Of a stretch of 64,000 bases of DNA, positions 1-64,000 are shown piece after piece. Location of the stretch: the IMG/VR virus record IMGVR_UViG_3300047322_001193, positions 1 to 64,000 of that record, one strand, 5' to 3'. Numbering within the stretch: position 1 is the first letter of the stretch; each line of letters starts with the position of its first letter. The notes beneath the pieces are model-generated. The model saw only the letters and a list, made by a program, of their open reading frames with translations. It searched no databases and had not been told where the DNA came from. The position numbers were made by a program, and so were the translations under genes. The DNA comes from a virus.

Positions 1-2
1 TG

Positions 3-185
3 CAACGCAGCGCAGCAGCGGCGTGTTGGGTTGCAGTTCACAAGGGACCACATGCTGAAGAGATCGTCAGGCTGTTCGGCACCGACACCCTGCCGACCGC
101 ATTCACCGCAGCAGCACGCGCAGAGACAGTGCACCGCGTGATTGCCGATCTCAATCCTAATTGCCGAGTAATGGTCACTCGATAA
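3..185 (+). CDS. C-terminal 60 residues of a hypothetical protein (5' truncated)
   Basis: An open frame enters from the left edge of the window and stops at TAA 183-185. The visible part is alanine-rich and helical (AAAACWVAVHK near its start, then a run EEIVRLFG) and ends in CRVMVTR. It has the same strand and composition as the small genes that follow, so it is probably the end of another early-block gene. I do not recognise a family, and the start lies outside the window. Confidence 0.5.
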   Translation, partial: QRSAAAACWVAVHKGPHAEEIVRLFGTDTLPTAFTAAARAETVHRVIADLNPNCRVMVTR

Positions 186-223
186 CCGTAACCCAACACG
201 ATCAGATGAAAGGACAGACGACA

Positions 224-556
224 ATGAAAGCAGCAGACGTACTCACCGAATACATGATCCGCACTGACGCAGGCCGATTGGATCGCGCCCAGCAGGCACT
301 CACCTTGATGCACTTCAGCCGCTACACTCCCACGCAACCTAGCACGCTGAAGACTGCACTCTTCACGTCTTTCAACTTCAGCGGCCATTACTACAACGTC
401 TACATACACCAGCATCATGACCTGCCCGGCGATTGGTGGCTGACCATCAACGGTCATGAGGTGGGATATCCCAGCGACACGCGTTGTGATGTGGTCAAGC
501 GCCTCGTTCGCATGATGGCAATCGATGCGATCTCACAGTATGCGGAGGTGAAGTAA
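224..556 (+). CDS. hypothetical protein, 110 aa
   Basis: Unrecognised small protein with a helical N-terminus (MKAADVLTEYMI), a mixed His/Tyr/Trp-rich centre (GHYYNVYIHQHHD, then DWWLTINGHEVGYP) and a C-terminal helix. The ATG at 224 is preferred over the in-frame ATG at 206 because AAAGGA lies about 9 nt upstream. The leader octamer AGACGACA (216-223) sits directly against this start. The stop overlaps the next start (TAATG), so it is probably translated with the following genes. Confidence 0.6.
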   Translation: MKAADVLTEYMIRTDAGRLDRAQQALTLMHFSRYTPTQPSTLKTALFTSFNFSGHYYNVYIHQHHDLPGDWWLTINGHEVGYPSDTRCDVVKRLVRMMAIDAISQYAEVK

Positions 557-726
557 TGAGCGCAGCAGTGATCTGGTTCTTCAAAGTGAACAACGATGTG
601 CAGGGAAACCCGCACCTCTCATTCTGGGTCAATGACGGTCCCGGGCTGGAGGGCTACTGGTGCCAGACAGGCGCAGCAACGCGAGTCGATTACATCATCA
701 ACGACATTTACTGGGAGGGCTTCTGA
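556..726 (+). CDS. hypothetical protein, 56 aa
   Basis: Small Trp/Tyr/Gly-rich protein beginning MSAAVIWFFKVNND and ending IYWEGF. Its start overlaps the stop of the previous gene by one base, and the upstream sequence GCGGAGGTGAAGTA supplies a ribosome site. It shares the aromatic, probably beta-rich character of its upstream neighbour. No family recognised; the support is the tight coupling and continuous coding. Confidence 0.5.
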   Translation: MSAAVIWFFKVNNDVQGNPHLSFWVNDGPGLEGYWCQTGAATRVDYIINDIYWEGF

Positions 727-728
727 TC

Positions 729-1001
729 ATGCGAGCCACATCCATGGCACTGGTCGCACACATCCTGCCCACCGGCCTTCGACGCTATGCTGGCCGCATC
801 CGCGACATCTCAGACGAACGCCGCGCAGGCGATGGTTACTGGGTCTACCTGTTAGGTTATTGCCGCGCTGATGACTGCGCACACGGGCATCACGTTCAAT
901 CATGCGTGCACAACGTGCACGAGGACACGATAACGAAATGCGTCGAGCAGATGCAGCGCATCAAGGCCTGCGATTGCAGCGACTGCAAGGGAGGAAAGTA
1001 A
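729..1001 (+). CDS. hypothetical Cys/His-rich protein, 90 aa
   Basis: The start at 729 follows the previous stop by two bases, with GGGAGG about 12 nt upstream. The C-terminal half carries several cysteines and histidines (CRADDCAHGHHVQSC, then CDCSDCKGGK), which could bind zinc but do not form a standard ribbon. It abuts the next gene with no gap. The function is unknown; it is one of a run of small Cys-bearing proteins in this early block. Confidence 0.5.
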   Translation: MRATSMALVAHILPTGLRRYAGRIRDISDERRAGDGYWVYLLGYCRADDCAHGHHVQSCVHNVHEDTITKCVEQMQRIKACDCSDCKGGK

Positions 1002-1250
1002 ATGACCATCATGACGAAGTACCACTCGCCGACCGACACACGCGGTGCACGCATCTCAGCTGTTGCGAGTACCACTCGACTCGGACGCCACACCCGCATC
1101 ACGATAGGTTATCCGCATGAGCTGAGCGGCAGCGAGGTGCACGCCGCTGCAGCACGAGCGCTCGTCGTGAAGCTGGGCATGGATCCCAGCCTGCTGATCA
1201 GCATCACCGACATCTGCAACGGTGTGGGCTGGTTCACAGTGAACGGCTGA
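1002..1250 (+). CDS. hypothetical protein, 82 aa
   Basis: Begins right after the previous stop, with GGAGGAAAG upstream. The protein is mixed alpha/beta (a segment TRITIGYPHELSGSEVHAAA, a helix ARALVVKLG, an end GVGWFTVNG) and lacks cysteine pairs or membrane segments. The final aromatic Gly-Trp-Phe resembles the ends of the two proteins at 224-726, but the likeness is too weak to claim homology. A hairpin follows the gene. Confidence 0.5.
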   Translation: MTIMTKYHSPTDTRGARISAVASTTRLGRHTRITIGYPHELSGSEVHAAAARALVVKLGMDPSLLISITDICNGVGWFTVNG

Positions 1251-1260
1251 AGAGTCTTCA

Positions 1261-1279
1261 GAGGGGCTCACTGCCCCTC
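1261..1279 (+). other. RNA hairpin between early genes
   Basis: Perfect 7-bp inverted repeat, GAGGGGC (1261-1267) and GCCCCTC (1273-1279), with a 5-base loop TCACT. No U-tract follows, so it is not a standard intrinsic terminator. It may mark an mRNA processing site or a weak termination site between gene groups. Confidence 0.5.
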
Positions 1280-1312
1280 AGCCGCATGACCGCAATTTCG
1301 ATTGGAGGACAG

Positions 1313-1858
1313 ATGACAGATCAGACGACGACACACACTTTCGACATCAGGCTGGGCGAGTTCACCGCCAGCTACCACCTGTACGAAGCGACCGCACCCC
1401 GCGAGTACGACGGCTTCGGCACCATCAGCCTGCACGATCACGTCAGCGCCGGTGATCCACGCTGGGTTCTCATCCGCACTGAGCATGAGAACTGGCAGGT
1501 CAGCCGGTATGCGAGCGGGATGTACACACCGCGCAAAATGGACGCGGCGGAATTCATGGGCGTCCACGACACATGGATCACAGAGCAGCTGTACAAGCGC
1601 CTTGGCAAGGTGGACGACGCGAAGCCTGCGCCACCGGCTGATGATCGCGCTGCGAGGCTCCTGAGCACAATCGAGGGCATCGTGGCGGACCGCCTCAGCC
1701 TGTTGCAGGACGAGCTGGACGTGATCGCAGAGGACGCCTATTCCGACGCGGAGACGATTGCCGAATTGCAGGGCGACGTCCACACGCAGATGAGCCACTT
1801 CGCACACATTCTGAATGAGGCGCGAGAGATCGCAGCCGGAAACGGGAGGACGAAATGA
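1313..1858 (+). CDS. hypothetical protein, 181 aa
   Basis: Unrecognised protein with a beta-rich N-terminal two thirds (TTTHTFDIRLGEFTASYHLY; WVLIRTEHENWQVSRYASG) and a C-terminal helical, probably coiled-coil segment containing VADRLSLLQDELDVIAED. The ATG at 1313 is chosen over 1286 because GGAGGAC lies immediately upstream. The stop overlaps the next start (ATGA). The coiled coil suggests oligomerisation; no enzyme motif is visible. Confidence 0.6.
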   Translation: MTDQTTTHTFDIRLGEFTASYHLYEATAPREYDGFGTISLHDHVSAGDPRWVLIRTEHENWQVSRYASGMYTPRKMDAAEFMGVHDTWITEQLYKRLGKVDDAKPAPPADDRAARLLSTIEGIVADRLSLLQDELDVIAEDAYSDAETIAELQGDVHTQMSHFAHILNEAREIAAGNGRTK

Positions 1859-2145
1859 GAACGACATCTGAAGGCAACGGATTGTATGAGGTCTCGCGCT
1901 GCCACGAGATCGGCGAGGCCTACCTTGACGCTCGCGTGCAGCTTCAGAAACCGTTCGATGCCGCAGAGACAGAGAAGGTTCGCACGGGGTCGAGAGCGGT
2001 GGAGACCTGCGACAGCGCCGACTGCACCAAGATCCATTTCTGGAGCGTGTACGAGCGGCAAACATGGGGCGGTGCGCTGTGCATCGCGGACTGTCCGCTG
2101 GAAGCATACGCGCTGGGTATTGCCAGCGCATTGGAGGCGAAATGA
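1855..2145 (+). CDS. hypothetical protein, 96 aa
   Basis: ATGA overlap with the preceding stop, and GGGAGGACGA as ribosome site. The protein contains CDSADCTKIHFWSVYE, a Cys/His cluster that recalls the CDCSDC of the protein at 729, and AALCIADC-type cysteines further on. It might bind a metal, but the spacing does not match a known finger. Its stop overlaps the next start. Confidence 0.55.
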   Translation: MRTTSEGNGLYEVSRCHEIGEAYLDARVQLQKPFDAAETEKVRTGSRAVETCDSADCTKIHFWSVYERQTWGGALCIADCPLEAYALGIASALEAK

Positions 2146-2792
2146 AACGACGACCGCAGTTCAGCAAAACCCAGCGTGCCAGCATCCATTCGATTGGGAT
2201 GGATGTGGCCTGCATCATGTCCAGCTTCGATTGGAAAGCGTGGCAGGGCGAAGACTCACGCAGCGTGTTCCAAGCGGCCACAGAGGCTGCTGTGGCCGTT
2301 GAAGACCACATCTACAGCACCGGCAAGGATGTGTTCTCGGATGAGGACATCGACTTCACAGAGTTCTCAGAACGGATCGCTGCGAAGATCGAAGGCGGCA
2401 GCCACATCAACTGGTCGACTGAGATTCCGAAGATGATCGCGGCATGGATTCTCGAGTCCATCGACCCGATGTGCAGCCGCTGCGGCAAAGCGATTCGCCC
2501 GTGCAAGTCGTGGGGCATGGTGAAGGGTGAGTACGTGCACAGTAACCCAGCGTGCGACGGGACATCGCGGAACATAATCGACGTCGCACTCGATGCGGAT
2601 CTCGCAGCCGATGCAGCACGCGTTCTCTACCTGCACAATGACCAGCCGTTCACCTGTCCGACATGCGGCAGCCGCACGGTGTTGTCGAGCGAGTTCGACG
2701 GCGGCACGATTGAACTGTGCCTGACCTGCGACAAAGCGTTCGAGGTTTGGAACGACAACGACGCTCAGGAGGAGAACGACGATGCCGAATAA
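2142..2792 (+). CDS. protein with two zinc-ribbon-like motifs, 216 aa
   Basis: The N-terminal about 100 residues form a helical domain with no motif. Two zinc-binding motifs follow: CSRCGKAIRPC with a later cysteine in HSNPACDG, then a classical ribbon CPTCGSR ... CLTCDKAF. The C-terminus is acidic (NDNDAQEENDDAE). Zinc ribbons of this kind bind DNA, RNA or protein; nothing shows which. Start by ATGA overlap with the previous gene; the end overlaps the next small zinc protein. An early regulatory or takeover protein is possible but is inference. Confidence 0.65.
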   Translation: MKRRPQFSKTQRASIHSIGMDVACIMSSFDWKAWQGEDSRSVFQAATEAAVAVEDHIYSTGKDVFSDEDIDFTEFSERIAAKIEGGSHINWSTEIPKMIAAWILESIDPMCSRCGKAIRPCKSWGMVKGEYVHSNPACDGTSRNIIDVALDADLAADAARVLYLHNDQPFTCPTCGSRTVLSSEFDGGTIELCLTCDKAFEVWNDNDAQEENDDAE

Positions 2793-2946
2793 CGGCTGTC
2801 CGATGTGCGGCTCCGAGCAATGCACTTATCTCGGCACGCTGGGTTCAGTGCAGTGGGTACGCTGCGCTGCCTGTGGCTGGGATTACACAACCGAATTGGA
2901 ATTGAACGACGACGACGATACTCAGGAGGAAACGAATGACGAATAA
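2782..2946 (+). CDS. small zinc-ribbon protein, 54 aa
   Basis: Short gene starting ATGCCGAATAACGG with AGGAGGAGAAC upstream. It carries a complete ribbon, CPMCGSEQC about 20 residues before CAACGWDY, and an acidic tail (NDDDDTQEETNDE). It overlaps both neighbours (the end of the 2142 gene and the start of the 2936 gene), which is typical of this operon. The family is a generic phage zinc ribbon; the partner is unknown. Confidence 0.6.
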   Translation: MPNNGCPMCGSEQCTYLGTLGSVQWVRCAACGWDYTTELELNDDDDTQEETNDE

Positions 2947-3163
2947 GAAGGCGCTGCAGATTGTCGAGAAATTGGCGAAGCTCGCGAACGCGCAGGGGCT
3001 CATCGTGGACGTGGATCAGGTCGAAGCCATCGAGTACATGGACAGCATCATCGCGTCCATGGACAGCTTCGTAGCTGAAGATGAGGACGACGACGAAGGG
3101 GCAGACATCACGCCCGGCACGCGAGCTGAACTGGACAAACTGTGGGGTGGCGACAATGAGTAA
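2936..3163 (+). CDS. hypothetical acidic protein, 75 aa
   Basis: The ATG at 2936 lies inside the end of the previous gene and is preceded by CAGGAGGAAACG, a strong ribosome site. The N-terminus is a basic amphipathic helix (KKALQIVEKLAKLANAQG); the middle is very acidic (FVAEDEDDDEGAD). No domain recognised. The acidic stretch could mimic nucleic acid or mediate protein contacts. Its stop overlaps the ribbon-helix-helix candidate downstream. Confidence 0.55.
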   Translation: MTNKKALQIVEKLAKLANAQGLIVDVDQVEAIEYMDSIIASMDSFVAEDEDDDEGADITPGTRAELDKLWGGDNE

Positions 3164-3353
3164 AGCACCCAACAAACCCGCCCAGCAGCCCCGCAGGACG
3201 ACGAGAGCTCGCCAGACGGTCGTCTACCTCACTGACGACCTCACCACGCGCCTTGCCCGTTACATGCTGGCCAAATATCCGGGCCGCCTGAATGTCCGCA
3301 ACCAGATCATCGTCGACGCGATCAACGACAAGCTCACCAAGGAGGGATTCTGA
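3156..3353 (+). CDS. ribbon-helix-helix DNA-binding protein candidate, 65 aa
   Basis: After a basic N-terminus (KPAQQPRRTTRARQ) the protein reads TVVYLTDDLTTRLARYM, then LNVRNQIIVDAINDKL. This matches the CopG/Arc ribbon-helix-helix layout: a beta strand that pairs in the dimer, helix A, and helix B with the N-R-x-x-I-I pattern. Such proteins are small dimeric repressors. Likely an early-operon regulator; the target is unknown. Start overlaps the previous gene by eight bases. Confidence 0.6.
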   Translation: MSKAPNKPAQQPRRTTRARQTVVYLTDDLTTRLARYMLAKYPGRLNVRNQIIVDAINDKLTKEGF

Positions 3354-3451
3354 TGGAGATGCTACTGCTGCCTGCGATGTTCCTGTTCGTTTGTGTGGTG
3401 GGGATCCTCAGCTTCAGAGCAGGCTATTGGGCCGGGAGGTGGGGCAAGTAA
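3353..3451 (+). CDS. single-span membrane peptide, 32 aa
   Basis: A very short frame beginning at the A of the preceding TGATG. It encodes a hydrophobic helix (LLLPAMFLFVCVVGILSF) followed by a positive end (RAGYWAGRWGK), the layout of a one-span inner-membrane peptide with a basic cytoplasmic tail. It ends the early run before the 264-nt gap ahead of the repressor-like gene. A tiny holin-like or regulatory membrane peptide is possible; no family can be named. Confidence 0.45.
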   Translation: MEMLLLPAMFLFVCVVGILSFRAGYWAGRWGK

Positions 3452-3715
3452 TCCACCATCACAGCACACAGAACAGGGCCGGGGGGTTGCCGATGCCGAT
3501 CCCCCGCGGCCACCCCGCCACCCCTCGCCGCCCGTCCCCCACCTCACCTGGCATGCGCCCACGAAACGCTATACTGGTGTCCAGAGCAAATAATATCGAC
3601 CGAGCCATCCCACACCACCCTGGAATTCATTGGACTATCACGCCCGTTAGTTTATTATCGCCCGCAGTCCACCCTCTCCAGCTCAGCCCGCAACCTCGGG
3701 TTACTCTTCTTCCCG
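3452..3715 (+). promoter_or_regulatory. regulatory gap with promoter TTGGAC-N17-TATTAT
   Basis: The 264-nt gap before the repressor-like gene holds a good sigma70-type promoter: -35 TTGGAC at 3630-3635, a 17-bp spacer and -10 TATTAT at 3653-3658. A second possible -10 (TATACT, 3570-3575) has a poor -35. A G5...C5 hairpin lies near 3481-3507. The promoter would drive the HTH gene at 3716. I see no gene in the gap. Confidence 0.55.
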
Positions 3716-4093
3716 GTGGCGGACTCGACTGTGCAGACAACAAACACGCGCTTCGATTCCAATTTACGAGAGCGGCTCAGACAACTCGCGATCCAGGCTG
3801 GCATCACCCCTGACGACGCGGCCCGGCGAGCCCACATCCCAATCGCCACTGTCCAGAGCTGGTTCAAGCCGAGTGTGAGATTGAATCCCACGGTGCAGAA
3901 TCTCCGAGCATACTGTGCCGCCTGCCATTCCTCGCTCGGCGAGCTCTTCGACTTCACACTCTCCGACCAGCCACGCACCTCTACCCAGGATCTGCTTCGC
4001 GTCATCGAACGCGCCACCCGAAATCCCAACAAACGTCACTGGGTGGAGAGTTTCGTCGAGATGCTGCGGCACATCGAGCGCGGCAGCACGTAA
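3716..4093 (+). CDS. XRE-like HTH repressor candidate, 125 aa
   Basis: GTG-start protein with an N-terminal helix-turn-helix at about residues 17-65 (LRERLRQLAIQAGITPDDAA, HIPIATVQSWF, then a helix around LRAYCAAC), the five-helix Cro/CI/XRE pattern. The C-terminal half (about residues 80-125) is helical and could dimerise; there is no LexA/CI peptidase motif. It has its own promoter-like region upstream and an operator-like inverted repeat plus a strong promoter just downstream. It is the best candidate for the lysogeny or early-switch repressor. Confidence 0.6.
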   Translation: MADSTVQTTNTRFDSNLRERLRQLAIQAGITPDDAARRAHIPIATVQSWFKPSVRLNPTVQNLRAYCAACHSSLGELFDFTLSDQPRTSTQDLLRVIERATRNPNKRHWVESFVEMLRHIERGST

Positions 4094-4117
4094 CCGCACG
4101 CCTCAACTTACCCAAAT

Positions 4118-4156
4118 CTGTCACATTTGTGTCAATACTCATCCACTTTGTGACAG
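4118..4156. promoter_or_regulatory. operator-like inverted repeat
   Basis: Two 8-bp arms, CTGTCACA (4118-4125) and TGTGACAG (4149-4156), are exact reverse complements separated by 23 bp. The inner flanks TTGTGTCA and TTGTGACA also resemble each other. The repeat lies between the HTH gene and a strong promoter at 4191-4219, where a repressor would block transcription of the following early genes. No other feature explains it; binding is inferred. Confidence 0.5.
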
Positions 4157-4190
4157 AATTAGGTGATATACCGTCTTTGCAGTTATCCTA

Positions 4191-4219
4191 TTGACCTTGC
4201 TGCACGTATCGACTATAAA
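4191..4219 (+). promoter_or_regulatory. strong sigma70-type promoter TTGACC-N17-TATAAA
   Basis: -35 TTGACC (4191-4196), spacer of exactly 17 bp, -10 TATAAA (4214-4219). This is the best sigma70 match I found in the window. Transcription would begin near 4226 and run through two copies of the leader motif AGACGACACC (4255 and 4313) to the gene at 4388. The inverted repeat at 4118-4156 ends 35 bp upstream. The rest of the 4094-4387 gap holds no gene. Confidence 0.65.
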
Positions 4220-4387
4220 TTCACGCCAGTACCACCCTACAGTGGACTGGGCGCAGACGACACCACAACCCATTCGACTGTAGACTGAAGCTGAGTAAGC
4301 ATTTCAAGGGAGAGACGACACCTTGACTGCAGCAGACCGCGATTGCCACAAATCAACCACACCACACCACAATTTGAAGGGATTACT

Positions 4388-4864
4388 ATGTCACGAGAGA
4401 TCGGAACGACGCGCCGACTTGTGTCTGCTGGGCAGGCAGCAACACACGCCAGTCGACGCAGCAGACGACTAGCCAACAATACGGAGATGAATCAGATGCC
4501 ACGCAAAGCCAAAGACCCTGCTGAAGAGCGCGTGATGCTGCCGCCGCAGAACGAGATTGAAGTGGCCGAACCCGGCACGTCAGGGGAGACCGTCAATCAG
4601 AAGAAGCTGAGAGAATTCTATGAACTGCAGAAAGAGTATGTGGAGCTGCGCAATCGGTTCCTGGCGAAATATGCCCAGCTCCAGGATCTCATCATCAAGG
4701 GTGCCGACATCACGCAGGGTACGTACAAAGTGCAGTATGGAGTGCGGCTGGTGAGACGGCCCAGATACAAACAAGTCGTGATCGATTTGAAGGGTGAAGC
4801 CTACCAGCAGCGAGTATTGGAGAGCACTCAACCTCACGCGCATTTCAGAGTGAAGGTGGATTAG
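4388..4864 (+). CDS. hypothetical protein with central coiled coil, 158 aa
   Basis: Start chosen at 4388 because GAAGGGAT precedes it by 6-7 nt; an internal ATG at 4486 also has a weak site. The N-terminal third is basic and probably disordered. Residues about 70-110 form a heptad-like helix (KKLREFYELQKEYVELRNRF). The end is beta-rich (TYKVQYGVRLVRRPRYKQVV). The plan, a coiled coil followed by a short beta unit, resembles the 121-aa protein at 50443-50808. First gene after the strong early promoter; function unknown. Confidence 0.6.
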   Translation: MSREIGTTRRLVSAGQAATHASRRSRRLANNTEMNQMPRKAKDPAEERVMLPPQNEIEVAEPGTSGETVNQKKLREFYELQKEYVELRNRFLAKYAQLQDLIIKGADITQGTYKVQYGVRLVRRPRYKQVVIDLKGEAYQQRVLESTQPHAHFRVKVD

Positions 4865-4868
4865 GACC

Positions 4869-5807
4869 ATGGCATACATCAGACGACAACAACCCACACC
4901 CGCCGCTGATCGAGCACCACAGGAACTCGATCTCAATCTCAAATCATTACGCGAAGAAGCGTTCAGCAATCTGCTCAACAATCTCAGAGAATCATTGAAG
5001 GCATTTGACGAGATCGACGCGCTCGATAGGATGTTGCAGCGCCAGGTGGAGAAGACCGCCACTACAGCCGCAGTCGCAGCCCAAGCGCATACGAATGGTA
5101 CGAACGGTCATGGGCGCACCGGACGCCCGCCGGGTATCGTTGAACATAAGGCACGCAAGGGAAGCGCCGGAGTGCACGCCAGTGTCGAAGAGATGGAAGC
5201 ACGCAAACGTGCCGCATTAGAGATTCTGCGGGCGACGGGCACGGGTGGCATCACCACTGTCGAGTTCATGGAAGAGCTGCGGGATCGCAGGGTATTCCCT
5301 AAGAGTCACCTCACTCTGCGTTCATCCGTACGAAAGCTGATGATGCCGCTGATCCGCCAGAAGCAGGTGATCGCGATCAGAGGGGAGGGTCGGCACGCGG
5401 AGATGAAGTACTTCCTGGCTGTGCCGAGACCAGCTCACAAACCCACGAAACAGTCGAAACCACTCACCACCGCCCAGACTCAGCAAGAGCGCGCCGCACT
5501 GACACGAGTAAAGAAGAAGAGCGCGAGTTCAGTTGGCGATGGCCTGTCCATGCGCCAGCTCGTCACCGATGCGCTTATGAAATTTCCGGCGGGTGCGACT
5601 CCGGCAGCTGTCACTGAAGTCCTGCTCAAAGACGGCATCCCACCCAAACGCGGTAAGAGCGGACTCAATCTCCACGTCAACTGGGCGCTGGGTGCATTGG
5701 CCGAGCGTGGCCGGGCCTCGAAGCGTCAGGTGGCGGGTAAGCCTGTTTACACTCTCAAGCGGCCTAGCATCGCCGTAACTAAATCCGACACCGCATCCGA
5801 AACCTAG
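4869..5807 (+). CDS. putative DNA-binding protein with winged-helix-like domains, 312 aa
   Basis: An N-terminal helical segment with coiled-coil character (about residues 20-60) is followed by a Gly/Arg linker (GRTGRPPG). A first HTH-like unit lies around residues 110-170 (AALEILRATGTGGITTVEFM ... LRSSVRKLM) and a second at about 220-300 (MRQLVTDALMKFPAGATPAA ... KRQVAGKPVYTLKRP). Each has the three-helix-plus-wing pattern of HARE-HTH-type or generic winged helices. The likely role is binding phage or host DNA early in infection. The start is four bases after the previous stop. Confidence 0.55.
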   Translation: MAYIRRQQPTPAADRAPQELDLNLKSLREEAFSNLLNNLRESLKAFDEIDALDRMLQRQVEKTATTAAVAAQAHTNGTNGHGRTGRPPGIVEHKARKGSAGVHASVEEMEARKRAALEILRATGTGGITTVEFMEELRDRRVFPKSHLTLRSSVRKLMMPLIRQKQVIAIRGEGRHAEMKYFLAVPRPAHKPTKQSKPLTTAQTQQERAALTRVKKKSASSVGDGLSMRQLVTDALMKFPAGATPAAVTEVLLKDGIPPKRGKSGLNLHVNWALGALAERGRASKRQVAGKPVYTLKRPSIAVTKSDTASET

Positions 5808-5845
5808 CACGACACGAGAATGAGAATGAAAGGGATCTGGCAACG

Positions 5846-6163
5846 ATGGCGAGTAGACCAGTCAAGAAGAAGCGTCGCACCACCACCACCACCAACGGCA
5901 CCACCCACGGCACCGAGCAATCGGGATCTGATGATCGCGGCGGTCAGATCACCCGCACTCTACGCATCCTGGAAATGCTGGCGCATGGCCCTCAGACCAC
6001 GCACGAGATTGCCCGCGCCGAGAAGATCAGCATGCGCACCACAATGAGGTTCATGAAGATCCTCGCGGCCCACACTCCGATCTATTTGCGCAAGAAGCCG
6101 GGAGATTCCAGCAGCAGCTGGACGCTGGATGTCGAGGAATATGTGGCGAGGTTCAAAGCGTGA
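5846..6163 (+). CDS. small winged-helix protein, IclR-like N-domain, 105 aa
   Basis: After a Lys/Arg/Thr-rich tail (KKKRRTTTTTNG) the protein contains TRTLRILEMLAHGPQTTHEI, then EKISMRTTMRFMKIL and a wing ending SSWTLDVEEY. This is the IclR/MarR-type winged helix: helix 1, turn, a recognition helix with alternating Thr/Met, beta wing. There is no effector domain. The stop overlaps the GTG of the next gene. Probably a transcription factor or DNA-binding accessory; target unknown. Confidence 0.6.
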   Translation: MASRPVKKKRRTTTTTNGTTHGTEQSGSDDRGGQITRTLRILEMLAHGPQTTHEIARAEKISMRTTMRFMKILAAHTPIYLRKKPGDSSSSWTLDVEEYVARFKA

Positions 6164-6390
6164 AGTTGTGCGCTTGTGGCAAGCCACTGCACTACACCGA
6201 CCGCCAGATCCAGCGTGCCGTGCAGTGGCTCGTCGATCAGAAAGGAGAATGTGTCGAAGTGAAGGTGATCGGCAAACCCGACACGTATCTGGTGCCGCGT
6301 CACTTCATCGCATTGCACGGAATGAAAGCGTCCGAGCTGGAGGATCTGGCAGCGTTCTACGGATTCAAGCAAGTGAGGAAAGCCCAATGA
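6160..6390 (+). CDS. hypothetical protein with N-terminal Cys pair, 76 aa
   Basis: GTG start overlapping the previous TGA (GTGA). It begins MKLCACGKPLHY, a single CxC pair that could be half of a metal site, and then forms an alpha/beta fold (RAVQWLVDQKGECVEVKV; TYLVPRHFIALHG). The C-terminal helix reads SELEDLAAFYGFKQV. No family recognised. The pattern suggests a small nucleic-acid-associated protein, but that is a guess. Confidence 0.5.
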   Translation: MKLCACGKPLHYTDRQIQRAVQWLVDQKGECVEVKVIGKPDTYLVPRHFIALHGMKASELEDLAAFYGFKQVRKAQ

Positions 6391-6623
6391 GCAATATACG
6401 AATCAAGCTGGCATCGACAACCGGCGCGACACCGAAACCCAGCACGGCACCGAGGAATGCGCCGAAGTGTTCGATCCACCACGTCCCGCTCATCAGCTTC
6501 TGTCCCGCCTGTCGTGGTGCGGTCAAGAGTAAGAAGAAGGCCGTCTCATCGCGTGAGAACGGCAAGCTGGGTGGCCGTCCACTCGGCAGCAAAGACACCA
6601 AGAGTCGAGCGCGTGCGAAGTGA
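6387..6623 (+). CDS. basic protein with zinc-finger-like motif, 78 aa
   Basis: Start ATGAGCAAT overlaps the previous stop. It contains CSIHHVPLISFCPAC, where a Cys/His cluster precedes a CxxC, and then a strongly basic C-terminus (KSKKKAVSSRENGK, GRPLGSKDTKSRARAK). The GRP-like element resembles AT-hook motifs. It probably binds nucleic acid; the target is unknown. The stop overlaps the next GTG. Confidence 0.5.
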   Translation: MSNIRIKLASTTGATPKPSTAPRNAPKCSIHHVPLISFCPACRGAVKSKKKAVSSRENGKLGGRPLGSKDTKSRARAK

Positions 6624-6859
6624 ACGGGCTCGTAATGTGGGTGATCACGCGCAACCCGCTCGATTACCCGCCGAATATGTTTGTCGCCCGCAAGTGGACC
6701 TGGCATGACGAGGTGCGCGACATGCTGCCCACCACCCAGACCATCGCGGTGGAGGACATCACCAGCCTGCGCCGCACCCTGGTCGAGGAGTATGGAATGT
6801 CACTCGCGATTGATCGTGCACCCGATGACGATCCGACTGTATTGGAGACCTGGATATGA
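6620..6859 (+). CDS. hypothetical protein, 79 aa
   Basis: GTG start in GTGA overlap with the previous stop. Contains MWVITRNPLDYPPNMFVARK and then a helical half ending VLETWI. The phrase about Asn-Pro-x-Asp-Tyr-Pro and Phe-Val-Ala-Arg is a compact alpha/beta pattern seen in many small phage proteins without known roles. Its stop overlaps the following start (ATGA). No function can be assigned. Confidence 0.5.
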   Translation: MNGLVMWVITRNPLDYPPNMFVARKWTWHDEVRDMLPTTQTIAVEDITSLRRTLVEEYGMSLAIDRAPDDDPTVLETWI

Positions 6860-7311
6860 GTCTGTACAACATGCTGCACGGCACCGATCCGTACGCCGGG
6901 CTGTTCCTCAAGATCCTCAACCTCAACCCGCACCACATCGCACGCTTCAGAGATTGCCACCTGAATGCAGATGGCACTGAGATCTATCTTCTCACTCGCA
7001 CTGGCGGCGGCAATCGAACAGAGTATGTGGACTGGTGGGCAAAGATCCGCATGCATCAGGATTACATTTCAGATCGCGACGACGATTACGACTCCACATT
7101 CGCCATCACCACATTCCGCGTCCCCGACTGGGCAAAGAAGATCGCCTCAGTGCAGGCGAATGGTATCGAGCCCGAGACTCTGCAGCAGAAGACGGAGCGC
7201 GTCATGAAGGAACTCAGCACCAAATCTGTAGACGAGCTGGAGAAGGATCCGCGCACGAAAGATATTGTGGAGGCCTTCCGCCAGCTCTTTGCCCGAACAA
7301 CAACGAAATAA
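6856..7311 (+). CDS. hypothetical protein, 151 aa
   Basis: ATGA overlap with the upstream gene. The protein has a helical N-terminus around NPHHIARFRDCHLN, a beta segment EIYLLTRTGGGNRTEYVDWW, an acidic turn SDRDDDYDSTF, a beta strand AITTFRVPDWA, and a helical tail rich in Lys/Glu. It has no catalytic motif I recognise. Similar small alpha/beta proteins are common in early operons of tailed phages. Confidence 0.55.
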   Translation: MSLYNMLHGTDPYAGLFLKILNLNPHHIARFRDCHLNADGTEIYLLTRTGGGNRTEYVDWWAKIRMHQDYISDRDDDYDSTFAITTFRVPDWAKKIASVQANGIEPETLQQKTERVMKELSTKSVDELEKDPRTKDIVEAFRQLFARTTTK

Positions 7312-7324
7312 GAAGGAGAGCATC

Positions 7325-7804
7325 ATGGTCGACGACAACAAGATCAGACGGTACTGGCCGCTGGAGACTTCGCACCTGGAGCGCGGCTATTCATTCGAGT
7401 TACGTTCCGCCCTGACCTGGGAATTGATTCACCATTTCGGAGCGGTCGCTGGTGCTGATGGTGGAGAGGATTCTGCAGGACGGGCGAAGCTGCGCCTCTC
7501 CACACCCGGCGAACTGGTGACGCGCTGCTACGAGATCACCGACATGTTCATGCAGGCGTGCCAGGAGCGTGGTGAGATTCGCGACCTGGGCATGAGTGAT
7601 GAGGAGGCGGCTGAAGAAACGGGCCGGATCATGCGCATCAGGAGCCGGGCCGAGTATCCGGTCAGTGACATGCCGAAAGAAGGCACGCTGCCGGAAGACG
7701 AGGTCGAGGTCATGAAGCTGCGATCCAAACACGCCGAAGCCAGAAAGACACTGCGGCTCGAACAGATGCGAGAGATCGAAGAGTTCAGGTCGAAATCGCA
7801 ATGA
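7325..7804 (+). CDS. hypothetical protein, 159 aa
   Basis: Start at 7325 with AAGGAGAGC directly upstream. Mostly helical: LERGYSFELRSALTWELIHH, a segment TPGELVTRCYEITDMFMQAC, and a charged C-terminal helix (RKTLRLEQMREIEEFRSK). No metal site or membrane segment. The stop overlaps the next start by four bases. Function unknown. Confidence 0.55.
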   Translation: MVDDNKIRRYWPLETSHLERGYSFELRSALTWELIHHFGAVAGADGGEDSAGRAKLRLSTPGELVTRCYEITDMFMQACQERGEIRDLGMSDEEAAEETGRIMRIRSRAEYPVSDMPKEGTLPEDEVEVMKLRSKHAEARKTLRLEQMREIEEFRSKSQ

Positions 7805-8034
7805 CAATGACGCCCGAACAACGGCTGGAGGATCTCGAAGCCTGGCTGCTGAGCGAGTACAACGCGACACTGGACATCTGGGCGCACAGCGAATCGCCGA
7901 CAATGAAAGCGATCTGGTACGCCCGGATGCAGACCTTACAAGCAGTGGCCAGGCATCTGATCACATCACGTGACGACCTGGTACCGGTATTCAACGAGCG
8001 CTTCATGCCGTTTACCCAGCACGTCAAGTTATGA
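7801..8034 (+). CDS. hypothetical protein, 77 aa
   Basis: Start at 7801 in an ATGA overlap with the previous stop; an in-frame ATG at 7807 is also possible. The protein is a likely helical bundle (RLEDLEAWLLSEYNATLDIW, then a helix MQTLQAVARHLITS). No recognised family. Coupled to the following gene by a second overlap. Confidence 0.5.
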   Translation: MTMTPEQRLEDLEAWLLSEYNATLDIWAHSESPTMKAIWYARMQTLQAVARHLITSRDDLVPVFNERFMPFTQHVKL

Positions 8035-8330
8035 AGTCACCCGAACGCATTGCGCTCACCGAATTCCGCAAGTTACTGGATAACTTCTTCTATGCCGAGT
8101 GCACCCACGACCCGGTGAAGAAGCAGCTCGTCTGTACCGCCTGCATGAACGATATCCGCGTCGTGCTGTGCTCGATCTCCCTCCACGCCGAAGAGTTCGA
8201 TAAGTGTGCCGGGCCCGGCACTGTTGTGCAGATGCTGATCCCCTATTGCATCGTGTGCGAACGCCCGCCTGAAGTGTATGGCTGCGTTCACATGCCGTAC
8301 GGGCAGGTGCGGAATCTCTTCGGAATGTGA
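8031..8330 (+). CDS. hypothetical Cys-rich protein, 99 aa
   Basis: Begins in a four-base overlap with the previous stop. Cysteines are spread through the chain: AECTHDPVKK, CTACMND, a middle CSISLHAEEFDKC, then CIVCERPPEVYGC. The two CxxC pairs about 50 residues apart could form a zinc site. It ends the early block before a promoter-bearing gap. The function is not evident. Confidence 0.5.
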   Translation: MKSPERIALTEFRKLLDNFFYAECTHDPVKKQLVCTACMNDIRVVLCSISLHAEEFDKCAGPGTVVQMLIPYCIVCERPPEVYGCVHMPYGQVRNLFGM

Positions 8331-8349
8331 GAGGTGTGGTGACTTCTAT

Positions 8350-8378
8350 TTGACAAATATGGGTACATTTAGGACAAT
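8350..8378 (+). promoter_or_regulatory. promoter TTGACA-N17-GACAAT
   Basis: A perfect -35 TTGACA (8350-8355) is followed by a 17-bp spacer and GACAAT (8373-8378), a weak -10, inside an A/T-rich stretch of the 8331-8450 gap. The leader motif AGACGACC follows at 8389-8396. It would drive the winged-helix gene at 8451. Confidence 0.5.
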
Positions 8379-8450
8379 ATAGGGCATCAGACGACCACAG
8401 GCGGGTACGACACCGCCAAATTCAGTGCAGTCGTCGGCAAGCTGGATGAC

Positions 8451-8933
8451 ATGCCCGACAGTAAAGTTAGGATGACGAGCAACCCCAACAACGACAGCCA
8501 CCCCACTTCATTCCATCCCGTTCACTTTCTGCAGCAGCTGGAGCGCGAGATCGAGCGCCGACAGGAAGAGCTCACCGCTCTCATGCATGTGCGAGAAGTG
8601 CTGCTGGGTGGCCAGCCCGCTACCACCACCGCTCTGCCAGGCCCCAAAGCAGTGCACGTCTCCCACACCGTCGCCGACGCGGTAGAGGTGATCCTGGGGC
8701 GCGGAGACGGTACCGGATTGCACGTTGCGGATCTGCTGCCCGCACTGCACAAGCACCACGGCATCCAGATCACCAGCAAGAATCTGATCAACACCCTCAA
8801 TCGCTGGGTGACAAGAGGCAGACGGTTCAAGCGTACCGCACCGAACACATTCGCGCTGGCTGTTGATGGTGCTGGGCGTAGTGAATCGGCTACCACAGTC
8901 GCTGTGACTGGCGGCCACCGCCGACACCGCTGA
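8451..8933 (+). CDS. coiled-coil plus winged-helix protein, 160 aa
   Basis: Residues about 25-50 form a charged coiled coil (FLQQLEREIERRQEELTALM). Residues about 75-135 form a winged helix: VADAVEVILGRGDGTGLHVA, KHHGIQITSKNLINTLNRWV, then a wing with RRFKRTAPNTFAL. This is the HARE-HTH-like layout. The start could instead be 8472. Because it has its own promoter and stands alone before the late block, it may regulate late transcription, but that is inference. Confidence 0.6.
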   Translation: MPDSKVRMTSNPNNDSHPTSFHPVHFLQQLEREIERRQEELTALMHVREVLLGGQPATTTALPGPKAVHVSHTVADAVEVILGRGDGTGLHVADLLPALHKHHGIQITSKNLINTLNRWVTRGRRFKRTAPNTFALAVDGAGRSESATTVAVTGGHRRHR

Positions 8934-9016
8934 GAAATTATTTGCTGCGGGCGGGGTGGACTGTAGTACCCTTGTCTCGTCGTCTGATCGGAAAGAGCCT
9001 GCACGCTTTCCAGATT

Positions 9017-9054
9017 CGGCCCGGCTGGTAACCCCAGACCGGGCCGTTTCATTT
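9017..9054 (+). terminator. intrinsic terminator ending the early block
   Basis: Perfect 8-bp stem, CGGCCCGG (9017-9024) and CCGGGCCG (9039-9046), with further pairing inside (CTGG/CCAG) and followed by TTTCATTT (9047-9054). It is placed 84 nt after the gene at 8451 and just before the leader of the virion gene block. Confidence 0.75.
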
Positions 9055-9092
9055 GTAGGATCAGAATTTCACTTCCCCACCACACCCCTCTC

Positions 9093-9120
9093 GCTGTAGT
9101 CTGACGGGCATTAGACGACA
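9093..9120 (+). promoter_or_regulatory. late-block leader: GCTGTAGTCT and AGACGACA motifs
   Basis: GCTGTAGTCT (9093-9102) contains TAGTCT, a TANNNT-type -10, and AGACGACA (9113-9120) lies about ten bases downstream. The pair recurs elsewhere in the window at starts of transcription units. There is no convincing -35. A related ACTGTAGTAC lies at 8960-8969. It is probably the start region of the virion operon. Confidence 0.4.
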
Positions 9121-9134
9121 GATGGGAGAGCTCC

Positions 9135-9551
9135 ATGCCGCTGTCGTCGGTATTCAACCGCACCCCGACCACCACCCAAATACGCGTTGCCATCCCGGAT
9201 GAGATCCTCGATCAGTACCAGGCGCAGGCCCAAACTCTCGGGATCGATGTCGAGACGCTCTTAGCGCGGCGGCTGGCACAAGCGGTGGAATACACAGCCT
9301 CGAAGCCTCTCTACTTCTCCGATGCAGATCGCCAGGAGCTCGAACAGACGCTCGGCAAGAACGTGCTACACACTCGTGATGCGATCAGCCAGATCAAGAT
9401 CGCGATGACGGTGCGCATCCACAATCTCAAAGTGCAGCTCAAGCCCGCCGTACTCACCCGACTCAAGACTCGCTGCCTGGGCATGGGCTGGGAGGAGTTC
9501 GTCGAACAGCGCGTCGTTCAAGCCCTCGAACAGTATGTGGGGATGAGGTAA
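9135..9551 (+). CDS. hypothetical protein, possible ribbon-helix-helix, 138 aa
   Basis: Ribosome site GATGGGAG precedes the ATG. The segment TTQIRVAIPDEILDQYQAQA followed by DVETLLARRLAQAV has the strand-helix-helix order of ribbon-helix-helix proteins. A similar unit seems to recur near the end (HNLKVQLKPAVLTRLKTRC, then WEEFVEQRVVQALEQY). Two such units in one chain would form an internal pseudo-dimer. Since it opens the virion block, it may be a regulator or a packaging accessory; neither is shown. Confidence 0.55.
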   Translation: MPLSSVFNRTPTTTQIRVAIPDEILDQYQAQAQTLGIDVETLLARRLAQAVEYTASKPLYFSDADRQELEQTLGKNVLHTRDAISQIKIAMTVRIHNLKVQLKPAVLTRLKTRCLGMGWEEFVEQRVVQALEQYVGMR

Positions 9552-9557
9552 CGGACG

Positions 9558-9941
9558 ATGGCAGTGCTGCACGATTACGAATGCGACAGCTGCGGCGCAC
9601 TGGTCGAGGATCTCCCGCTGCAGAAGAAGTCGCACCGCTGCCCGAAGTGTAAGAAGGGCACGCTGCAGATCATCTTCCGATCATTACTGGCGCGCAATGC
9701 ATCCGCACTCGACTCTCATTCAATGACTGTGGTCTACGAAGATCCTCGTACAGGTAAGGTGGCCTATCCCGGTCGTAATGATGTGCCGATGCCCGCCAGA
9801 TACCAGCAGCAAGGTTACGTCAGAAAGGAACTGCGTTCGTTACGCGAGCTCGACAGGTTTAGTGAACGCCACGGTCTGGTCAATGAGGCGGCACACTACA
9901 ACTCCGGTAACGGTTACGATTCTGAACCCGGACGGCGCTGA
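9558..9941 (+). CDS. FmdB-type zinc-ribbon protein, 127 aa
   Basis: The first 40 residues (LHDYECDSCGALVEDLP, then CPKCKKGTLQIIF) match the FmdB/CxxC zinc-ribbon family: an aromatic strand, CxxCG, about 17 residues, then CxxC. The C-terminal 80 residues are phage-specific (YEDPRTGKVAYPGRNDVPMP). In many tailed phages a gene of this kind lies just before the portal gene, as here. The role is unknown; a packaging or head-assembly accessory is possible. The portal GTG follows two bases after the stop. Confidence 0.7.
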   Translation: MAVLHDYECDSCGALVEDLPLQKKSHRCPKCKKGTLQIIFRSLLARNASALDSHSMTVVYEDPRTGKVAYPGRNDVPMPARYQQQGYVRKELRSLRELDRFSERHGLVNEAAHYNSGNGYDSEPGRR

Positions 9942-9943
9942 CA

Positions 9944-11866
9944 GTGGCGAATGATTCCACCGCACCTCCACCGAGCGACTACGAACACCGCCTGTTAGGT
10001 TTCTTCAAGGAAGGGATTGAAGAGGGCGATGCTTTCCTGAGATCGCAGGTCGGATACAACCGCATCCCCGAATCCATCAACGGGATCATGGGCCAGAACC
10101 AGGATCTCCGAGTCTCGAATCTCAGCGGCGTCACCAGCAACCACATCGGCAAGATTGCGCTCGACCTCGTGAGTGGGATGACGGACGTCAAACCATTCTT
10201 CGAGTTCAAGACCTACAACAAGCGCAACGAAGCCCACACCTCCATCTACGGCAAGTGCTCGCAACACATCTGGCTGCAGGGCATGTTGGACATGAAGTTC
10301 GCCGACACCGTGAAGTATTCACTGGCGGCAGGATCCGGCTGGGCCGAGATCTACTTCAACGAAGAGACCCAGATGATCGACATGCAAGCCTGGGATCCCA
10401 GAGATGTGATTCCGATCCGACCCAGCACGTCACTCTCAATCCAGGACGCGTACGGTGTGATTGCCCGCAAGAGTCGCACGGTCAATTACGTCCGCTATCT
10501 CTGCAATGAGGTCTACGACTGCCCCCAACAAGCGTCCAAGATTGTGCCCGACCGCGACGGCTCGATGGTCTCGCTCTCCCTGCGCAACACTCGTGTCGGC
10601 CAATTACTCGACAAGTTAGGTAATCCATTCCGCGAGCGTTTATTTGGTAATCGCCCGCACCAGGACATCCCGCGAGTTCCGACCTGCGATCTCTTCACCG
10701 CCTACGTCAAAGACGAGACCGTCAACGAGAAGAAGTTCGACGTCGAGATGGGTCAGTTCAAGGACGGCCAGCCGCGCAACAACTGGTCCTACACCGTCAA
10801 GCCCGGTGACAAGCTCTATCCGGGCAAGAGAATGGTGGTCTTCACTTCCACCGCGATCCTGTACGACGGGCCATCCATCTACTGGCACGGACTCTTCCCG
10901 TTCTGCAAGCTGACACTCGATCCCTGGCCCTGGAGCTGGTTAGGCAAGGCGGTGCTGTGGGATCTGCTGCCACTGCAGAAGAGTGTGGATAAGCATCTGC
11001 GGGTGTATGACGACTGGTTGGAGAAGCTGGCGCGTCCGGATGTCATTGCAGATAAGAACAGCGTGTCGAAGGCCGCGCTGGATCGTATGGACACCCGGCG
11101 CGCTGGCGGTAAGTATCAGCACAATCCCATCGCGGGTAAGGGCATGCAGATCGTGCCGCCACCCCCACTCCCACCCGAGTTCTTCAAAGGCCTGGAATTC
11201 TATCTGAACGAGATGAACACGCTGAGCGGAGTTGCCGACATCTCGCAGATGATGAAGCTGAACCAGATCCCGTCCAGTGATTCCATCGAGCAGATTATGG
11301 AGTCGATGTCGCCCAGTGTTCGGCTTCGTTCTCGGGTGATTGAAGCCTTCATGCGCGAGTTCGCCACCATGATGGCGTACAACATTTCGCAGTTCATGAC
11401 GCTCTCTCAACGCCTCACCATCATGGGCACAGACGGCGTCACTCAAGAAGACTTCGACTACGATCCGGCCACCCTCATCCCGGCATTCGTCCACGCTGAT
11501 GATTTCAATTCTGACGGCACGATCACGACGGCGGCGCTCGCTCGCGGCCCACTCCCACGTTACGACAGGGCTCGCGAGTTCCTGCGCCAGTTCTCGTTCC
11601 AGATCGCGCCAGGCTCACTCTTAGCCGCCTCAGAGATTCAACGCAAGATGATGTACCTGCAACTCTCTCGCGGCGGCCTCATCGATCACTGGACCTTACT
11701 CGACGTGCTGGGTATTCCGAACGTCGGCAATCCTCCTGCGGGTGCCGACAACATCACCGACCGTCTCATGCAGGAGCAACAGATGGGGCTCGGGATGCAA
11801 GTCAATCCCGCTGGCAGGAAGGCGAGCGGGCAGGAGACTCCCCGCCTGGTAACGAAGGAGTCGTGA
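9944..11866 (+). CDS. portal protein, 640 aa
   Basis: Forms the dodecameric ring at the head vertex through which DNA enters and leaves. The sequence has the portal layout: a helical N-terminal clip/wing (YEHRLLGFFKEGIEEGDAFL; ending in SLAAGSGWAEIYFNE, a typical wing strand), a basic middle, and the crown/stem helices around residues 430-480 (NTLSGVADISQMMKL, DSIEQIMESMSPSVRLRSRV). Length and lack of a fused nuclease fit podovirus portals. GTG start, two bases after the previous stop. The following genes are small connectors and virion proteins. Confidence 0.8.
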   Translation: MANDSTAPPPSDYEHRLLGFFKEGIEEGDAFLRSQVGYNRIPESINGIMGQNQDLRVSNLSGVTSNHIGKIALDLVSGMTDVKPFFEFKTYNKRNEAHTSIYGKCSQHIWLQGMLDMKFADTVKYSLAAGSGWAEIYFNEETQMIDMQAWDPRDVIPIRPSTSLSIQDAYGVIARKSRTVNYVRYLCNEVYDCPQQASKIVPDRDGSMVSLSLRNTRVGQLLDKLGNPFRERLFGNRPHQDIPRVPTCDLFTAYVKDETVNEKKFDVEMGQFKDGQPRNNWSYTVKPGDKLYPGKRMVVFTSTAILYDGPSIYWHGLFPFCKLTLDPWPWSWLGKAVLWDLLPLQKSVDKHLRVYDDWLEKLARPDVIADKNSVSKAALDRMDTRRAGGKYQHNPIAGKGMQIVPPPPLPPEFFKGLEFYLNEMNTLSGVADISQMMKLNQIPSSDSIEQIMESMSPSVRLRSRVIEAFMREFATMMAYNISQFMTLSQRLTIMGTDGVTQEDFDYDPATLIPAFVHADDFNSDGTITTAALARGPLPRYDRAREFLRQFSFQIAPGSLLAASEIQRKMMYLQLSRGGLIDHWTLLDVLGIPNVGNPPAGADNITDRLMQEQQMGLGMQVNPAGRKASGQETPRLVTKES

Positions 11867-11869
11867 TGT

Positions 11870-12256
11870 ATGGACGAACGTCTGAACTGGTTGTTGACGC
11901 AGCGCAAGCACCTCGAAGTGCAGTTGCGCGAAGCCGAGATCATCGTCGGCATCGTGAAGCGTCACCTGGCGGAAGCGGACCGCATTATCGCCAGCATTCG
12001 CGACCGCACGGGTATCAAGCTCGAAACCCGTACCCGCAAGCAACAAGCGGGATTCCGTGTCCCGCCCGAGATGGATGTGCAGATCGCCGAACTGTGGAAG
12101 ACGGACGGCACATTGAACGGCGTCGCCCGCACGATTGGCATCAGCCGACTCACCGTCAAGCGACGCCTGCTGAAGATGGGCCTGATCGGCATGCCCAGCG
12201 ACTTCATCGGGATATTGAGCGTCAAAGCGAAGCTCTCGGAGGATCTATGTCACTAG
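11870..12256 (+). CDS. HTH protein behind the portal gene, 128 aa
   Basis: Start at 11870 with AAGGAG nine bases upstream. The N-terminal half is a long helix with coiled-coil spacing (LLTQRKHLEVQLREAEIIVG). The C-terminal half carries a helix-turn-helix, DGTLNGVARTIGISRLTVKR RL, of the Fis/Hin or homeodomain-like type. It overlaps the next start by ten bases. A DNA-binding protein between portal and minor structural genes could aid packaging, but this is inferred. Confidence 0.55.
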   Translation: MDERLNWLLTQRKHLEVQLREAEIIVGIVKRHLAEADRIIASIRDRTGIKLETRTRKQQAGFRVPPEMDVQIAELWKTDGTLNGVARTIGISRLTVKRRLLKMGLIGMPSDFIGILSVKAKLSEDLCH

Positions 12257-12567
12257 CACTCACCACCACACAGAAAGCCACCGCCACCGCTACACCCGTC
12301 GATGCGAAGGGCCGCCCTTCCACTATCGACGGTATTGCGGTGTGGACGGTCAACCCGGAAGGATACGTCACCATGTTCCCTTCTGACGACGGCACGCACT
12401 GCGACATCGTTGGATTTGCTGCAGGCGATTGCCAGGTCATCGTCACCGGCGATGCGAATCTCCAGTCCGGCGACAAACCAATCACCGGCGTACTGGATGT
12501 CAGTGTGAAAGCAGCTCAGGCAGTAGGGTTCGCGCTCACAGTCGGGCCGGTCGAGGAGCAGCAATGA
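12247..12567 (+). CDS. Ig-like (Big2-type) small virion protein, 106 aa
   Basis: Start at 12247 after GGAGGATCT. The protein reads TTTQKATATATPVDAKGRPS, then GIAVWTVNPEGYVTMFPSDD and GDCQVIVTGDANLQSGDK, the strand pattern of bacterial Ig-like domains (W in the core strand, a closing V-T-G-D-A). Such domains decorate phage heads and tails and bind weakly to cell surfaces. Ends in an ATGA overlap with a signal-peptide protein. Confidence 0.6.
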   Translation: MSLALTTTQKATATATPVDAKGRPSTIDGIAVWTVNPEGYVTMFPSDDGTHCDIVGFAAGDCQVIVTGDANLQSGDKPITGVLDVSVKAAQAVGFALTVGPVEEQQ

Positions 12568-12935
12568 GACGGCTCCTCCTCCTCGGCGCGCTCTTTCTGA
12601 TCCTGGGCTCGATTCAAAGCAGTCAGGCATTCGAGGGCGCGATGTCCGACTCCGCAGCAATGACTCAAGCGATCAAGCTGTGGGGGCCACACGGCGCGAT
12701 TGCGAAGTTTCGTGCGGTGGGCGCGACCTACTGGACAACTCAAATCGGCTGCAACGACCCGATCAGCGGCTTCCTTATCGTGGCACAAGGCACCAACACC
12801 TGGGACGACGCGTTCGCCAAAGTGAATCTGGATGAGAACGGGCCGCGCAAGCTGACCGCAACAGCAACCCAATCCGATGGTCAGAAGGCGGTGTCGTTAC
12901 CAATCTCCGTCTACATCTGCAACGTCCCGCACTGA
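12564..12935 (+). CDS. secreted protein with Sec signal peptide, 123 aa
   Basis: The N-terminus MRRLLLLGALFLILGS followed by SSQAFEG is a clear Sec signal peptide with a likely cut after SQA. The mature part is small and beta-rich, with two cysteines (IGCNDPIS; VYICNVPH) that could form a disulphide in the periplasm or outside. A secreted protein inside the virion operon is unusual; it could act in lysis or superinfection exclusion, or be an Ig-like partner of the previous gene. No family recognised. Confidence 0.6.
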   Translation: MRRLLLLGALFLILGSIQSSQAFEGAMSDSAAMTQAIKLWGPHGAIAKFRAVGATYWTTQIGCNDPISGFLIVAQGTNTWDDAFAKVNLDENGPRKLTATATQSDGQKAVSLPISVYICNVPH

Positions 12936-12946
12936 CTGAGGAGTGA

Positions 12947-13318
12947 ATGGCGAACAGCATCTTCACCGCACCCATCAATCTCCCGACCGGCACCCGGCTG
13001 CTCGGTCCCGCGAACGTACCGGACGGTGTCACGACGATTGCGGTGCGCCTGGCACGATTCACAACCGCTACTCCTACAGTGTGGCCATCCGATCTCACCA
13101 CCGTCGACTGCATGCTGCAAATTGATGCAGGGCTCGGTTTCCGGGATAACAACGGCTTCACAGCGAAGGGCGGCCTCGCTATCCGGCGTGACGGGTCTGA
13201 AGCGACCGAGACCACATTCACAACGCAATTGCCAGCGGGAGCCGGTCGCCGAGCACAGGTGAACCTGATCGTCGGCGGTGGTCCGCTCGTCTCCTCACTG
13301 ACAGTGGAGGTCACCTAG
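12947..13318 (+). CDS. beta-rich structural protein candidate, 123 aa
   Basis: Start ATGGCGAACAGC with GAGGAGTGA upstream. The chain is strand-rich (TRLLGPANVPDGVTTIAVRL; CMLQIDAGLGF; ending LVSSLTVEVT) with an Arg-Asp-Gly that is probably a loop. It has neither signal peptide nor enzyme motif. Composition and place among the minor head genes suggest a virion surface protein. It abuts the next gene with no gap. Confidence 0.5.
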   Translation: MANSIFTAPINLPTGTRLLGPANVPDGVTTIAVRLARFTTATPTVWPSDLTTVDCMLQIDAGLGFRDNNGFTAKGGLAIRRDGSEATETTFTTQLPAGAGRRAQVNLIVGGGPLVSSLTVEVT

Positions 13319-13996
13319 ATGTCGGTTGCAGTCGACAACACGGGCAGTGCGGTGGGCGCAACTTCTGTGACAGGGATCAACATCACGAGCTTTGCAGTAG
13401 GTGCGGGCTCGAATCGCCTGATCTTCCTCGGCGTCAGTCAGTGGAAGAGTGTGGACACCGCACCGTCAGCGACCTTCAACACATCTGAGAATTTCGCGCT
13501 ATTCGACGCGGTGACAATGGCGGATTCGGGCGGCACCCGTCGCGGCACGATCCTTAGTCTGAATAATCCGACAAACACGACCGCCACCATCGCCGTCTCA
13601 TGGGGTGGTGGCACGGTGGATGAAGCGGTGTGTGGCGCGACCTCGTGGACCGGTGTAGACGGCACCACTCCACTGTCGGGCGTGCAGAAGGCCAGCGGCC
13701 TCGCCAACCCCATGTCCGTCACAGTCGCCAGTACCTCGGACGGGGCTGTTCATGACGTGTGGAACATGTCGCAGGGAATCTCCACCGACATCGGCGTGGG
13801 AAATCAGACCTCACGATGGAACACCGGCGCAGGCGGCGCGAGCACCAATGGTGCAGGTCAAAGCGCAACCGGTACTGGCAGCAACATCACGATGACGTGG
13901 AACTTCGCTAATAGTTTCCCTCGCTGCCTGATCGGCTGCGTCATCGCTGCAGTCAGTGCGGGCGGCGACACTCTGCTCGGTCAAGGAGTCATGTAA
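13319..13996 (+). CDS. beta-rich Gly/Ser/Thr virion protein candidate, 225 aa
   Basis: Starts at the base after the previous stop. The protein is nearly all beta with repeated Gly-Ser-Thr-Asn (AVDNTGSAVGATSVTGINIT, VTVASTSDGAVHDVW, GTGSNITMTWNF). It looks like a jelly-roll or Ig-like sandwich of the sort exposed on heads. Two cysteines near the end (RCLIGCVI) may pair. No homologue can be named from sequence alone. Confidence 0.5.
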   Translation: MSVAVDNTGSAVGATSVTGINITSFAVGAGSNRLIFLGVSQWKSVDTAPSATFNTSENFALFDAVTMADSGGTRRGTILSLNNPTNTTATIAVSWGGGTVDEAVCGATSWTGVDGTTPLSGVQKASGLANPMSVTVASTSDGAVHDVWNMSQGISTDIGVGNQTSRWNTGAGGASTNGAGQSATGTGSNITMTWNFANSFPRCLIGCVIAAVSAGGDTLLGQGVM

Positions 13997-13999
13997 CTT

Positions 14000-14356
14000 A
14001 TGAAACATTCCAAACGCGATAGCGAAGGCGTCCTGTACGTCAACCACAAAGATTCGCCCGGCCTCACTCCCGAATTCCTCGCGGAGGTCGCCAAAGCATT
14101 CCCCGGCCAGGACACCCTCCCACCCGGTACTGGCACCGGCATCTTCGAGGCTCCCATCCTGACCTGTGTGCACTGCCAGACGATGCTCATCATGAATCCA
14201 CTGCGCAACCGGCAGCGCGGCTGGTGTGGTAAATGCGCCCACTACATTTGTGATCGCTGCGCGCTCAACCAGTCGTTGGGTGTCGCCTGCAAACCTTACA
14301 AGCAAGTGATCGAAGAGATCATTGAACTGAACAGCGGCAACGTAAAGGAGATCTAA
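14000..14356 (+). CDS. zinc-binding protein in head block, 118 aa
   Basis: The N-terminal half is mixed and hydrophilic. The C-terminal half has a dense Cys/His cluster: CVHCQTMLIMNP, then CGKCAHYICDRCAL and a last cysteine in GVACKPYK. This fits a treble-clef or double zinc ribbon binding two ions. Small zinc proteins beside portal and capsid genes recur in tailed phages; role unknown. Start two to three bases after the previous stop. Confidence 0.6.
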   Translation: MKHSKRDSEGVLYVNHKDSPGLTPEFLAEVAKAFPGQDTLPPGTGTGIFEAPILTCVHCQTMLIMNPLRNRQRGWCGKCAHYICDRCALNQSLGVACKPYKQVIEEIIELNSGNVKEI

Positions 14357-14358
14357 TC

Positions 14359-14859
14359 ATGGCAAAGCGAATCATTTCGCTCACCTCACTCGCGCCGACT
14401 CCCATCGCCGACGCGACCAACTTTGTCAACCAGACGTTCTTCACCGTCATCCAGGGAGGCAGCGCCTCTCAGGTCATCAACATCGTCGAGGTCTATGAAG
14501 GCGGGCTGGCGGGTACCAGCGCGCCCACCATCATGATCTCGTCAATGGACTCCACAGTAGGCGGAACCATCGCCGCTGGTGGTACCACCGACGCTCCGGT
14601 CAGCGCGGCCACAGCAGCTCTCGCGGCCCCTGTGAAGACGGGGAACGTCCAAACGACCCTGTCACAACGCTCCAGCGCACTACACATCCACAACCTCGCG
14701 CTCAACGCGTTCGGTGGAATCGTGCGCTTGAACTGGCCGCAGGATCAGCAAGCCGTGATCGTGGGTAACGCTGCCAACACGGGCGAGATGTCGATCTCCG
14801 CATTCACAGGTGGCACGTCGGGACTCATCGGCTTCCACTGCATCTATGAGCCTTCCTGA
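14359..14859 (+). CDS. structural protein candidate, 166 aa
   Basis: AAAGGAGATC precedes the start. The protein is Ala/Thr/Gly-rich and strand-rich (FFTVIQGGSASQVINIVEVY, GGTIAAGGTTDAPVSAAT, IVRLNWPQDQQAVIVGNA). It resembles small head or tail surface proteins and has the same style as 17018 and 17393 in this block. The stop comes just before the glycosyltransferase start. Confidence 0.5.
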   Translation: MAKRIISLTSLAPTPIADATNFVNQTFFTVIQGGSASQVINIVEVYEGGLAGTSAPTIMISSMDSTVGGTIAAGGTTDAPVSAATAALAAPVKTGNVQTTLSQRSSALHIHNLALNAFGGIVRLNWPQDQQAVIVGNAANTGEMSISAFTGGTSGLIGFHCIYEPS

Positions 14860-14860
14860 T

Positions 14861-15595
14861 ATGGACTGCTTACTGATTGGCAACCCCTCATCGGATCGCA
14901 GGCTGGTGAATACCGCAGCCCAGCTCGTGGCGCACTCGGTATCGGGCAAGCGCCGGACCATTCACATGGAGTATTCCTGTTCGACGCCCTGCTACAACTT
15001 CAATCAACTGTGGGTGGCGGCACTCAATCTCCGCGCCACGAAAGGCGTCACTCACTTCCTGCTCTGGCATGCCGACATCCGCCCGCTCGGTGCCGACTGG
15101 CTCGACACGCTATTCGACGAGATGGCGATCAATCAAGCCGACGTGCTAAGCGCGATTGTTCCGATCAAAGACGAGCGCGGTCTGACCTCGACTGCGTTCG
15201 ATCTCGGTAATTGGCAGGGTGTCCGTCTCTCTCAGAAACAAGTCTGGAGCAAGGCGTTCCCTGACACCTGGACCGCCGACAATCTACTGGCCAACACCGG
15301 ACTCATGCTGGTCGACATGCGTCATCCATGGGTCGAGAAGATCTGCTTCACAATCAACGACCGCATTGTGTTCGAGAAGGGTCAGTGGAAAGCCCAGACG
15401 GAGCCGGAGGACTGGAACTTCTCCAAACAGTGCCACGCGCTCGGCGTCAAGCTGTTCGTCACACGCAAAGTGGTTACCGAGCATCACGGCTCGAAAGCCT
15501 ATCGCAGCGACGAGATCTGGGGGCAGGCAGTCGATCACGAGGCAGGCGCAACGGAACAGCATTTCGCCGCGATGGAAGTGGCTGATGTAGGGTAG
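14861..15595 (+). CDS. GT-A-fold glycosyltransferase inside the virion block, 244 aa
   Basis: The fold begins with a Rossmann-like strand (DCLLIGNPSSDRRLVNTAA). HFLLWHADIRPLGADWL carries the DxD-type metal/sugar-nucleotide site (residues about 69-71), and PEDWNFSKQCHALG matches the later acidic motif of GT-A enzymes, followed by TEHHGSKAY, the usual C-terminal His. It would transfer a sugar from a nucleotide donor. Its place among capsid genes suggests a virion protein as acceptor, which is inference. Start could also be 14846; neither has a clear ribosome site. Confidence 0.65.
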   Translation: MDCLLIGNPSSDRRLVNTAAQLVAHSVSGKRRTIHMEYSCSTPCYNFNQLWVAALNLRATKGVTHFLLWHADIRPLGADWLDTLFDEMAINQADVLSAIVPIKDERGLTSTAFDLGNWQGVRLSQKQVWSKAFPDTWTADNLLANTGLMLVDMRHPWVEKICFTINDRIVFEKGQWKAQTEPEDWNFSKQCHALGVKLFVTRKVVTEHHGSKAYRSDEIWGQAVDHEAGATEQHFAAMEVADVG

Positions 15596-15604
15596 CAACA
15601 ACTT

Positions 15605-16786
15605 ATGGCGACCGTTCCACGCGCACCACTCATCGCCAACCCGTGGAAACGGAATCGAGGTTGGCTCAACGGGATTCACGATCAGGGGTGTAACGACACC
15701 CCCACCACGCTGCTCGTCCGCAACCCGCCCATCCGCCAGCGCGACTGGCCAGTCCCTCCCGCCCGAGTGCGCTCTCGTGAGCTGTATACCTGGCTCAGAG
15801 AGAATCCCAATCTCTATCTGAATCGCTTCCCGCCCGGCGCATCTGTTGGGATGGACGTGCCGCGGAATCTCCGTCGTTACGATCCCGAGCGGCTGACCGA
15901 AGTCAGCTCGAACCCAAATCTCTACTTGACTGTGGTGGCAACTGCACCGCCCGGCCAGGCGGTCGGCATGGACGTGCCGCGCAGTGTTCGCTTCTCGCAA
16001 CGCCCGACCCTGATAAGCGACAACCCGAGTCTCTACACCAACCCGATACCACCGCCGCAGCAGTGGGATCTCTCAACACCTCCAGCCCGCGCCTATCCCA
16101 TCGATCTGCGAACGTGGGTGAGCCAGAACCCGAACCTCTTCACCAACAGCCAGCCGCCACCGCAGCTGTGGGACTTTCCGGTCCCGCCTGCTCGGAGCTT
16201 CCCTGTCGATCTGCGCAATGGAGCGGAAGGTTCGACCATCTACATTCCGCCACCTGTCGAGCAGACGCCATTCCAGAACCCCGAATTTCCTGCACCAGCC
16301 GCCCGTAGCGTCACGATTGAACTGCGCACCTGGCTCAGCTTCAATCCGAACCTATACGCCAATCCAGAGCCGGTACAGAATCCGGAGTTCCCTACTCCAT
16401 CAGCGCGCCGATCCGATATCACACTCCGCACCTGGACCTACTCGACGACCGTCTACATGCCCGCACCTCCCACCGCGCAACCGATGCCGAGTGTGGAGAT
16501 GCCGGTACCACGCAGCCGCACTCGTGACATCGCACTCAGCACGTGTATCGGTGGCAACCCGAACATTTATGCGAATCCGATCCCGTTCAATCAGGTAAAC
16601 TGGCCCACACCACAGGGGCGTAGTCATGGTCCTGAGCAAAAGATCTGGAGTGTTCCCACCAATCCCAACCTGTATCCTCCCCCCACACCACAGCCGGGTG
16701 GCGGGCAGCAGAAGCTCTTCATCGGCGAGATCCAGGGCGAGATGGGATTCAACAACATCATGGACAGTTCAATGGGAGGGCTGTAG
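15605..16786 (+). CDS. Pro-rich protein with about nine tandem repeats, 393 aa
   Basis: After about 40 residues the chain consists of roughly nine degenerate repeats of 33-45 residues. Each reads approximately W/E-D/F-x-P-x-P-P-A-R ... L-R-T-W ... N-P-N-L-Y ... P-P-P. Examples are DWPVPPARVRSRELYTWL, WDLSTPPARAYPIDLRTW and EFPAPAARSVTIELRTWL. The C-terminal 40 residues are Gly-rich (GGGQQKLFIGEIQGEMG). Known Pro-Arg-Trp repeat proteins occur in virion blocks of uncultured phages, without a defined role. It may form an extended fibre or bind a repetitive partner. Confidence 0.6.
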   Translation: MATVPRAPLIANPWKRNRGWLNGIHDQGCNDTPTTLLVRNPPIRQRDWPVPPARVRSRELYTWLRENPNLYLNRFPPGASVGMDVPRNLRRYDPERLTEVSSNPNLYLTVVATAPPGQAVGMDVPRSVRFSQRPTLISDNPSLYTNPIPPPQQWDLSTPPARAYPIDLRTWVSQNPNLFTNSQPPPQLWDFPVPPARSFPVDLRNGAEGSTIYIPPPVEQTPFQNPEFPAPAARSVTIELRTWLSFNPNLYANPEPVQNPEFPTPSARRSDITLRTWTYSTTVYMPAPPTAQPMPSVEMPVPRSRTRDIALSTCIGGNPNIYANPIPFNQVNWPTPQGRSHGPEQKIWSVPTNPNLYPPPTPQPGGGQQKLFIGEIQGEMGFNNIMDSSMGGL

Positions 16787-16789
16787 CTG

Positions 16790-17017
16790 ATGTCGACACA
16801 CCAGCAACCGCAGCTCGATCTGCAGCAGCTCTCAGTGGGTATGGGTCCGGCGTTCATGCTCCTCGAACACAACTACCAGCCCCCACAACTACCGCGCACT
16901 CGCTGGCGTCGCTTCCTCGACACGCTGAAAGATAAGTGGTGGCGCTTCACGCTCTACTTCCGGCCTTACATCCTGAACCAGCGAGCGTATGAGCGGAAAT
17001 TCTGGAGGAGAGACTAG
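16790..17017 (+). CDS. hypothetical protein, 75 aa
   Basis: Starts three bases after the repeat protein. A Gln/Leu-rich N-terminus (QQPQLDLQQLSVG) leads to an aromatic basic C-terminal part (RWRRFLDTLKDKWWRFTLYF, then RPYILNQRAYERKFWRRD). The last 40 residues could be an amphipathic, membrane- or DNA-touching helix. No family known. Abuts the next start. Confidence 0.5.
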   Translation: MSTHQQPQLDLQQLSVGMGPAFMLLEHNYQPPQLPRTRWRRFLDTLKDKWWRFTLYFRPYILNQRAYERKFWRRD

Positions 17018-17362
17018 ATGGCACAGCACGCGATGGGTGAAGTCAAGCCCGCCTCCACCGTCACTGCACTGCGAGCAACCAACAATGAAGTGACACCCAG
17101 CAAGCAATTCCCCGCTCAGGCACTGCAGTTCCAGGCGCTGGCGACCAATACCGGCTCGATCTACATCTGTGATCGCGAGACGCCGTCACTCACCGCGAAC
17201 GTGCATGTGGAGATTCCGCCGCCCAGCAACAGCACTCCCATCACGCGGCCAGCCTGGTCGGTGGGCAATCCAGCCGGAGCCAATCCACTGAATGGTGCCG
17301 ACTACTGGATATTGCCTGCAGTATCGGGTGAAGGAGTGCGCATCACAGCCGTACGCACCTAG
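17018..17362 (+). CDS. beta-rich virion protein candidate, 114 aa
   Basis: Start directly after the previous stop, with GGAGGAGAC upstream. Contains TPSKQFPAQALQFQALATNT, GSIYICDRETPSL and ADYWILPAVSGEGVRITA. The order matches small phage surface proteins that place a recurring I-Y-V-G-D/S strand on the head or tail; the next gene (17393) shows the parallel phrase LLVGDKNISAT. The two may be diverged paralogues. Confidence 0.5.
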   Translation: MAQHAMGEVKPASTVTALRATNNEVTPSKQFPAQALQFQALATNTGSIYICDRETPSLTANVHVEIPPPSNSTPITRPAWSVGNPAGANPLNGADYWILPAVSGEGVRITAVRT

Positions 17363-17392
17363 CATGTTAGGTTACTTGGAGGAAATTTCTTT

Positions 17393-17674
17393 ATGGCGTG
17401 GCACACACTAAATAAGACGCTGACCGGCAACAACGACCAGGTGACCACCACCCACATCCCGGTGCGCCAGGTGCTGATCTTCAACGACACAGGCAATGGC
17501 ACGCTGCTGGTAGGCGACAAGAACATCTCGGCCACCGTGTATGGATTCGCGGTAGCAGCGGCGACTGTCGGTCCCAGCATCGGACCTTTCTCCAACCAAC
17601 TCCCACTCAACTTGGAGGAGATCTGGTTGCGCGGCACGAACAACAATATCGTCCGCATTGCGTATGTGACGTAG
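17393..17674 (+). CDS. beta-rich virion protein candidate, 93 aa
   Basis: TTGGAGGAAATTTC gives a good ribosome site. The protein has the strand pattern VTTTHIPVRQVLIFNDTGNG, TLLVGDKNISATVYGFAV, LNLEEIWLRGTNNNIVRI. This is the layout of small decoration or baseplate-like beta proteins and resembles the neighbour at 17018. No enzymatic motif. It closes this run of small structural genes before the basic peptides. Confidence 0.5.
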   Translation: MAWHTLNKTLTGNNDQVTTTHIPVRQVLIFNDTGNGTLLVGDKNISATVYGFAVAAATVGPSIGPFSNQLPLNLEEIWLRGTNNNIVRIAYVT

Positions 17675-17741
17675 CTGGGTGGAGTGCACTGAACGTGTCG
17701 TTGACAGGTGTGGTCTCGTAAGTGTATGGACTGTAGTCATC

Positions 17742-17921
17742 ATGGCGGGTAAGCAAAGAGCAATCTTAGAGTCGGTCGGGCACGAGATGAAAGAGAACCC
17801 GCCGAAGATTCTCTCCCACACTCGCGACAAGTTCGGATCCGCCCGTGCCGACAAGCAGCGCACGGCGATCCTCTTATCCAAAGCGCGCCGCGCAGGCGCA
17901 AGCATTCCGAGGAGCAAATAA
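17742..17921 (+). CDS. small basic protein, DUF6496-like, 59 aa
   Basis: Lys/Arg-rich protein whose end AILLSKARRAGASIPRSK matches the AIALSEARRAG-type motif of the small DUF6496 family found beside phage structural genes. The start at 17742 lies just past ACTGTAGTCA (17730-17739), and TTGACA occurs at 17701-17706, so a separate promoter is possible. A nucleic-acid-binding role is suggested by charge but is not shown. Confidence 0.55.
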   Translation: MAGKQRAILESVGHEMKENPPKILSHTRDKFGSARADKQRTAILLSKARRAGASIPRSK

Positions 17922-17923
17922 TC

Positions 17924-18040
17924 ATGGCCAAGATGTACGGCGGTGCCAAGGGTGGCGGTATGAAGGGCGCGAAAGCAGGCAAAGGCTTTGTCGCCGGTCC
18001 CGGCGCGTCACTCTCACCCAAGAAGGGTCTGAAGAAGTAG
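17924..18040 (+). CDS. Gly/Lys-rich peptide, 38 aa
   Basis: A very short gene, ATG at 17924 with GAGGAGCAA upstream. The protein (MAKMYGGAKGGGMKGAK, then a tail SPKKGLKK) is basic and Gly-rich with no fold expected. Such peptides occur in phage virion operons next to scaffold genes and may be packaged with DNA. A terminator follows about 70 nt downstream. Confidence 0.5.
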   Translation: MAKMYGGAKGGGMKGAKAGKGFVAGPGASLSPKKGLKK

Positions 18041-18113
18041 CAGTCGTTCGGTTGGGGTCCACAACATTGAGCCGCGGGTAGCTCCCGGTCGGGCTCACCA
18101 AAGAGATCGAATA

Positions 18114-18157
18114 GAGCCCGCTCAACTGTGCACAGCGGTTGGGCGGGCTCTTTCTTT
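18114..18157 (+). terminator. intrinsic terminator between small basic genes and scaffold block
   Basis: Stem GAGCCCGCTCAAC (18114-18126) pairs with GTTGGGCGGGCTC (18138-18150), 13 bp with one G-U, loop TGTGCACAGCG, followed by TTTCTTT (18151-18157). A smaller hairpin (TGAGCC ... GGCTCA) lies just upstream near 18068-18097. It would reduce readthrough into the scaffold and capsid genes, or mark an end processed in the late mRNA. Confidence 0.75.
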
Positions 18158-18180
18158 GGGACACACGAAAGTTTCACATC

Positions 18181-18600
18181 ATGTCGATGACAGAGCCCGG
18201 AGCTGGACCGACGTCGGGCGGCACACTCGACTCCGCTCCTCCGCAACCTCCCGGCAGTGGCAAGCGCGCCACGCTGATGGATACCCAACGCGGTGGAGCT
18301 GGCGGTGGACTGGGAGCCGACGCTTCTAATCCGCAGATCATCGCACTGCAAGGTCTCGCCATGATGGATCAGGCTGTTCAATTACTCTCCACCGCCTTGC
18401 CTGCCCTCGCACAACCCCTGATGGGTCTCATGCAGAACCTCAAACAGGTCGTGCCGCAAGCAATGGCGGATCAAGTCGCTGGCATCCAGGGTGGCGGCGC
18501 TGGCGCAGGCGCTGGTCCTGCTGGTCCCGGTGCGGGTGGGGCGATGAGTCCCAGCGCACCCCCACAGCCCGCTCCTGCAGGAGTCGCCCCCGGTGCTTAA
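18181..18600 (+). CDS. Gly/Pro/Ala-rich protein upstream of scaffold, 139 aa
   Basis: Low-complexity ends (PGAGPTSGGTLDSAPPQPPG; AGAGAGPAGPGAGGAMSPS) flank a central helix, residues about 50-90 (IIALQGLAMMDQAVQLLSTA ... LMGLMQNLKQVV). Helical with disordered ends, it could be a small assembly or capsid-binding protein. It lies between a terminator and the scaffold gene; its start has no strong ribosome site and could be 18187. Confidence 0.5.
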   Translation: MSMTEPGAGPTSGGTLDSAPPQPPGSGKRATLMDTQRGGAGGGLGADASNPQIIALQGLAMMDQAVQLLSTALPALAQPLMGLMQNLKQVVPQAMADQVAGIQGGGAGAGAGPAGPGAGGAMSPSAPPQPAPAGVAPGA

Positions 18601-18701
18601 ACCTTTCAACAATCCAACCCATAACCTCCAACCGGTTCTAGGTGCTGGCGACAGTGAGTATCGAGCTCCTGTCAGGCACTGGCAGAAAGGGATGTGAAGT
18701 C

Positions 18702-19505
18702 ATGACCGTAGCAGAAGCCAAGACCCATTATCAGAAGCTGGCTCAGGACGCGGGTCTCAGCAAAGAAGAGACCGAGGCGGTACTGAAGGCATTCGATAAC
18801 GACAAGTTTGGCAAAGCCGTCTCCGATGGACACCAACGCCACGATGAATTCTCCCGCGAGATGGATAGAGTTCGCGTCGAGAAGCAGCGTCTCCAGGAAT
18901 GGTACGAGAAGGAAGAGCTCCCGAAGTATCAAACCTATCAGGCTGGATTGCAATCGCTCCAGAAGTATCGCGAGTTGTATGGCGAGCTGGGCGACGACGA
19001 TCAGGGCCTCAACAATGGCAACAATCGCGGGCGTAGTTCTGCAGGAGCTGGCATGACGAAAGATGAAATCGACCGGTATCTCGAAGACAAGTTCAAGCAG
19101 CGCGATGGCGCATACGTCGGGCTCACCAAGACGGCGGTGCGCATCTCTGCCGACTTCACCAAACGCTTTGGTGACGTGCTCGATGTGGATGCAGTCGAGA
19201 AGCTGGCACTGGAGAAAGGCCTGCCTCTCGATCAAGCCTACACGATGTTCATCGCACCCAAAGAGCAGGCCGCCACTGAAGCTCGCCACAAAGACGAGAT
19301 CGAGAAGGCGAAGGTCGAAGCGGTTCGAGACTTCCAGTCGAAGATGAAGCTGCCCGTGGATACCCGGCCCAAAGAAGCCCACCCGTTCTGGGATCGCAAG
19401 ACACCCGAAGCTGGCAAGAGTGAGATGGACAACGACCGTACGTCTCGCGAGGCATTCATGCAGGGCTGGAATGAACACGAAGCGGAACTGACAAAGAACC
19501 CGTAA
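18702..19505 (+). CDS. scaffolding protein candidate, 267 aa
   Basis: Highly charged and helical throughout, with coiled-coil stretches (REMDRVRVEKQRLQEWYEKE; RHKDEIEKAKVEAVRDFQ), a flexible Gly/Asn/Ser linker near residues 115-130 and no cysteines. It lies directly before the major capsid gene. These traits define podo- and siphovirus scaffolds, which guide shell assembly and leave before packaging. Start at 18702 after AAAGGGATG. Confidence 0.7.
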   Translation: MTVAEAKTHYQKLAQDAGLSKEETEAVLKAFDNDKFGKAVSDGHQRHDEFSREMDRVRVEKQRLQEWYEKEELPKYQTYQAGLQSLQKYRELYGELGDDDQGLNNGNNRGRSSAGAGMTKDEIDRYLEDKFKQRDGAYVGLTKTAVRISADFTKRFGDVLDVDAVEKLALEKGLPLDQAYTMFIAPKEQAATEARHKDEIEKAKVEAVRDFQSKMKLPVDTRPKEAHPFWDRKTPEAGKSEMDNDRTSREAFMQGWNEHEAELTKNP

Positions 19506-19563
19506 TCCGATCCGGTTACTGCTGGACTCACATCCCTGGCAGTGATCGGAGGGAGCACATGGA

Positions 19564-20637
19564 ATGGCTGAACTGAATCAAATTGACGTTGCCACCAAGC
19601 GCTTCATCCGGAACACACCAAAGTTAGTCGACATGGTGTTCCAGGAAGGGCCTCTAGTAGCGTACGCCAAGCAGAATGTCCGCGAGGACTACGACGGTGG
19701 CCGATTCATCGGTGAGAACTTCTACTACAACGGTCTCATCGGCGGCCCATATCAGAAGGGGAAGAACTTCGACATCACGCAGCCCCAGATCGAACAGCAG
19801 CTGCAGTTCAATGTGAAGTTCTTCGAGATCGATGTCACTCTCTACAAAGAAGACATCCAGGTCATCAACAAGGGACCGAATGCCGCGTTCAAGCTGATCG
19901 AATCCAGGATGACGAATGCGTACATGACGATTGGTGCGCACCTGGAGATCGGCATGTTCCTGAACGGCGTGGATGCGGGCTACACGGCCAACTTCAACGG
20001 CCTGACAGAGGCCTGCAACGACAACTCCACCACCAACTGGAATGGTGTGGCGTACGCCCAGTACGGGACGATCACGCGAGGCGGTGCGGTCGGCACGACC
20101 CTCAATTCACTCGCAACGAATGTGGGCGGGACTATCGAGTACAACACGCTGGAAGAGACCTACGCCAACGCCAGCTATGGTCCGGGCAAAGAACCCAACA
20201 TGGGGCTCACCACATACCTGGGCTATTCGTATGTGAAGGAGAAGTTCCAGACCCAGCAGCGCTTCAACAACATTCAGGATCCGAAGATCGGCTTCACCGG
20301 AATGCAGTTCAACGAAGCGACGCTGATGAGGTCGCGCTACGCACCGGGCTCTTACATCTCTGGTACGGGTGATCCGATTGCGACCACCTTCATCACGCAG
20401 ATGTCGAACGGCGCGCTGACGGCGTATCCGACCGTCACCAGCGAGACGTTGTGGTGGCTCAATTGTAGGAAGCCTTACTTCAACTTCTACATCAGTGACG
20501 ATCCCGAGTACGGCTTCGGCTTCACGGGATTCAAACCGGCACAAGGTAACACTGTGGTGGCCGGACAAGTGCTCTTCGCTGGCGCTGTGACATTCGCACC
20601 GCGCTATCACCGTCAACTTTACGGGATCACCGGTTGA
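19564..20637 (+). CDS. major capsid protein, 357 aa
   Basis: Forms the icosahedral shell. The N-terminal arm leads to a domain with RFIGENFYYNGLIGG and GKNFDITQPQIEQQLQFNVK, followed by FFEIDVTLYKEDIQVINKGP. These match HK97-fold capsids of the kind with a long E-loop. A spine helix appears around residues 105-135. The C-terminal part is beta-rich and aromatic (FNFYISDDPEYGFGFTGFK). The gene is preceded by a scaffold and followed by a decoration-type gene. The capsid assignment is firm from context; the exact subfamily is not. Confidence 0.8.
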   Translation: MAELNQIDVATKRFIRNTPKLVDMVFQEGPLVAYAKQNVREDYDGGRFIGENFYYNGLIGGPYQKGKNFDITQPQIEQQLQFNVKFFEIDVTLYKEDIQVINKGPNAAFKLIESRMTNAYMTIGAHLEIGMFLNGVDAGYTANFNGLTEACNDNSTTNWNGVAYAQYGTITRGGAVGTTLNSLATNVGGTIEYNTLEETYANASYGPGKEPNMGLTTYLGYSYVKEKFQTQQRFNNIQDPKIGFTGMQFNEATLMRSRYAPGSYISGTGDPIATTFITQMSNGALTAYPTVTSETLWWLNCRKPYFNFYISDDPEYGFGFTGFKPAQGNTVVAGQVLFAGAVTFAPRYHRQLYGITG

Positions 20638-20658
20638 CCCGGATAAGGAGGAACGAAC

Positions 20659-21201
20659 ATGCCAAACAATAAGAATCGCGACGGCACGGTTTACATCCCC
20701 ACCGGGAATCCGGAGACGGTGAACTACACCCCGAACTACGCAGCGGGTGAACTGGGCACCGACTACAGCTACAACCAGAAGCACTACCAGATCGTCCAGT
20801 GCGACTCGGGTGCGACCGTCTCGACCCCGACCGGCATTGTGGCGACCAATATGTTGGCGTTCTGGAAGGATCGCACCAACTACATCGTCACCAATGATCG
20901 GAGATTCGCAGAGGGCGGCAACGCTACCCAGAGCTACCAGAACAAGGTGGCGGGCCGCTTCGGTAACGCAGTGACAGCGGGCAACATCTGCCACATCACG
21001 CAGCGCGGCATCGCCAACCTGCTGGATGGTGGCAACACGTTTGCGGTCGGTGAGTCGGTGATCGCGGAGAACGATCTCGTCGCTGGAGCGGATCGCATCG
21101 CGGTCGGCACGGCGGTGACATTCCAGAGACTGGGATTTGCGCGTGGCGCAGCGGCAGCTGGAGTGGTCTCGGTCGATCTCGATATCCCGTCCGTCGAATA
21201 G
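20659..21201 (+). CDS. head decoration protein, DUF2190-like, 180 aa
   Basis: AAGGAGGAACGAAC gives a strong ribosome site. Strand-rich protein (YIPTGNPETVNYTPNYAAGE; YQIVQCDSGATVSTPTGIVA; AGRFGNAVTAGNICHITQRG) with the pattern of capsid cement proteins: an N-terminal arm and a compact beta barrel ending in a Gly-Ala-rich strand. Its place right after the capsid gene supports this. It would stabilise the expanded shell from outside. Confidence 0.6.
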   Translation: MPNNKNRDGTVYIPTGNPETVNYTPNYAAGELGTDYSYNQKHYQIVQCDSGATVSTPTGIVATNMLAFWKDRTNYIVTNDRRFAEGGNATQSYQNKVAGRFGNAVTAGNICHITQRGIANLLDGGNTFAVGESVIAENDLVAGADRIAVGTAVTFQRLGFARGAAAAGVVSVDLDIPSVE

Positions 21202-21211
21202 GAGGTGTGAG

Positions 21212-21460
21212 ATGGCAGCAGCAACAGTCACTTTACGCCGACAGAATGATGTGCTGGGTCGACTTCGCAATGTCTCGGCAGGCTCGATTGTATTCGCCAG
21301 CAATGGTGACACCTGGGCGGTGCCTGGCATCAAGAACATCTACGCCATCAATCTGACCCCGACAGCAGGTACCGCGTTCGGGTTCACTCGAAGCGGTAAC
21401 ACCATCACTCTCGTCGCTGCGGGTGGACTCACCTTCAGCGGCTCTGTGCTGGGCTTGTAA
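21212..21460 (+). CDS. small beta protein, probably virion, 82 aa
   Basis: Start after AGGAGGTGTGAG, one of the strongest ribosome sites here. It contains RRQNDVLGRLRNVSAGSIVF and then beta strands (TAFGFTRSGNTITLVAAGG; LTFSGSVLGL). It could be a second decoration protein or a small connector. No motif distinguishes these. Confidence 0.5.
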   Translation: MAAATVTLRRQNDVLGRLRNVSAGSIVFASNGDTWAVPGIKNIYAINLTPTAGTAFGFTRSGNTITLVAAGGLTFSGSVLGL

Positions 21461-21477
21461 TTGAAGCGGGGTGACGC

Positions 21478-22695
21478 ATGAACGACACGTACACACAGAT
21501 CTGGAATCGTGTGCTCCTGCGTTGCCCCGCCGTCTCGTCATTCCTCGCTAAGGATTGGGTCACCAACGCATTCAGAAGGCTCGCAGAACGACGACGCTGG
21601 AGCTGGCTGATCAAGTACGGGCAGTTCGTCGTGCCCGCCATCTACAATACGGGGACAGTGACGGTCACCCTTCAATCCACCACGGTCACGGGCGCGGGCA
21701 CTGCCTGGACGAACGCGATGGTGGGCCGTCAGTTTAGGCTAGGGAACGCCACACCCATCTATACCATTGCGCAGGTCAACAGCGCGACCTCACTCGATCT
21801 CGATAATCCGTACGGATCGGCAACCCAGTCCGCGATTGGGTATCAAATCTATCAGTGCTACTTCACCCCGCCAACCGACTTCCACGCTTTCATGACGGTG
21901 TGGGATCCGGCAATGAACTGGCAGCTGTGGCGCAACATTCAGCAGGGTGAACTGAACACCTGGGACGCGCAGAGATCGAACCTCGGCCAGGCGTACTGTG
22001 TCGCGAGCTTCGACTACACCACTGACAGGCTGGGTATTGTGGCAGCTGTGAACCAGTCGAGTGGCAGCGGCCCGGATCCTGTGAGCACCGGCACCTTCAC
22101 CGCGCCAGCGAATGCGATCTTCACGGTCGAGTGCACTCTCGGCGGCATCACGGGCACCGCGACATTCAAGTGGAAGAAGAATGAGGGCTCGTACACGTCT
22201 GGAGTCCTGACCGATTCGGTGGCTCAAGCGCTGCAGGATGGCGTCCAGATCTACTGGCCGACCGCGCAGACGTATGTTCTGGGCGACATCTGGGTGATCC
22301 AGTGCACCGCCACACAGTCGGCAGGACTCCCGCGTTACGAGATCTGGCCACATCAAACCGCAGCTTACGTCTACCCGTTCTTGTACGAAGCGCGAGCCCA
22401 GGATCTGCAGGACACCAACGCTGTGCTGCCGCGCTACGTCAGAGGCGACGTGCTGCTGGAGATGGCGCTCGCAGAATCGGCGCGCTGGCCAGGACCCAGC
22501 CCAGATAAGCCGTCACCTTACTTCAATCTCAAGCTCGCCGAGATGCACGACGTCCGCGCCGAGAAGCTGATCATGGAATTGGAACGTCAAGATGATGAGA
22601 CGTACGAGCAGGACATGATGTACCAGCTCCCGCTCGGTTATCCGTACGCTACCCCACTCGGCGATGCGAGTTGGTTACAGTCCCACGCAATATAA
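21478..22695 (+). CDS. head-tail connector/neck protein candidate, 405 aa
   Basis: A helical N-terminus (YTQIWNRVLLRCPAVSSFLA, then FRRLAERRRWSWLIKYG) is followed by a beta-rich middle (residues about 50-275) and a helical C-terminus (GDVLLEMALAESARW, KLIMELERQDDETYEQDMMY). The helix/beta/helix plan matches podovirus adaptor proteins that sit under the portal, such as the P22 gp4/T7 gp11 class, but I infer this from position and layout. A pair of Thr-rich beta segments looks like an inserted Ig-like domain. Confidence 0.5.
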   Translation: MNDTYTQIWNRVLLRCPAVSSFLAKDWVTNAFRRLAERRRWSWLIKYGQFVVPAIYNTGTVTVTLQSTTVTGAGTAWTNAMVGRQFRLGNATPIYTIAQVNSATSLDLDNPYGSATQSAIGYQIYQCYFTPPTDFHAFMTVWDPAMNWQLWRNIQQGELNTWDAQRSNLGQAYCVASFDYTTDRLGIVAAVNQSSGSGPDPVSTGTFTAPANAIFTVECTLGGITGTATFKWKKNEGSYTSGVLTDSVAQALQDGVQIYWPTAQTYVLGDIWVIQCTATQSAGLPRYEIWPHQTAAYVYPFLYEARAQDLQDTNAVLPRYVRGDVLLEMALAESARWPGPSPDKPSPYFNLKLAEMHDVRAEKLIMELERQDDETYEQDMMYQLPLGYPYATPLGDASWLQSHAI

Positions 22696-22707
22696 GGAGA
22701 CACGATC

Positions 22708-22899
22708 ATGGCATTTGATGTCGACAGTCCGATGAAACCGATTGCTACCCCGCCCGCTGGTAATAAGGGTGGTCCTGGAGATTATGACGGCGTGCCGGGA
22801 TATCCGCCGCGCACATCGAGCCCGAATGCAGTGCCAGAGAAGGTCTGTGACGGGTCATTGCCGAACGCTAAGATGCCGACCGGTCCGGGTAACGAGTAA
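22708..22899 (+). CDS. small Pro/Gly-rich protein, 63 aa
   Basis: ATAAGGAGACACG precedes the ATG. The protein is unstructured in appearance (KPIATPPAGNKGGPGDYDGV, then VPEKVCDGSLPNAKMPTGPG). It lies between the connector gene and the first tailspike and may be a small virion linker. Nothing more can be supported. Confidence 0.45.
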   Translation: MAFDVDSPMKPIATPPAGNKGGPGDYDGVPGYPPRTSSPNAVPEKVCDGSLPNAKMPTGPGNE

Positions 22900-22911
22900 G
22901 CATATCCCAGC

Positions 22912-25350
22912 GTGCAGCGGGTTCAGGGCTGGGTTGAGAATGGCAATGTTGTCGTCACGATTGCGGGAACGGGGTACGTTTCCAGCAACAAAGTCCAAGG
23001 CTCGTTTCCATTAGGCACGGTCACTGTATACCTGGCGGGCACGCTGACCATTGCCTCGATCTACGCCGACAACGCCAGCACCGCGAAAGCGAACCCGTTC
23101 ACCGCATCATCGAGTGGGCAGTGGTTCTTCTACGCTGCGAATGGTACCTACGATATCAAGTTCAGTGGTGGTGGGATCGCAGCGCCCTTCACTATCGGGG
23201 CCGTCATAGTCTTCGATCCCAACGCCAGCTATCTGGGCACCAGCCCGCTCGAATACGGTGCGGTCGGGGATGGAGTGACGGACGACACTGCTGCTATCAA
23301 TGCTGCGATCACTGCACTGTCCGCTGGCGGCACGCTCAACCTCGGCTGCCTGAAGTACGCGATCACCAGCCAGATCGCGATCACCAAACGTCTCACCATC
23401 CTCGCCTCAGGCCAGGGCGGGTTCGTCGAGAAGACCGCGATCACGGGCGTACAGAGTGCGGGCGCGATGGTCTTCTTCAACGGATCCAATTGCACCGCGT
23501 CGGTGGTACAAGGTGTCAACTTCTACGGCATCGAGACCAACGCGTCGTTCCTGGCCGATCCAGGCGCGCAGACCAAACAATACTGTGCGGTGTACTTCAG
23601 CCTCTGCGATCAGCCGCACTTCATCGACGGCAAGATCAGCGGCAAACGATACGGTGTCGTCTTCGACCGCTGCACTAACGCTCTGTCGCAAGCTTCCAAC
23701 TTCACCGGCATCCTCACCGGCGACACCGCCACCTCCAACTACAATGTCGGTGTCGAGCAGGAAGGCGGCAACGATCACGTCGTCAGCGACTGCACATTCT
23801 TCCATGTGGGTAATGCCGTGCTCACCGGCACCTCGATCACGGGCGGGCAGACGCCACACCGCATGACAATCTCGAAGTGCCAGATCGATACCTGCTGGAA
23901 CAACGGGATCTATCTCTCGCTCAACTTCGACTCAGTCGTCAGCGAGTGCAGCATCACCAATATCGGCGTGACCGGCAATGCAGCCAACGCGATCAAGATG
24001 AATGGCTCGCGGAATAGCGCGATCAACAACAAGATCGAGACCTCTCAGGTCGGTATTGGTATTGCGGGTGGGGACGCGGCACCCGACGCTTACAACTGCA
24101 CGGGCTACGGCGATCAGATCATCGGCAACACCATCAAGAACATCGCCTGGGATGGCATCAGTCTGGGCACGCACGCCGGGTTCGCCTTCCGCAATCTGAC
24201 CGTCATCGGCAACTACATGGTCAGCATTGCTACCGACAGCGTCAACTTTGGCCTGATCCGTGGCGGCGGCTACTTCCATTATGTTGCCGACAACACCTTT
24301 GAGGACAGCCGTTCTCAGTACGGCATCCTGATGTCACCTGACGGTGTGCACACCGCCGTGCTGGGGATGGTGATCTCGCGAAATGAGTTCATCAACTGTG
24401 CGGGGAAGGGGATGCACCTGATCACTTACCAGAACGGCGTGATCGAGAACAATACCTTCCAGGATATCGCTGTCACACCCATCGTGCTCGTGACGACATC
24501 CACCACCAATCTCATCGCCTACAACAAAGGCATCTCGGGCTTGGCCAATGTGGTGGTGTCCGTTGATGCTGGATCGATCAACAACGTCCTGATCAAGAAC
24601 ACGGGCGGGACTCCGGATCTCTCAGTGGATGAGACGCTGAACAGTTTGTGGCTCGGGCCGCGCACGGGCTCTGCGGTGCCTTCGATTACGGGCCCGGATC
24701 GTGGTCAGCTCTATGCGGTAGTCAAGACTGTCGGGGATCGGACGTTTGTCGGTCGCCACACCGGTAGTGTGAACCAGTGGGAACCCATCACCGACGTCTA
24801 CATCGCTTCAGAGAACGGTGCCAACAACGCCATTGCCTGTTCGGCCAACGCCAACCTGCCGACGCTCTACGACGGGCTGTGCGTCACGGTCAAGCTGGGG
24901 CACACCTTACGCGCTGGTACCAACACCTTCGCCTATAACGGTGGCGCGGCAGTCTCGATCAAGAGCAACACGGACCGCAGCGCCGACATCGTCAACGCGT
25001 ACGGCACGAACTCCTACATCCGTCTGGTGTACGACGACGCGAACAACGTCTGGCAAATCGTCGGGCAGCGCGGGACGAACGAGCCGGTCTACCTCGCGGC
25101 GGCAGGCATCGCGAACGCCATCACGGCGACCGGGCCGCCACTCGTCGACGGTCTGGTGCTGGTGCTGCAGCTGGGCGTGCTGACACTGCAGGCTGGTGCC
25201 AACACGTTCGCTTACAACGGTGGAGGAGCGCTCTCCATCAAGAGTCACTTCAACCGGGTGAACGATATCGCGACGGCGTACGCCCAGCAGTCGCGGGTGA
25301 TGCTGATCTATTGCGACAACATCGGGTTGTGGCAGGACGCGGCGCAGTAA
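22912..25350 (+). CDS. tailspike 1, beta-helix with shared N-terminal anchor, 812 aa
   Basis: GTG start. Residues 1-105 (MQRVQGWVENGNVVVTIAGT ... YADNASTAKANPFTASSSGQ) form the anchor that also begins tailspike 2. At residues 115-129 the phrase YGAVGDGVTDDTAAI opens a right-handed parallel beta-helix of the pectate-lyase/tailspike type, lasting to about residue 580 (many NxI/V rungs). The end is a pair of about 90-residue repeats, each holding AGTNTFAYNGGAAVSIKS or a near copy. It would bind and perhaps cleave host surface polysaccharide; catalytic residues cannot be placed by eye. Confidence 0.75.
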   Translation: MQRVQGWVENGNVVVTIAGTGYVSSNKVQGSFPLGTVTVYLAGTLTIASIYADNASTAKANPFTASSSGQWFFYAANGTYDIKFSGGGIAAPFTIGAVIVFDPNASYLGTSPLEYGAVGDGVTDDTAAINAAITALSAGGTLNLGCLKYAITSQIAITKRLTILASGQGGFVEKTAITGVQSAGAMVFFNGSNCTASVVQGVNFYGIETNASFLADPGAQTKQYCAVYFSLCDQPHFIDGKISGKRYGVVFDRCTNALSQASNFTGILTGDTATSNYNVGVEQEGGNDHVVSDCTFFHVGNAVLTGTSITGGQTPHRMTISKCQIDTCWNNGIYLSLNFDSVVSECSITNIGVTGNAANAIKMNGSRNSAINNKIETSQVGIGIAGGDAAPDAYNCTGYGDQIIGNTIKNIAWDGISLGTHAGFAFRNLTVIGNYMVSIATDSVNFGLIRGGGYFHYVADNTFEDSRSQYGILMSPDGVHTAVLGMVISRNEFINCAGKGMHLITYQNGVIENNTFQDIAVTPIVLVTTSTTNLIAYNKGISGLANVVVSVDAGSINNVLIKNTGGTPDLSVDETLNSLWLGPRTGSAVPSITGPDRGQLYAVVKTVGDRTFVGRHTGSVNQWEPITDVYIASENGANNAIACSANANLPTLYDGLCVTVKLGHTLRAGTNTFAYNGGAAVSIKSNTDRSADIVNAYGTNSYIRLVYDDANNVWQIVGQRGTNEPVYLAAAGIANAITATGPPLVDGLVLVLQLGVLTLQAGANTFAYNGGGALSIKSHFNRVNDIATAYAQQSRVMLIYCDNIGLWQDAAQ

Positions 25351-25352
25351 TT

Positions 25353-27626
25353 ATGCAGAAGCTACAGGGTTGGGTTGAGCAAGGGAACACGACGCTGACC
25401 ATCGCAGGTGCAGCCGGTACGATTGCGCGCAAGGTGCAGGGCTCCTATCCGCTCGCGACCGTCACTGTCTACATCAACAACGCGCCCGCTGTCGCGATCA
25501 CGTCCATCTCACGCGCCGCCAATGTCGTGACCGTGACGATCTCAGCCAACTCCAACTTCATCGCGGGAGAGTTAGTCACCATTGCCGGTGTCACCGACGC
25601 CTCATTCAATGGCACCTTCACGATACTGAGCAGCGGCTCGACGACGTTCACCTACGCCCAGACCGCCGCCAACGCGTCGAGTTCGAGCGGGACAGCGTCA
25701 TCGACACTACGACTGGCAACGATCTACGCCGACAACAGCTCGACAGCGAAAGCCAATCCCTTCACGGCGTCGAGTGATGGTACCTGGTTCGTATACGCAG
25801 CGAATGGGAACTACGATGTGAAGTTCAGTGGTGCTGGTATCACGTCACCCTTCACGATTGGGGATCTCCAGAGCTTCAGCCCGCAAGTCATCGATAATGT
25901 GGCGCACGCCGCACTCTTCCCAGGTGCGGATGCCAGCATCAAGATCGCCAATGCCATCGCATCGCTACCGAGCACTGGCGGGATCGTGGATGCGCGCGGA
26001 TTCCAGGGCACGCAGACATTCAGCGTCAACCCGTTTGCAGGCATTCCGAGTGTGAACTTCCCACTCACTGTTCTGTTCGGTGCCGCGACGTTTCATGTGC
26101 AGACCACGATGATTCTCGATCTCGCCGCAACCATCCAGCTCCTCGGGATTAGTGTGGGCGGCGGCATCGAAACCGGCAGCGTCTTCGTCTGGGACGGCGC
26201 GAACGGCGGCACGGTGCTGTTCTTCAACACCACCCGCGACTCCTATGTCGACGGTATCAGCATCAAACCCGGTACCGGCACGATTGGAATCGGGATCCTG
26301 AGCGACAACGTCCACCCCGCGGGATCTTCCAACAGCACCAATATCCACTTCAGGCACATCACCGTCGACGCATCGACAGTCGGCATTCAGATCGGCAAAG
26401 ATCAGGTCGACGGCAACAATGCCGAGATGACGTTTGAAGATGTCTACATCCTCGGTGCTGGCACGTACGGTTACTTCATCAAGTTCTCCCAGTCGCGCAA
26501 CCTCTCCTTCATGCGCGGCACGGTCGGCAGCCGGACGTTCGGCATCTACTTCAACAACGGCTCGGGGCGCATCTATGGCGTGAACTTCTCCCAGAACACG
26601 ACCGACATCTACTGCGTCCAGGCGGATGACACGATCATGGTGGAGGCTTGCCATTCCGAACTGAGTGGTCGCTTCCTGGATACGGGCGGGCCGAGCGGTT
26701 CCAACTTCGCTGTCTTCCTCGCGGGCAACCAGTTCACTGCCGACAACATCAATACGCTGAACCCTTTCCTGCGCTACCGCTACACCGGACCGTTCGTGAT
26801 GACGGGGAATGACTTCACTGAAGGCAATTACCACGCGACGCCGAAGATGGACATCTCTTCCAGCAACCCGACCGTGATCGTGTCGCTCGGCAACGTCTTC
26901 CCCAACGACCAGATATTCACTGGCGCGACTGGAGCCTACACGCTGACGTCGCTTGGAGATCGCACCTTCGATGCGGGCAACAATCCGCAGCGCATGCCCA
27001 ACAAGATGCAGCAGGCGCTCACGCTTGAAGCTCAGCTGGACGTGTTCGGAGCCATCACGACGGGATCGAACCTGAGCGCTGCGGGGAATCTGACGGTTGT
27101 AGGCGGTGCGACGATTGGTGGTGCGGCAGCGATCACTGGAGCCATCACCGGCGCGTCCGCCAGCGTGACCGGCAATCTCCATTCAGGTGGCGCTTTCGAT
27201 GTCGCGGGTACTGCCGCGATTGGAAGCACGATCTCGGTCGGGGGTGAGACTGCGCAGGCGCATCTGCTGTCGGGGACCTATACGCCGACGCTCACTAACG
27301 TCGCGAACATCTCGGCCTCACACATGATCGAGGATGCATCGTACGTGCAGGTTGGTAAGGAGATCGTTGTCTCAGGCCGGATCAACCTGACACCGACAGC
27401 GGGAGGTAATGTCACCACCGAGATCGATCTCACGGTACCAATCTTGAACAGCAGCAACGTCGATGCGATGGGAGGAGCGGTCACTAGTGGAGCGGTGGGT
27501 CTGTCGGGTGTGGCGACGTTTGGGGTGTCGTTTGGTAACGGCAATAAGATCCGGCTCGTCGCGTCGCAGGTGACCAACACGAGCGCGATTGATTACTCGT
27601 TCATCATTTCCTACCACCTGGCTTGA
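25353..27626 (+). CDS. tailspike 2, paralogous anchor with inserted domain, 757 aa
   Basis: ATG two bases after tailspike 1. The anchor parallels spike 1 (MQKLQGWVEQGN; KVQGSYPLATVTVY; IYADNSSTAKANPFTASS) but contains about 74 extra residues (roughly 46-120, with NFIAGELVTIAGVTDASFNG), apparently a beta domain. A beta-helix-like middle follows, then Gly-Ala-Ser-rich repeats around NLSAAGNLTVVGGATIGGAA and a C-terminal unit beginning GTYTPTLTNVANISASH, a trimer-end type common in phage spikes. The two spikes probably share one docking site and have different receptors. Confidence 0.7.
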   Translation: MQKLQGWVEQGNTTLTIAGAAGTIARKVQGSYPLATVTVYINNAPAVAITSISRAANVVTVTISANSNFIAGELVTIAGVTDASFNGTFTILSSGSTTFTYAQTAANASSSSGTASSTLRLATIYADNSSTAKANPFTASSDGTWFVYAANGNYDVKFSGAGITSPFTIGDLQSFSPQVIDNVAHAALFPGADASIKIANAIASLPSTGGIVDARGFQGTQTFSVNPFAGIPSVNFPLTVLFGAATFHVQTTMILDLAATIQLLGISVGGGIETGSVFVWDGANGGTVLFFNTTRDSYVDGISIKPGTGTIGIGILSDNVHPAGSSNSTNIHFRHITVDASTVGIQIGKDQVDGNNAEMTFEDVYILGAGTYGYFIKFSQSRNLSFMRGTVGSRTFGIYFNNGSGRIYGVNFSQNTTDIYCVQADDTIMVEACHSELSGRFLDTGGPSGSNFAVFLAGNQFTADNINTLNPFLRYRYTGPFVMTGNDFTEGNYHATPKMDISSSNPTVIVSLGNVFPNDQIFTGATGAYTLTSLGDRTFDAGNNPQRMPNKMQQALTLEAQLDVFGAITTGSNLSAAGNLTVVGGATIGGAAAITGAITGASASVTGNLHSGGAFDVAGTAAIGSTISVGGETAQAHLLSGTYTPTLTNVANISASHMIEDASYVQVGKEIVVSGRINLTPTAGGNVTTEIDLTVPILNSSNVDAMGGAVTSGAVGLSGVATFGVSFGNGNKIRLVASQVTNTSAIDYSFIISYHLA

Positions 27627-27627
27627 T

Positions 27628-29022
27628 ATGGCGTACACCTACATCACCTTCAGCCAGCTCAAGACGCAACTCGCTCTCCGACTCGACGACCCCACCGAAG
27701 TGTACTGGGTCGACACCGAGCTGGGCCTGCACCTCACCGAAGCGCTGCGGACATTCGGGCTCACCGCAGGATTCTGGCGCGAACGCGGCACGATCTCGGC
27801 GTCACCTGCTCTCGCCTTCTACGACATCAATCCCAACCTCAGCAACGGCAGCGAGAATATCCTGCAGCCGACCGTTACTGACCAGGACATCGTCCAGCAA
27901 CTGCAGTATGCCCTGCTGGAGAAGGCGACATCGCAAACCACCTGGACCGGCACCGAGATGTTCACTTACCGGGATCTCGCCAATGCCATTCAGAACCGGC
28001 TCAACCAGTTCATGAGTGACACGGGTATTGTGGTGAACCGCTCACTGGTGAACGTGATCTCGCCGCCGAGTGGACGTGAGGTGCTCGGGCAATCGACCAT
28101 CGATGTGAGGCGGGCGGCGTGGCTGGGCAGCTCTCCTGAGGCCTATTACACGACACTCTGGCGCGAGGATGAGCGCACCCTGACATCCGCGAATCAAGAC
28201 TGGAGTGTGTCGCAGGGTCAGCCTATTGCCTACTCGATCATGGCACCGCCACCATTACGATTCCAGATCGCGCCGCCACCGCAATCGAATGGGCAGCTCG
28301 AACTGCTCACTGTAGATTCCACCACTCTCGATCCGGCCAACACTGCGACTGTGCTGGGTATCCCCGACGATCTCACGCCCGCGATCAAGTGGGGCGCACT
28401 CGCCGACTTGTTAGGAATGGATGGTGTGGCTCGCGACCTGGTGCGTGCTTCTTTCTCGGAACAGCGTTACCGTCAGTACGTCGCCCTCGCCCGCATGCTT
28501 CCGGTCATTGTGCATGCGGAGATCAACGGCGTGCCTCTGCTGGCGGTGACGCTGCAAGAGATCGACAGCGGCGATCCGAACTGGCAGAACAGCGTCGCAT
28601 CGAGTGCTCAGGCAGTAGACACTCTAGTACTTGCCGCGCCCAACCTGATTGCATTGTCGGCAATACCCAACACTGCATACTCGGTGACATTGGATGTGGT
28701 GCGCCGCACTCCGACCTATAACGATATCGACACAGTCCAGATTGGGCGTGAGCAGCTGGATATGATCCTCGACTACGCCGAGCATCTTGCGCTGTTCAAA
28801 GTGGCGGGTGCGGAGTGGCACGCGACGGAGCGCCAGGCGGCGAACTTCCTGCTGCAATCGCTCACCTACAACTCGCGCATCAGTGCCGCAGCACGGGCCG
28901 CATTCTCAGCAGCCGACCAGTCTCAGCGACAGAAGCAGCAGGTGCCGCGCCGCACTGTCGATCTCGTCGGGCATACGTTCGGTGTCGGTGCATCAAAGGC
29001 GGGTGAAGATGCCGGAAAGTAA
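27628..29022 (+). CDS. neck/tail protein candidate, 464 aa
   Basis: Start at 27628, one base after the spike stop region. The N-terminus TFSQLKTQLALRLDDPTEVY followed by ELGLHLTEALRTFG is the typical opening of podovirus neck or tail-adaptor proteins. The centre is mixed, and the C-terminal 100 residues are helical (EQLDMILDYAEHLALFKVAG; RISAAARAAFSAADQSQRQK). It overlaps the next gene by 14 bases. Assignment rests on layout and position. Confidence 0.5.
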   Translation: MAYTYITFSQLKTQLALRLDDPTEVYWVDTELGLHLTEALRTFGLTAGFWRERGTISASPALAFYDINPNLSNGSENILQPTVTDQDIVQQLQYALLEKATSQTTWTGTEMFTYRDLANAIQNRLNQFMSDTGIVVNRSLVNVISPPSGREVLGQSTIDVRRAAWLGSSPEAYYTTLWREDERTLTSANQDWSVSQGQPIAYSIMAPPPLRFQIAPPPQSNGQLELLTVDSTTLDPANTATVLGIPDDLTPAIKWGALADLLGMDGVARDLVRASFSEQRYRQYVALARMLPVIVHAEINGVPLLAVTLQEIDSGDPNWQNSVASSAQAVDTLVLAAPNLIALSAIPNTAYSVTLDVVRRTPTYNDIDTVQIGREQLDMILDYAEHLALFKVAGAEWHATERQAANFLLQSLTYNSRISAAARAAFSAADQSQRQKQQVPRRTVDLVGHTFGVGASKAGEDAGK

Positions 29023-32000
29023 GTACGAGCGCGATCCCAACAGATTCGATTGCCTGGGCCTCGATCTCAATCGACCTGTGGATAGTGTCAAGCCGGGCAA
29101 GTTCCCTTACATGAAGAATTGCCGGTCGTATCAGAACGGTCGAGTGGAGCCGCGCTTCGGCCTCACCGACCTGGCATTAGTGGTGGCGGGCGCGTCGCAG
29201 GTGCATTCCATCCGCCGACTGAACGAATCCAACGGCACCTTCACTCGTGTGATCGGCACGCTGGGTCATCTCGCATATGGTGTGTCGACCGCGATCACTC
29301 CATTCACGGATATCGATTCTGGATATTCCGGCAACCCACTCGCACTCGTACCCTGGCGGCCAGAAGAATCGCCCACCACATTCATGTACATCGGGGACAG
29401 TGCGAGGATGCGGAAGCTCTCGGTCGCCGGATCGCTGCATACGATTGGCTTGCCCGCGCCAGCCGCATCTCCTGCTGTGGGTCTCACCATCAACCCGCAG
29501 TACAAGACGATTGATGACTTCGAGTCCACTGCAGGCTGGGCCCAGGGCGGCACCGCAGGCGCACCAGCACTCCTGACCTGGCGAGTCGATACCACCATTG
29601 CGCAGATCCTCTATGACAGCGGCTCGACCGGCTGGGCATCCATCCAACCTACCGTCATCGCCAACATCGGTGAAGGGACGCTGCTCACCCTCAATCCGGG
29701 CGGGGCTGCTGAGGTTGTCAAGGTGCAATCTGTGATGCCGGGCTCAGTAGCGACAGCGGTCGGCAGCATCAACTACGACGCTGGCACTACAGGCGACTGC
29801 TCGATGGTGCTGGAGACCGCCATCGATCAGGCGCGGTGCGACGCACTCATCCGCAATACAAGTCTGGGCGAGAATGCGCGCATTGTCGCGGTGCTGCGCG
29901 GTCCCAACAACACCACTTCACTCCGACTCTCGACCACCGGCACCTGGTCACCAGGCGACAGCGTGCAGGTGCTGTTCAGCTTCCGCGCCTACTGCTCTTC
30001 GCACCGTTCAGTGGCGGACGTGGTGCGTACGAATGGTGTGCGGAGCGCGATCACAAGCGGGACAGGCACCCTGACGAAAGTGGGTGCGATTGATCTCTCA
30101 TTACTCGCGACCGGAGTGCCGACGCTGCCCGACGATTACATGCACATCTCGATGCGGGTGTCGGACCCGACCGTCATCACCGAATTGAAAGTGCTGCTCG
30201 ACGTCAATCCGGGTGGTGTGAACAACTTCGATCAGAACTACTACTGGAAGTCGTTCCGCGCCAATGATCTCACGCCAGCTGCGTCGAACCTGCAATCGTT
30301 ACTGGCGACACGGCAACAGATTATTCAGCGCACCATCATCGACACTCCCATCTCTGCCACCGATCTCGCTAATCAGGGGCTGGGGCAGCTGGACCTGGGT
30401 GGACTCTCACCCGAGCAATACGCGGCGCAGCAGAACGAACTGCAAGCCCAACAAGCTGCCGACGCCCAGCAGTTCGTCACTGAACTCGACACCGCGATCT
30501 CGCAGCAATTGGATGCCGGTGTGACTCAGTGGGTGGAGCTGAGATTCCGATTGTCGGATCTGATCCGTATCGGCACCGATCAAGCCCGCACGCTGCAAGA
30601 CGTCGCATCCATCCGCATCGTCGCGCTCGTGACTGGCAATGTGGATCTCGACGTCGACGCCTGGTGGGTGGGTGGTGGCTACGGTCCCGACACCGGCGAT
30701 GACACGGCGAGCGCTTACCTGTATCGTTATCGTGCTCGTAACCCTGCGACGAACGTGCCGTCCAACTTCTCGCCTGCGACACGTTACGCCGCCAACCCGC
30801 TCCGGCAGAAGGTCACCATCCGACCGACGCAGTATGCGGCCCCGAGCGGGACGACACTCACCACAGCCGACTTCGTGCTGGATATCGAGAGGTTCGGTGG
30901 GCAGGTCGCCGACTGGCATTACGTCGGCACCATTCCGAACGCAGCCTCTCCAACCTTCACCGACATCTACGACGACGAGACGGTCGCCAAGCAGCCGATC
31001 CTCACTAACGACAACTATCAACCCTGGCCAGTGATTGGAGTGCCTGTCAGCGGCACCACAGGCAATGTGGCGGGCACGAGTGTTGATGATAGTGGTGCGA
31101 ACTTCGATATCAACTGGGATCCCGGCACCACCATTCTCATCAAGGACCAGCCCTACACGATCTACCGCGTGATCTCGACATCCAAACTAGAGACGGTGGA
31201 GAACGTCGGCACCCAGACTGGAGTGTCGTGGCGCATTGACGAGCCGGTGACGCTCGCTCAACCACTGGCATGTCTGTGGCAGTGGGACAACAGGTTCTGG
31301 GCGTGTGCGGATCCGGTGAACGCGGGCAGGTTGTACTTCTCCAACCCCGACAGCGAAACGACGATGGTGACCAACTATATCGACGTCACGTCACCCTCCG
31401 AACCGCTGATGAATGGAGTGGAGTACAACGTCAGAGGTTGGGTGTTCAGCAGTGAGGACTTCTTCCAGATTCTCAAGACCGGCAATGAAGTCTCTCCCTA
31501 TTACACCCAACAAGTACCGAACGGGAAGGGTTTGTTCACGCGCTGGCTACTGACACGGGAACCCGCCCCGTTCATCGCGTTCGGCTCGAAGGACGGGCTG
31601 TACATGACGACGGGCGGGGCGGCTATACCGCTCACCGACGCCGACATGTATCCGCTCTTTCCGAATGAAGGCAATCAGGGCGCGACGACCAACGGGATAT
31701 TGGCTCCCGTCTACACTGCGATCCAGGCGCGGCGGCTGAGACTGGGGTTCTATGACGACTTCCTGTACTTCGACTACCCGAGCGGTGAGCTGGGCACGCC
31801 CACCACATTAGTCCTGGCATTCAATCTCGGGGCCACTGAGCGAGGTGAAGCGCCTGGTGGGTGGTTCTTCGACGTCTACACTCCCCCCGTTCTGACGCAC
31901 TATGGTGAAGAGGGGAACGGCGTCCACTCACTGCTGTGCGGCGGGAATGATCAGCACCTCTACCAGTACGCGGGTGACTCGGACAACGGCACAGCCATCC

Positions 32001-32659
32001 GCATGGAGCTCACCACACCATCCAAAGACCAGGGCGATCCAAGATCAGAGAAGCTGTACGGCGACATCATGCTGGACGCCAACACAGAAGGGCTGGCCGT
32101 CACCGTCACGCCTTACTTCGACAACAACACGACGTCCGCAACTCCAGTAGTTGTCAACACCGCGACCCGCACTCAGACGCCGATCCCATTCGATTCCGCC
32201 TGGGTCACAGCCCGCAACATCTCGATGTTCTTCTTCTGCAACGTCTCGACCAGCGCTCGCCCGAAGTTCTACATCTGGGAGCCGCGCTGGACGTTTGAAG
32301 CAGCACCAGTATCGAGTCAGTCGTGGGAGATCTCACCCACATCATTCGGTGCGCACAACTTCACTTCAATGGGCATCATCCGCATCGCGCACGTCTCGAC
32401 ATCCGACCTCTCACTGATCGTAACACTCGATGGCGTGGTGCAGCCGACCATCACCGTGCCCAACAGCAGCGGGGTATACGAGCAGACCGTGTTCCGAGTG
32501 CCAGTGTGGAAGGCGAAGCTGTGGAAGCTGAGACTCGCCAGTGACGCCGCATTCAGGCTGGACACTCGCGACACGTTCTTTGAAGTGAAGGAGTGGGCCA
32601 GTGACGGACCGTACGCTGAGCTGCGCGTGTTCGGCGACTTCGCAATGGTGGAGGGCTAG
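29009..32659 (+). CDS. very large tail protein, nozzle/stabilisation-like, 1216 aa
   Basis: The start at 29009 is chosen because the frame upstream overlaps the previous gene and GGTGAAG precedes it. The beginning (GLDLNRPVDSVKPGKFPYMK, then RVEPRFGLTDLALV) matches the opening of podovirus tail nozzle and DNA-stabilisation proteins, which start with an N-x-R...G...RxG pattern. The rest is mostly beta with a helical stretch at about residues 440-520 (LNQQ/ELQAQQAADAQQFV). It ends in a C-terminal beta domain. It is the longest protein here; the exact tail role is inferred. Confidence 0.55.
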   Translation: MPESKYERDPNRFDCLGLDLNRPVDSVKPGKFPYMKNCRSYQNGRVEPRFGLTDLALVVAGASQVHSIRRLNESNGTFTRVIGTLGHLAYGVSTAITPFTDIDSGYSGNPLALVPWRPEESPTTFMYIGDSARMRKLSVAGSLHTIGLPAPAASPAVGLTINPQYKTIDDFESTAGWAQGGTAGAPALLTWRVDTTIAQILYDSGSTGWASIQPTVIANIGEGTLLTLNPGGAAEVVKVQSVMPGSVATAVGSINYDAGTTGDCSMVLETAIDQARCDALIRNTSLGENARIVAVLRGPNNTTSLRLSTTGTWSPGDSVQVLFSFRAYCSSHRSVADVVRTNGVRSAITSGTGTLTKVGAIDLSLLATGVPTLPDDYMHISMRVSDPTVITELKVLLDVNPGGVNNFDQNYYWKSFRANDLTPAASNLQSLLATRQQIIQRTIIDTPISATDLANQGLGQLDLGGLSPEQYAAQQNELQAQQAADAQQFVTELDTAISQQLDAGVTQWVELRFRLSDLIRIGTDQARTLQDVASIRIVALVTGNVDLDVDAWWVGGGYGPDTGDDTASAYLYRYRARNPATNVPSNFSPATRYAANPLRQKVTIRPTQYAAPSGTTLTTADFVLDIERFGGQVADWHYVGTIPNAASPTFTDIYDDETVAKQPILTNDNYQPWPVIGVPVSGTTGNVAGTSVDDSGANFDINWDPGTTILIKDQPYTIYRVISTSKLETVENVGTQTGVSWRIDEPVTLAQPLACLWQWDNRFWACADPVNAGRLYFSNPDSETTMVTNYIDVTSPSEPLMNGVEYNVRGWVFSSEDFFQILKTGNEVSPYYTQQVPNGKGLFTRWLLTREPAPFIAFGSKDGLYMTTGGAAIPLTDADMYPLFPNEGNQGATTNGILAPVYTAIQARRLRLGFYDDFLYFDYPSGELGTPTTLVLAFNLGATERGEAPGGWFFDVYTPPVLTHYGEEGNGVHSLLCGGNDQHLYQYAGDSDNGTAIRMELTTPSKDQGDPRSEKLYGDIMLDANTEGLAVTVTPYFDNNTTSATPVVVNTATRTQTPIPFDSAWVTARNISMFFFCNVSTSARPKFYIWEPRWTFEAAPVSSQSWEISPTSFGAHNFTSMGIIRIAHVSTSDLSLIVTLDGVVQPTITVPNSSGVYEQTVFRVPVWKAKLWKLRLASDAAFRLDTRDTFFEVKEWASDGPYAELRVFGDFAMVEG

Positions 32660-33612
32660 TGGGATTGCAGTTCACGGTCGAGGATCTCAAGACCCCAGAA
32701 GGTACGGAGAGAGTGCTGCGTCAGTTCCAGGACAGCATCCTGCGAATGCCCACCGGATTCCCGGCGCAGCAGAAGGTGCCATCGGTTGGTGAATTAGTTG
32801 GCGAGCTCGCGCCGCTCATCCGATCTCAGCTCCAAGCGCCAGGCGGCACACCACTCAACTTGCAATCGTTGCTGCCCGCGCTCTCCACTTCCGCCTGTCT
32901 CGAAGATACTCATGCGAACCGCCTGGCACTCTACCCGCCCGGCAACTTTCCAGTCGGCACGCTGTTCTACGAAACAGATCGTACGGTGCTGTACGGCATC
33001 GTGAATAATTCCGGCACCTTCGTCTGGCAGTACATTACTGGCCTGTTCATTGCGGTGTTCGGCAACCGCCCCACCGATCTCGGCACCAGCGACCGCGGCT
33101 TTCAGCTGTTCGTCACCGTGCAGGCGCATACCATGTGGTGGAGCGGCACGCAATGGTTCTTCCTCGATGAGGGTGGCGGCAAGATCGTCGACTTCGTGAC
33201 CGCGCCGCCATCACCACTCGGCTGGCAGCTGTGTGATGGGACCGCCACCGATTATCTGGTGATATCGGGAGCAGATCTGGCACTGACAGCCTTCACCACA
33301 CCTGACGAGAACAGCGGTGCGGCGGGCGTCTACCACAAGTCCATTGCCGCCTACACCGGCACCATCAATGCCGCCACAGCCGGTGCCATGAGCGGCATCA
33401 CCGCGGCCAATTCGACCGGTATCACCGTGAACGCGCACGGCGTCACGCAGATTACCGACGTAGCGGGCGCGAATAATTACGCCTTCACTGCGGCGGGCGA
33501 CGCGGGGCACACGGTAGTGGATCCCCAGCACCAGCACCTGTTCGGCACCATCGCTGTCGATGCCACCGGACAACCCCGCAACATGGGTGTGCTGCGCTAT
33601 TTCAGGAGATGA
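32659..33612 (+). CDS. tail fibre with collar domain, 317 aa
   Basis: GTG start sharing a base with the previous TAG (TAGTG). Residues 188-195, GWQLCDGT, are the signature of the phage tail-collar (short tail fibre) domain and are followed by a long Ala/Thr/Gly region (TINAATAGAMSGITAANSTG) and a His-rich end (VVDPQHQHLFG), typical of trimeric fibres. The N-terminal 100 residues are partly helical and would attach to the tail. It may be an adhesin or an adhesin adaptor working with the spikes. Confidence 0.65.
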   Translation: MGLQFTVEDLKTPEGTERVLRQFQDSILRMPTGFPAQQKVPSVGELVGELAPLIRSQLQAPGGTPLNLQSLLPALSTSACLEDTHANRLALYPPGNFPVGTLFYETDRTVLYGIVNNSGTFVWQYITGLFIAVFGNRPTDLGTSDRGFQLFVTVQAHTMWWSGTQWFFLDEGGGKIVDFVTAPPSPLGWQLCDGTATDYLVISGADLALTAFTTPDENSGAAGVYHKSIAAYTGTINAATAGAMSGITAANSTGITVNAHGVTQITDVAGANNYAFTAAGDAGHTVVDPQHQHLFGTIAVDATGQPRNMGVLRYFRR

Positions 33613-33614
33613 GC

Positions 33615-33962
33615 ATGAAGTACAGACTACTCGAATCGTACGAATGGGAGCGGCTGGAAGGGCTCGTTGAACCTGAGTTCCTCCCCGCATCCGACGCCGC
33701 CACTGCCGCTGTATGCGAGACCGATCAGGGCGTGATCGTGGGTGTGTTGTTCTTGCAACTACAGCTGCATATGGAACCGCTCATCATCGACGACAACCGG
33801 GTCGACTTCAGAAGATTGGTAACGGTACTCGACGACGCTGTATCCGACCGTCACGGTCTGGCATACTACGCCTTCACACAGGATACGAACGTCGCTCGCA
33901 TGGCCGAGATCGTCGGCATGGAGAAGCTGCCGTATGAAGTCTGGCGCAAGGAGGTGGTCTGA
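33615..33962 (+). CDS. GNAT-like protein in tail block, 115 aa
   Basis: Start 33615 is preferred over 33609 because AGGAG lies 6 nt upstream. The fold reads VIVGVLFLQLQLHMEPLIID (strand with a His-bearing turn), a helix around RLVTVLDDAVSDRHG, a strand AYYAFTQDTNVARMAEI and VGMEKLPYEVWRKEV at the end, the helix-strand order of acetyltransferases with the usual Gly-Met/Phe near the end. The acetyl-CoA pyrophosphate loop (RxxGxG) is not clear, so it may be a structural relic. Phages often carry such a gene between fibre and ejection genes. Confidence 0.5.
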   Translation: MKYRLLESYEWERLEGLVEPEFLPASDAATAAVCETDQGVIVGVLFLQLQLHMEPLIIDDNRVDFRRLVTVLDDAVSDRHGLAYYAFTQDTNVARMAEIVGMEKLPYEVWRKEVV

Positions 33963-34672
33963 TGTCCATGCTCGCACCTTTCGCCCCGGCACTGATCAAG
34001 GGCGGCATCGGTCTGGGTGCATCATTGATCGGCGGCAAGCTGGCAGGCGGTACACCCAAAGGCGATCAATCGATACTGGACGCCAACAACCAGGCGATGA
34101 AGGACAACCTGGCGATGTCGGGCCAGCTGCGGCAGGGCGGCTCGGATCTCGTGAATCTCGCGGGTCGCAGCTTCAACCCTGTTGTCGATTACTACAGCAG
34201 GATCCTGAGCGGTGGGAGATCTGGTCTGATGTCCGCACTCGGCCCGCAAGCCAGCAACATCGGCATGGGCTACCAGAACGCCCGCAATACCATCGCCTCA
34301 CTCACACCACGCGGTGGTGGACGCAGCACGATGATGGCGGATCTGCCCTTCCAGCAGCAGAAGGATGTCACGTCACTCTTCCAAACCGAACGTGCTGGTG
34401 CTCCCGCCGGTCTACTGCAGGCCGGATCACAAGCATCGAACGCTGGCAATAATCTGATCTCGAATGCCATCCAGTCGATGTATGGAGCGACCAGCGCCGG
34501 GCGTACGGTGCTCGACTACAACGCCCAGAAGCGTGCTGCGGATCGCGAGTTCGGCGGCAAGCTGGCCGCGCCCATCTACGACCTGTTGAAGGGGCTGAAC
34601 ATCGGCAAGCTCGGTGGTGGCAGTAAAGGATCCGGCACTGCAACAGGCGGGGTCTTAGGAGAGTTTCCATAA
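33962..34672 (+). CDS. internal/ejection virion protein candidate, 236 aa
   Basis: The N-terminus (APFAPALIKGGIGLGASLIG GKL) is a Gly-rich hydrophobic helix like those of podovirus internal proteins that enter the cell envelope. The rest is Ala/Gly/Ser/Gln-rich and helical (MKDNLAMSGQLRQGGSDLV; AGSQASNAGNNLISNAIQSM). Starts in a one-base overlap and ends in an ATG overlap with the next gene, so the three ejection-type genes are coupled. Confidence 0.6.
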   Translation: MSMLAPFAPALIKGGIGLGASLIGGKLAGGTPKGDQSILDANNQAMKDNLAMSGQLRQGGSDLVNLAGRSFNPVVDYYSRILSGGRSGLMSALGPQASNIGMGYQNARNTIASLTPRGGGRSTMMADLPFQQQKDVTSLFQTERAGAPAGLLQAGSQASNAGNNLISNAIQSMYGATSAGRTVLDYNAQKRAADREFGGKLAAPIYDLLKGLNIGKLGGGSKGSGTATGGVLGEFP

Positions 34673-36549
34673 TGCGCGACGTATTGCTTGGCATATTAGG
34701 TGGACTGGGTGAAGCGCACGAGAAGGATCAGCAGAACCTCCTCCAGCAGGAAGTGGCGCGCCGCAAGAACATTGCCGACAGCTGGCAATTCTTAGCGGAA
34801 CATCCCGACACTCGCCCGGAGACACGAGACCTGGCGTTCCGGAACCGTCTCCTGATCGCGCAGACGCCGTACGGGAAGAAGCTGCCCAAAGAGGTGGAGG
34901 ACTTCGGTGCGGCTGAGCATCCGGCAATGCAGATCGGGCAGAGCATTCAAGCGCCACCGACCGACTCCAGTGCCAACCCCGGCATGCAGTCTCCCATCGC
35001 GCCGGGTATCTTGCCGGACGTGTCGGCACCGATCCCGCCACCGACATTGAGCCAGGACACAGTCAACAAGTGGCCGGACAATCGCGCTCCATCCCCCTTC
35101 TACACCACCGAAGAGAAGACGCGGATGCAGCAGCAGTCCACTCAAGCTGCAATTGAAGCGGCTGGCCAGAAAGCCTACTCCGAAGAGAAGGGCCGGACTC
35201 GCGCCCTGTACTCCCCCGAGAACATTCAGGGCATCATCGCTACCGAGCAGGCCAAGAAGCCGGTCACCATCATTCCGCGTGGTGGCACTGCCATCGATGC
35301 GCAGGGGCGCACCATCGGCGTTGGTCAACCGTATGAGCGCACTCCCGATCAGCAAATGCTCGAAGCGGCATCGCAGATCGTTGCGAAGCGCCACAATCTC
35401 TCCATCAAGGACGATCTCGGTATCGGAATCTTCGGCAAATTGCCGCCGTCATTACAGGCGGAAGCGGCACAGGAACATGCGCTGATGAAAGAGAATCCCG
35501 ATGCTGCTGAAATTCGTAAGCTCGGGATGACGCGCAGCAAACTCCTCAACCAGGAGACGCAACTCCGTATCAACGATCTGCTGGCCGAGAACAATCCAGA
35601 CTCGTTCGACAAGATCGCGGATCTGGTGAACGACTCCCCTGACGCGCTGTTCAACTACTCGCCGAAGGATGTGGCGAAGATCTCGAATGCGATGCTGGTG
35701 AAGGGCTACCCAGTCCCGCGCAAACCGCTGCCCGCCACACAGCAGGTACAGGTCTCGAATGCGGAACTGGTGATGCAGAACATCTCCGACATCCGCGCCA
35801 TGATCCAGAAGTATCCCGATGTGGTGGGTCCTATCGTCGGGCGAGCTGGCCTGACTGAAGAGGAGTGGGGTGCGCCGATATTCGACGCTCGCAACGACCC
35901 CGAGAAGGCGTCTGTTGAGCAGGAGCTGCGCAACCGGATGAAGTATCTCATCGCGCAGGATCTCAAAGCTCTCATCGGTGCGCGTCCACCGCAGCAATGG
36001 TTACAAGAGTTGCAGAAGTCTTCACCGCGACCGCAACAAGCGCTGCCGTTCCTCGAAGGATCCCTGCGCGGTATGGAGGGCTCGGCGGGTCGTGTTCTGG
36101 ATCAAGCCTACCGCACCAGATACGGTACCCAGCCGACCGCGACGGGCCGGGGGCCGTCTCCGGGGTCCACCGCGACTCCCCGCCCGTCTGCCGCTCCCAC
36201 TACTCCAGGCGCTCCGACACCGCCACCGGGAGGCAGGGCTGCCGCTCCCCCAGCCGCAGGTGCAGGTGGTGGCAAGGCCGAGCCGGGTTCGGCAGGCTAT
36301 GTGACGCTCGAAGATGTGCAGGCCTTCGCCGACGATCCGCGTCACGCGAAGATGACACTGGCGCAAGCTGAGGAACAATTCCGCTCACAGGGCTTCACGA
36401 TCCTGCCACCAACCACAACACCCGCCCAGCGCAGGAAGAAGCCCGCTTACACACCATCCGCCAGTCATGGCGTGCTGATCCCTGGTGAAGGCGTGCCGCT
36501 CAGCCTGCAACCGGCACCGCTGAATCTTTCGCTGAGGCCGGGAGGGTAA
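34672..36549 (+). CDS. internal/ejection virion protein candidate, 625 aa
   Basis: Starts LLGILGGLGEAHEKDQQ. It is long, helical and Gln/Ala-rich, with a charged middle (TRSKLLNQETQLRINDLL; LRNRMKYLIAQDLKALIG) and a low-complexity Pro/Ala/Thr stretch at about residues 490-545 (PSPGSTATPRPSAAPTTPG). No transglycosylase motif is visible. The order of three such proteins after the fibre gene is that of P22-like ejection genes (gp7/gp20/gp16), which I use only as an analogy. Confidence 0.55.
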   Translation: MRDVLLGILGGLGEAHEKDQQNLLQQEVARRKNIADSWQFLAEHPDTRPETRDLAFRNRLLIAQTPYGKKLPKEVEDFGAAEHPAMQIGQSIQAPPTDSSANPGMQSPIAPGILPDVSAPIPPPTLSQDTVNKWPDNRAPSPFYTTEEKTRMQQQSTQAAIEAAGQKAYSEEKGRTRALYSPENIQGIIATEQAKKPVTIIPRGGTAIDAQGRTIGVGQPYERTPDQQMLEAASQIVAKRHNLSIKDDLGIGIFGKLPPSLQAEAAQEHALMKENPDAAEIRKLGMTRSKLLNQETQLRINDLLAENNPDSFDKIADLVNDSPDALFNYSPKDVAKISNAMLVKGYPVPRKPLPATQQVQVSNAELVMQNISDIRAMIQKYPDVVGPIVGRAGLTEEEWGAPIFDARNDPEKASVEQELRNRMKYLIAQDLKALIGARPPQQWLQELQKSSPRPQQALPFLEGSLRGMEGSAGRVLDQAYRTRYGTQPTATGRGPSPGSTATPRPSAAPTTPGAPTPPPGGRAAAPPAAGAGGGKAEPGSAGYVTLEDVQAFADDPRHAKMTLAQAEEQFRSQGFTILPPTTTPAQRRKKPAYTPSASHGVLIPGEGVPLSLQPAPLNLSLRPGG

Positions 36550-36553
36550 AGAT

Positions 36554-38314
36554 ATGCCGCAGCTGTCGGTGGAACAATTCATGCGTGAACGAGGAGCGCC
36601 CGCCGCTCCGACTGCCACACCACCGTCACGCAGCGCACCGCCATCGCGCAGTGCGGGAGGTCTGTCGCCTGCCGACTTCATGCGTGAACGCGGCGCACCG
36701 CTCCCACCGACCAACGCACCCGCTGCCAGCGCCGGTACGGATGAAGAAGCGCCCAGTCTCGCGGGTTTCGGGAAGAATGTGGTCACCTCCACCGGCAATC
36801 TGCTGGGCGGTGTCGCGGGTATGGTGCTGCACCCACTCGACACACTGGAGAACGTCGGTGAACTCGCACTCGGCGGTGCTGAGAAGCTGGTACCGGGTGC
36901 ACATCAGGCGATCACTGGTACACCAGCGCACGAGATCAATCCATTCGATCAGGTGTGGGCCGGGCTGAAGGACAGGTATGGTGGCATCGAGAACATCAAG
37001 AAGACGGCGTACAAAGATCCGGCGGGATTCGCTGCCGATCTCGCGGCGCTGGTGTCGGGTATCGGTGGCGCTGCAGAGCTGGGCGGTCGGGTGGCTGGCA
37101 TCAGTAACCTAGCACGCGCTGGCGAACTAGCCACTCAAGCGAGCCGCTTCGTCGATCCGCTCAACCTCGTCGCCAAAGGTGTAGGGAGTGTCGGCGCACC
37201 CATTGCGCGAGGTGCAGGTAAGCTGGCTTCAGAAGCTGTCGGGCTCACAACGGGTGCGGGTGGTGAAGCGATCCGCACTGCACTCCGATCTCCATCACAG
37301 GACTTCTTAGCTGCGATGCGCGGCGACATCTCGATCCAGGACATCGCCGACAATGTGAAGAAGGCAGTGCAGGATGTCCGTAAGCAGCGAGGGGATGAGT
37401 ATCGGCTGCGGCTCAATACACTGCCACCAACCAATCTCAGCATCTTCCCGGTGCAGCAGGAGCTCGTTAATCAGTTGAATGATTTCGGTGTCAAGCTGAC
37501 ACGGAAACAAGTCACGGTCGGTAAAGGTCCGATGGCGGTAGTGAAGAGTGTGATCGTGCCGGACTTCTCGACATCCACACTCGGCGACGTAGCGGCGCAG
37601 AACCAGGTGCGTAAGGTCGTGAGCGATGTATTGACCTGGCCGCAACGGAACGGTGTCCCACCCGACCTGATCCCGCACGAGATGATGGACACGCTCAAAC
37701 GCAGACTGGATGCGTACTACGGCCAGACCAGCGATGCGCGCAAGCTCACCGCGGCGGTGAAGAATTCGGTCCGCACCGAATTGGGACAGGTGCCGGGCTA
37801 CAACGCGATGACGTCGGCGTACGAGAAGGCGACGCGATTCCTCGATGAGGTGGAACCGGAGCTCAGCGCCAAACGGACGACGATGAAGGGCACCACCGTA
37901 CGCAAGTTGACGTACGCGCTGAACCAGAACAACGACTACCGTCAGCTGCTCGTCGACGCGCTGGATGCGAAGACGGGCTCCGCACTGCACGACCAGATCG
38001 CCGGGCACGCACTCAGCAAGTGGGCACCTCGTGGCCTGATGCGAACTGTCGTGGGCGGCAAGATTCTGTTCGGCATGGGCGCTGCATTCCACCCCGCAGC
38101 ACTGCTCGAAGCGTCGCTGACGTCACCGCGTGCGATGGGAGAGCTGGTGTCGGGCGTCGGTCAGCTGAAGAAGTTCGCCGGGCCCGCAGCAGGTAAGGTA
38201 GGGCGCACGCTGGCAGCACCTGGGGTGTACCGACCAGTGCTGAACGCCCAGCCCTCGCCGCAACCGTCGCAGGAGTACGACTACATCAACGGTCGGCTGG
38301 TGCCGCGATTATGA
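36554..38314 (+). CDS. internal/ejection virion protein candidate, 586 aa
   Basis: Two copies of the short phrase EQFMRERGAP / ADFMRERGAPLPP lie at residues 6-15 and 38-50. They are followed by a hydrophobic Gly/Ala-rich region (VTSTGNLLGGVAGMVLHPLD; LAALVSGIGGAAELGGRVAG) that could insert in a membrane. The second half is helical with conserved-looking charge. It is probably ejected with the DNA; no enzyme motif. ATGA overlap with the next gene. Confidence 0.55.
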   Translation: MPQLSVEQFMRERGAPAAPTATPPSRSAPPSRSAGGLSPADFMRERGAPLPPTNAPAASAGTDEEAPSLAGFGKNVVTSTGNLLGGVAGMVLHPLDTLENVGELALGGAEKLVPGAHQAITGTPAHEINPFDQVWAGLKDRYGGIENIKKTAYKDPAGFAADLAALVSGIGGAAELGGRVAGISNLARAGELATQASRFVDPLNLVAKGVGSVGAPIARGAGKLASEAVGLTTGAGGEAIRTALRSPSQDFLAAMRGDISIQDIADNVKKAVQDVRKQRGDEYRLRLNTLPPTNLSIFPVQQELVNQLNDFGVKLTRKQVTVGKGPMAVVKSVIVPDFSTSTLGDVAAQNQVRKVVSDVLTWPQRNGVPPDLIPHEMMDTLKRRLDAYYGQTSDARKLTAAVKNSVRTELGQVPGYNAMTSAYEKATRFLDEVEPELSAKRTTMKGTTVRKLTYALNQNNDYRQLLVDALDAKTGSALHDQIAGHALSKWAPRGLMRTVVGGKILFGMGAAFHPAALLEASLTSPRAMGELVSGVGQLKKFAGPAAGKVGRTLAAPGVYRPVLNAQPSPQPSQEYDYINGRLVPRL

Positions 38315-39819
38315 GTCGACTCGAAGATCCCGCGACTCTACCGCCGATGATCCGAGTGAACGCGCCGGATGGTCGTGTGATCCATTACCCCGGCGACACG
38401 CCGATCCATGCGATCCAGGCGCATCTCGATTCTCTATTTCAGACGCCCGAGATGATGCCCGCACATGCTGTGGCACCAGCACCAATCCCAGCACACAACA
38501 AGCGGCTCATCCCGACCGCAGCACCAGAACCTATCCCGCCATCGACTGTCACTGGTGGTGGCACAGGCTCGATGCTGGACTTCAATCAGAACACCCCCAA
38601 TACGATCCTCGGTCAGCTCGGCACTATCGGCGATATGGGATCCTCCCTGCTTCGACAATTCGGCGGCGGTACCGACAAGACCTACGAAACCCTCGACACA
38701 CAGAACTTCTTGCCCGGCCAGCAACCCGCACCAGGCTCACCGCGTTTCGTCACGAGCGAGAGATACGGTGCGATGGCACCCCCATTCGCGGGCGGCGCTG
38801 CGGGTGAAGAAGAGGATCTGCTGCGCTCATTCGAGCGAATGAAGAAGCACATGCGCCCGGAAGTCGCTGAAGTTCTCGACAAGGGGATGAAGACCCGCAT
38901 CGCGAGCGCATACTCCGAACTCCCACCCGCCGCTGAATGGGAAGCCGCTGCTCGTGCTGGCGTCGCCAAACGCGGCTGGTACAAGAACAGCGGTGCCGCC
39001 ATCAAATCCATGTTCGGTACCGACACCCCACTCTTCACCGGCGTTCTCGCGGCAACGTCTCCTCGCCAGACAGTAGCCGACAATCTGAAGATGGCCACCC
39101 GCGTCTTCGGAGCGTGGGTGGATGCCGGTCGCCCGGAGTCGGCTGAGGAGATCATGAAGGTCCTCGAAACCGTCCCCGGTGCGAGCATGGGCTCACGAGT
39201 ACCGAACCAGATCCGGGCGCTGCAGGGCAAACCGCTGGTAGATTTCGTCGAGCCCGGTGCGGGTGGCAGCGGCTGGAAGGTGGAGTCGTTCCGTCGCAAT
39301 CTATTGGGTGAAATGGACTACTCGACCAACGACACCTGGATGGCGAAATTCATCGGCAAGAATGGCGATTGGTTCGGCAGCAAAGCCAACTACCTCGCTG
39401 CTGATGCTATGGCCAGGCAAGTCGGCAAACGCATGGGCTGGGAGACCGCAGAAGTTCAGGAAACCGTCTGGTCCTGGATGAAGACTCTTATCGAACAGAC
39501 CCCAAGTTCTAGTACACTGAAGGAAGGATTGAAAGGAGTCACCCATGAGCTCATCGCACAAGACCCGGACTTCGCGACCCTCCTCAGCGACCCCGAGATC
39601 GCCAAAGAACTTGAGCGAGCCGGGTTCAAACCACCCGCCGCAACCGGGAGCCGACCAGGCACTACCGCAGCGAACATTGGAAGAGAAGAAGGCGGTGATC
39701 CTCGCGTTCTTGAGAGGGTTGTCCGCCGACTCAAACGGCAAGGAATCGAACCGGTAGGCGCGGCCAAGCCGCGCATTGCCGCACCCTCTCCACCACCCCC
39801 ATCACGACCACCCAGATGA
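38311..39819 (+). CDS. virion protein with polyvalent-protein-like domain, 502 aa
   Basis: Low-complexity N-terminus (HAVAPAPIPAHNKRL). Residues about 210-270 (GWYKNSGAAIKSMFG, VLAATSPRQTVADNLKMATR) match a domain found in large phage polyvalent/injected proteins, with the LAATSP-type signature. A second ordered part (SFRRNLLGEMDYSTNDTWMA; AADAMARQVGKRMGWE) follows, then a Pro-rich end. It could act inside the host at entry. Last gene of the virion operon. A second reading frame, 39545-39757, lies inside it; see findings. Confidence 0.55.
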   Translation: MSRLEDPATLPPMIRVNAPDGRVIHYPGDTPIHAIQAHLDSLFQTPEMMPAHAVAPAPIPAHNKRLIPTAAPEPIPPSTVTGGGTGSMLDFNQNTPNTILGQLGTIGDMGSSLLRQFGGGTDKTYETLDTQNFLPGQQPAPGSPRFVTSERYGAMAPPFAGGAAGEEEDLLRSFERMKKHMRPEVAEVLDKGMKTRIASAYSELPPAAEWEAAARAGVAKRGWYKNSGAAIKSMFGTDTPLFTGVLAATSPRQTVADNLKMATRVFGAWVDAGRPESAEEIMKVLETVPGASMGSRVPNQIRALQGKPLVDFVEPGAGGSGWKVESFRRNLLGEMDYSTNDTWMAKFIGKNGDWFGSKANYLAADAMARQVGKRMGWETAEVQETVWSWMKTLIEQTPSSSTLKEGLKGVTHELIAQDPDFATLLSDPEIAKELERAGFKPPAATGSRPGTTAANIGREEGGDPRVLERVVRRLKRQGIEPVGAAKPRIAAPSPPPPSRPPR

Positions 39820-39823
39820 CAGC

Positions 39824-40075
39824 CACTGCTACTAAATTGCTACCATCGACGGCGATCAATGAGCACCATCACACTCCCAGTTGCTCCAAGATCTCCGGAC
39901 ACCACACTGAGCTGAAACCCGCGACCACACTGGGGTTGCCACCTCCCGCACCCTCCCGCTGCTACCACGCACAACTTTCGTAGAATCTGCGGATTATGCC
40001 TGGCAGGCATAGGGTTTGACTTGTGAAGTCAGAGAGTTAGGTGGGATTTGGAAGTCACTGCTACTAAATTGCTAC
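39824..40075. repeat. 20-bp direct repeats flanking candidate attP
   Basis: CACTGCTACTAAATTGCTAC occurs at 39824-39843 and again at 40056-40075, identical and 232 bp apart. The hexamer TGCTAC occurs five times in this span (39827, 39838, 39960, 40059, 40070). Repeated short sites around a core are typical arm-type integrase sites. The interval 39820-40095 contains no gene I can support. It lies between the virion operon and the tRNA. Confidence 0.6.
39995..40031. promoter_or_regulatory. two palindromes in the candidate attP
   Basis: TATGCCTGGCAGGCATA (39995-40011) is a palindrome with 8-bp arms around one G. TGACTTGTGAAGTCA (40017-40031) has 6-bp arms around GTG. Neither is followed by a U-tract in either direction that would make a strong terminator. 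They lie midway between the 20-bp direct repeats and may be a core crossover region or regulator sites. Confidence 0.45.
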
Positions 40076-40095
40076 TTTGATACTGTTTCGCCCTC

Positions 40096-40168
40096 GGGCC
40101 TGTAGCGCAGCTGGGAGCGCGCCACACTGGCAGTGTGGAGGTCGTCGGTTCGATCCCGACCAGGTCCA
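40096..40168 (+). tRNA. tRNA-Ala (anticodon GGC)
   Basis: Full cloverleaf: acceptor GGGCCTG (40096-40102) with CAGGTCC (40161-40167), D stem GCGC/GCGC, anticodon stem CCACA/TGTGG around loop CTGGCAG (anticodon GGC), T stem GTCGG/CCGAC with TTCGATC, discriminator A. The third acceptor pair is G-U, the known alanine identity element. CCA is not encoded. It lies next to the integrase block, so it may be a translation aid, or an attachment-site copy of a host tRNA gene. Confidence 0.9.
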
Positions 40169-40170
40169 CT

Positions 40171-40254
40171 ATGATTCCAATCGGTACTGTTCTGGCGATC
40201 CTCTGGTTCCTCTTGTGGTGGTACGAACACGTACGAGACAGTCGGCCACGGTGA
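40171..40254 (+). CDS. possible 27-aa membrane peptide after the tRNA
   Basis: A short frame starting two bases after the tRNA encodes MIPIGTVLAILWFLLWWYE followed by a basic tail (HVRDSRPR), a single-span membrane helix. There is no clear ribosome site because the tRNA end occupies that position, and the next ATG follows one base after its stop. Real translation is uncertain. Confidence 0.3.
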   Translation: MIPIGTVLAILWFLLWWYEHVRDSRPR

Positions 40255-40255
40255 G

Positions 40256-40552
40256 ATGGGCGTCACGATCCGTCAGAAGAACCGCAAGCAGGGTGACAAC
40301 AACTGGTGGATCTTCGTATCCCACCTCAATCGCCGTACGAGCCTCAAGGTGGGGTCGAAGACGGCAGCGATGGATGTTCAGCGGGAACTGCAGGTGATGC
40401 TCGCTGTGGACCGGATTATGCACGATCTGACCCCGCGAGAACGTCGCCGGGTGAAGCTCGATCCGGAGCTCGAACGGCAGGCCGACAATCTGCGCTCACG
40501 ACTGTGGCGATTGTGGAATGAACTGGAAGTGTTATTGGGGAGGAATCATTGA
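40256..40552 (+). CDS. stand-alone integrase arm-binding-like protein, 98 aa
   Basis: The N-terminus GVTIRQKNRKQGDNNWWIFV, with HLNRRTSLKVGSKTAAMDVQ following, is the three-strand-plus-helix unit that opens many phage tyrosine integrases (W-W-V/I-F ... R-R-x-S-x-K-V-G-x-K-x-A-A). No catalytic domain follows, only a charged helical tail. It may compete with or assist the integrase at arm sites, or bind the repeats beside it. It overlaps the next gene by four bases. Confidence 0.55.
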   Translation: MGVTIRQKNRKQGDNNWWIFVSHLNRRTSLKVGSKTAAMDVQRELQVMLAVDRIMHDLTPRERRRVKLDPELERQADNLRSRLWRLWNELEVLLGRNH

Positions 40553-40836
40553 CCGACGACGAGAAGACCGTCACGCCTCAGATGCGAAAGCAATACCGAC
40601 AGCTTGCCGAAATGATGAGGTCCGCTTTCCTGGCAGACATGTTCAATCTCAAATACGAAACCATCGAGCGCCAGTTCGGATCCGAGAAGCCGCCTGACGA
40701 CTACTGGATCTTTGCGGCTGCGCGGACCTGGGGAGAGATGCATGGGCTTCTGGAGAAGGCGGATGAGGAGGGTCGGGCGAGAGTCGTGGGGAGCCGGGCG
40801 GCGTTGAAGCTCGTCCGGCCCCAACCTGTCGATTAG
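40549..40836 (+). CDS. hypothetical protein, 95 aa
   Basis: TTG start with GGGGAGGAATCA at ideal spacing. Helical protein (PQMRKQYRQLAEMMRSAFLA; FAAARTWGEMHGLLEKADEE) without a recognised motif. It ends by overlapping the convergent end of the integrase gene by four bases. Being coupled to the arm-binding-like protein, it could be a partner in recombination control; that is inference. Confidence 0.5.
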   Translation: MTDDEKTVTPQMRKQYRQLAEMMRSAFLADMFNLKYETIERQFGSEKPPDDYWIFAAARTWGEMHGLLEKADEEGRARVVGSRAALKLVRPQPVD

Positions 40837-41978
40837 CTCAGCTTCAGTTTGGACTTTTGCGCTTCGAGGTAATCGCTGAAGCGATCCGCCGCCTGCGCCC
40901 GTGCTGTGGAGTCGAGGTGGATGTAGGTGTCCGCCATCTTGATCGATGCCCAGCCCGCCATCTGTTTCAGATCGAATGCAGACGCACCGCCCTCCACCGC
41001 ACGAGTGAGTGCCGTGTGACGGAAATCGTACAACCGGAAGCGCGGGATCGCGAGCGGCTCATTGCGCGTCCACAGACGTTTGTGTGTCGACTGGAATGAC
41101 GTGAGCGGCGTGTGGTGGAACTTGCCGTTGCGGTCGGCGGGGAACACGTGACCCGACTTCGGGCAGCCCATCCGCATCCAGCGTTCCTTGAGAATCTTCG
41201 CGAGTCCGAGCGTCATCCCTAGTTCACGCTGACGCATCTTGCCCGTCTTCATACAGCTGTCGAAGATGTAACCGTTGGTGTACTTGCCGACTGCGCCGAA
41301 GAAGACGTTCGGCCAGGTGAGCCCCGCGCAGGTGCCTGGTTCCATCCCGCTGTTGATCAGGATCGAACAGAAGTCGCGATGGTCACGGTCCACCGCCGCC
41401 ATGTAGATCGCCTCTTCCTCGAACGTGACAGAGACGCCCATGAACTCCCCTTTCGGAAACGTCGTGAACGTCGGGAGTGTGGCGATCAGCTTCCAGTCCT
41501 GCGCTTTGGTCAGGATCACGTTCAGCACGACCATGTTCTTCTTCTGGGTCTGCACCGCCAGCTTCTGTTCGCACAGCTCACCCTCGAAGGCGTCGATGAG
41601 TTCGCGGTCGATCTTGTCCAGCGTGGCGTCAGCGAGAGGCGCGAACTTGAGGATGGCTGTGATGCGCTGGCGATAGAATTCGAGCGTGCTGGGTCTCTTC
41701 TTCTTGCGGCACCAGTCCCAGAACCGGCCACCCACTTCATCATCGGCGTCGGGTAGGCGGGCGAAGTCAGCGAGCGTGGGGGCGGTCGGGAGCGGTTTCG
41801 GCTGCGCAGCTTCCTTCTTCGCATCCTCGAATTCCTGCGCGACTTTCACACGTTCGGCGGTCTCGCGCTTCAATGCGACCTTCATGTCTGTGGTGTTCAG
41901 AGAGCGGAAGATCTGCTTCCCCTCGTGCATGAACTTTGTGTAGAGCTTCGGTGAACCTTTGCGAGTGATGATTGCCAT
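40833..41978 (-). CDS. int: tyrosine-recombinase integrase, 381 aa
   Basis: Site-specific recombinase for integration of phage DNA. N-terminal arm-binding unit (residues 1-50), core-binding SAM-like domain (about 75-175), and catalytic domain. Catalytic features: K244 (in MKTGKMRQ), Y317-x-x-R320 (in RLYDFRHTAL), W343 (in QMAGWASI) and the nucleophile Y352 (in ADTYIHLD). The usual first Arg of the TGxRxxE box is replaced: GMEPGT has E213. Activity may be altered or another residue may serve. The leader carries GGACGACACC and AAAGGA precedes the ATG. Confidence 0.8.
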   Translation of the reverse strand: MAIITRKGSPKLYTKFMHEGKQIFRSLNTTDMKVALKRETAERVKVAQEFEDAKKEAAQPKPLPTAPTLADFARLPDADDEVGGRFWDWCRKKKRPSTLEFYRQRITAILKFAPLADATLDKIDRELIDAFEGELCEQKLAVQTQKKNMVVLNVILTKAQDWKLIATLPTFTTFPKGEFMGVSVTFEEEAIYMAAVDRDHRDFCSILINSGMEPGTCAGLTWPNVFFGAVGKYTNGYIFDSCMKTGKMRQRELGMTLGLAKILKERWMRMGCPKSGHVFPADRNGKFHHTPLTSFQSTHKRLWTRNEPLAIPRFRLYDFRHTALTRAVEGGASAFDLKQMAGWASIKMADTYIHLDSTARAQAADRFSDYLEAQKSKLKLS

Positions 41979-42054
41979 TGGTGTCGTCCTTTCGTTAGTA
42001 GCCTGATGTTGCAGACGGGAGCAATGATACCACAGGAGGTCATGGGGTCAACAG

Positions 42055-42282
42055 CTAATCGTTGCGGTCTTTGTTGCGCTCGATGAACGCATCCAGGTCG
42101 TCGAGATCGATCTTGGCACCACGCATATCGTTGTGCGGCCCGTCACCGGCGGGAAAGCGGATGAATGGGATCTTACCGCTCGCGATCCAGCGTCGTAACG
42201 TCCAGCGCGAGATGCCGAGGTACTCTGCAGCTTTGTTGATGCCGACGACGCGGTGGTCGGTGCGTGTTCTTACGATCTTCAT
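42055..42282 (-). CDS. excisionase-like HTH protein, 75 aa
   Basis: Residues 15-40 (INKAAEYLGISRWTLRRWIA, then SGKIPFIRF) are a MerR/HTH_17-type winged helix with the S/GxIPxxR wing, the common fold of phage excisionases (recombination directionality factors) and small regulators. It lies just upstream of the integrase in the same direction. The start at 42282 overlaps the stop of the glycosyltransferase, so it is translated as the last gene of the glycan operon. Confidence 0.7.
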   Translation of the reverse strand: MKIVRTRTDHRVVGINKAAEYLGISRWTLRRWIASGKIPFIRFPAGDGPHNDMRGAKIDLDDLDAFIERNKDRND

Positions 42283-43031
42283 GGGGTCGACTCCTCTTCG
42301 GCGGCAGGTGCGGTGGTCTGGAACAGGTCGTAATACTCTTGCGTGCCGCCGCGCACGCCCCACTTCTGATAGAAGTACTCGCGGTTGGCTTCAGCCTGCT
42401 TCATGATGCGGTCACGTTCAGCATTGTCGGCGTTCTTCACTGTCTGAGATGCGTGGTGCAGGAAAGGGAGCTCCAGCGCTTCAGCTCGAATACCCACCTT
42501 CTGCATTCGTAAGTGGTAATCCCAGTCTTCGCAGAACGCGATCTTGAAGTTCTCGTCGAATGCGCCGACGACGTGATAGGTTTCGCGGCGGATCAGGTAG
42601 CAGCTGAAGTCGGGATGGGGGCGCTTCTTATCCGGATCCGGGTCAGGGCACGCCAGCAGCTTCTCCCGATCCCGCACTCCCACCGCAGTAACGAACGGTC
42701 CGCCGTCCGCAACCAGATGCCGGTACGTGTCGGGTCTCAGCTCGACATCGTTGTTCACCACCAGTGCGTACAGCTCTTGCGGGAAGCTCTCGAAAGCGAA
42801 CTCCAATCCCCTATTCCAACTCGCTGCGACACTCATCCCCGGCCTGTTCATGAGGGTGAAGATGTCGCGCTGGGTCGACAGCCACCGACCGGTACCATCC
42901 GTCGATCCGTTATCGATGATGAGGATGTGCACACCACCCTCAATATCCTGAGCGCGGAAGGTGCGCACCGCTTCTTTGGTGAGCGATAAGTTGTTCCTTA
43001 CCGGGCATATGATCCAGTTCATCTGATCCAT
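42279..43031 (-). CDS. GT2-type glycosyltransferase, 250 aa
   Basis: GT-A fold. IIDNGSTDGTGRW (residues about 38-50) is the nucleotide-binding turn, NNDVE (93-97) the DxD-like metal site, CEDWDYHLRM (167-176) the catalytic acidic motif, and LPFLHHAS (188-195) the C-terminal His. This is the family of rhamnosyl- and other inverting transferases. Acceptor unknown. TGATG overlap with the upstream methyltransferase. Confidence 0.75.
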   Translation of the reverse strand: MDQMNWIICPVRNNLSLTKEAVRTFRAQDIEGGVHILIIDNGSTDGTGRWLSTQRDIFTLMNRPGMSVAASWNRGLEFAFESFPQELYALVVNNDVELRPDTYRHLVADGGPFVTAVGVRDREKLLACPDPDPDKKRPHPDFSCYLIRRETYHVVGAFDENFKIAFCEDWDYHLRMQKVGIRAEALELPFLHHASQTVKNADNAERDRIMKQAEANREYFYQKWGVRGGTQEYYDLFQTTAPAAEEESTP

Positions 43032-44170
43032 CACTTCACCGCCTCCATTCCTAAGATCCACCAATCTCTCGCGATATCGGCACCGGCAACCGGACGCCAG
43101 TCAAAGCCCTTCACGTACTGCCACGATGCAGCCGCTTGTAACTGGGTCGTCAGCGACTTCCAGGTGAACCCCCACTTGTGGCGGTCCGCTTCATCCCCCA
43201 TGAACGCGCCGTAGACGTTGGTGAAGTAGGTGGCGTCATCGATCTGGTGCATCAGCCAGCGCTGAGCGAGCGACTGCATGTTCGGCACAAAGACCAGCAG
43301 ACTGCCGCCCGGTTTGAGAACCTGCCACGCTTGCTTCATGAAGCCGGTGGCGTGATCGCCCCAGACGTGTTCGAGGGTGTGATGCGCCACCACCAGATCC
43401 ATCGTGCTGTCGTGAAAGTAGTGGGTGAGATCGTCCCAGGTGCCGCAGATATCGGGCTCCCACTGCGCTTGAATGTCGATGTTGATCCAGCCCTGGCCGC
43501 GATCAAACGGGCGCTGGCCCGAGCCGCAATTGAGCTTGGTGCCGTGGGGGTGGAACGACTCGATGTCACGCTTGAGTGGCTGCGTTGACCCGATGAACGC
43601 GGTGGAGTCGTTCCAGCGCCGGATCGAGGACGTGTGCAGTCCGTACTTCTCGAAGAGCGCCATCCACTCCCAGTCCGTCATCGTGCGTTCGTTCGGCTGA
43701 TCGAAATGCTTCCACCTCTCATTCGGACAGAGGAAGTAGAACTTGCCCGACGCGCCCAGCAGCTCGCGGATGTTCGCCAGCGCCGCATCCAGGTTCACGA
43801 TGTGTTCCAGTGATCCGAGCGAGACGACGTAATCGAACCTGCCACCGGTCGATATCCAGTAGTCGCGCTCTTCAATCGAGACCTGTGCGATAGCGGCCTG
43901 CGGAGCGCGTGCCCGCGCCTTGATTGCGCCGATGCCGCTGATCTCGGATCCGAAACAGGTAACGCGTTTGGTTGCCTCGGCCAGGAAGTGACCGGCACCG
44001 CACCCTACATCCAGTAATCGCAGCAGCTTGTTGAACGGCACCCCCAGATCATCGAGGTGCTGGTTGCATTCAGTGGCGGGAGTGTGCCAGCCGTCGCCCA
44101 TCGCCAGGTATTTCGCGTCGTACCAGGCAGCCAGATCAGGAGTGGATTCGATGACCTTACGATATTCCAT
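43031..44170 (-). CDS. two-domain SAM methyltransferase, 379 aa
   Basis: Two class I methyltransferase units in one chain. The first has LLDVGCGAGHFL (52-63) as motif I and SLGSLEHIV (117-125) after it. The second starts with KLNCGSGQRPF (212-222), then AHHTLEHVW (262-270) and LKPGGSLLVFVPN (285-297). The second is of the type seen in surface-sugar operons. Both look complete for SAM binding. Targets, probably sugars, are inferred from the neighbours. Confidence 0.75.
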   Translation of the reverse strand: MEYRKVIESTPDLAAWYDAKYLAMGDGWHTPATECNQHLDDLGVPFNKLLRLLDVGCGAGHFLAEATKRVTCFGSEISGIGAIKARARAPQAAIAQVSIEERDYWISTGGRFDYVVSLGSLEHIVNLDAALANIRELLGASGKFYFLCPNERWKHFDQPNERTMTDWEWMALFEKYGLHTSSIRRWNDSTAFIGSTQPLKRDIESFHPHGTKLNCGSGQRPFDRGQGWINIDIQAQWEPDICGTWDDLTHYFHDSTMDLVVAHHTLEHVWGDHATGFMKQAWQVLKPGGSLLVFVPNMQSLAQRWLMHQIDDATYFTNVYGAFMGDEADRHKWGFTWKSLTTQLQAAASWQYVKGFDWRPVAGADIARDWWILGMEAVK

Positions 44171-44733
44171 CAATCCCGTCTCCAGATACCCAGCCCGTAC
44201 GCTTGCTTGTGCTTCGTCCAACCTTTGGCGACGAACGGATCGACAGCCTCTGACACTCCACCAGACGGGTAATCGTGTGTCAGCAGATACCCACCCGACC
44301 TGATACGTGACGCGACGATCTGCAAATCCCGCTCGACAACAGGCTGATCGTGGCAGCCGTCAATGAATGCGAAGTCAATCCCGTCTGGGGTGAGCCGCTC
44401 AATATGCACCGCTGCGGCTTCGGTGGTCATATGCAGCACGATGAATGGATGCCACTCACAGCGTTCCGCGACGTTCTCCATCCACTGCTTCGCTCTGTCC
44501 TCGAACTCGAACCACGGGTCGACATGAATGGTCATGAAGTTCTTAGCCGCAGCGACCTGCGAGATCAGACTCGACGAGCGCCCGACATCGCACCCGATTT
44601 CGATCAGGGTTGATTCATCCGGCAGTTCGTACAGCACGTCGAACATCGCCTGGCACTCGACAATCTGCAGGATATTCACGACGCTGATGGGGGAAGTGAT
44701 GCTCATCACCTCGTCGTAAGTGGGTACGTTCAT
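44170..44733 (-). CDS. class I SAM methyltransferase, 187 aa
   Basis: Motif I reads LIEIGCDVGRSS (43-54), followed by a helix and MTIHVDPWF as the acidic strand. IDFAFIDGCHDQPVVERDLQ is the motif of the Methyltransf_24 group, which often carries G-x-H/D-x-Y after D-G-x-H. This family O-methylates sugars, for example in rhamnose and mycinose biosynthesis. The start at 44733 is chosen because GGAGG precedes it by nine bases and it overlaps the upstream stop (ATGA). Confidence 0.7.
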   Translation of the reverse strand: MNVPTYDEVMSITSPISVVNILQIVECQAMFDVLYELPDESTLIEIGCDVGRSSSLISQVAAAKNFMTIHVDPWFEFEDRAKQWMENVAERCEWHPFIVLHMTTEAAAVHIERLTPDGIDFAFIDGCHDQPVVERDLQIVASRIRSGGYLLTHDYPSGGVSEAVDPFVAKGWTKHKQAYGLGIWRRD

Positions 44734-45458
44734 AATGGCCATCCTCCAATCGCGTCCCACACCGGCTTCATCACTCGATCTTTGCCTGTGACGGGATCGC
44801 TGTATCCGCCATTGAAATGGATCGCGCAGGGGAAGGTTTGAGTCAGCGCGTTGTAGATCCGTCCGTCCATCACCTGCAGTTCATCGGCGAGATCGCCATT
44901 ACCTGCCGACTGAAAGACCTGGCACTCGGTATCGAGCACGAACTGCGGTCCGAACTTCCCGTCAACGAACGCTTGCACCATCCAGCCCTGCTCGTTCTGA
45001 TCCTCGCCCACTTTGTCCATGTAGTCGTCGCGCAGCATCTGCCACATCGGAATCAGGTAGTCGAGCTCGCCCATGAACTGGCCACTGCCCAGCCAGCGAT
45101 AGTGGTGGCCGGGATCCGGGAAGCGGTCAGCCAACCAACAACGCGGATAGCATTCGGTCTCGGTCGCCATCAGGCAGCCCGGTGCACCGACGTAGAAGTA
45201 CTTGAGCTTGATCTCCATCAGCCCGCTGAGGAAGAAGCTGTCGCGCCCATCGGTGTAGAGGATGTGCGTTGCGCCGGTGCGCTTCATCTGCTGGAAGTGT
45301 TCCAGCATCTGCGTGATCTTGATACGCGGCCAGTCGGTATAGGTCTGGCCCAGCCCGTACGGGTGCAGTGGAATGGCGAAGCGGTCGCAGCTCTTCTGCA
45401 GACGCCAGATCGGCCAGGCAGTCTCGAACACGCAGGCTGTGATCGCGGCGAGCGTCAC
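44730..45458 (-). CDS. PLOD/procollagen-type glycosyltransferase, 242 aa
   Basis: Contains ILYTDGRDSFFLSGLMEIKL (DxxD at residues 70-73) and then ATETECYPRCW, and WLGSGQFMGELDYL (GSGQFMG at 124-130). This order, D-x-x-D, then E, then the GSGGFIG box, is that of the GT domain in procollagen lysyl hydroxylase/glucosyltransferases and of viral relatives. It would transfer a hexose, possibly to a protein side chain. Family assignment rests on these motifs. ATGA overlap with both neighbours. Confidence 0.65.
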   Translation of the reverse strand: MTLAAITACVFETAWPIWRLQKSCDRFAIPLHPYGLGQTYTDWPRIKITQMLEHFQQMKRTGATHILYTDGRDSFFLSGLMEIKLKYFYVGAPGCLMATETECYPRCWLADRFPDPGHHYRWLGSGQFMGELDYLIPMWQMLRDDYMDKVGEDQNEQGWMVQAFVDGKFGPQFVLDTECQVFQSAGNGDLADELQVMDGRIYNALTQTFPCAIHFNGGYSDPVTGKDRVMKPVWDAIGGWPL

Positions 45459-45997
45459 GGCTTCCTCCGGTACGCCAGAGTTTGCACGTGCCCGCCATCC
45501 CAGCCCGCACAGACGCGTTTCACGGTGTCGAACACGTCGGGGAAGTTGTGGGGCTCGTAGTCGTGGAAGACCGCCCAGCCACCACTCTTGAGCCGCGGTA
45601 ACCAGACGGCACAGTCCAGTTCAATCCAGGGACGCTCATGATTGGCGTCGATGAACACCAGATCGATGCTCTCCAGCGGGAAGTAGGCTTTGGCCACATT
45701 AGAATCGCCGACGATGGTCAGGTAGTCCTCGACGCCGATGCGCTTCATGTTGGCCTGGAACTTATCGAGATAGGGTGTGCCGTCGAAGTCCGGGCCGAAG
45801 ATATCCACACAAGCGAGGTGGAAGAATTTGGTCTTCATCAGCTGACCGGGCACGCTGGTCGAGCGCCCGTGATAGATACCGACCTCCACAACACTGGCAT
45901 TGTCGGGCAGGTTCGAGAGGATCGCGTGATACTGCGACGCCTCTTCAAATGAGAACCAGCCTTCAATAGTGGCGGTGAGATTCCAGAACTCGCTCAT
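45455..45997 (-). CDS. class I SAM methyltransferase, 180 aa
   Basis: Motif I VVEVGIYHGRSTSV (36-49), acidic strand LACVDIFGPDF and the phrase IDLVFIDANHERPWIELDCA (D-A-N-H plus a following acidic run) place it in the Methyltransf_24 group, like the gene at 44170 but clearly a distinct protein. The conserved FHDYEPHNFPDV near the end is part of the family. Probably a sugar O-methyltransferase. Coupled to both neighbours by ATGA overlaps. Confidence 0.7.
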   Translation of the reverse strand: MSEFWNLTATIEGWFSFEEASQYHAILSNLPDNASVVEVGIYHGRSTSVPGQLMKTKFFHLACVDIFGPDFDGTPYLDKFQANMKRIGVEDYLTIVGDSNVAKAYFPLESIDLVFIDANHERPWIELDCAVWLPRLKSGGWAVFHDYEPHNFPDVFDTVKRVCAGWDGGHVQTLAYRRKP

Positions 45998-46716
45998 TGC
46001 TGGATCACCCCTTTGTATCGCGTCATCTTGTGCGCCCCGACTGCCGGATCTCCTGCGGTGTTGGTGAGCCCACAGGCATACACCACCTCAGGGAATAGTG
46101 AGCCGACGAAGAACCCGGCATTGACGATCTTCTGGCAGAAGGCGAAGTCTTCACTCATCCCAGTACCCGGCCCGTGTGCGTCGAGCGGTCCGTACTCGTG
46201 CCAGGTCTCCCAATGCATCAGGTGCGAATAACCCGACACCGCATCATGAGCCCGCAGATGCAGCACCTCACCCGCTTCAGTCTCGATCTGGTGCGCGACG
46301 TTCCATTGATGGAAGGGGTGGGTGCTGCCCGCCAGCACACGGTAGCCGAGACCCCACGACGTGACCCAGGCGTCGAGCATCTTCTTCAGCCAGCCGGGTG
46401 TGAAGAACACGTCGTTGTCGGAGAGGTAAATCATACGGGTCGGACCCCAGTACTTCTCGGCCCAGTACACCCCGAGATTGCGCACCTGGCCGGTGATGCC
46501 ACGGGATTGGGTAACGCGCAGGATCGTGTAGTTCTTCATGCCCAGGAGTCGCTGCTGGATGCAGTTGTGGGTCGGCTCGTCACTCTCGTCATCAACAATG
46601 GTGAGATAGAAGGCGTCGTGCGGTGTGTTGAGATAGAGACTGTTGATCGATTGCATGGTGAGTCGCAGCCGACCCTTCACGAGCATGATGATATTGGTCT
46701 TGTCGGTGGTCTTCAT
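45994..46716 (-). CDS. GT2-type glycosyltransferase, 240 aa
   Basis: GT-A fold with TIVDDESDEPTHN as the sugar-nucleotide turn, YLSDNDVFFTPGWL (DND) as the metal site, and a late acidic motif MSEDFAFCQKI. It resembles GT2 enzymes that add sugars to polysaccharide or protein. The acceptor is unknown. It stands between the radical SAM gene and a methyltransferase with four-base overlaps on both sides. Confidence 0.7.
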   Translation of the reverse strand: MKTTDKTNIIMLVKGRLRLTMQSINSLYLNTPHDAFYLTIVDDESDEPTHNCIQQRLLGMKNYTILRVTQSRGITGQVRNLGVYWAEKYWGPTRMIYLSDNDVFFTPGWLKKMLDAWVTSWGLGYRVLAGSTHPFHQWNVAHQIETEAGEVLHLRAHDAVSGYSHLMHWETWHEYGPLDAHGPGTGMSEDFAFCQKIVNAGFFVGSLFPEVVYACGLTNTAGDPAVGAHKMTRYKGVIQQ

Positions 46717-48182
46717 TCGGGTTCACTCGTTCTCAACATGAACGGCGGCAGCTTGCCCATACCCATGCTGGCTTCGTATCGACGAGCCGCCGCCGCGGAG
46801 TAGTAAGGAATTTGGAGCTTTGTCCTTACTTCTCGTTCTACCCGGTCCCGCAGTCGCACAATGTCATCCGCGCTGAGATGATCCGTGTAGACGTAACTCT
46901 TGTAACCGCCATCCGGATCGCCTTTGTAGTAGTCAGCGATCTGGGTGTAATCGAGATCGATGGAATAGAGGAAGTCGCCGTTCACCTCAAAGCACCAGAT
47001 GTCGGTGCTAAGAACCCGACGTGATCGGTCGTAATATGGCGAGCCGGGATATGCCGTGATGATCGTGACATCGAAGTCGGCAGGTTTGACGGCGAGCAAC
47101 CAATCCTCAGTCTGCTGAACTGTGGTTTCGCTCTCTCCGGGATGGCCGAGACTCATCAGCGCCTTCATCTCCAGGCCGTACTTGTGCGAAATCTCCATCG
47201 CAATCGTGTTGTCGGTGAGAGTGGCGTTCTTGTTGATGTTCTTCAGAATGCGCGGTGAGCCGCTCTCAAAGCCGCACATGATTCTCCGGAATCCGGCCCG
47301 ATACATCGCTTCAGCTTGTGTGGGGGTGAAGAGCTCCGACTTCACAAACCCCCGGCATCTGAACCCGACACCCAATTCACACTGCAGATCATCGATGGCG
47401 TGCATCAATTCCAGCATCTGGCGGTTCACATTCAACTCGTCGTCGAAGAACATGAAGCCGTGGATGCCGTGCACTTCATAGATGTGCCGCATCTCCGCGA
47501 TCACGTTCTCTGTCGGGCGCAGGCGCACTCTTCTCAACATCGCTGAGTCCCGGCCAGCGCAGAAGTTGCAGCCGAACGGACAGCCTAATTGCCCGATGAG
47601 ACCGGTGACCGGTACCCCATCAATGGTGTAGTGGTACGACTTCAGATCGACCAGGTGCCGGGCAGGAAAGGGCAGCTCACCCAATCGCTTGCCGGTGAGA
47701 AAGAAGAGCGTGTTGGGATCGTCGGCGTCAATCACACCCGCTTCCGTTTGGATAGCGAGATCAATCGCGTCCTCACCATCGCCCGCGACAATCACATTGA
47801 AGAGAGATTCGAGCTGGTCGGCAGCCCCCAATGCCCGGCTACTGGCGTGCTTCTTAACCGCTGCATAAACGAGCGTGGGATGGGGGCCGCCGAGAATCAG
47901 TTTGGCATCCGGCAGCGCGGCCCGGATGGTCTTCGCGAGTATCGTGACGGCAGGCATCTGGGGTGTCGTAGCCGTCATCGCGAAGATCCGGGCCTCGCTG
48001 CGGGCGCAGTGGTCGAGGGTGGCGTCCTGGTAGTTCACGACGCCGTTCAGATCGAGGTGTTCAACCGGATATCCCGCCTGCTCGGCCACTGCAGCCACTT
48101 TCAGTATACCGAGTGCGACAAATACTCTCTCGTCGAGTAAGAAGATCGAGGGTGGTGTGATGAAGCAGACGCGTGGCTTCAT
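46713..48182 (-). CDS. radical SAM enzyme with B12-binding-like N-domain, 489 aa
   Basis: Residues 1-190 have a Rossmann-type cobalamin-binding-like domain (VCFITPPSIFLLDERVFVAL; LILGGPHPTLV), though the usual DxHxxG histidine is not seen. C201-x3-C205-x2-C208 (in LGCPFGCNFCAG) binds the 4Fe-4S cluster of radical SAM enzymes. The remaining barrel carries FMFFDDELN, GFESGSPRIL and LGHPGESETTVQ, all typical. Such B12-type enzymes often methylate unactivated carbon or phosphorus, or cut rings, during sugar and antibiotic synthesis. A host copy of a surface-sugar gene is possible. Confidence 0.8.
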   Translation of the reverse strand: MKPRVCFITPPSIFLLDERVFVALGILKVAAVAEQAGYPVEHLDLNGVVNYQDATLDHCARSEARIFAMTATTPQMPAVTILAKTIRAALPDAKLILGGPHPTLVYAAVKKHASSRALGAADQLESLFNVIVAGDGEDAIDLAIQTEAGVIDADDPNTLFFLTGKRLGELPFPARHLVDLKSYHYTIDGVPVTGLIGQLGCPFGCNFCAGRDSAMLRRVRLRPTENVIAEMRHIYEVHGIHGFMFFDDELNVNRQMLELMHAIDDLQCELGVGFRCRGFVKSELFTPTQAEAMYRAGFRRIMCGFESGSPRILKNINKNATLTDNTIAMEISHKYGLEMKALMSLGHPGESETTVQQTEDWLLAVKPADFDVTIITAYPGSPYYDRSRRVLSTDIWCFEVNGDFLYSIDLDYTQIADYYKGDPDGGYKSYVYTDHLSADDIVRLRDRVEREVRTKLQIPYYSAAAARRYEASMGMGKLPPFMLRTSEPE

Positions 48183-48538
48183 CAGTTGGTCCTGTGCTCA
48201 TCGCAGCTGGTCTCTTCACCACAACTACAATCTCGGAATCCCTGCAGCCTGGAGAGCGCATTCATGATGGACTCACGCGCCACATTCAGTGCCAGCTGGG
48301 GTGTCGGGATCATGTCGATCTTCACCTTGTCGAGCACGATGCCGACCGTCACGACCAGGCCGTCGTTGCGCTGGCCCTGCAGTTCCGCTTTGTAAGATGG
48401 CGGGATGCGCGGATCGATGGACTGGCTGAATGCGCTCATCCCGATCTGCTTCCAGCCACGATTCGCCCGCGCCATTTCGGAAATGATGCGAGAGTTCGGG
48501 ATGTGCCCGTTCGACTTCTTGATCTTAGGCTTGCCCAT
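48182..48538 (-). CDS. hypothetical protein, 118 aa
   Basis: Starts MGKPKIKKSNGHIPN and contains IPTPQLALNVARESIMNALS. The C-terminus has a Cys/His run (CSCGEETSCDEH) that could bind a metal. The start overlaps the end of the upstream glycosyltransferase by 14 bases. It has no sugar-enzyme motif and is the one unrecognised gene inside the glycan operon. Confidence 0.5.
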   Translation of the reverse strand: MGKPKIKKSNGHIPNSRIISEMARANRGWKQIGMSAFSQSIDPRIPPSYKAELQGQRNDGLVVTVGIVLDKVKIDMIPTPQLALNVARESIMNALSRLQGFRDCSCGEETSCDEHRTN

Positions 48539-49286
48539 CGCCAGCGCACCTCCAGGGCAGCACATCGCGGTAGTTGTCGTACACCCAGCGATGCGAGACT
48601 TCGTGAATCTCCTGATCGCTTAACCCTTCATGTTTGGCTGCCCACTCGATGTACTGCGGCGTCGTCGATGTACGCCCACCGAAGTGATGACAGTCAATTC
48701 CAACCATTCGCACACGATAGCCGTAACGATGAGCCTCAGCACAGATCGCATAGTCGTAGCAGTGAAATCCCCCAGGAACAGCAGGCCAGCCGCCACACTT
48801 GTCGAGAAGAGCGCGGCGTACAACAAGAGCAAAGCCGTCCAGCACCGCCACGTCGCAACTACCTGCGAACCGGGTGCCGTGCGCTTCGGCGTCGCGGGTG
48901 TTGGAGAGATAGTGACCCCGAGCGAGTTGCTGGAGCTGATAGGGCCGACGATAGATATCAGGCGTGCCATGATCGAGACCTCCACCGAACCCCACCACTC
49001 CCACTGCGGGGTCGTCGAATTCGCCTAAGATGCGCAGATCCCAGCCGCGTTGATAGACCTCCACGTCGTCGTGGATGTAAGCCAGGATCGGTTCCGTTGT
49101 CTGTTCGTAGAGCGCTTGATAACTCCCGATGACACCGAAGTTGAGCTCGGGCGTGTTGCGCATGAAGTGAAGCTGGTAATCCTTCGTCGCAGCGGAATGC
49201 AGATGCAGAGTCGTGACCGGTGCCGGGATCTCGGGATCGGGTACCATCGTGGCGATGCACAGCCCGAGCTTGTCGTGTACGTTCAT
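48525..49286 (-). CDS. GT-A glycosyltransferase, 253 aa
   Basis: Contains ILAYIHDDVEVYQRGWDLRI, where HDD/DDVE is the DxD metal site, then VVGFGGGLDHGTP and VLDGFALVVRRALLDKCGGW, the acceptor-side loop of GT2 enzymes, and IDCHHFGGRT, the late His motif. Start at 49286 in ATGA overlap with the GT-B gene upstream. It seems a distinct branch from the 42279 and 45994 enzymes. Substrate unknown. Confidence 0.7.
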   Translation of the reverse strand: MNVHDKLGLCIATMVPDPEIPAPVTTLHLHSAATKDYQLHFMRNTPELNFGVIGSYQALYEQTTEPILAYIHDDVEVYQRGWDLRILGEFDDPAVGVVGFGGGLDHGTPDIYRRPYQLQQLARGHYLSNTRDAEAHGTRFAGSCDVAVLDGFALVVRRALLDKCGGWPAVPGGFHCYDYAICAEAHRYGYRVRMVGIDCHHFGGRTSTTPQYIEWAAKHEGLSDQEIHEVSHRWVYDNYRDVLPWRCAGDGQA

Positions 49287-50443
49287 GCGAGCCCATCCAG
49301 GAACCACTTCTTCCAGCGCGACGGCCACAACAGCTTCCAGTCGAGGTGCTCCACACTGCTGCGGCACATCGCCGGATCATGACCGTGACACAGCACGTTC
49401 TCGATCTCGACAGCGAAGTCGATGGGGCGGTAGACGGGACGCAGGCAATTGTGGGGTGTATCGAGGCGCTCGGCGACAGGATCCACTAACCAGACGGTGT
49501 TGGGGATCAGCTCCGCAGCACCACCATACGATCCGGTAATGCACGGCACCCCGCACGCCAGCGACTCCACTACTGGATATCCGAACCCTTCACCCAGACT
49601 GGGCAGCATCGTCACGTCACATGCAGAGTAGTAGTAACTCAGCTCGGTATCGCTCAGCACCGACGACTGGGTGACAATCGTCCGGTTCTGCAGATCGAAG
49701 TCAGCGGCGAGTGCCTGGATATCCCAGCTCCTCAGCAGCGTATCGACATGCGCCCAGAAGATGAGATTGGGATGGGTCTCGCGCAGCTTCGCGATGGTTG
49801 CGAACGCCAGCCCCCAATCCTTACGTGCTTGGTTGGTCATGACGCAGCCGACCACCAGATCATCCGCACGCGCTCCGAGTGCCATCCGAGCGGCGACACG
49901 ATCTCGCGGGGTGAAGACGTCCAGGTTCATTCCGTGCGGGATCCATTCCACTTCATTGCCGGTCGACTGCAGGACCACCTCAGCACCGAAGATGCCGTAC
50001 GCCAGGGTGCGGTTATAGCCCGCCAGCGTCTGGCAGCTCATGGTTGTGAGCCGCTTCCCTACTCCATATGAGTCGATAGGAAAGTAGCCCCAGCGCTGAA
50101 ATCTCCCTGACCGTAGGAACTCGCCCAGCGCGCCGTCAATACCGACAGGATTAGCGAACCAGTGCAGGCGGGAAGGATCCCAGATCGAGAAGATGATGCC
50201 CTTCTGCTCGCCTGCGAAATCCCGCCAGGTCGACTCGATATAGCGCTCGCCCCACTGCGCCGATTCCGGGAAGTTGAGGTTCGGGAAGGGTAACTGGAAT
50301 GAGCCGACGCCGCCTCGCCCAAGATACCCCACACGGAACTGTGGCAACCCGGCAACGAGCGAAGCCAGGTCGCGCCCAATCCGTGCCAGTCCCGTGTGGA
50401 GGTTCGGGGAGTCGCCGAGGAAGAGTATGGGGATCGGTTGCAT
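49283..50443 (-). CDS. GT-B (GT4-type) glycosyltransferase, 386 aa
   Basis: Two Rossmann halves: N-terminal PILFLGDSPNLHTGLARIGR (Gly-rich acceptor loop), C-terminal half beginning LVVGCVMTNQARKDWGLAFA. The donor-binding motif EGFGYPVVESLACGVP (E-x7-E) near residue 280 and the helix VEIENVL follow the GT4 pattern. GT4 enzymes are retaining transferases that build polysaccharides. It is the second gene of the operon, overlapping the previous one by TGATG. Confidence 0.8.
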   Translation of the reverse strand: MQPIPILFLGDSPNLHTGLARIGRDLASLVAGLPQFRVGYLGRGGVGSFQLPFPNLNFPESAQWGERYIESTWRDFAGEQKGIIFSIWDPSRLHWFANPVGIDGALGEFLRSGRFQRWGYFPIDSYGVGKRLTTMSCQTLAGYNRTLAYGIFGAEVVLQSTGNEVEWIPHGMNLDVFTPRDRVAARMALGARADDLVVGCVMTNQARKDWGLAFATIAKLRETHPNLIFWAHVDTLLRSWDIQALAADFDLQNRTIVTQSSVLSDTELSYYYSACDVTMLPSLGEGFGYPVVESLACGVPCITGSYGGAAELIPNTVWLVDPVAERLDTPHNCLRPVYRPIDFAVEIENVLCHGHDPAMCRSSVEHLDWKLLWPSRWKKWFLDGLA

Positions 50444-50808
50444 CAGTCTGCACCTTTCATTTCAGTAACGGACACATACGGTGCGCCGGGCTCACGGGGT
50501 GTAGTGGCCGCCTCAATCGTCTTGACCGGCACGCCCAGTTCAACGAGCCGCTCTTTACTCAGCCGCCCACCCTTACCCGAATAACCCAGCGTGATACGAT
50601 GGAAGCCGAATTTGACGCTCTTGACGTCTGCGGTCGCCAGCATGGCACCGATCTCCAGGTTCAGCTCCGCGAGTTCGGACTCGATAGCGTCCTGCTGATA
50701 CTTGAGTTCGATACGCCGCGCTGCCAGCTTCTCGAAGTCGTTCTGGACGAGATATTGCGACTCGGACCATTCCGGTGCTGGCGGCTGAGAATTCGGTACA
50801 AATGGCAT
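50443..50808 (-). CDS. coiled-coil protein at head of glycan operon, 121 aa
   Basis: A helical region (DFEKLAARRIELKYQQDAIE, then SELAELNLEIGAML) with heptad spacing is followed by a beta part (VKFGFHRITLGYSGKGGRL) and a short helix (KERLVELGVPVKTIEAA). The layout resembles small phage proteins of the Siphovirus Gp157 group and the gene at 4388. It may be unrelated to glycans and simply be the last replication-associated gene. It is first in the transcript from the 50809-50924 promoter region. Confidence 0.5.
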   Translation of the reverse strand: MPFVPNSQPPAPEWSESQYLVQNDFEKLAARRIELKYQQDAIESELAELNLEIGAMLATADVKSVKFGFHRITLGYSGKGGRLSKERLVELGVPVKTIEAATTPREPGAPYVSVTEMKGAD

Positions 50809-50924
50809 AACATTCCTCGACTACAGTGTAGTGGCCAATTCGGTGCGTGTGGGTGGTAGTGTAGGCGTGGTGTGGTATCAACACAAGACACAAAATGTAG
50901 TCGGGTGTGGTCGTGTCCGACACA
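50809..50924 (-). promoter_or_regulatory. promoter-bearing gap before the glycan operon
   Basis: The 116-nt gap carries ACTGTAGTCG on the minus strand (50818-50827), TTGATA-N17-TACCAC as a weak promoter, and the phrase ACTACATTTTGTG, which recurs almost unchanged (ACTAGATTTTGTG) in the promoter of the replication operon at 59559-59575. It starts transcription of genes 50808 to 42055. No gene is seen. Confidence 0.45.
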
Positions 50925-53717
50925 TCATTTGAGCCCACCCCAGGTCTTTGCGAACGCACCCTTCGCACCAATCGGGATCATCAGCTTCACCGCTTCCTGC
51001 AGTTCGTTGCGGATGAGAACATCAGCGACATCAGCGATATCTTCGTCCATCTCGAAGATTAGCTCGTCGTGAATTTGTAGTATCGGCTCGATGTAATGGC
51101 TCTCACTCCACAACTGCGGCAGCACACGCTCCCAGATCCCTTTCATGCCGAATTTGAAGATCTCCTGCGCTGTGGTCTGGATGTCGTGATTGAGACAGAC
51201 ACGTTCCGTCTCCGATCTCAAACGGTTGTTGAAGGAATTCATCGCGGGCAGGTATCGAATGCGCCCGAACATCGAACGCACATACGCATTCTGACGGGCT
51301 TCGGACTTCTTCTCTTCCATCAACCGGCGCACGCCAGGATAGGCGTCGACCAGGTACGCATCGATCATCGCTTTGCACTCAACTTCACTGCGGTCGATCC
51401 CCCGCAGCTTCATCTGTCCCTGAAGCCCCTGCGAGGTGAGGCCGTAGACAATGCCGAAGCCGATACTCTTCGCACTGTCCCGTTGCCAGGTGCCTTTGCC
51501 GACCTGATCCATAGGGAGTCCGAACACGAGAGATGCAGTCTTCTGGTGAATGTCCTCGCCTGAGAGGAAGATGTTGATCAGTGTCGGGTCTTCACTTCGA
51601 TGCGCCAGCACTCGCATCTCGATCTGATCGAGATCCCAGGAGCCCAGCACACACCCGTCTTTGGCGACGAAGCCGTCACGGATCGCTTTGCCCAGCTTCT
51701 TGCCACCCACTTCACGTTGCGAGCGGGCTGGGATTGCCATCAGGTTAGGTTCGCTGCATGCCAACCGTCCACTCGGTACGCCGGTGATGCGGAGTTTGGG
51801 GTGGATCCGCCCGTCCTGCTTCATCCACTTGCCGAGCCTGTCGGTGTAAGTTCCCTTCATCTTCGACAGCTCGCGGTAGTCAGCGATCAGTGCCAGCACG
51901 GGATTGTTATCGAGCATCCGCAACGCTTCGATAGTGGTGTCATCAGTAGAGGGTTGCTTCGAGTCAGGGTTGTAACGCTGGACCGGCATCTTCAGGACGC
52001 TGAACAGAAGGTTCGCGACCTGGAGGGGTGAATTGGGATTGAGATCGTAGCCGATCTCTTTACGGATCTGCGCCAGACACGCCTTCTTCTCAATTTCGAG
52101 GTCACGCCCGAGCTCTTTGAAGTACTCCGCGTCGACCTTGAAACCGATGTGCATCATGCGGTCGACCATCGGAATGACCGCGATGTCGAGGTTGTACGCG
52201 TCGGTGAGCCCCATATCTTCGATGCGCTGCTTGAGAATGGGATAGATCACCCAGGTATCGTCGGCATCACCAGCGGAATAGTTGGTCGCCTTCTTACGCC
52301 CCTCCGGACCAAACACCGTTTCGAGCGCATCCAGGCCCGCTTCCGGCATCGCACCAAACATCAGCGCCGCTGCACCGGTCTGGTCGGGCAGATCCTCCTC
52401 GACATCCTCCCAACGCTTACGAGGGTCTTTGGCGGTCTTGGGATCCGGGAAGAGGTGAATGATATCGGGCGGCGCATTCGCACCAGTGAGCGCGGCGTAG
52501 GCTTTGCGCGGGGTTCGACACTCGATCCAACCAGTACGTGTCTTGTTGTACCTGCCGACCGTGATGCCGAGTGCGGTCAGCTCCTTCTTCAGCGCCGTCA
52601 TCTCTTTCTTGTCACGAGTGCGAGTGCTCAGAATCTCGCCCTTGTGCACGCCGAGAATCCCTTCAATGCGCCGGTTCAGCGACTGCGGGCTATAGATCCT
52701 GGGCTCCTCATCCTCGAAGTACAACTCCTCCGCACTCGGACCCCAGTCGTGATCGGCAATCTTCTCCAGCCAATCCAGCGCCAGCTCGCGACTCGCGGGG
52801 CCGATCACTTCCAGGTAACTCTCACGCCGCAGCCCACGGTGCTGGTATGCCAGTTCCTTGAGCCCAACCACCGAGACGCGGAGCAAGGACGCCATCACCA
52901 TCGTGTCGTCGAAGTTGGTGACCGTGACCTGCATGTCTCGGAGTACTGCCAGATCGTGAAGGGAGTTGTGCAGGATCACGCGGGAGTGCTCGATTTGACG
53001 CCGGAACTCGAAGAGCGGGACACGATCATTCACCCGGATAACGTGAGCGCGCCGCGGCTGGTTCGAGAAGGAGAGCCCCCAGGGGTTGCCCTTCAGACCT
53101 TCCGTATCGACTGCTATGAGTGGTGGGTGATGCAGCCAGTCCACATCACTGGTCGAGGTCGCTTCCAGATAGATGTAGGTAGCGTCGGGAGATTCCCACA
53201 CCGGCGGCAGCAGCTCACCTTCCAGAACCTTACGTGCTTGGTCAAAGGCGTACCAGATCTGTGGCTGCAGGTCCGGCTCGTACATGCGCAGGTGGTTCGG
53301 GATCACAATTGCCGGGCGGATCAGTTCAGGTGAGGTGAAGTAGTGGGGCAGTCCGATCACTTCACCCAGATCCACATCCTTACCCAGGAATCGTTGGGTG
53401 GGCATACGCCCCAGCGTCATGATGACTTCGGGCTGGCACATCGAGAGCTGGAAAGAGAGCTCCTCCTCATCGATGTCCTTCTCAGTGATTCCAGAACGGT
53501 TCTCCACCACTTTCAGGCAGAGGTTGGTGAGGAAGACCCGCTGACGACTCCAGCCCAGCACCCAGCGCAGATAGCGGGTCAGCTCGTTGCCCGTAACGGC
53601 TCGCGGGTGGAATGGTACGCCCGTCTTCGATTCCACTTCACCAGGATGTTCACCGATGATGAGCAGGCGAGCGGGCCAGGGTCCTTGACCTGGAACGATG
53701 CTGAATGTGCCACTCAT
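50925..53717 (-). CDS. DNA polymerase A with N-terminal UDG-like domain, 930 aa
   Basis: Residues 1-170 resemble family-4/5 uracil-DNA glycosylases (LLIIGEHPGEVESKTGVPF; VFLTNLC; PEVIMTLGR), but the last active-site His motif is degenerate. The 3'-5' exonuclease has D204/E206 (IAVDTEG), D255 (NSLHDL) and Y480...D484, with an extra about 170 residues (305-475) between the second and third motifs. The polymerase has motif A D695 (WDLDQIEMR), motif B R746/K750/F754/Y758, and motif C HDE (883-885). It is the replicative polymerase. UDG-PolA fusion is known in SPO1-like phages. Confidence 0.85.
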   Translation of the reverse strand: MSGTFSIVPGQGPWPARLLIIGEHPGEVESKTGVPFHPRAVTGNELTRYLRWVLGWSRQRVFLTNLCLKVVENRSGITEKDIDEEELSFQLSMCQPEVIMTLGRMPTQRFLGKDVDLGEVIGLPHYFTSPELIRPAIVIPNHLRMYEPDLQPQIWYAFDQARKVLEGELLPPVWESPDATYIYLEATSTSDVDWLHHPPLIAVDTEGLKGNPWGLSFSNQPRRAHVIRVNDRVPLFEFRRQIEHSRVILHNSLHDLAVLRDMQVTVTNFDDTMVMASLLRVSVVGLKELAYQHRGLRRESYLEVIGPASRELALDWLEKIADHDWGPSAEELYFEDEEPRIYSPQSLNRRIEGILGVHKGEILSTRTRDKKEMTALKKELTALGITVGRYNKTRTGWIECRTPRKAYAALTGANAPPDIIHLFPDPKTAKDPRKRWEDVEEDLPDQTGAAALMFGAMPEAGLDALETVFGPEGRKKATNYSAGDADDTWVIYPILKQRIEDMGLTDAYNLDIAVIPMVDRMMHIGFKVDAEYFKELGRDLEIEKKACLAQIRKEIGYDLNPNSPLQVANLLFSVLKMPVQRYNPDSKQPSTDDTTIEALRMLDNNPVLALIADYRELSKMKGTYTDRLGKWMKQDGRIHPKLRITGVPSGRLACSEPNLMAIPARSQREVGGKKLGKAIRDGFVAKDGCVLGSWDLDQIEMRVLAHRSEDPTLINIFLSGEDIHQKTASLVFGLPMDQVGKGTWQRDSAKSIGFGIVYGLTSQGLQGQMKLRGIDRSEVECKAMIDAYLVDAYPGVRRLMEEKKSEARQNAYVRSMFGRIRYLPAMNSFNNRLRSETERVCLNHDIQTTAQEIFKFGMKGIWERVLPQLWSESHYIEPILQIHDELIFEMDEDIADVADVLIRNELQEAVKLMIPIGAKGAFAKTWGGLK

Positions 53718-54445
53718 GATCGCTTCTGCTTCCAGATCTCTTCCACTACACCCGCCGCGATGCCTTTGCCGATGCCGGTGATCTTGCGCCACTCCTCGAC
53801 AGGCGCGAGGATCATGTCGACCACACTCGTGTAGTGTTGCTCGACAGCTTGAGCACGCTTCCAGCCGACGCCTTTCAACTGTGCCGCCATGCGTCGGAGT
53901 AGTGATGTGGGTAGGAGTGGCGGCTCGCCCGAGTAGTCGAACGCGCAGCCAGAGCGGTGTTCATCGAACGTCTTGTCGGTCCACCAATGGTGAAGATTCG
54001 AGATGCAGCGCGCCGTCTCGTTCTGGTCGTAGGTGCGCCGCACATGGACGTTGTAGCGATTCTCCATGGTGGTCAGAAACCCGTCGAGATCGCGATACAT
54101 CCAGCGTTTGGCACCGAACTCGGCACTGCGCCAGCCGCTCTTACCTGGCACCTGCAGCACACCGGTTTGTGGATCCGGGCGATAGCGACCCTCCACCACG
54201 AGATAGACGCGGTGATAGTCGCGCAGCAGTCCCGGGAGTTGATGGCCTGCGAATCTCCCGTCCACCATCGAGCACAGCATGTCGGCGAGCGCTTTCCTCT
54301 CGACACCGATCATCAGCGGGACGCCTTCCGGGCCATTTCCCAGGAACATCGCGTCACCGAACTGCAATCGGCTCAATTTGGCCTGCTGTGGGGTGAAGAA
54401 CCGCATCAGCTCGCGACTTCCGACTCTGTCGTCCAACAAGATCAT
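53714..54445 (-). CDS. ERCC4/XPF-type nuclease with HhH, 243 aa
   Basis: ILLDDRVGSRELMRFF opens the fold. GD (G30 D31) and VERKALAD (E49-R50-K51 and D55) complete the ERCC4 signature GD-Xn-ERKxxxD, the metal-dependent active site for cutting branched DNA. The end has two helix-hairpin-helix units (LKGVGWKRAQAVEQHY; ITGIGKGIAAGVVEEI). The start at 54445 fits the family better than 54478 and has GGAAG upstream. It overlaps the polymerase start (ATGA) and probably processes replication or recombination intermediates. Confidence 0.8.
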   Translation of the reverse strand: MILLDDRVGSRELMRFFTPQQAKLSRLQFGDAMFLGNGPEGVPLMIGVERKALADMLCSMVDGRFAGHQLPGLLRDYHRVYLVVEGRYRPDPQTGVLQVPGKSGWRSAEFGAKRWMYRDLDGFLTTMENRYNVHVRRTYDQNETARCISNLHHWWTDKTFDEHRSGCAFDYSGEPPLLPTSLLRRMAAQLKGVGWKRAQAVEQHYTSVVDMILAPVEEWRKITGIGKGIAAGVVEEIWKQKRS

Positions 54446-54602
54446 TTCGTTTCTTCCAAGGTCGAGCGAGGCGCTCATGGGTTGAGAATCTCCGGCCACA
54501 TTTCACACAGCGACGGTTGCGCCAGATGCGGCGACCGTTATCGACGGGACGCGAATCGATGACGCGGGCGACGCCGTCACACTTGGGATCGGCGCAGCGC
54601 AT
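54354..54602 (-). CDS. NrdR-type zinc-ribbon protein, 82 aa
   Basis: MRCADPKCDGVARVIDSRPV followed by DNGRRIWRNRRCVKCGRRFS and THERL closely follows the zinc ribbon of bacterial NrdR (C-x4-C, VIDSRP, a basic run, CxxCGxRFxTxER). There is no ATP-cone domain; the next part runs in another frame over the start of the ERCC4 gene for 92-125 bases. In NrdR the ribbon binds NrdR boxes upstream of ribonucleotide reductase genes. A phage copy might capture that site. ATG overlaps the Sak4-like stop. Confidence 0.6.
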   Translation of the reverse strand: MRCADPKCDGVARVIDSRPVDNGRRIWRNRRCVKCGRRFSTHERLARPWKKRNDLVGRQSRKSRADAVLHPTAGQIEPIAVR

Positions 54603-55420
54603 CATGATTCCCAGTCCTCGACATTGGAGCCGGGGAACACATCCGCAGCCAGGTATGGGAAGGCGTTGGTGCGCAGCGGCCCGATCTGGCTGTATACCCG
54701 ATGTGTGATGAGCGGGTTCTGGGTGCACTTCAGCACTTTGGCCTGGAACGGTGAGTCGGTATCTTCGGGGTTGAAGTAGGTCTGCACAATTACCTGGCAG
54801 GCAAACCCGATATCACTGAACCCCGCCCGCTCTTTCTTGCCGGTGCGCCTGCCCTTCTCGGTGCCGGTCTTGGCATCGGTGTAGTTCTGCCACTCGTCCT
54901 TCAGCCGATGGATCATGATCAGGTTGGTGTCGGAGTCGAAAGCGGCGCGGATGAGTCGCCTGAACCCGTTATTCACTGCAACGTAGTGATGCGGCATCAC
55001 ATTCGTCAGCTTGCCGAACGCCTCTAATCGTGTCTGCTCCCAGATCTCGGTGGCGGTGTCCCACACGATGGTGCGGATCTCGGTACTGCGAACGGCGTGA
55101 TCGTAATCCTTGCGGAATGTCGTCATCACCTGCTCTGCCAGCAGCTGCGCTTTCGGGTCGTTGGAATCAGGGATGTCGTAGTCGAGCTGGTAGATCTTCT
55201 TCTTCGTCGCGAATTGTTTGAGCGTGAACTCGGTATTGAGATCGAATTTGAAGAACGCAATCGGACCGGGCGCTGTCAATGCGAGATCGGTCTTGCCGGT
55301 GCCCCAATCGCCTTCTATCGACATCACCATGCGACGTTTGATGGTGGAGTCGACCAGTTTGAAGTTAGGCGGTAATTGACCAGTAATGGGTAGAGTAGAT
55401 TGTGTCGTCTGAATGGGCAT
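54602..55420 (-). CDS. Sak4-like/RecA-fold ATPase, 272 aa
   Basis: SIEGDWGTGKTDLAL contains Walker A (G37-x4-GKT44) and RTIVWDTATEIWEQ is the Walker B strand. The rest has the RecA-like core of phage Sak4/AAA_24 proteins (MIHRLKDEWQNYTDA), which load single-strand annealing or repair enzymes. The neighbour at 55433 is a PD-(D/E)XK nuclease, the usual partner. ATGCCCATTC begins with the leader octamer AGACGACA inside codons 3-6, probably by chance. Confidence 0.7.
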   Translation of the reverse strand: MPIQTTQSTLPITGQLPPNFKLVDSTIKRRMVMSIEGDWGTGKTDLALTAPGPIAFFKFDLNTEFTLKQFATKKKIYQLDYDIPDSNDPKAQLLAEQVMTTFRKDYDHAVRSTEIRTIVWDTATEIWEQTRLEAFGKLTNVMPHHYVAVNNGFRRLIRAAFDSDTNLIMIHRLKDEWQNYTDAKTGTEKGRRTGKKERAGFSDIGFACQVIVQTYFNPEDTDSPFQAKVLKCTQNPLITHRVYSQIGPLRTNAFPYLAADVFPGSNVEDWES

Positions 55421-55432
55421 CTGAATCTCCTT

Positions 55433-56014
55433 CTATAACCAGCCTTCAGCACGTGCGTGGTTGACACACATCTGAAAGGCGTCATCGACTTCTTGTTGTG
55501 TGAATTGGAATTGATAGGCGCGGATCTGTGGCCCGGACCCTTTCCAGTCACCGACGATGAACCAGACCCGTAATCGTGCGGTGAGGGTCGCCAGCGCCTT
55601 GCAGTAGCACTTCATCTGCACATGCCAGTGCCAGAAATAGCTGGTGTCGTCGATCTCGTGGGATGACGACACGTACGTTGCTTTGTATTCTTCGAGCGCG
55701 TAATCGGACAGGTCAATGGCGTCGGGTGACATCGCGATCCCTGACAGATACAGCTCGCCGGGCCTGACCAGCACGCCATCCGACTTCTTGACTGCTGTGT
55801 CGCGGAAGACCTCACTCAAGAAGCGCTCCCACATGAATCCCATCGAGAAGTACCCCTGACGTGTCTGGTTATCAGTGTCGGGGTAGCGTTTGCCATGGAT
55901 CGACTTGTCGATGGCCGAGATGATCTGACCGAGGTGAAGCCCGGTAGAACGTGGGGTATCGGCTTCACTGTAATCTTCAGCGACGATCTCGAACGGGATG
56001 GGCGCGACGATCAC
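55433..56014 (-). CDS. PD-(D/E)XK nuclease, RecB/Cas4-like, 193 aa
   Basis: The active site is AMSPDAIDLS (D) followed by ALEEYKATYVSS (E-x-K), with a later helix WHVQMKCYCKALATLTARLR that matches the QxxxY-type motif in RecB-like exonucleases. Cysteines for a Cas4 Fe-S cluster are not evident. It would resect DNA ends for recombination with the Sak4-like ATPase. The stop is 12 bases from the next start. Confidence 0.7.
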   Translation of the reverse strand: MIVAPIPFEIVAEDYSEADTPRSTGLHLGQIISAIDKSIHGKRYPDTDNQTRQGYFSMGFMWERFLSEVFRDTAVKKSDGVLVRPGELYLSGIAMSPDAIDLSDYALEEYKATYVSSSHEIDDTSYFWHWHVQMKCYCKALATLTARLRVWFIVGDWKGSGPQIRAYQFQFTQQEVDDAFQMCVNHARAEGWL

Positions 56015-56193
56015 GATTCCACCTCCGGTTCGATACCGTCACCACCGTCAACGACCTGGATTCCTTCCAGCTTGCAGGAGATGCAGCACTGTGTCTTCGC
56101 GACGTAACAGCACAGACCGATGAGATCCTTACAGATCGGACACGGGGCCACTTCCCGCGTGAACTCACCACAGATGCTGCAATATCCCTGCAT
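56011..56193 (-). CDS. Cys-rich zinc protein, 60 aa
   Basis: Nearly a third of the first 45 residues are Cys or neighbours of Cys: CSICGEFTREVAPCPICKD, then CCYVAKTQCCISCKLEG. Two or three zinc ions could be bound in a ribbon or RING-like arrangement. Acidic C-terminus. It overlaps the nuclease by four bases. A small replication-operon protein; function unknown. Confidence 0.6.
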   Translation of the reverse strand: MQGYCSICGEFTREVAPCPICKDLIGLCCYVAKTQCCISCKLEGIQVVDGGDGIEPEVES

Positions 56194-56202
56194 GCCTGCC
56201 TC

Positions 56203-56988
56203 CTATGCGCCTGCGTAGACGATGCTTCCGTTCGCGGCGTCGTAGAACACACCACGCTCCACCAACGACCCGAGGAACGCGTCCTGGATCAGTATCTGCA
56301 GGATCGGCGAACGGTTGGCGTCGGCGGGAAGCTGGTTGAACACGGCAGTGGCGAGCGTCTTCTTGTCGAGCGTCTTGTCGGGTGCAGCCTTGAGTGCGAT
56401 CACCAGAGCGTTTGCGGCTGCGGGTTCGAGAGCGCTATCGACTGCCGCCTGAGACCCATTCGCGCCTTTCGCCTTGCTCGCGGGTGCGCCCTTGCTCGCG
56501 ACAGCGACGCCCATGGCCTGCAGGTTGTGGATCTTCGCGACCACCGCCAGCGCCTTCTTCTCCATCTTCTTGTTCCCGATCTGGCGCTCTTTGGTGGCCT
56601 CGTGCATGATGTCGACATCCAGCCCCATCAGGAGCGTGATGTCGTTGCCGAGCTTGTCTTCCGGGAAGTTCGCGTTCACGAGTGCGTGAAGGAACTGGAA
56701 GAGGTTGGTGCCGTCGTTCAGACCACCAGAGCTGCCGACCTTGCGCAGCCGCTTGCCGTCTTCGCTGGGGGTGAGGTTCTTGATATCGCCAGCCGAGTAG
56801 TACTGGGTATAGGTGCTGTCGTCGGTGCCCTTGTATTCGACACCGAGCGCAGGTACTGCATTCGGCTGCGTGCCGTTGTAGTCCCACAACGTGAACTTGG
56901 CTTCGAGGATCTTGTAGCGGCCTTCCGGCACCATACCGCCGCCGTGGATCGCATCGCTGGGCTTCAGACTTACATATTCATCAGACAT
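56203..56988 (-). CDS. single-strand DNA-binding protein candidate, 261 aa
   Basis: The N-terminal domain (PEGRYKILEAKFTLWDYNGT; ALGVEYKGTDDSTYTQYY; SPSEDGKRLRKVG) has the strand order of an OB-like fold seen in phage SSB-type/DUF669-like proteins. It is followed by a Lys/Ala linker (SKGAPASKAKGANG) and a helical C-terminal domain. It lies between helicase and nuclease genes, the usual place. ssDNA binding is inferred, not shown. Confidence 0.5.
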   Translation of the reverse strand: MSDEYVSLKPSDAIHGGGMVPEGRYKILEAKFTLWDYNGTQPNAVPALGVEYKGTDDSTYTQYYSAGDIKNLTPSEDGKRLRKVGSSGGLNDGTNLFQFLHALVNANFPEDKLGNDITLLMGLDVDIMHEATKERQIGNKKMEKKALAVVAKIHNLQAMGVAVASKGAPASKAKGANGSQAAVDSALEPAAANALVIALKAAPDKTLDKKTLATAVFNQLPADANRSPILQILIQDAFLGSLVERGVFYDAANGSIVYAGA

Positions 56989-58615
56989 GATTGGAATCTC
57001 CTATGTTGAGTTTGGGAAGCGGGTCAGAGAGCGTGAGATCGGAACGAACAGCGGCCTGGAACCAGCGCGGCGCGAATTTGCGGTGTCTGCGCCAGAACCA
57101 GGTCCACTGGTCGTCGATGATGAACACTTCGCACTGGTCGTCTGCAGAGCGCATGCCACGGCCACTGGCCTGCACAATCGTCTGCATGGCGACATACGGA
57201 CCGTAGTCGGCGTCCTGCTCACTGCGGGCTTTGGTGATCGAGGAACGGGTATCAGGAAAGGGAATCTTCGCGATGATGGCGTACTCGCACTCTTCAAACG
57301 GCAGATCCCATCCGGTTGTCATTGACGGGCTGACCAACACTGCGGGCGGATCGGCGCGTCGGAACTTCTCGACGACGGTACGTGTATTGGTGCCGTCGTG
57401 AACGTGCATGATGGAGCGGTTGCGCGAGAGCGAGAACAGCAGGTTGCGCCGCGCATAGGATGTGGTGTGGATGACACCCTTCCTGTCCTCGCGCCTGTCG
57501 ATGATCTGGTCGATACGGTTCACCCAGGTGCGCTGCTCCACATCGGTCCACTTGTGATGACAGCGCACTGATGGGACGTAGATCACCGGGCGGCGCGAGA
57601 CAGGAAACGTGCTGGGATACTCGAAGAACTGGAAGTCCTCTTTCTTCACACCCAGATATTCCAGCGTCTTCTCCTTGATCGTGGCCGACACCAGCACCAC
57701 TCGCGGGATATTCAGAAAGAGGTACTTCTCCGCGTACGGTGCTGCCCAGACGGGCGCGATCCTGACACGCTTCGGTTCGCGTTCCACCACCCAGACGCCT
57801 TCCATCTGCGCGATCACTTGAATGCGTTTCAGCAGGCTCTTCAGCGTGTGTGCCTCCCGCAACAACGCCGTCTCCGGGTGATCGCCGGAATCGCGAGCGG
57901 CCTTGATCTGATCATCGAGAGACGCGACACGGTACTGGGTGACAGCACAAACTTCCTGCGCCCAGCGCTTCCATACGAGCGGGTCTTCACCGGCAGGCAT
58001 GTGGCGACCGAGAATGGTCTCGACGTCAAAGTCGTTGAGTTCCACTTCCATCGAAGAAGCCAGTTCGTCGGGTGCGTTGTGCGCTTCATCCATCACCAGC
58101 AGATCGAACTTGCCGAGTCCATCAGAGTAGCGGTGCTGTGCGATCCAATAGGTGTAGTTGGTGACGACCAGCTTCGCGGATCGCGCCGCCATGACAGCAT
58201 CGAAGTAATAGCAGCCGCCTTTACGCAGACTGCACAGCGCACCGGCATGACAGGGACCGGCATCGCAGTTCTCACTACCCGACAGGCCCTGACCCCGAAA
58301 CTCGCCGCCGAACTTGAGCGCCTTGCACGGGTAGTTGTTCTGGCCGCGCACGTCGACCAGACCGCACTCGGCGAAATCCTGAACGAGTTGGGTTTGTAGA
58401 CCTTTGGTGGAAGTGAGGATTGCCGTGCGTTTGCCGGTGAGGATGGCCTGGACGATGTACATCACCGTCTTGCCGAAACCGGTAGGAGCGTTCGGAACCG
58501 CAAATCTCTTATCGCAGTCGATGAGGGCGAGTACGGCGCGATCCTGAGATGGACGCCAGCCGACGAACTTATCCGGGAGTCCGAGAAGTGCCGGGTCGGG
58601 AAGGAGGAGGCTCAT
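56981..58615 (-). CDS. DinG/XPD-like helicase with Fe-S cysteines, 544 aa
   Basis: SF2 helicase. Walker A PTGFGKT (44-50) and DEAH (176-179). Between them are cysteines C97, C117, C122, C128 and C135 (YPCKAL, NCDAGPCHAGALC), the position of the 4Fe-4S cluster in XPD/DinG. Domain 2 includes VLVSPSMTTGWDLPF and QASGRGMRSADD (motif VI). It probably unwinds DNA 5'-3' in replication or repair. The start has no clear ribosome site; ATG 58636 or GTG 58642, next to a G-run, are alternatives. Confidence 0.8.
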   Translation of the reverse strand: MSLLLPDPALLGLPDKFVGWRPSQDRAVLALIDCDKRFAVPNAPTGFGKTVMYIVQAILTGKRTAILTSTKGLQTQLVQDFAECGLVDVRGQNNYPCKALKFGGEFRGQGLSGSENCDAGPCHAGALCSLRKGGCYYFDAVMAARSAKLVVTNYTYWIAQHRYSDGLGKFDLLVMDEAHNAPDELASSMEVELNDFDVETILGRHMPAGEDPLVWKRWAQEVCAVTQYRVASLDDQIKAARDSGDHPETALLREAHTLKSLLKRIQVIAQMEGVWVVEREPKRVRIAPVWAAPYAEKYLFLNIPRVVLVSATIKEKTLEYLGVKKEDFQFFEYPSTFPVSRRPVIYVPSVRCHHKWTDVEQRTWVNRIDQIIDRREDRKGVIHTTSYARRNLLFSLSRNRSIMHVHDGTNTRTVVEKFRRADPPAVLVSPSMTTGWDLPFEECEYAIIAKIPFPDTRSSITKARSEQDADYGPYVAMQTIVQASGRGMRSADDQCEVFIIDDQWTWFWRRHRKFAPRWFQAAVRSDLTLSDPLPKLNIGDSNHV

Positions 58616-58645
58616 GACATGCGCACATGCGCACATCTGCACATG

Positions 58646-58690
58646 CCCCCTTGTACCCTTACCCCCCTACCCCCTACCCCCCTAACCCCC
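58646..58690 (-). repeat. G-tract repeat upstream of helicase
   Basis: On the minus strand, runs of 5, 6, 5, 6, 3 and 5 G are separated by TTA, TA, TA, TAA and TACAA, giving a clear G-quadruplex-forming pattern in mRNA or in the non-template strand. Next to it (58616-58645) is GCGCAC/GTGCGC, alternating purine-pyrimidine. The repeats occupy most of the 180-nt gap 58616-58795. A short frame there (58612-58794) overlaps the helicase start by ATGA but encodes only low-complexity residues. Confidence 0.6.
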
Positions 58691-58795
58691 ATACCGCGAA
58701 GCGCACATACGCCCCGGTCATGCGCACATTCGCAGCACCTCAAAACGAGTGTGTCCAAGATATAAGAAGGAGAGTATGAGAGGAAACATTGCATC

Positions 58796-59410
58796 TCAGA
58801 GTTCCTCGTCTCCATCAACCGGTACGTGGATGAACTTGCTCGGCTGAAGGTTCACGAACTCCAACTTGCTCTCGGCGATGGCACGGACGTCAGCGAACCG
58901 CTCCTCGATGCCATCCAACCAGGCCCGGCCCCAGTACGGTTCGGAGATGAGGGTCGACTCCGCACGCCGCTTCTCGCCCGCCAGGATGTAGGAGATCTCC
59001 CCCCAGGCCTTCTTCTTCTGCAGGTCGGCGATGGACTCGGTGAGGTGGTCGAGGTGGTTGAGGATCGCTGCAGCGGCCATCCTTCGCCTCACAACGGCGT
59101 TTGCAGCGTCGATGTTGGCCTCGACGGATGGGACGGCCTTCTCGATCCGCGAGAGCTGTAGGCAGGCCAGGAAGAAGCCATACCGCATCAGGTCGCCTGT
59201 AGTGCGGAATGGGAACTTCTTGCTGCCACAGATATCGGTGCCCCAGGCGAGAAGCTGGCCGGGTGCTCGAAACTGGCAGCGAGCGGAGTCGCCATTCTCG
59301 TCAACGGACGGGATGACGAATTCATCGGATGAATGCTGGAATCCGGGTTCTGGGTCAGGCTGATCGATCTCAGGCATCGTGAAATAGCGACGACGACGGG
59401 TCTCGGCCAT
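58796..59410 (-). CDS. hypothetical protein, first gene of replication operon, 204 aa
   Basis: Starts at 59410, about 140 bases after the promoter. The N-terminal half contains PSVDENGDSARCQFRAPGQL and GSKKFPFRTTGDLMRYGFFL, a pattern close to that of ribbon-helix-helix-like early proteins. The C-terminal half is helical (RRRMAAAAILNHLDHLTESI ... ADLQKKKAWGEISYIL). No known function. It may be a regulator or an initiation protein. Confidence 0.5.
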   Translation of the reverse strand: MAETRRRRYFTMPEIDQPDPEPGFQHSSDEFVIPSVDENGDSARCQFRAPGQLLAWGTDICGSKKFPFRTTGDLMRYGFFLACLQLSRIEKAVPSVEANIDAANAVVRRRMAAAAILNHLDHLTESIADLQKKKAWGEISYILAGEKRRAESTLISEPYWGRAWLDGIEERFADVRAIAESKLEFVNLQPSKFIHVPVDGDEEL

Positions 59411-59552
59411 AAAGCTGCCTCCGTACGTTGGCGAACATTGAATTGTTGGATTAGGGAAGTCGGGTCGGGATGTTCAAGCGCCGTCTGATTGGGGCGGTGT
59501 CGTCTGAGCAAACCGGCGAGACGGGAAGCAGACTACACCCGCACCACACTGT

Positions 59553-59581
59553 AGTACAGCCACAAAATCTAGTGTTGTCAG
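59553..59581 (-). promoter_or_regulatory. promoter of the replication operon CTGACA-N17-TGTACT
   Basis: Minus-strand -35 CTGACA (59576-59581) overlaps the stop of the terminase nuclease gene; 17-bp spacer; -10 TGTACT (59553-59558). The palindrome CTGTAGTACAG covers the -10. Downstream are TGTAGTCT near 59530 and AGACGACACC ending at 59505. The remaining gap (59411-59552) holds no gene. Confidence 0.55.
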
Positions 59582-60429
59582 TAGGGATCTTCCGCAATTT
59601 CGGAGAAGCGCTCTTCCCACTGCTCGAACATGCGATCAGAGCTGATATCGGATTGCTGCCAGTTGGTGGGGACGGAGCCGACTTCGACCCGAGAATGGCT
59701 GTCCGTCTCGATCTGCGAGTTCCAGTCGTGGGCCGCCCACACTGCCATGAGAAGTGCGCGCATGCGGTCGTCGTGAGCGCCATACGCGGCTTTGGCGGCC
59801 ATCTTGATAGGATCCTGCACGCAATCGGTCATCTCCTCCACAAAGTAGTCGCTGCGGATGATGATGCCGCCACGATTGATGTGTCGTGAGCCGCGGATCC
59901 AGAGATCGCGCACGGATTTGGGTGATGCGGTCCAACCCAGCACGTTGGTCGGTTTGGTGGTCATGGAATCGAGGTATTTCCAGACGAAATGGTTGGTGTA
60001 GCCGTGCGCGTTGATCATCTTCCGTAATGTGAGGAGTCCCGGTCCGGGATAGACCTCGATGATGCAGAGACACTGCTCGTCATCACTCTGACCGCTGTAG
60101 AGGCGACCCAGCACGTTTGCGACGTCTGCCAGGTCCTCAGGGTCGATGGGAGCCGCGTATTCGCACACCTGGACGTCAGGTTTGCCCATTCGACCGACTT
60201 TGATGATCTCGATAGCGCCATTATCGGTCTTGGTGTCGTCTTCGGTTCTGAGCGTGCGATCCCAGTTGGTGATGCCGACAGTCGGGTCGATTCCCATCAC
60301 ATAGGTTGCTCGCGGGTTGGGTTCTTCAAACATCCAGCAGATTCCACGCGGATCCTGGTCGAGCATGGTGCTGGGCAGCAGCTCGAGATGGTTGGTGCCC
60401 TGGATTGTGTAGCCGGTGGGTCGGCTCAT
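59578..60429 (-). CDS. terL: large terminase, nuclease domain as a separate protein, 283 aa
   Basis: RNase-H-like nuclease half of a phage large terminase. ATYVMGIDPTVG has the first Asp (D48), CIIEVYPG the Glu (E125), and GAHDDRMRALLMA the last Asp (D220/D221). The N-terminal GICWMFEEPNPRATY is the linker strand that in one-piece terminases connects to the ATPase domain. Here the ATPase is a separate gene (60644) and a small gene lies between, all with ATGA overlaps. This protein cuts packaged DNA. Confidence 0.75.
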   Translation of the reverse strand: MSRPTGYTIQGTNHLELLPSTMLDQDPRGICWMFEEPNPRATYVMGIDPTVGITNWDRTLRTEDDTKTDNGAIEIIKVGRMGKPDVQVCEYAAPIDPEDLADVANVLGRLYSGQSDDEQCLCIIEVYPGPGLLTLRKMINAHGYTNHFVWKYLDSMTTKPTNVLGWTASPKSVRDLWIRGSRHINRGGIIIRSDYFVEEMTDCVQDPIKMAAKAAYGAHDDRMRALLMAVWAAHDWNSQIETDSHSRVEVGSVPTNWQQSDISSDRMFEQWEERFSEIAEDPY

Positions 60430-60647
60430 CGTTCGCTCCACCATCCCAGGCGCACCGACTTCGAGAAGCAGGTGAGCCAGAGACCGGTAAAGAGCTTGGT
60501 CTCACCTTGCTGGTAAGCTCTCCGGTAGAAACCAATGGACATCAGAACGAAATGGCGAGCATCGATCAAAGGAACGCGCAGCCAGCTCGACCACATACCA
60601 TCCCGATAAGACCAGGCGATCCATCCCACATCCGGTGAGTACTTCAT
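60426..60647 (-). CDS. small gene between the two terminase halves, 73 aa
   Basis: Aromatic-rich protein (DVGWIAWSYRDGMWSSWLRV; then VLMSIGFYRRAYQQGETKLF and SKSVRLGWWSER). Starts at 60647 with the ATG overlapping the ATPase stop and ends overlapping the nuclease start. No family recognised. It may bind one of the two halves or hold them together. Alternatively it is an insertion with no role. Coding is supported by the two exact overlaps and the uniform composition. Confidence 0.5.
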   Translation of the reverse strand: MKYSPDVGWIAWSYRDGMWSSWLRVPLIDARHFVLMSIGFYRRAYQQGETKLFTGLWLTCFSKSVRLGWWSER

Positions 60648-61873
60648 AAACTCCCAACTCTCACGTCGTAAGGCTTGCCACGCGTACATTCCAGCCGCAG
60701 GCGCTCGATAACTTCCGGACTGAATGCAGCAACAGTGGTGTGCTGGAAACTCTCCTCGGGAGTGGCGGCATAGTTGGTCAGGAAGAGGTTCAGCTTGCCC
60801 GCATCGAAGTATTCACGGCGGGTGGTCTCATACCAGTACAGCGTGTCTCTGCCGAGCAGCGCGTCGTAACCCACGAACTCGCGTGACGTCTCGTACACTT
60901 TCTTAGCGTGCATCAGAGTGAGATCGGATGGCGTCCAGGCGGGAGGTGGAGTACGGCGATATTTCTTCTTCTCCGCATAATACGGTACGAAGCAGTAAAC
61001 CCAGCGCGCTGTACGACCCGCCCGCACACGCTCTGTGAATTCATGCCAGTAATTGCGCCGACCCTGGGCTGTCGATTCCAGGATGCAGAGGGTGTACGGG
61101 TTCTGGGGTAGTGTCGGGAAGAAGTCGTGTTCCAGCATGTCGGGATAGCTTAGTGATGCGACTTCAGTGATGTGCGAGACGTCGAACTGGCGGCCCTGAC
61201 CGAGACCGGATTGTTGGTTGCCTTGCTGGTACAGAATTCGCGAGTTCAGCGCTTCAAGATAGATGTGCTCACCCTTGACATTGAAGCCCGGAGAATCAGG
61301 CCAGCCGCGGGGACTCAGATACCATGGCAGGTTGTCAAGGATTAATTTGTCGCGGTCGTAGAGCTCTTGAACCTTGTCGTCATCCACTGACGCTGCCATG
61401 CCTCTTGTGTGAGGGTGCAGAGTCAATCGATGCATGCACGCCACTCGGGAGTACATGGTGTGACCGACCTGGCGATCCTTGTGGTCGACGATCAGAATTC
61501 CATCAGCAGTCGCTCCAATCTTGAGCGCATCGACACCCAATTCCTCAGCGCGGGCAATCTTGTCGTGCAGGATCTGTTGCGTCTCCCATAACTTCAATTT
61601 GCCGATGCCGCCACCCTCGACACCGTCGCGCTGGATTGTCGCGTACCGTTCAGCCCAGTATAAGAAGTCGATGGGGCAGAGTAGACGCTCGTTGCGAATA
61701 AACGCGCTCTCCTCCTTGCTGAGCGGGCGTTTCAGCTGGCCATCCGCCTTTCTCAGTGATTGGAGGTGGTCGGCGATATCGAGCACGTTAGGGACGTCGT
61801 AACGGATGAGCTTGAAGCCGAATTCACGCTCCAGGCGCTCCACATTCTCCTGTACGACGCGTTGGGAATACAA
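60644..61873 (-). CDS. terL: large terminase, ATPase domain as a separate protein, 409 aa
   Basis: The motor half of the packaging enzyme. An N-terminal helical part leads to IVDHKDRQVGHTMYSRVA (Walker-A-like D133-RQVGHT-139, a degenerate form as in GpA-type terminases), SHITEVASLSYPD (Walker B strand with E237) and CILESTAQGRRNYW (coupling motif). It ends at FSPEVIERLRLE, the usual boundary before the nuclease, so only the nuclease half is missing. The product must work with the 59578 protein. Confidence 0.75.
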   Translation of the reverse strand: MYSQRVVQENVERLEREFGFKLIRYDVPNVLDIADHLQSLRKADGQLKRPLSKEESAFIRNERLLCPIDFLYWAERYATIQRDGVEGGGIGKLKLWETQQILHDKIARAEELGVDALKIGATADGILIVDHKDRQVGHTMYSRVACMHRLTLHPHTRGMAASVDDDKVQELYDRDKLILDNLPWYLSPRGWPDSPGFNVKGEHIYLEALNSRILYQQGNQQSGLGQGRQFDVSHITEVASLSYPDMLEHDFFPTLPQNPYTLCILESTAQGRRNYWHEFTERVRAGRTARWVYCFVPYYAEKKKYRRTPPPAWTPSDLTLMHAKKVYETSREFVGYDALLGRDTLYWYETTRREYFDAGKLNLFLTNYAATPEESFQHTTVAAFSPEVIERLRLECTRGKPYDVRVGSL

Positions 61874-61878
61874 AGTAG

Positions 61879-62121
61879 CTACTCCTCAGCCTGTTTACCG
61901 ACTTTGCCGATCTGTTCAGCCAATTCGGTGAAGTAGTCGCGCTCCTCATCCGTGTAGAGCGTCACCGGGTCGGCACCGCTGGTGTCGGCTACTGGAGGTC
62001 GGATGTGGATGCCGGTATAGGCCAATTCGAGCTCTTTGATGTCGTTCATGCGCTGTAATTCGAGCCGAATGGCCCGCAATTCACGAATAACCGGCTTCAA
62101 ACGCATCAAATTGACGTTCAT
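61879..62121 (-). CDS. hypothetical protein, 80 aa
   Basis: Helical N-terminus with heptads (RLKPVIRELRAIRLELQRMN) and an acidic C-terminal helix (TDEERDYFTELAEQIGKV). It sits between the terminase ATPase and the Tat-like protein with short gaps. It may be an assembly partner in packaging. No family recognised. Confidence 0.5.
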   Translation of the reverse strand: MNVNLMRLKPVIRELRAIRLELQRMNDIKELELAYTGIHIRPPVADTSGADPVTLYTDEERDYFTELAEQIGKVGKQAEE

Positions 62122-62390
62122 TCGACCAGCCCCTGCTTCTTCATGTAGTACTGCTTCCAGAAGGGCGACAGGGTGCGGTCGACGAGGTCGCGTTCATCGG
62201 ACCAGGCGAGCTGGAACGCTATCGTGTTGGTTCGGGCGAGCCAGTCCATCTCGGCTGCGGTTGCCAGCTTGATTTCGGTCTTCGGGATGAAGATCTTGCG
62301 CTCACCGGGCACCCAGAGCAGCTTCTCGGGGTCCAATACCGCGGTCGTCGTGACTCCCGCCATCAGATTCAAGAATTGTCGTCTGTTCAC
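62118..62390 (-). CDS. small protein with twin-arginine signal-like N-terminus, 90 aa
   Basis: MNRRQFLNLMAGVTTTAVLD has an R-R-x-F-L motif and a hydrophobic stretch, the pattern of twin-arginine export signals. It is followed by PEKLLWVPGERKIFIPK, a phrase I also associate with small proteins encoded in soil and gut phages near the terminase. The C-terminus is helical. Whether it is exported, or the motif is structural, is not known. ATGA overlaps with both neighbours. Confidence 0.55.
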   Translation of the reverse strand: MNRRQFLNLMAGVTTTAVLDPEKLLWVPGERKIFIPKTEIKLATAAEMDWLARTNTIAFQLAWSDERDLVDRTLSPFWKQYYMKKQGLVE

Positions 62391-62623
62391 TTGTCCACCA
62401 CCTTAATTTGCTCGACGTCATCAATCGTCATCGCGTACTCATCGCTCAGGATCTTGAGAAATGGCCCTAGCAGGCTGGGATCGCTGAAATGCACGCGTAA
62501 TGGGCATCGCCAGGCGCATGCTTTGGCTAATTTCGCCAGATCGTCGTCGTATTCATCGAGTCGGAAGTCGTAAAAGTTCAACTTGCGCTCAGGTCTGGGA
62601 CCCAACCACACGCGCCAGCTCAT
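62387..62623 (-). CDS. hypothetical protein, 78 aa
   Basis: Begins MSWRVWLGPRPERKLNFYDF and ends with an acidic region (SDEYAMTIDDVEQIKVVDK). Overlaps the small terminase gene by ATGA. The centre has a Cys-bearing helix (AKLAKACAWRCPLRVHF). No motif allows a function; a packaging-operon accessory is possible. Confidence 0.5.
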   Translation of the reverse strand: MSWRVWLGPRPERKLNFYDFRLDEYDDDLAKLAKACAWRCPLRVHFSDPSLLGPFLKILSDEYAMTIDDVEQIKVVDK

Positions 62624-63246
62624 TCGCCGCCGGTGCCGAGCTTGAGGACCTTCTGCGAGGTCATCAGGAGCTCTTCGAGAGCGGAATCCATGCCGAAATT
62701 GTTGTTCTGGACCGCAAACATCGGTACTTTCTTGCCAATTAACCCCGCTGCTTCACTCACGATCTCGCGGGCGACCTTATCGCCCACGTGGCGCACTAAT
62801 CCGGTCTCGTTACATACCGGACACGCTCGGATAATGGGCTTCTTGCCATCATCGCCACCCTCACTGACGCGTTTCAGGCCGTCACAGCGCGGGCAACAGA
62901 CCATACTGGAGCGCGCATCTTCCACCATATCCGCCATCATGTCCGGCACCTTCGACATCATCCGCATCATCCCGACGTGGAGCTGGTGATTGCGCCAGAT
63001 ATCGTCCACTTCACTCAAACTGACGTTGAACTTCTTGCAGAGTGAGGCGAAAGAGCTGGTGCGGTAGGCCGGATCCAACCTTGCTGCCAGGAGCATCTCG
63101 ATCTTCGGCTCAGAACACACTTCAAGAGCCGCCTGGAACTCGGTCTCGGGCACGTTCTCGATGAAACGGCGCATCGCTTTGTCAGCGCGGGGGCGGACGG
63201 GCAGCTTGCGACCCGCATTATCACGACCTTTACCGGCTCTCGGCAC
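62620..63246 (-). CDS. terS: small terminase candidate with zinc ribbon, 208 aa
   Basis: The N-terminal half has a helix-turn-helix-like part (AYRTSSFASLCKKFNVSLSE VDDIWRNHQ) like the DNA-recognition end of small terminases. The middle holds C118-x2-C121 and C142-x2-C145 (CPRCDG; CPVCNETG), a DnaJ-like ribbon not usual in TerS. The C-terminal part is helical. The place, just upstream of the large terminase on the same strand, supports TerS. The ribbon is an unusual addition. Confidence 0.55.
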   Translation of the reverse strand: MPRAGKGRDNAGRKLPVRPRADKAMRRFIENVPETEFQAALEVCSEPKIEMLLAARLDPAYRTSSFASLCKKFNVSLSEVDDIWRNHQLHVGMMRMMSKVPDMMADMVEDARSSMVCCPRCDGLKRVSEGGDDGKKPIIRACPVCNETGLVRHVGDKVAREIVSEAAGLIGKKVPMFAVQNNNFGMDSALEELLMTSQKVLKLGTGGE

Positions 63247-63314
63247 CGGATCCTCCCCCGGACGTAACTCGCCTTCGGCGACTTCCGTCCTCCCTCCTCA
63301 TATTCCTGGTCATT

Positions 63315-63647
63315 TCAGCGTCTTTCGAGGCGCGGGAGACCGGCATCCTCATCCTCTATATATATGCGACGCTCACGGGCAGGTGGTTGCCAGCCTTTGA
63401 CCACGATCCAGGCCGGTTCCGGCTTGTCCGATGCATAAGGTTTGGTGAGTTGACCGGCAAAGTGGGCAGCGTGCGGGTTGTAGATCTCATCCGCCAGCAC
63501 TACCAAGCGTGTTAGGACGTCGGTGTAGTACGCCCAGCCACCCCTCCCGCCCGTAATGAGGACACAGCGGAGAGTGTGGGGGGTCGGTTCGGGCTCTTCG
63601 CGCTCGACGCCGAGGGTGTAGTTGTCGGAAATGGTGTGGTCGGACAT
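63315..63647 (-). CDS. hypothetical protein, 110 aa
   Basis: Start at 63647 (MSDHTISDNYTLGV) is the first ATG after the divergent promoter region. It contains LRCVLITGGRGGWAYYTDVL and a C-terminal stretch with ERRIYIEDEDAGLPR. The gap between its end and the small terminase start (63247-63314) holds nothing recognisable. No family known. It leads the packaging transcript. Confidence 0.45.
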   Translation of the reverse strand: MSDHTISDNYTLGVEREEPEPTPHTLRCVLITGGRGGWAYYTDVLTRLVVLADEIYNPHAAHFAGQLTKPYASDKPEPAWIVVKGWQPPARERRIYIEDEDAGLPRLERR

Positions 63648-63696
63648 GTGAGGGACGATACCACACCCAGCACCAGTGCGGGAAGTTGCGGTGACG

Positions 63697-63705
63697 TGAT
63701 AGAAT
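63697..63705 (+). promoter_or_regulatory. extended -10 promoter TGATAGAAT
   Basis: TGATAGAAT (63697-63705) matches an extended -10 (TGnTATAAT) in one mismatch; no -35 is evident. The leader carries GGACGACGACACC (63726-63738), the window's recurring motif, directly before the ATG at 63741. It would drive the right-end plus-strand gene. Confidence 0.5.
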
Positions 63706-63740
63706 TCCGCCCACTTCAAGAGATTGGACGACGACACCCA

Positions 63741-64000
63741 ATGATAACGATCACGTTCACGATGATGCAGTGGATCTCCGTCATCTTTCTGATGATTTCG
63801 CTCGGCAGCCAGCTGTTCGCGGCGTACTGCGCCCACAAACGGGCAAAAGTGCTGAAAGTGTGGGACGCCGCACTGGATGAAAGGGAGAAGGCGATCTTCA
63901 ATCTGGAGCCGGACCAGATGGCGGCGCGGGTCACCAGCCTGGTGACGGTGCAGATCAGCGACGGGGCCGAGATGCTGGAGCGGGCGCTGGGCGATATCGA
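63741..64000 (+). CDS. membrane-anchored protein, N-terminal part (3' truncated)
   Basis: Frame open to the window edge. MITITFTMMQWISVIFLMIS begins a single hydrophobic helix (residues about 8-30), followed by a charged helical domain (HKRAKVLKVWDAALDEREKA; MAARVTSLVTVQISDGAEML). One N-terminal anchor and a cytoplasmic or periplasmic coiled domain. It could be a regulatory or exclusion protein in the early block that continues beyond the window. The function is unknown. Confidence 0.5.
   Translation, partial: MITITFTMMQWISVIFLMISLGSQLFAAYCAHKRAKVLKVWDAALDEREKAIFNLEPDQMAARVTSLVTVQISDGAEMLERALGDI

Follow-up and report, generated by a model that had tools for sequence, protein, structure and literature searches.

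The stretch of DNA analysed here (the window, 64,000 nucleotides) is part of a 65.7-kb linear IMG/VR virus record and carries, from 50808 to 42055 on the minus strand, twelve consecutive genes (Table 1). The first-pass annotation had read these as a single chain with stop/start overlaps, and all eleven junctions indeed overlap, by 1, 4 or 14 nt, with a Shine-Dalgarno-like stretch at most of them. Judging from these overlaps and stretches, several start codons need shifting, namely those of GT_A3 (49286), orf127 (48538), MT2 (44733), MT3 (44170/44173), GT_A1 (43031/43034) and xis (42282). Nine enzymes are encoded between 50443 and 42279: five glycosyltransferases, three methyltransferase proteins and one B12-binding radical SAM enzyme. 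Profile scans with Pfam, PHROGs and NCBIfam agree with the earlier, motif-based assignments of four GT-A enzymes and one GT-B enzyme, of methyltransferases at 43031, 44170 and 45455, of a radical SAM/B12-like enzyme at 46713 and of an excisionase-like gene and an integrase; they further place the glycosyltransferase at 44730 in the GT_PLOD family and divide the protein at 43031 into two domains. The small orf121 ahead of the cluster also sits ahead of GT_B in the related genome G019 and ahead of a lone GT_PLOD-like gene in G016.

Table 1 Genes of the glycan cluster and its immediate surroundings in the window.
Feature	Coordinates	Strand	Profile evidence and remarks
orf121, small upstream protein	50443..50808	-	PHROG phrog_434, weak
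GT_B, GT4-like GT-B glycosyltransferase	49283..50443	-	PF00534, E 7e-15; PHROG 2170 glycosyltransferase
GT_A3, GT-A glycosyltransferase	48525..49286	-	PF13712, E 3e-10
orf127, between GT_A3 and the radical SAM gene	48182..48538	-	no family matched
B12-binding-domain radical SAM enzyme, class B architecture	46713..48182	-	PF04055, 1e-20; PF02310, 1e-11
GT_A2, GT2-type glycosyltransferase	45994..46716	-	PF00535, E 1e-5
MT1, Methyltransf_24 methyltransferase	45455..45997	-	PF13578
GT_PLOD, collagen (LH3/PLOD) glycosyltransferase family	44730..45458	-	PF25342, E 2.5e-20
MT2, Methyltransf_24 methyltransferase	44170..44733	-	PF13578
MT3, two-domain methyltransferase	43031..44173	-	profile scan; C-terminal GSGQRPF domain
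GT_A1, GT2-type glycosyltransferase	42279..43034	-	PF00535, E 1.5e-8; PF10111
xis, excisionase-like HTH protein	42055..42282	-	PF12728, TIGR01764; ATGA-coupled to GT_A1
Tyrosine integrase, outside the conserved cluster	40833..41978	-	PF00589

Upstream on the same strand lie genes for a family A DNA polymerase (polA), an ERCC4 nuclease, a Sak4-like protein and a helicase, the operon being located directly downstream of polA. At its other end, a gap of about 76 nt separates xis from the integrase, beyond which follow plus-strand structural genes for the portal, the major capsid protein (MCP), a tail-fibre-like protein and tailspikes, the first of which combines beta-helix and pectate-lyase-like domains. 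The composition of the cluster (GC 0.588, GC3 0.736) is close to that of the remaining genome (0.582-0.596 and 0.727-0.728, respectively). A near-DNA search of the window against isolated phages gave no match.

The glycosyltransferases comprise one GT-B enzyme, three GT2-type GT-A enzymes (GT_A3, GT_A2 and GT_A1) and one GT_PLOD enzyme. A BLAST comparison found no similarity among the five, and the set is thus not a simple gene amplification. Relatives of the GT_B profile in the PDB include chlorovirus B736L (3oy2, the NY-2A enzyme), the acceptor of which is itself unsettled (PMC9614988), while GT_PLOD matched R699 (9dyt) best, followed by the collagen glucosyltransferase LH3. MT1 and MT2 share 27% identity. 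With its two methyltransferase domains, MT3 brings the three proteins to four such domains, and its C-terminal GSGQRPF domain is a standalone gene in several relatives. By hydropathy, neither the cluster of the window nor those of its relatives encode a multi-span protein; single marginal hydrophobic segments (in the radical SAM enzyme here and in a few proteins of relatives) fall mostly within soluble enzyme families. Likewise, none of the cluster proteins resembles a membrane flippase, a polymerase, Wzx, Wzy, Gtr or a lipid-carrier glucosyltransferase.

The radical SAM enzyme consists of a B12-binding Rossmann domain followed by a radical SAM barrel, as in class B enzymes. Its CxxxCxxC motif (residues 201, 205 and 208) is invariant in all 16 aligned phage sequences. 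An AlphaFold2 model (mean pLDDT 86, pTM 0.88) gave its best structural matches with AprD4, TsrM, MgmA, TokK, CysS and OxsB, and profile searches of the PDB returned AprD4, MgmA and TsrM. AprD4, the nearest solved structure with about 17-18% identity across the structural alignment, has this architecture too and is a dehydratase that deoxygenates a sugar of paromamine, whereas C-methylation of gentamicin intermediates is catalysed by the similarly built GenK and GenD1 (PMC5461906). HpnJ, which also shares this architecture, finishes the cyclitol ether of hopanoids starting from a glucosamine adduct (PMC12583986). The top NCBIfam score was that for HpnJ, 95.4 bits against a cut-off of 577.6 for TIGR03471. 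As the NCBIfam scores lie far under every equivalog cut-off, no AprD4, GenK/GenD1 or HpnJ function can be assigned to the enzyme.

Relatives of the radical SAM enzyme are found in viruses and bacteria alike. The protein matched 33 viral contigs, with identities mostly of 50-60%, and many of the radical SAM-bearing phage contigs (about 30 close relatives) also carry NDP-sugar genes. A genome-collection scan yielded 176 relatives; the best 80 of these 176 show about 53-60% identity, and many of them come from Elusimicrobiota, Omnitrophota, Nitrospirota and Patescibacteria. The bacterial genes are neighboured by GT2, GT4-like and GT9 glycosyltransferases, NDP-sugar genes, epimerases, DegT aminotransferases and asparagine synthases. 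On a phylogenetic tree, the phage sequences are strongly grouped (5 label changes compared to 27.6 in shuffles), and the window protein pairs with that of contig L026 with 99% SH-aLRT. Taken together, tree grouping and sugar-gene neighbourhoods indicate that the enzyme belongs to a glycan-tailoring family spanning bacteria and phages. Within the lineage of the window, it occurs in four of 17 genomes compared (G000, G006, G007 and G024, divergent form), and a further match lies in the contig fragment L218. Its absence from most carriers of the cluster marks it as accessory rather than essential to the module.

Relatives of the cluster were collected by several routes. Of the loci from the radical SAM scan, two (L011 and L026) retain the greater part of the cluster. 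GT_B as query returned five more carriers and L026 again, the GT_B alignment added six further new contigs, and GT_A3 as sole protein query gave no matches in a viral scan. An MCP search yielded 16 contigs. Seven of the 12 large lineage records found through the MCP carry GT_B, which is the only carriage figure free of selection on glycosyltransferases or the radical SAM gene. The other five are devoid of GT_B, GT_A3 and GT_A1. In four of these, nothing but methyltransferase-like matches is left of the cluster, and in the fifth, G016, a single GT_PLOD-like gene follows orf121, at the site that the cluster occupies in the window.

The earlier annotation had proposed a search for the same gene order in other contigs, and this order is largely kept. 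Across 16 phage loci, the majority of them in genomes shown to share the window's MCP and with orders entered by hand, GT_B comes first in all 16, GT_A3 second in 14 and GT_A1 last among the enzyme genes in 14, with the GSGQRPF methyltransferase domain immediately ahead of GT_A1 in 12. Under random orders, GT_B in first place throughout would be expected with a probability of about 7e-13, a figure to be read with the loci being related and not independent. The content of the middle varies, with an epimerase in L082 and FkbM methyltransferases in L026 and L036. L026 additionally encodes a transaldolase, a SIS-domain isomerase, a GHMP kinase, a nucleotidyltransferase, an epimerase and a UDPG_MGDP dehydrogenase domain, from which we infer a phage-encoded synthesis of heptose-type nucleotide sugars. 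Sequence comparison suggests that GT_B, GT_A3 and GT_A1 are the stable core and that the tailoring genes are exchangeable. Unrelated gene families, a single recent insertion and broken genes, which the first-pass annotation had named as speaking against such a system, were each looked for, and none was found; in particular, uniform composition and open frames throughout rule out a recent single insertion with broken genes. The locus is a real, conserved and unusually large phage glycan operon, not a recent insertion.

We then compared gene presence across the 17 lineage genomes, some of which had been recruited via their radical SAM gene or GT_B. All 17 possess the MCP, portal and further structural genes; GT_B is present in 12, and GT_A3 and GT_A1 in 11 each. 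The helicase is found in 4/17, polA in 8/17 and the window-type xis/int in the window itself (1/17); many relatives that keep the cluster have no recognisable relative of the window polA. The cluster is therefore co-inherited with the structural core far more than with replication genes or xis/int. The claim that the operon runs into the excisionase-like and integrase genes holds for the window but not for the relatives checked. Tyrosine integrases occur in five of 14 carriers and a serine recombinase in one, with eight matching neither; where other carriers were checked, cluster and integrase are not immediate neighbours, and the excisionase-like gene occurs in no other of the 17 genomes. In several relatives GT_A1 runs directly into the convergent structural genes, between which xis and int appear to have been inserted here. 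Their adjacency to the operon thus appears to be a local addition, and lysogenic conversion via xis/int finds no support beyond this genome.

Viruses are known to glycosylate their own particles. Glycosyltransferases of mycobacteriophages modify capsid and tail-tube subunits and thereby shield the particles from antibodies (PMC12619734, PMC12363180), and Che8 glycosylates its virion, for which the genes gp108-gp110 are named by Freeman et al. 2023 as cited in these two articles. By Pfam, gp108 is a fusion of GT2 and a PF13578 methyltransferase, gp109 is GT2-like and gp110 is GT25-like. Both systems are short, overlapping phage glycosyltransferase operons with GT2 and PF13578 methyltransferase domains, and several cytosolic glycosyltransferases in one phage operon are found here too. 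However, Che8 has three genes and lacks the radical SAM, GT-B and GT_PLOD enzymes, and differs further in that its glycoproteins are known. In hhalign comparisons, GT_B did not match gp108 and GT_A1 did not match gp110, while GT_A1 and gp109 showed a weak local match. Direct homology of GT_B and GT_A1 to the Che8 virion enzymes was thus not found, and the systems share Pfam families only.

Chlorovirus PBCV-1 produces a methylated capsid glycan in the cytoplasm, employing a glycosyltransferase-methyltransferase protein and O-methyl capping (PMC7826918). The likeness to the chlorovirus enzymes (A064R and A111/114R of PBCV-1, B736L of NY-2A) lies in virus-encoded, cytosolic glycosyltransferases and O-methyltransferases and in the profile match of GT_B to B736L, whereas chloroviruses are eukaryotic algal viruses with multidomain proteins. 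We know of no radical SAM enzyme in the chlorovirus capsid glycan pathway. The Che8 and chlorovirus parallels would best be taken as arguments that a system can work in this manner, not as proof of membership. A further parallel in gene content is found in pelagimyophages, whose hypervariable region holds glycosyltransferases, NDP-sugar genes and radical SAM proteins (PMC7029224); some radical SAM contigs found in our analysis carry similar sugar-gene suites. This likeness is one of gene content; these are other phages with another gene order, and their cassettes have been interpreted as modifying the host O-chain (PMC7029224).

With this comparative information at hand, we consider it probable that the operon builds a methylated, radically tailored glycan in the cytosol on a virion protein. 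The assembly would proceed in the cytosol of the host, with the five glycosyltransferases adding sugars in turn from host nucleotide sugars or, in some relatives, from phage-made ones. As acceptor we infer a residue of an abundant virion protein, e.g. the MCP, a head-tail protein or a spike. GT_B, GT_A3 and GT_A1 would form the core, while GT_A2, GT_PLOD and the methyltransferases would introduce variation into the chain; enzymes of the PF13578 and Methyltransf_23 types may O-methylate sugars, probably as caps. The radical SAM enzyme would tailor a sugar or nucleotide sugar, most likely by C-methylation or by removal or rearrangement of a hydroxyl group in an AprD4-like or HpnJ-like manner. 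The completed glycan may shield or tune the particle. More tentatively, the B12 radical SAM enzyme might make a sugar foreign to the host (C-branched, deoxy or ring-altered), to be displayed on the virion via the five glycosyltransferases and four methyltransferase domains. Against a virion acceptor, a comparison of the MCP, by alignment, and of other structural proteins showed nothing that sets carriers apart from non-carriers, and in the presence table no structural protein tracks the carriers.

The first-pass annotation had placed such a methylated glycan either on the virion or on the lysogen surface. Enzyme content and conserved order support the glycan itself, and the virion is favoured over the lysogen surface as eight of 14 carriers match neither an integrase nor a serine recombinase, the cluster is not beside int in other genomes and membrane proteins are lacking. 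A change to the envelope polysaccharide of the host, be it infected or lysogenic, which would block superinfection or shift the serotype, is nevertheless suggested by the position of xis and int at the end of the operon, by the envelope-glycan genes around the bacterial radical SAM relatives and by the beta-helix tailspike, which indicates that the receptor may be a polysaccharide. Moreover, the pelagimyophage study interprets its own glycosyltransferase genes in this way and describes radical SAM cassettes from the variable region that holds them (PMC7029224). The gtrABC systems likewise have glycosyltransferase genes near int/xis, but the window cluster lacks GtrA-, GtrB- and GtrC-like membrane proteins, and the relatives' clusters are not tied to int. 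The lack of multi-span proteins such as a flippase, a polymerase or a lipid-carrier glucosyltransferase disfavours gtr-type conversion and renders it likely that the acceptor is cytosolic. Envelope-polysaccharide assembly, too, typically relies on peripheral glycosyltransferases that lack membrane segments, which leaves room for host lipid-linked intermediates. Given that the cluster follows structural rather than lysogeny genes, we regard a host-surface role as unlikely.

Decoration of a modified phage base against restriction is a still less probable use of the glycosyltransferases. The operon lies just downstream of polA, the PHROG label of the MT1 and MT2 relatives is 'DNA methyltransferase', and glycosyltransferases encoded by viruses are able to hypermodify DNA (Pyle 2024, as cited in PMC12619734). 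However, a thymidylate synthase-like gene (PF00303) was absent from eight carriers in a scan in which the controls matched, and the window proteins scanned show no known nucleotide- or base-modification gene; Tet_JBP (PF12851) gave no match in a scan where no positive control matched either. In addition, many relatives keep the cluster without a polA of the window type, and five glycosyltransferases, PF13578 methyltransferases and the heptose-type NDP-sugar genes of L026 would be unusually elaborate for a DNA glycan. Natural-product clusters commonly hold B12 radical SAM enzymes and methyltransferases of the TylF-like kind, and AprD4 as nearest solved relative points in the same direction. Tailoring of a small molecule or lipid, i.e. 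an antibiotic-like or signalling glycoconjugate instead of a macromolecular acceptor, is yet highly improbable to us, as the relatives examined lack any scaffold-making enzyme (polyketide, peptide or aminocyclitol) and the repeated core is a series of glycosyltransferases.

Phage virion glycosylation as covered by the open-access literature concerns mainly mycobacteriophages with few glycosyltransferases, whereas a larger, ordered operon extends here across an uncultured lineage. The novelty lies in the size of this operon, in its ordered conservation and in its B12-type radical SAM member, the last point being limited to the open-access literature, in which we found no description of such an enzyme within viral sugar operons of this kind. 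The enzyme type itself is widespread, with many close relatives in phage contigs as well as in bacterial genomes. Should the glycan sit on the virion, the system might bring radical chemistry into a viral structural glycan, and it would provide enzymes for unusual sugar synthesis and offer a way to test what the coats of environmental phages are shielded from. Regarding the host, we sampled 396 genomes from the phylum of an Acidobacteriota genome and detected MCP relatives with 40% and 30% identity in two of them, on short contigs. Inspection of G009, a 141-kb carrier, for host genes revealed mixed content.

Close relatives of the B12-binding-domain radical SAM enzyme of the glycan operon were found in about 30 phage contigs (L001-L033) from diverse metagenomes, mostly at 50-60% identity, and several of these contigs carry genes for GDP-mannose dehydratase, DegT and GT10/GT11 close to the radical SAM relative. 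The middle of the cluster varies among relatives. Within the cluster of L026, a relative keeping most of it, positions 10628-15090 encode a transaldolase, a SIS isomerase, a GHMP kinase, a nucleotidyltransferase and an epimerase, all phage-encoded, and this gene set reads like a nucleotide-heptose pathway. In the related genome G016, a lone gene resembling the collagen-type (LH3/PLOD) glycosyltransferase occupies the site of the window's whole cluster (L096 7488-8138).

Features of the window outside the glycan operon.
Feature	Position	Strand	Remark
~20 small genes	1-9900	+	
Tailspike-like gene, first	22912-25350	+	consecutive pair
Tailspike-like gene, second	25311-27626	+	consecutive pair
tRNA-Ala (GGC), complete gene	40096-40169	+	adjoins integrase
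Family A DNA polymerase	50925-53792	-	next to cluster
Conserved protein	59578-60444	-	
Conserved protein	60644-61873	-	

Both tailspike-like genes share N-terminal blocks (59-71% identity); the first contains beta-helix/pectate-lyase-like domains, and the second matched no Pfam family. Nearly all of the small genes lacked a relative in the lineage or Pfam. No second partial copy of the tRNA gene of at least 14 nt, such as might mark the attachment site, was found across the window. The two conserved proteins, present in 17/17 lineage genomes compared, matched nothing in Pfam or PHROG; position and conservation suggest that they are candidate terminase parts. By eye, the N-terminal part of the polymerase looks like a uracil-DNA-glycosylase-type domain (LLIIGEHPGE...).
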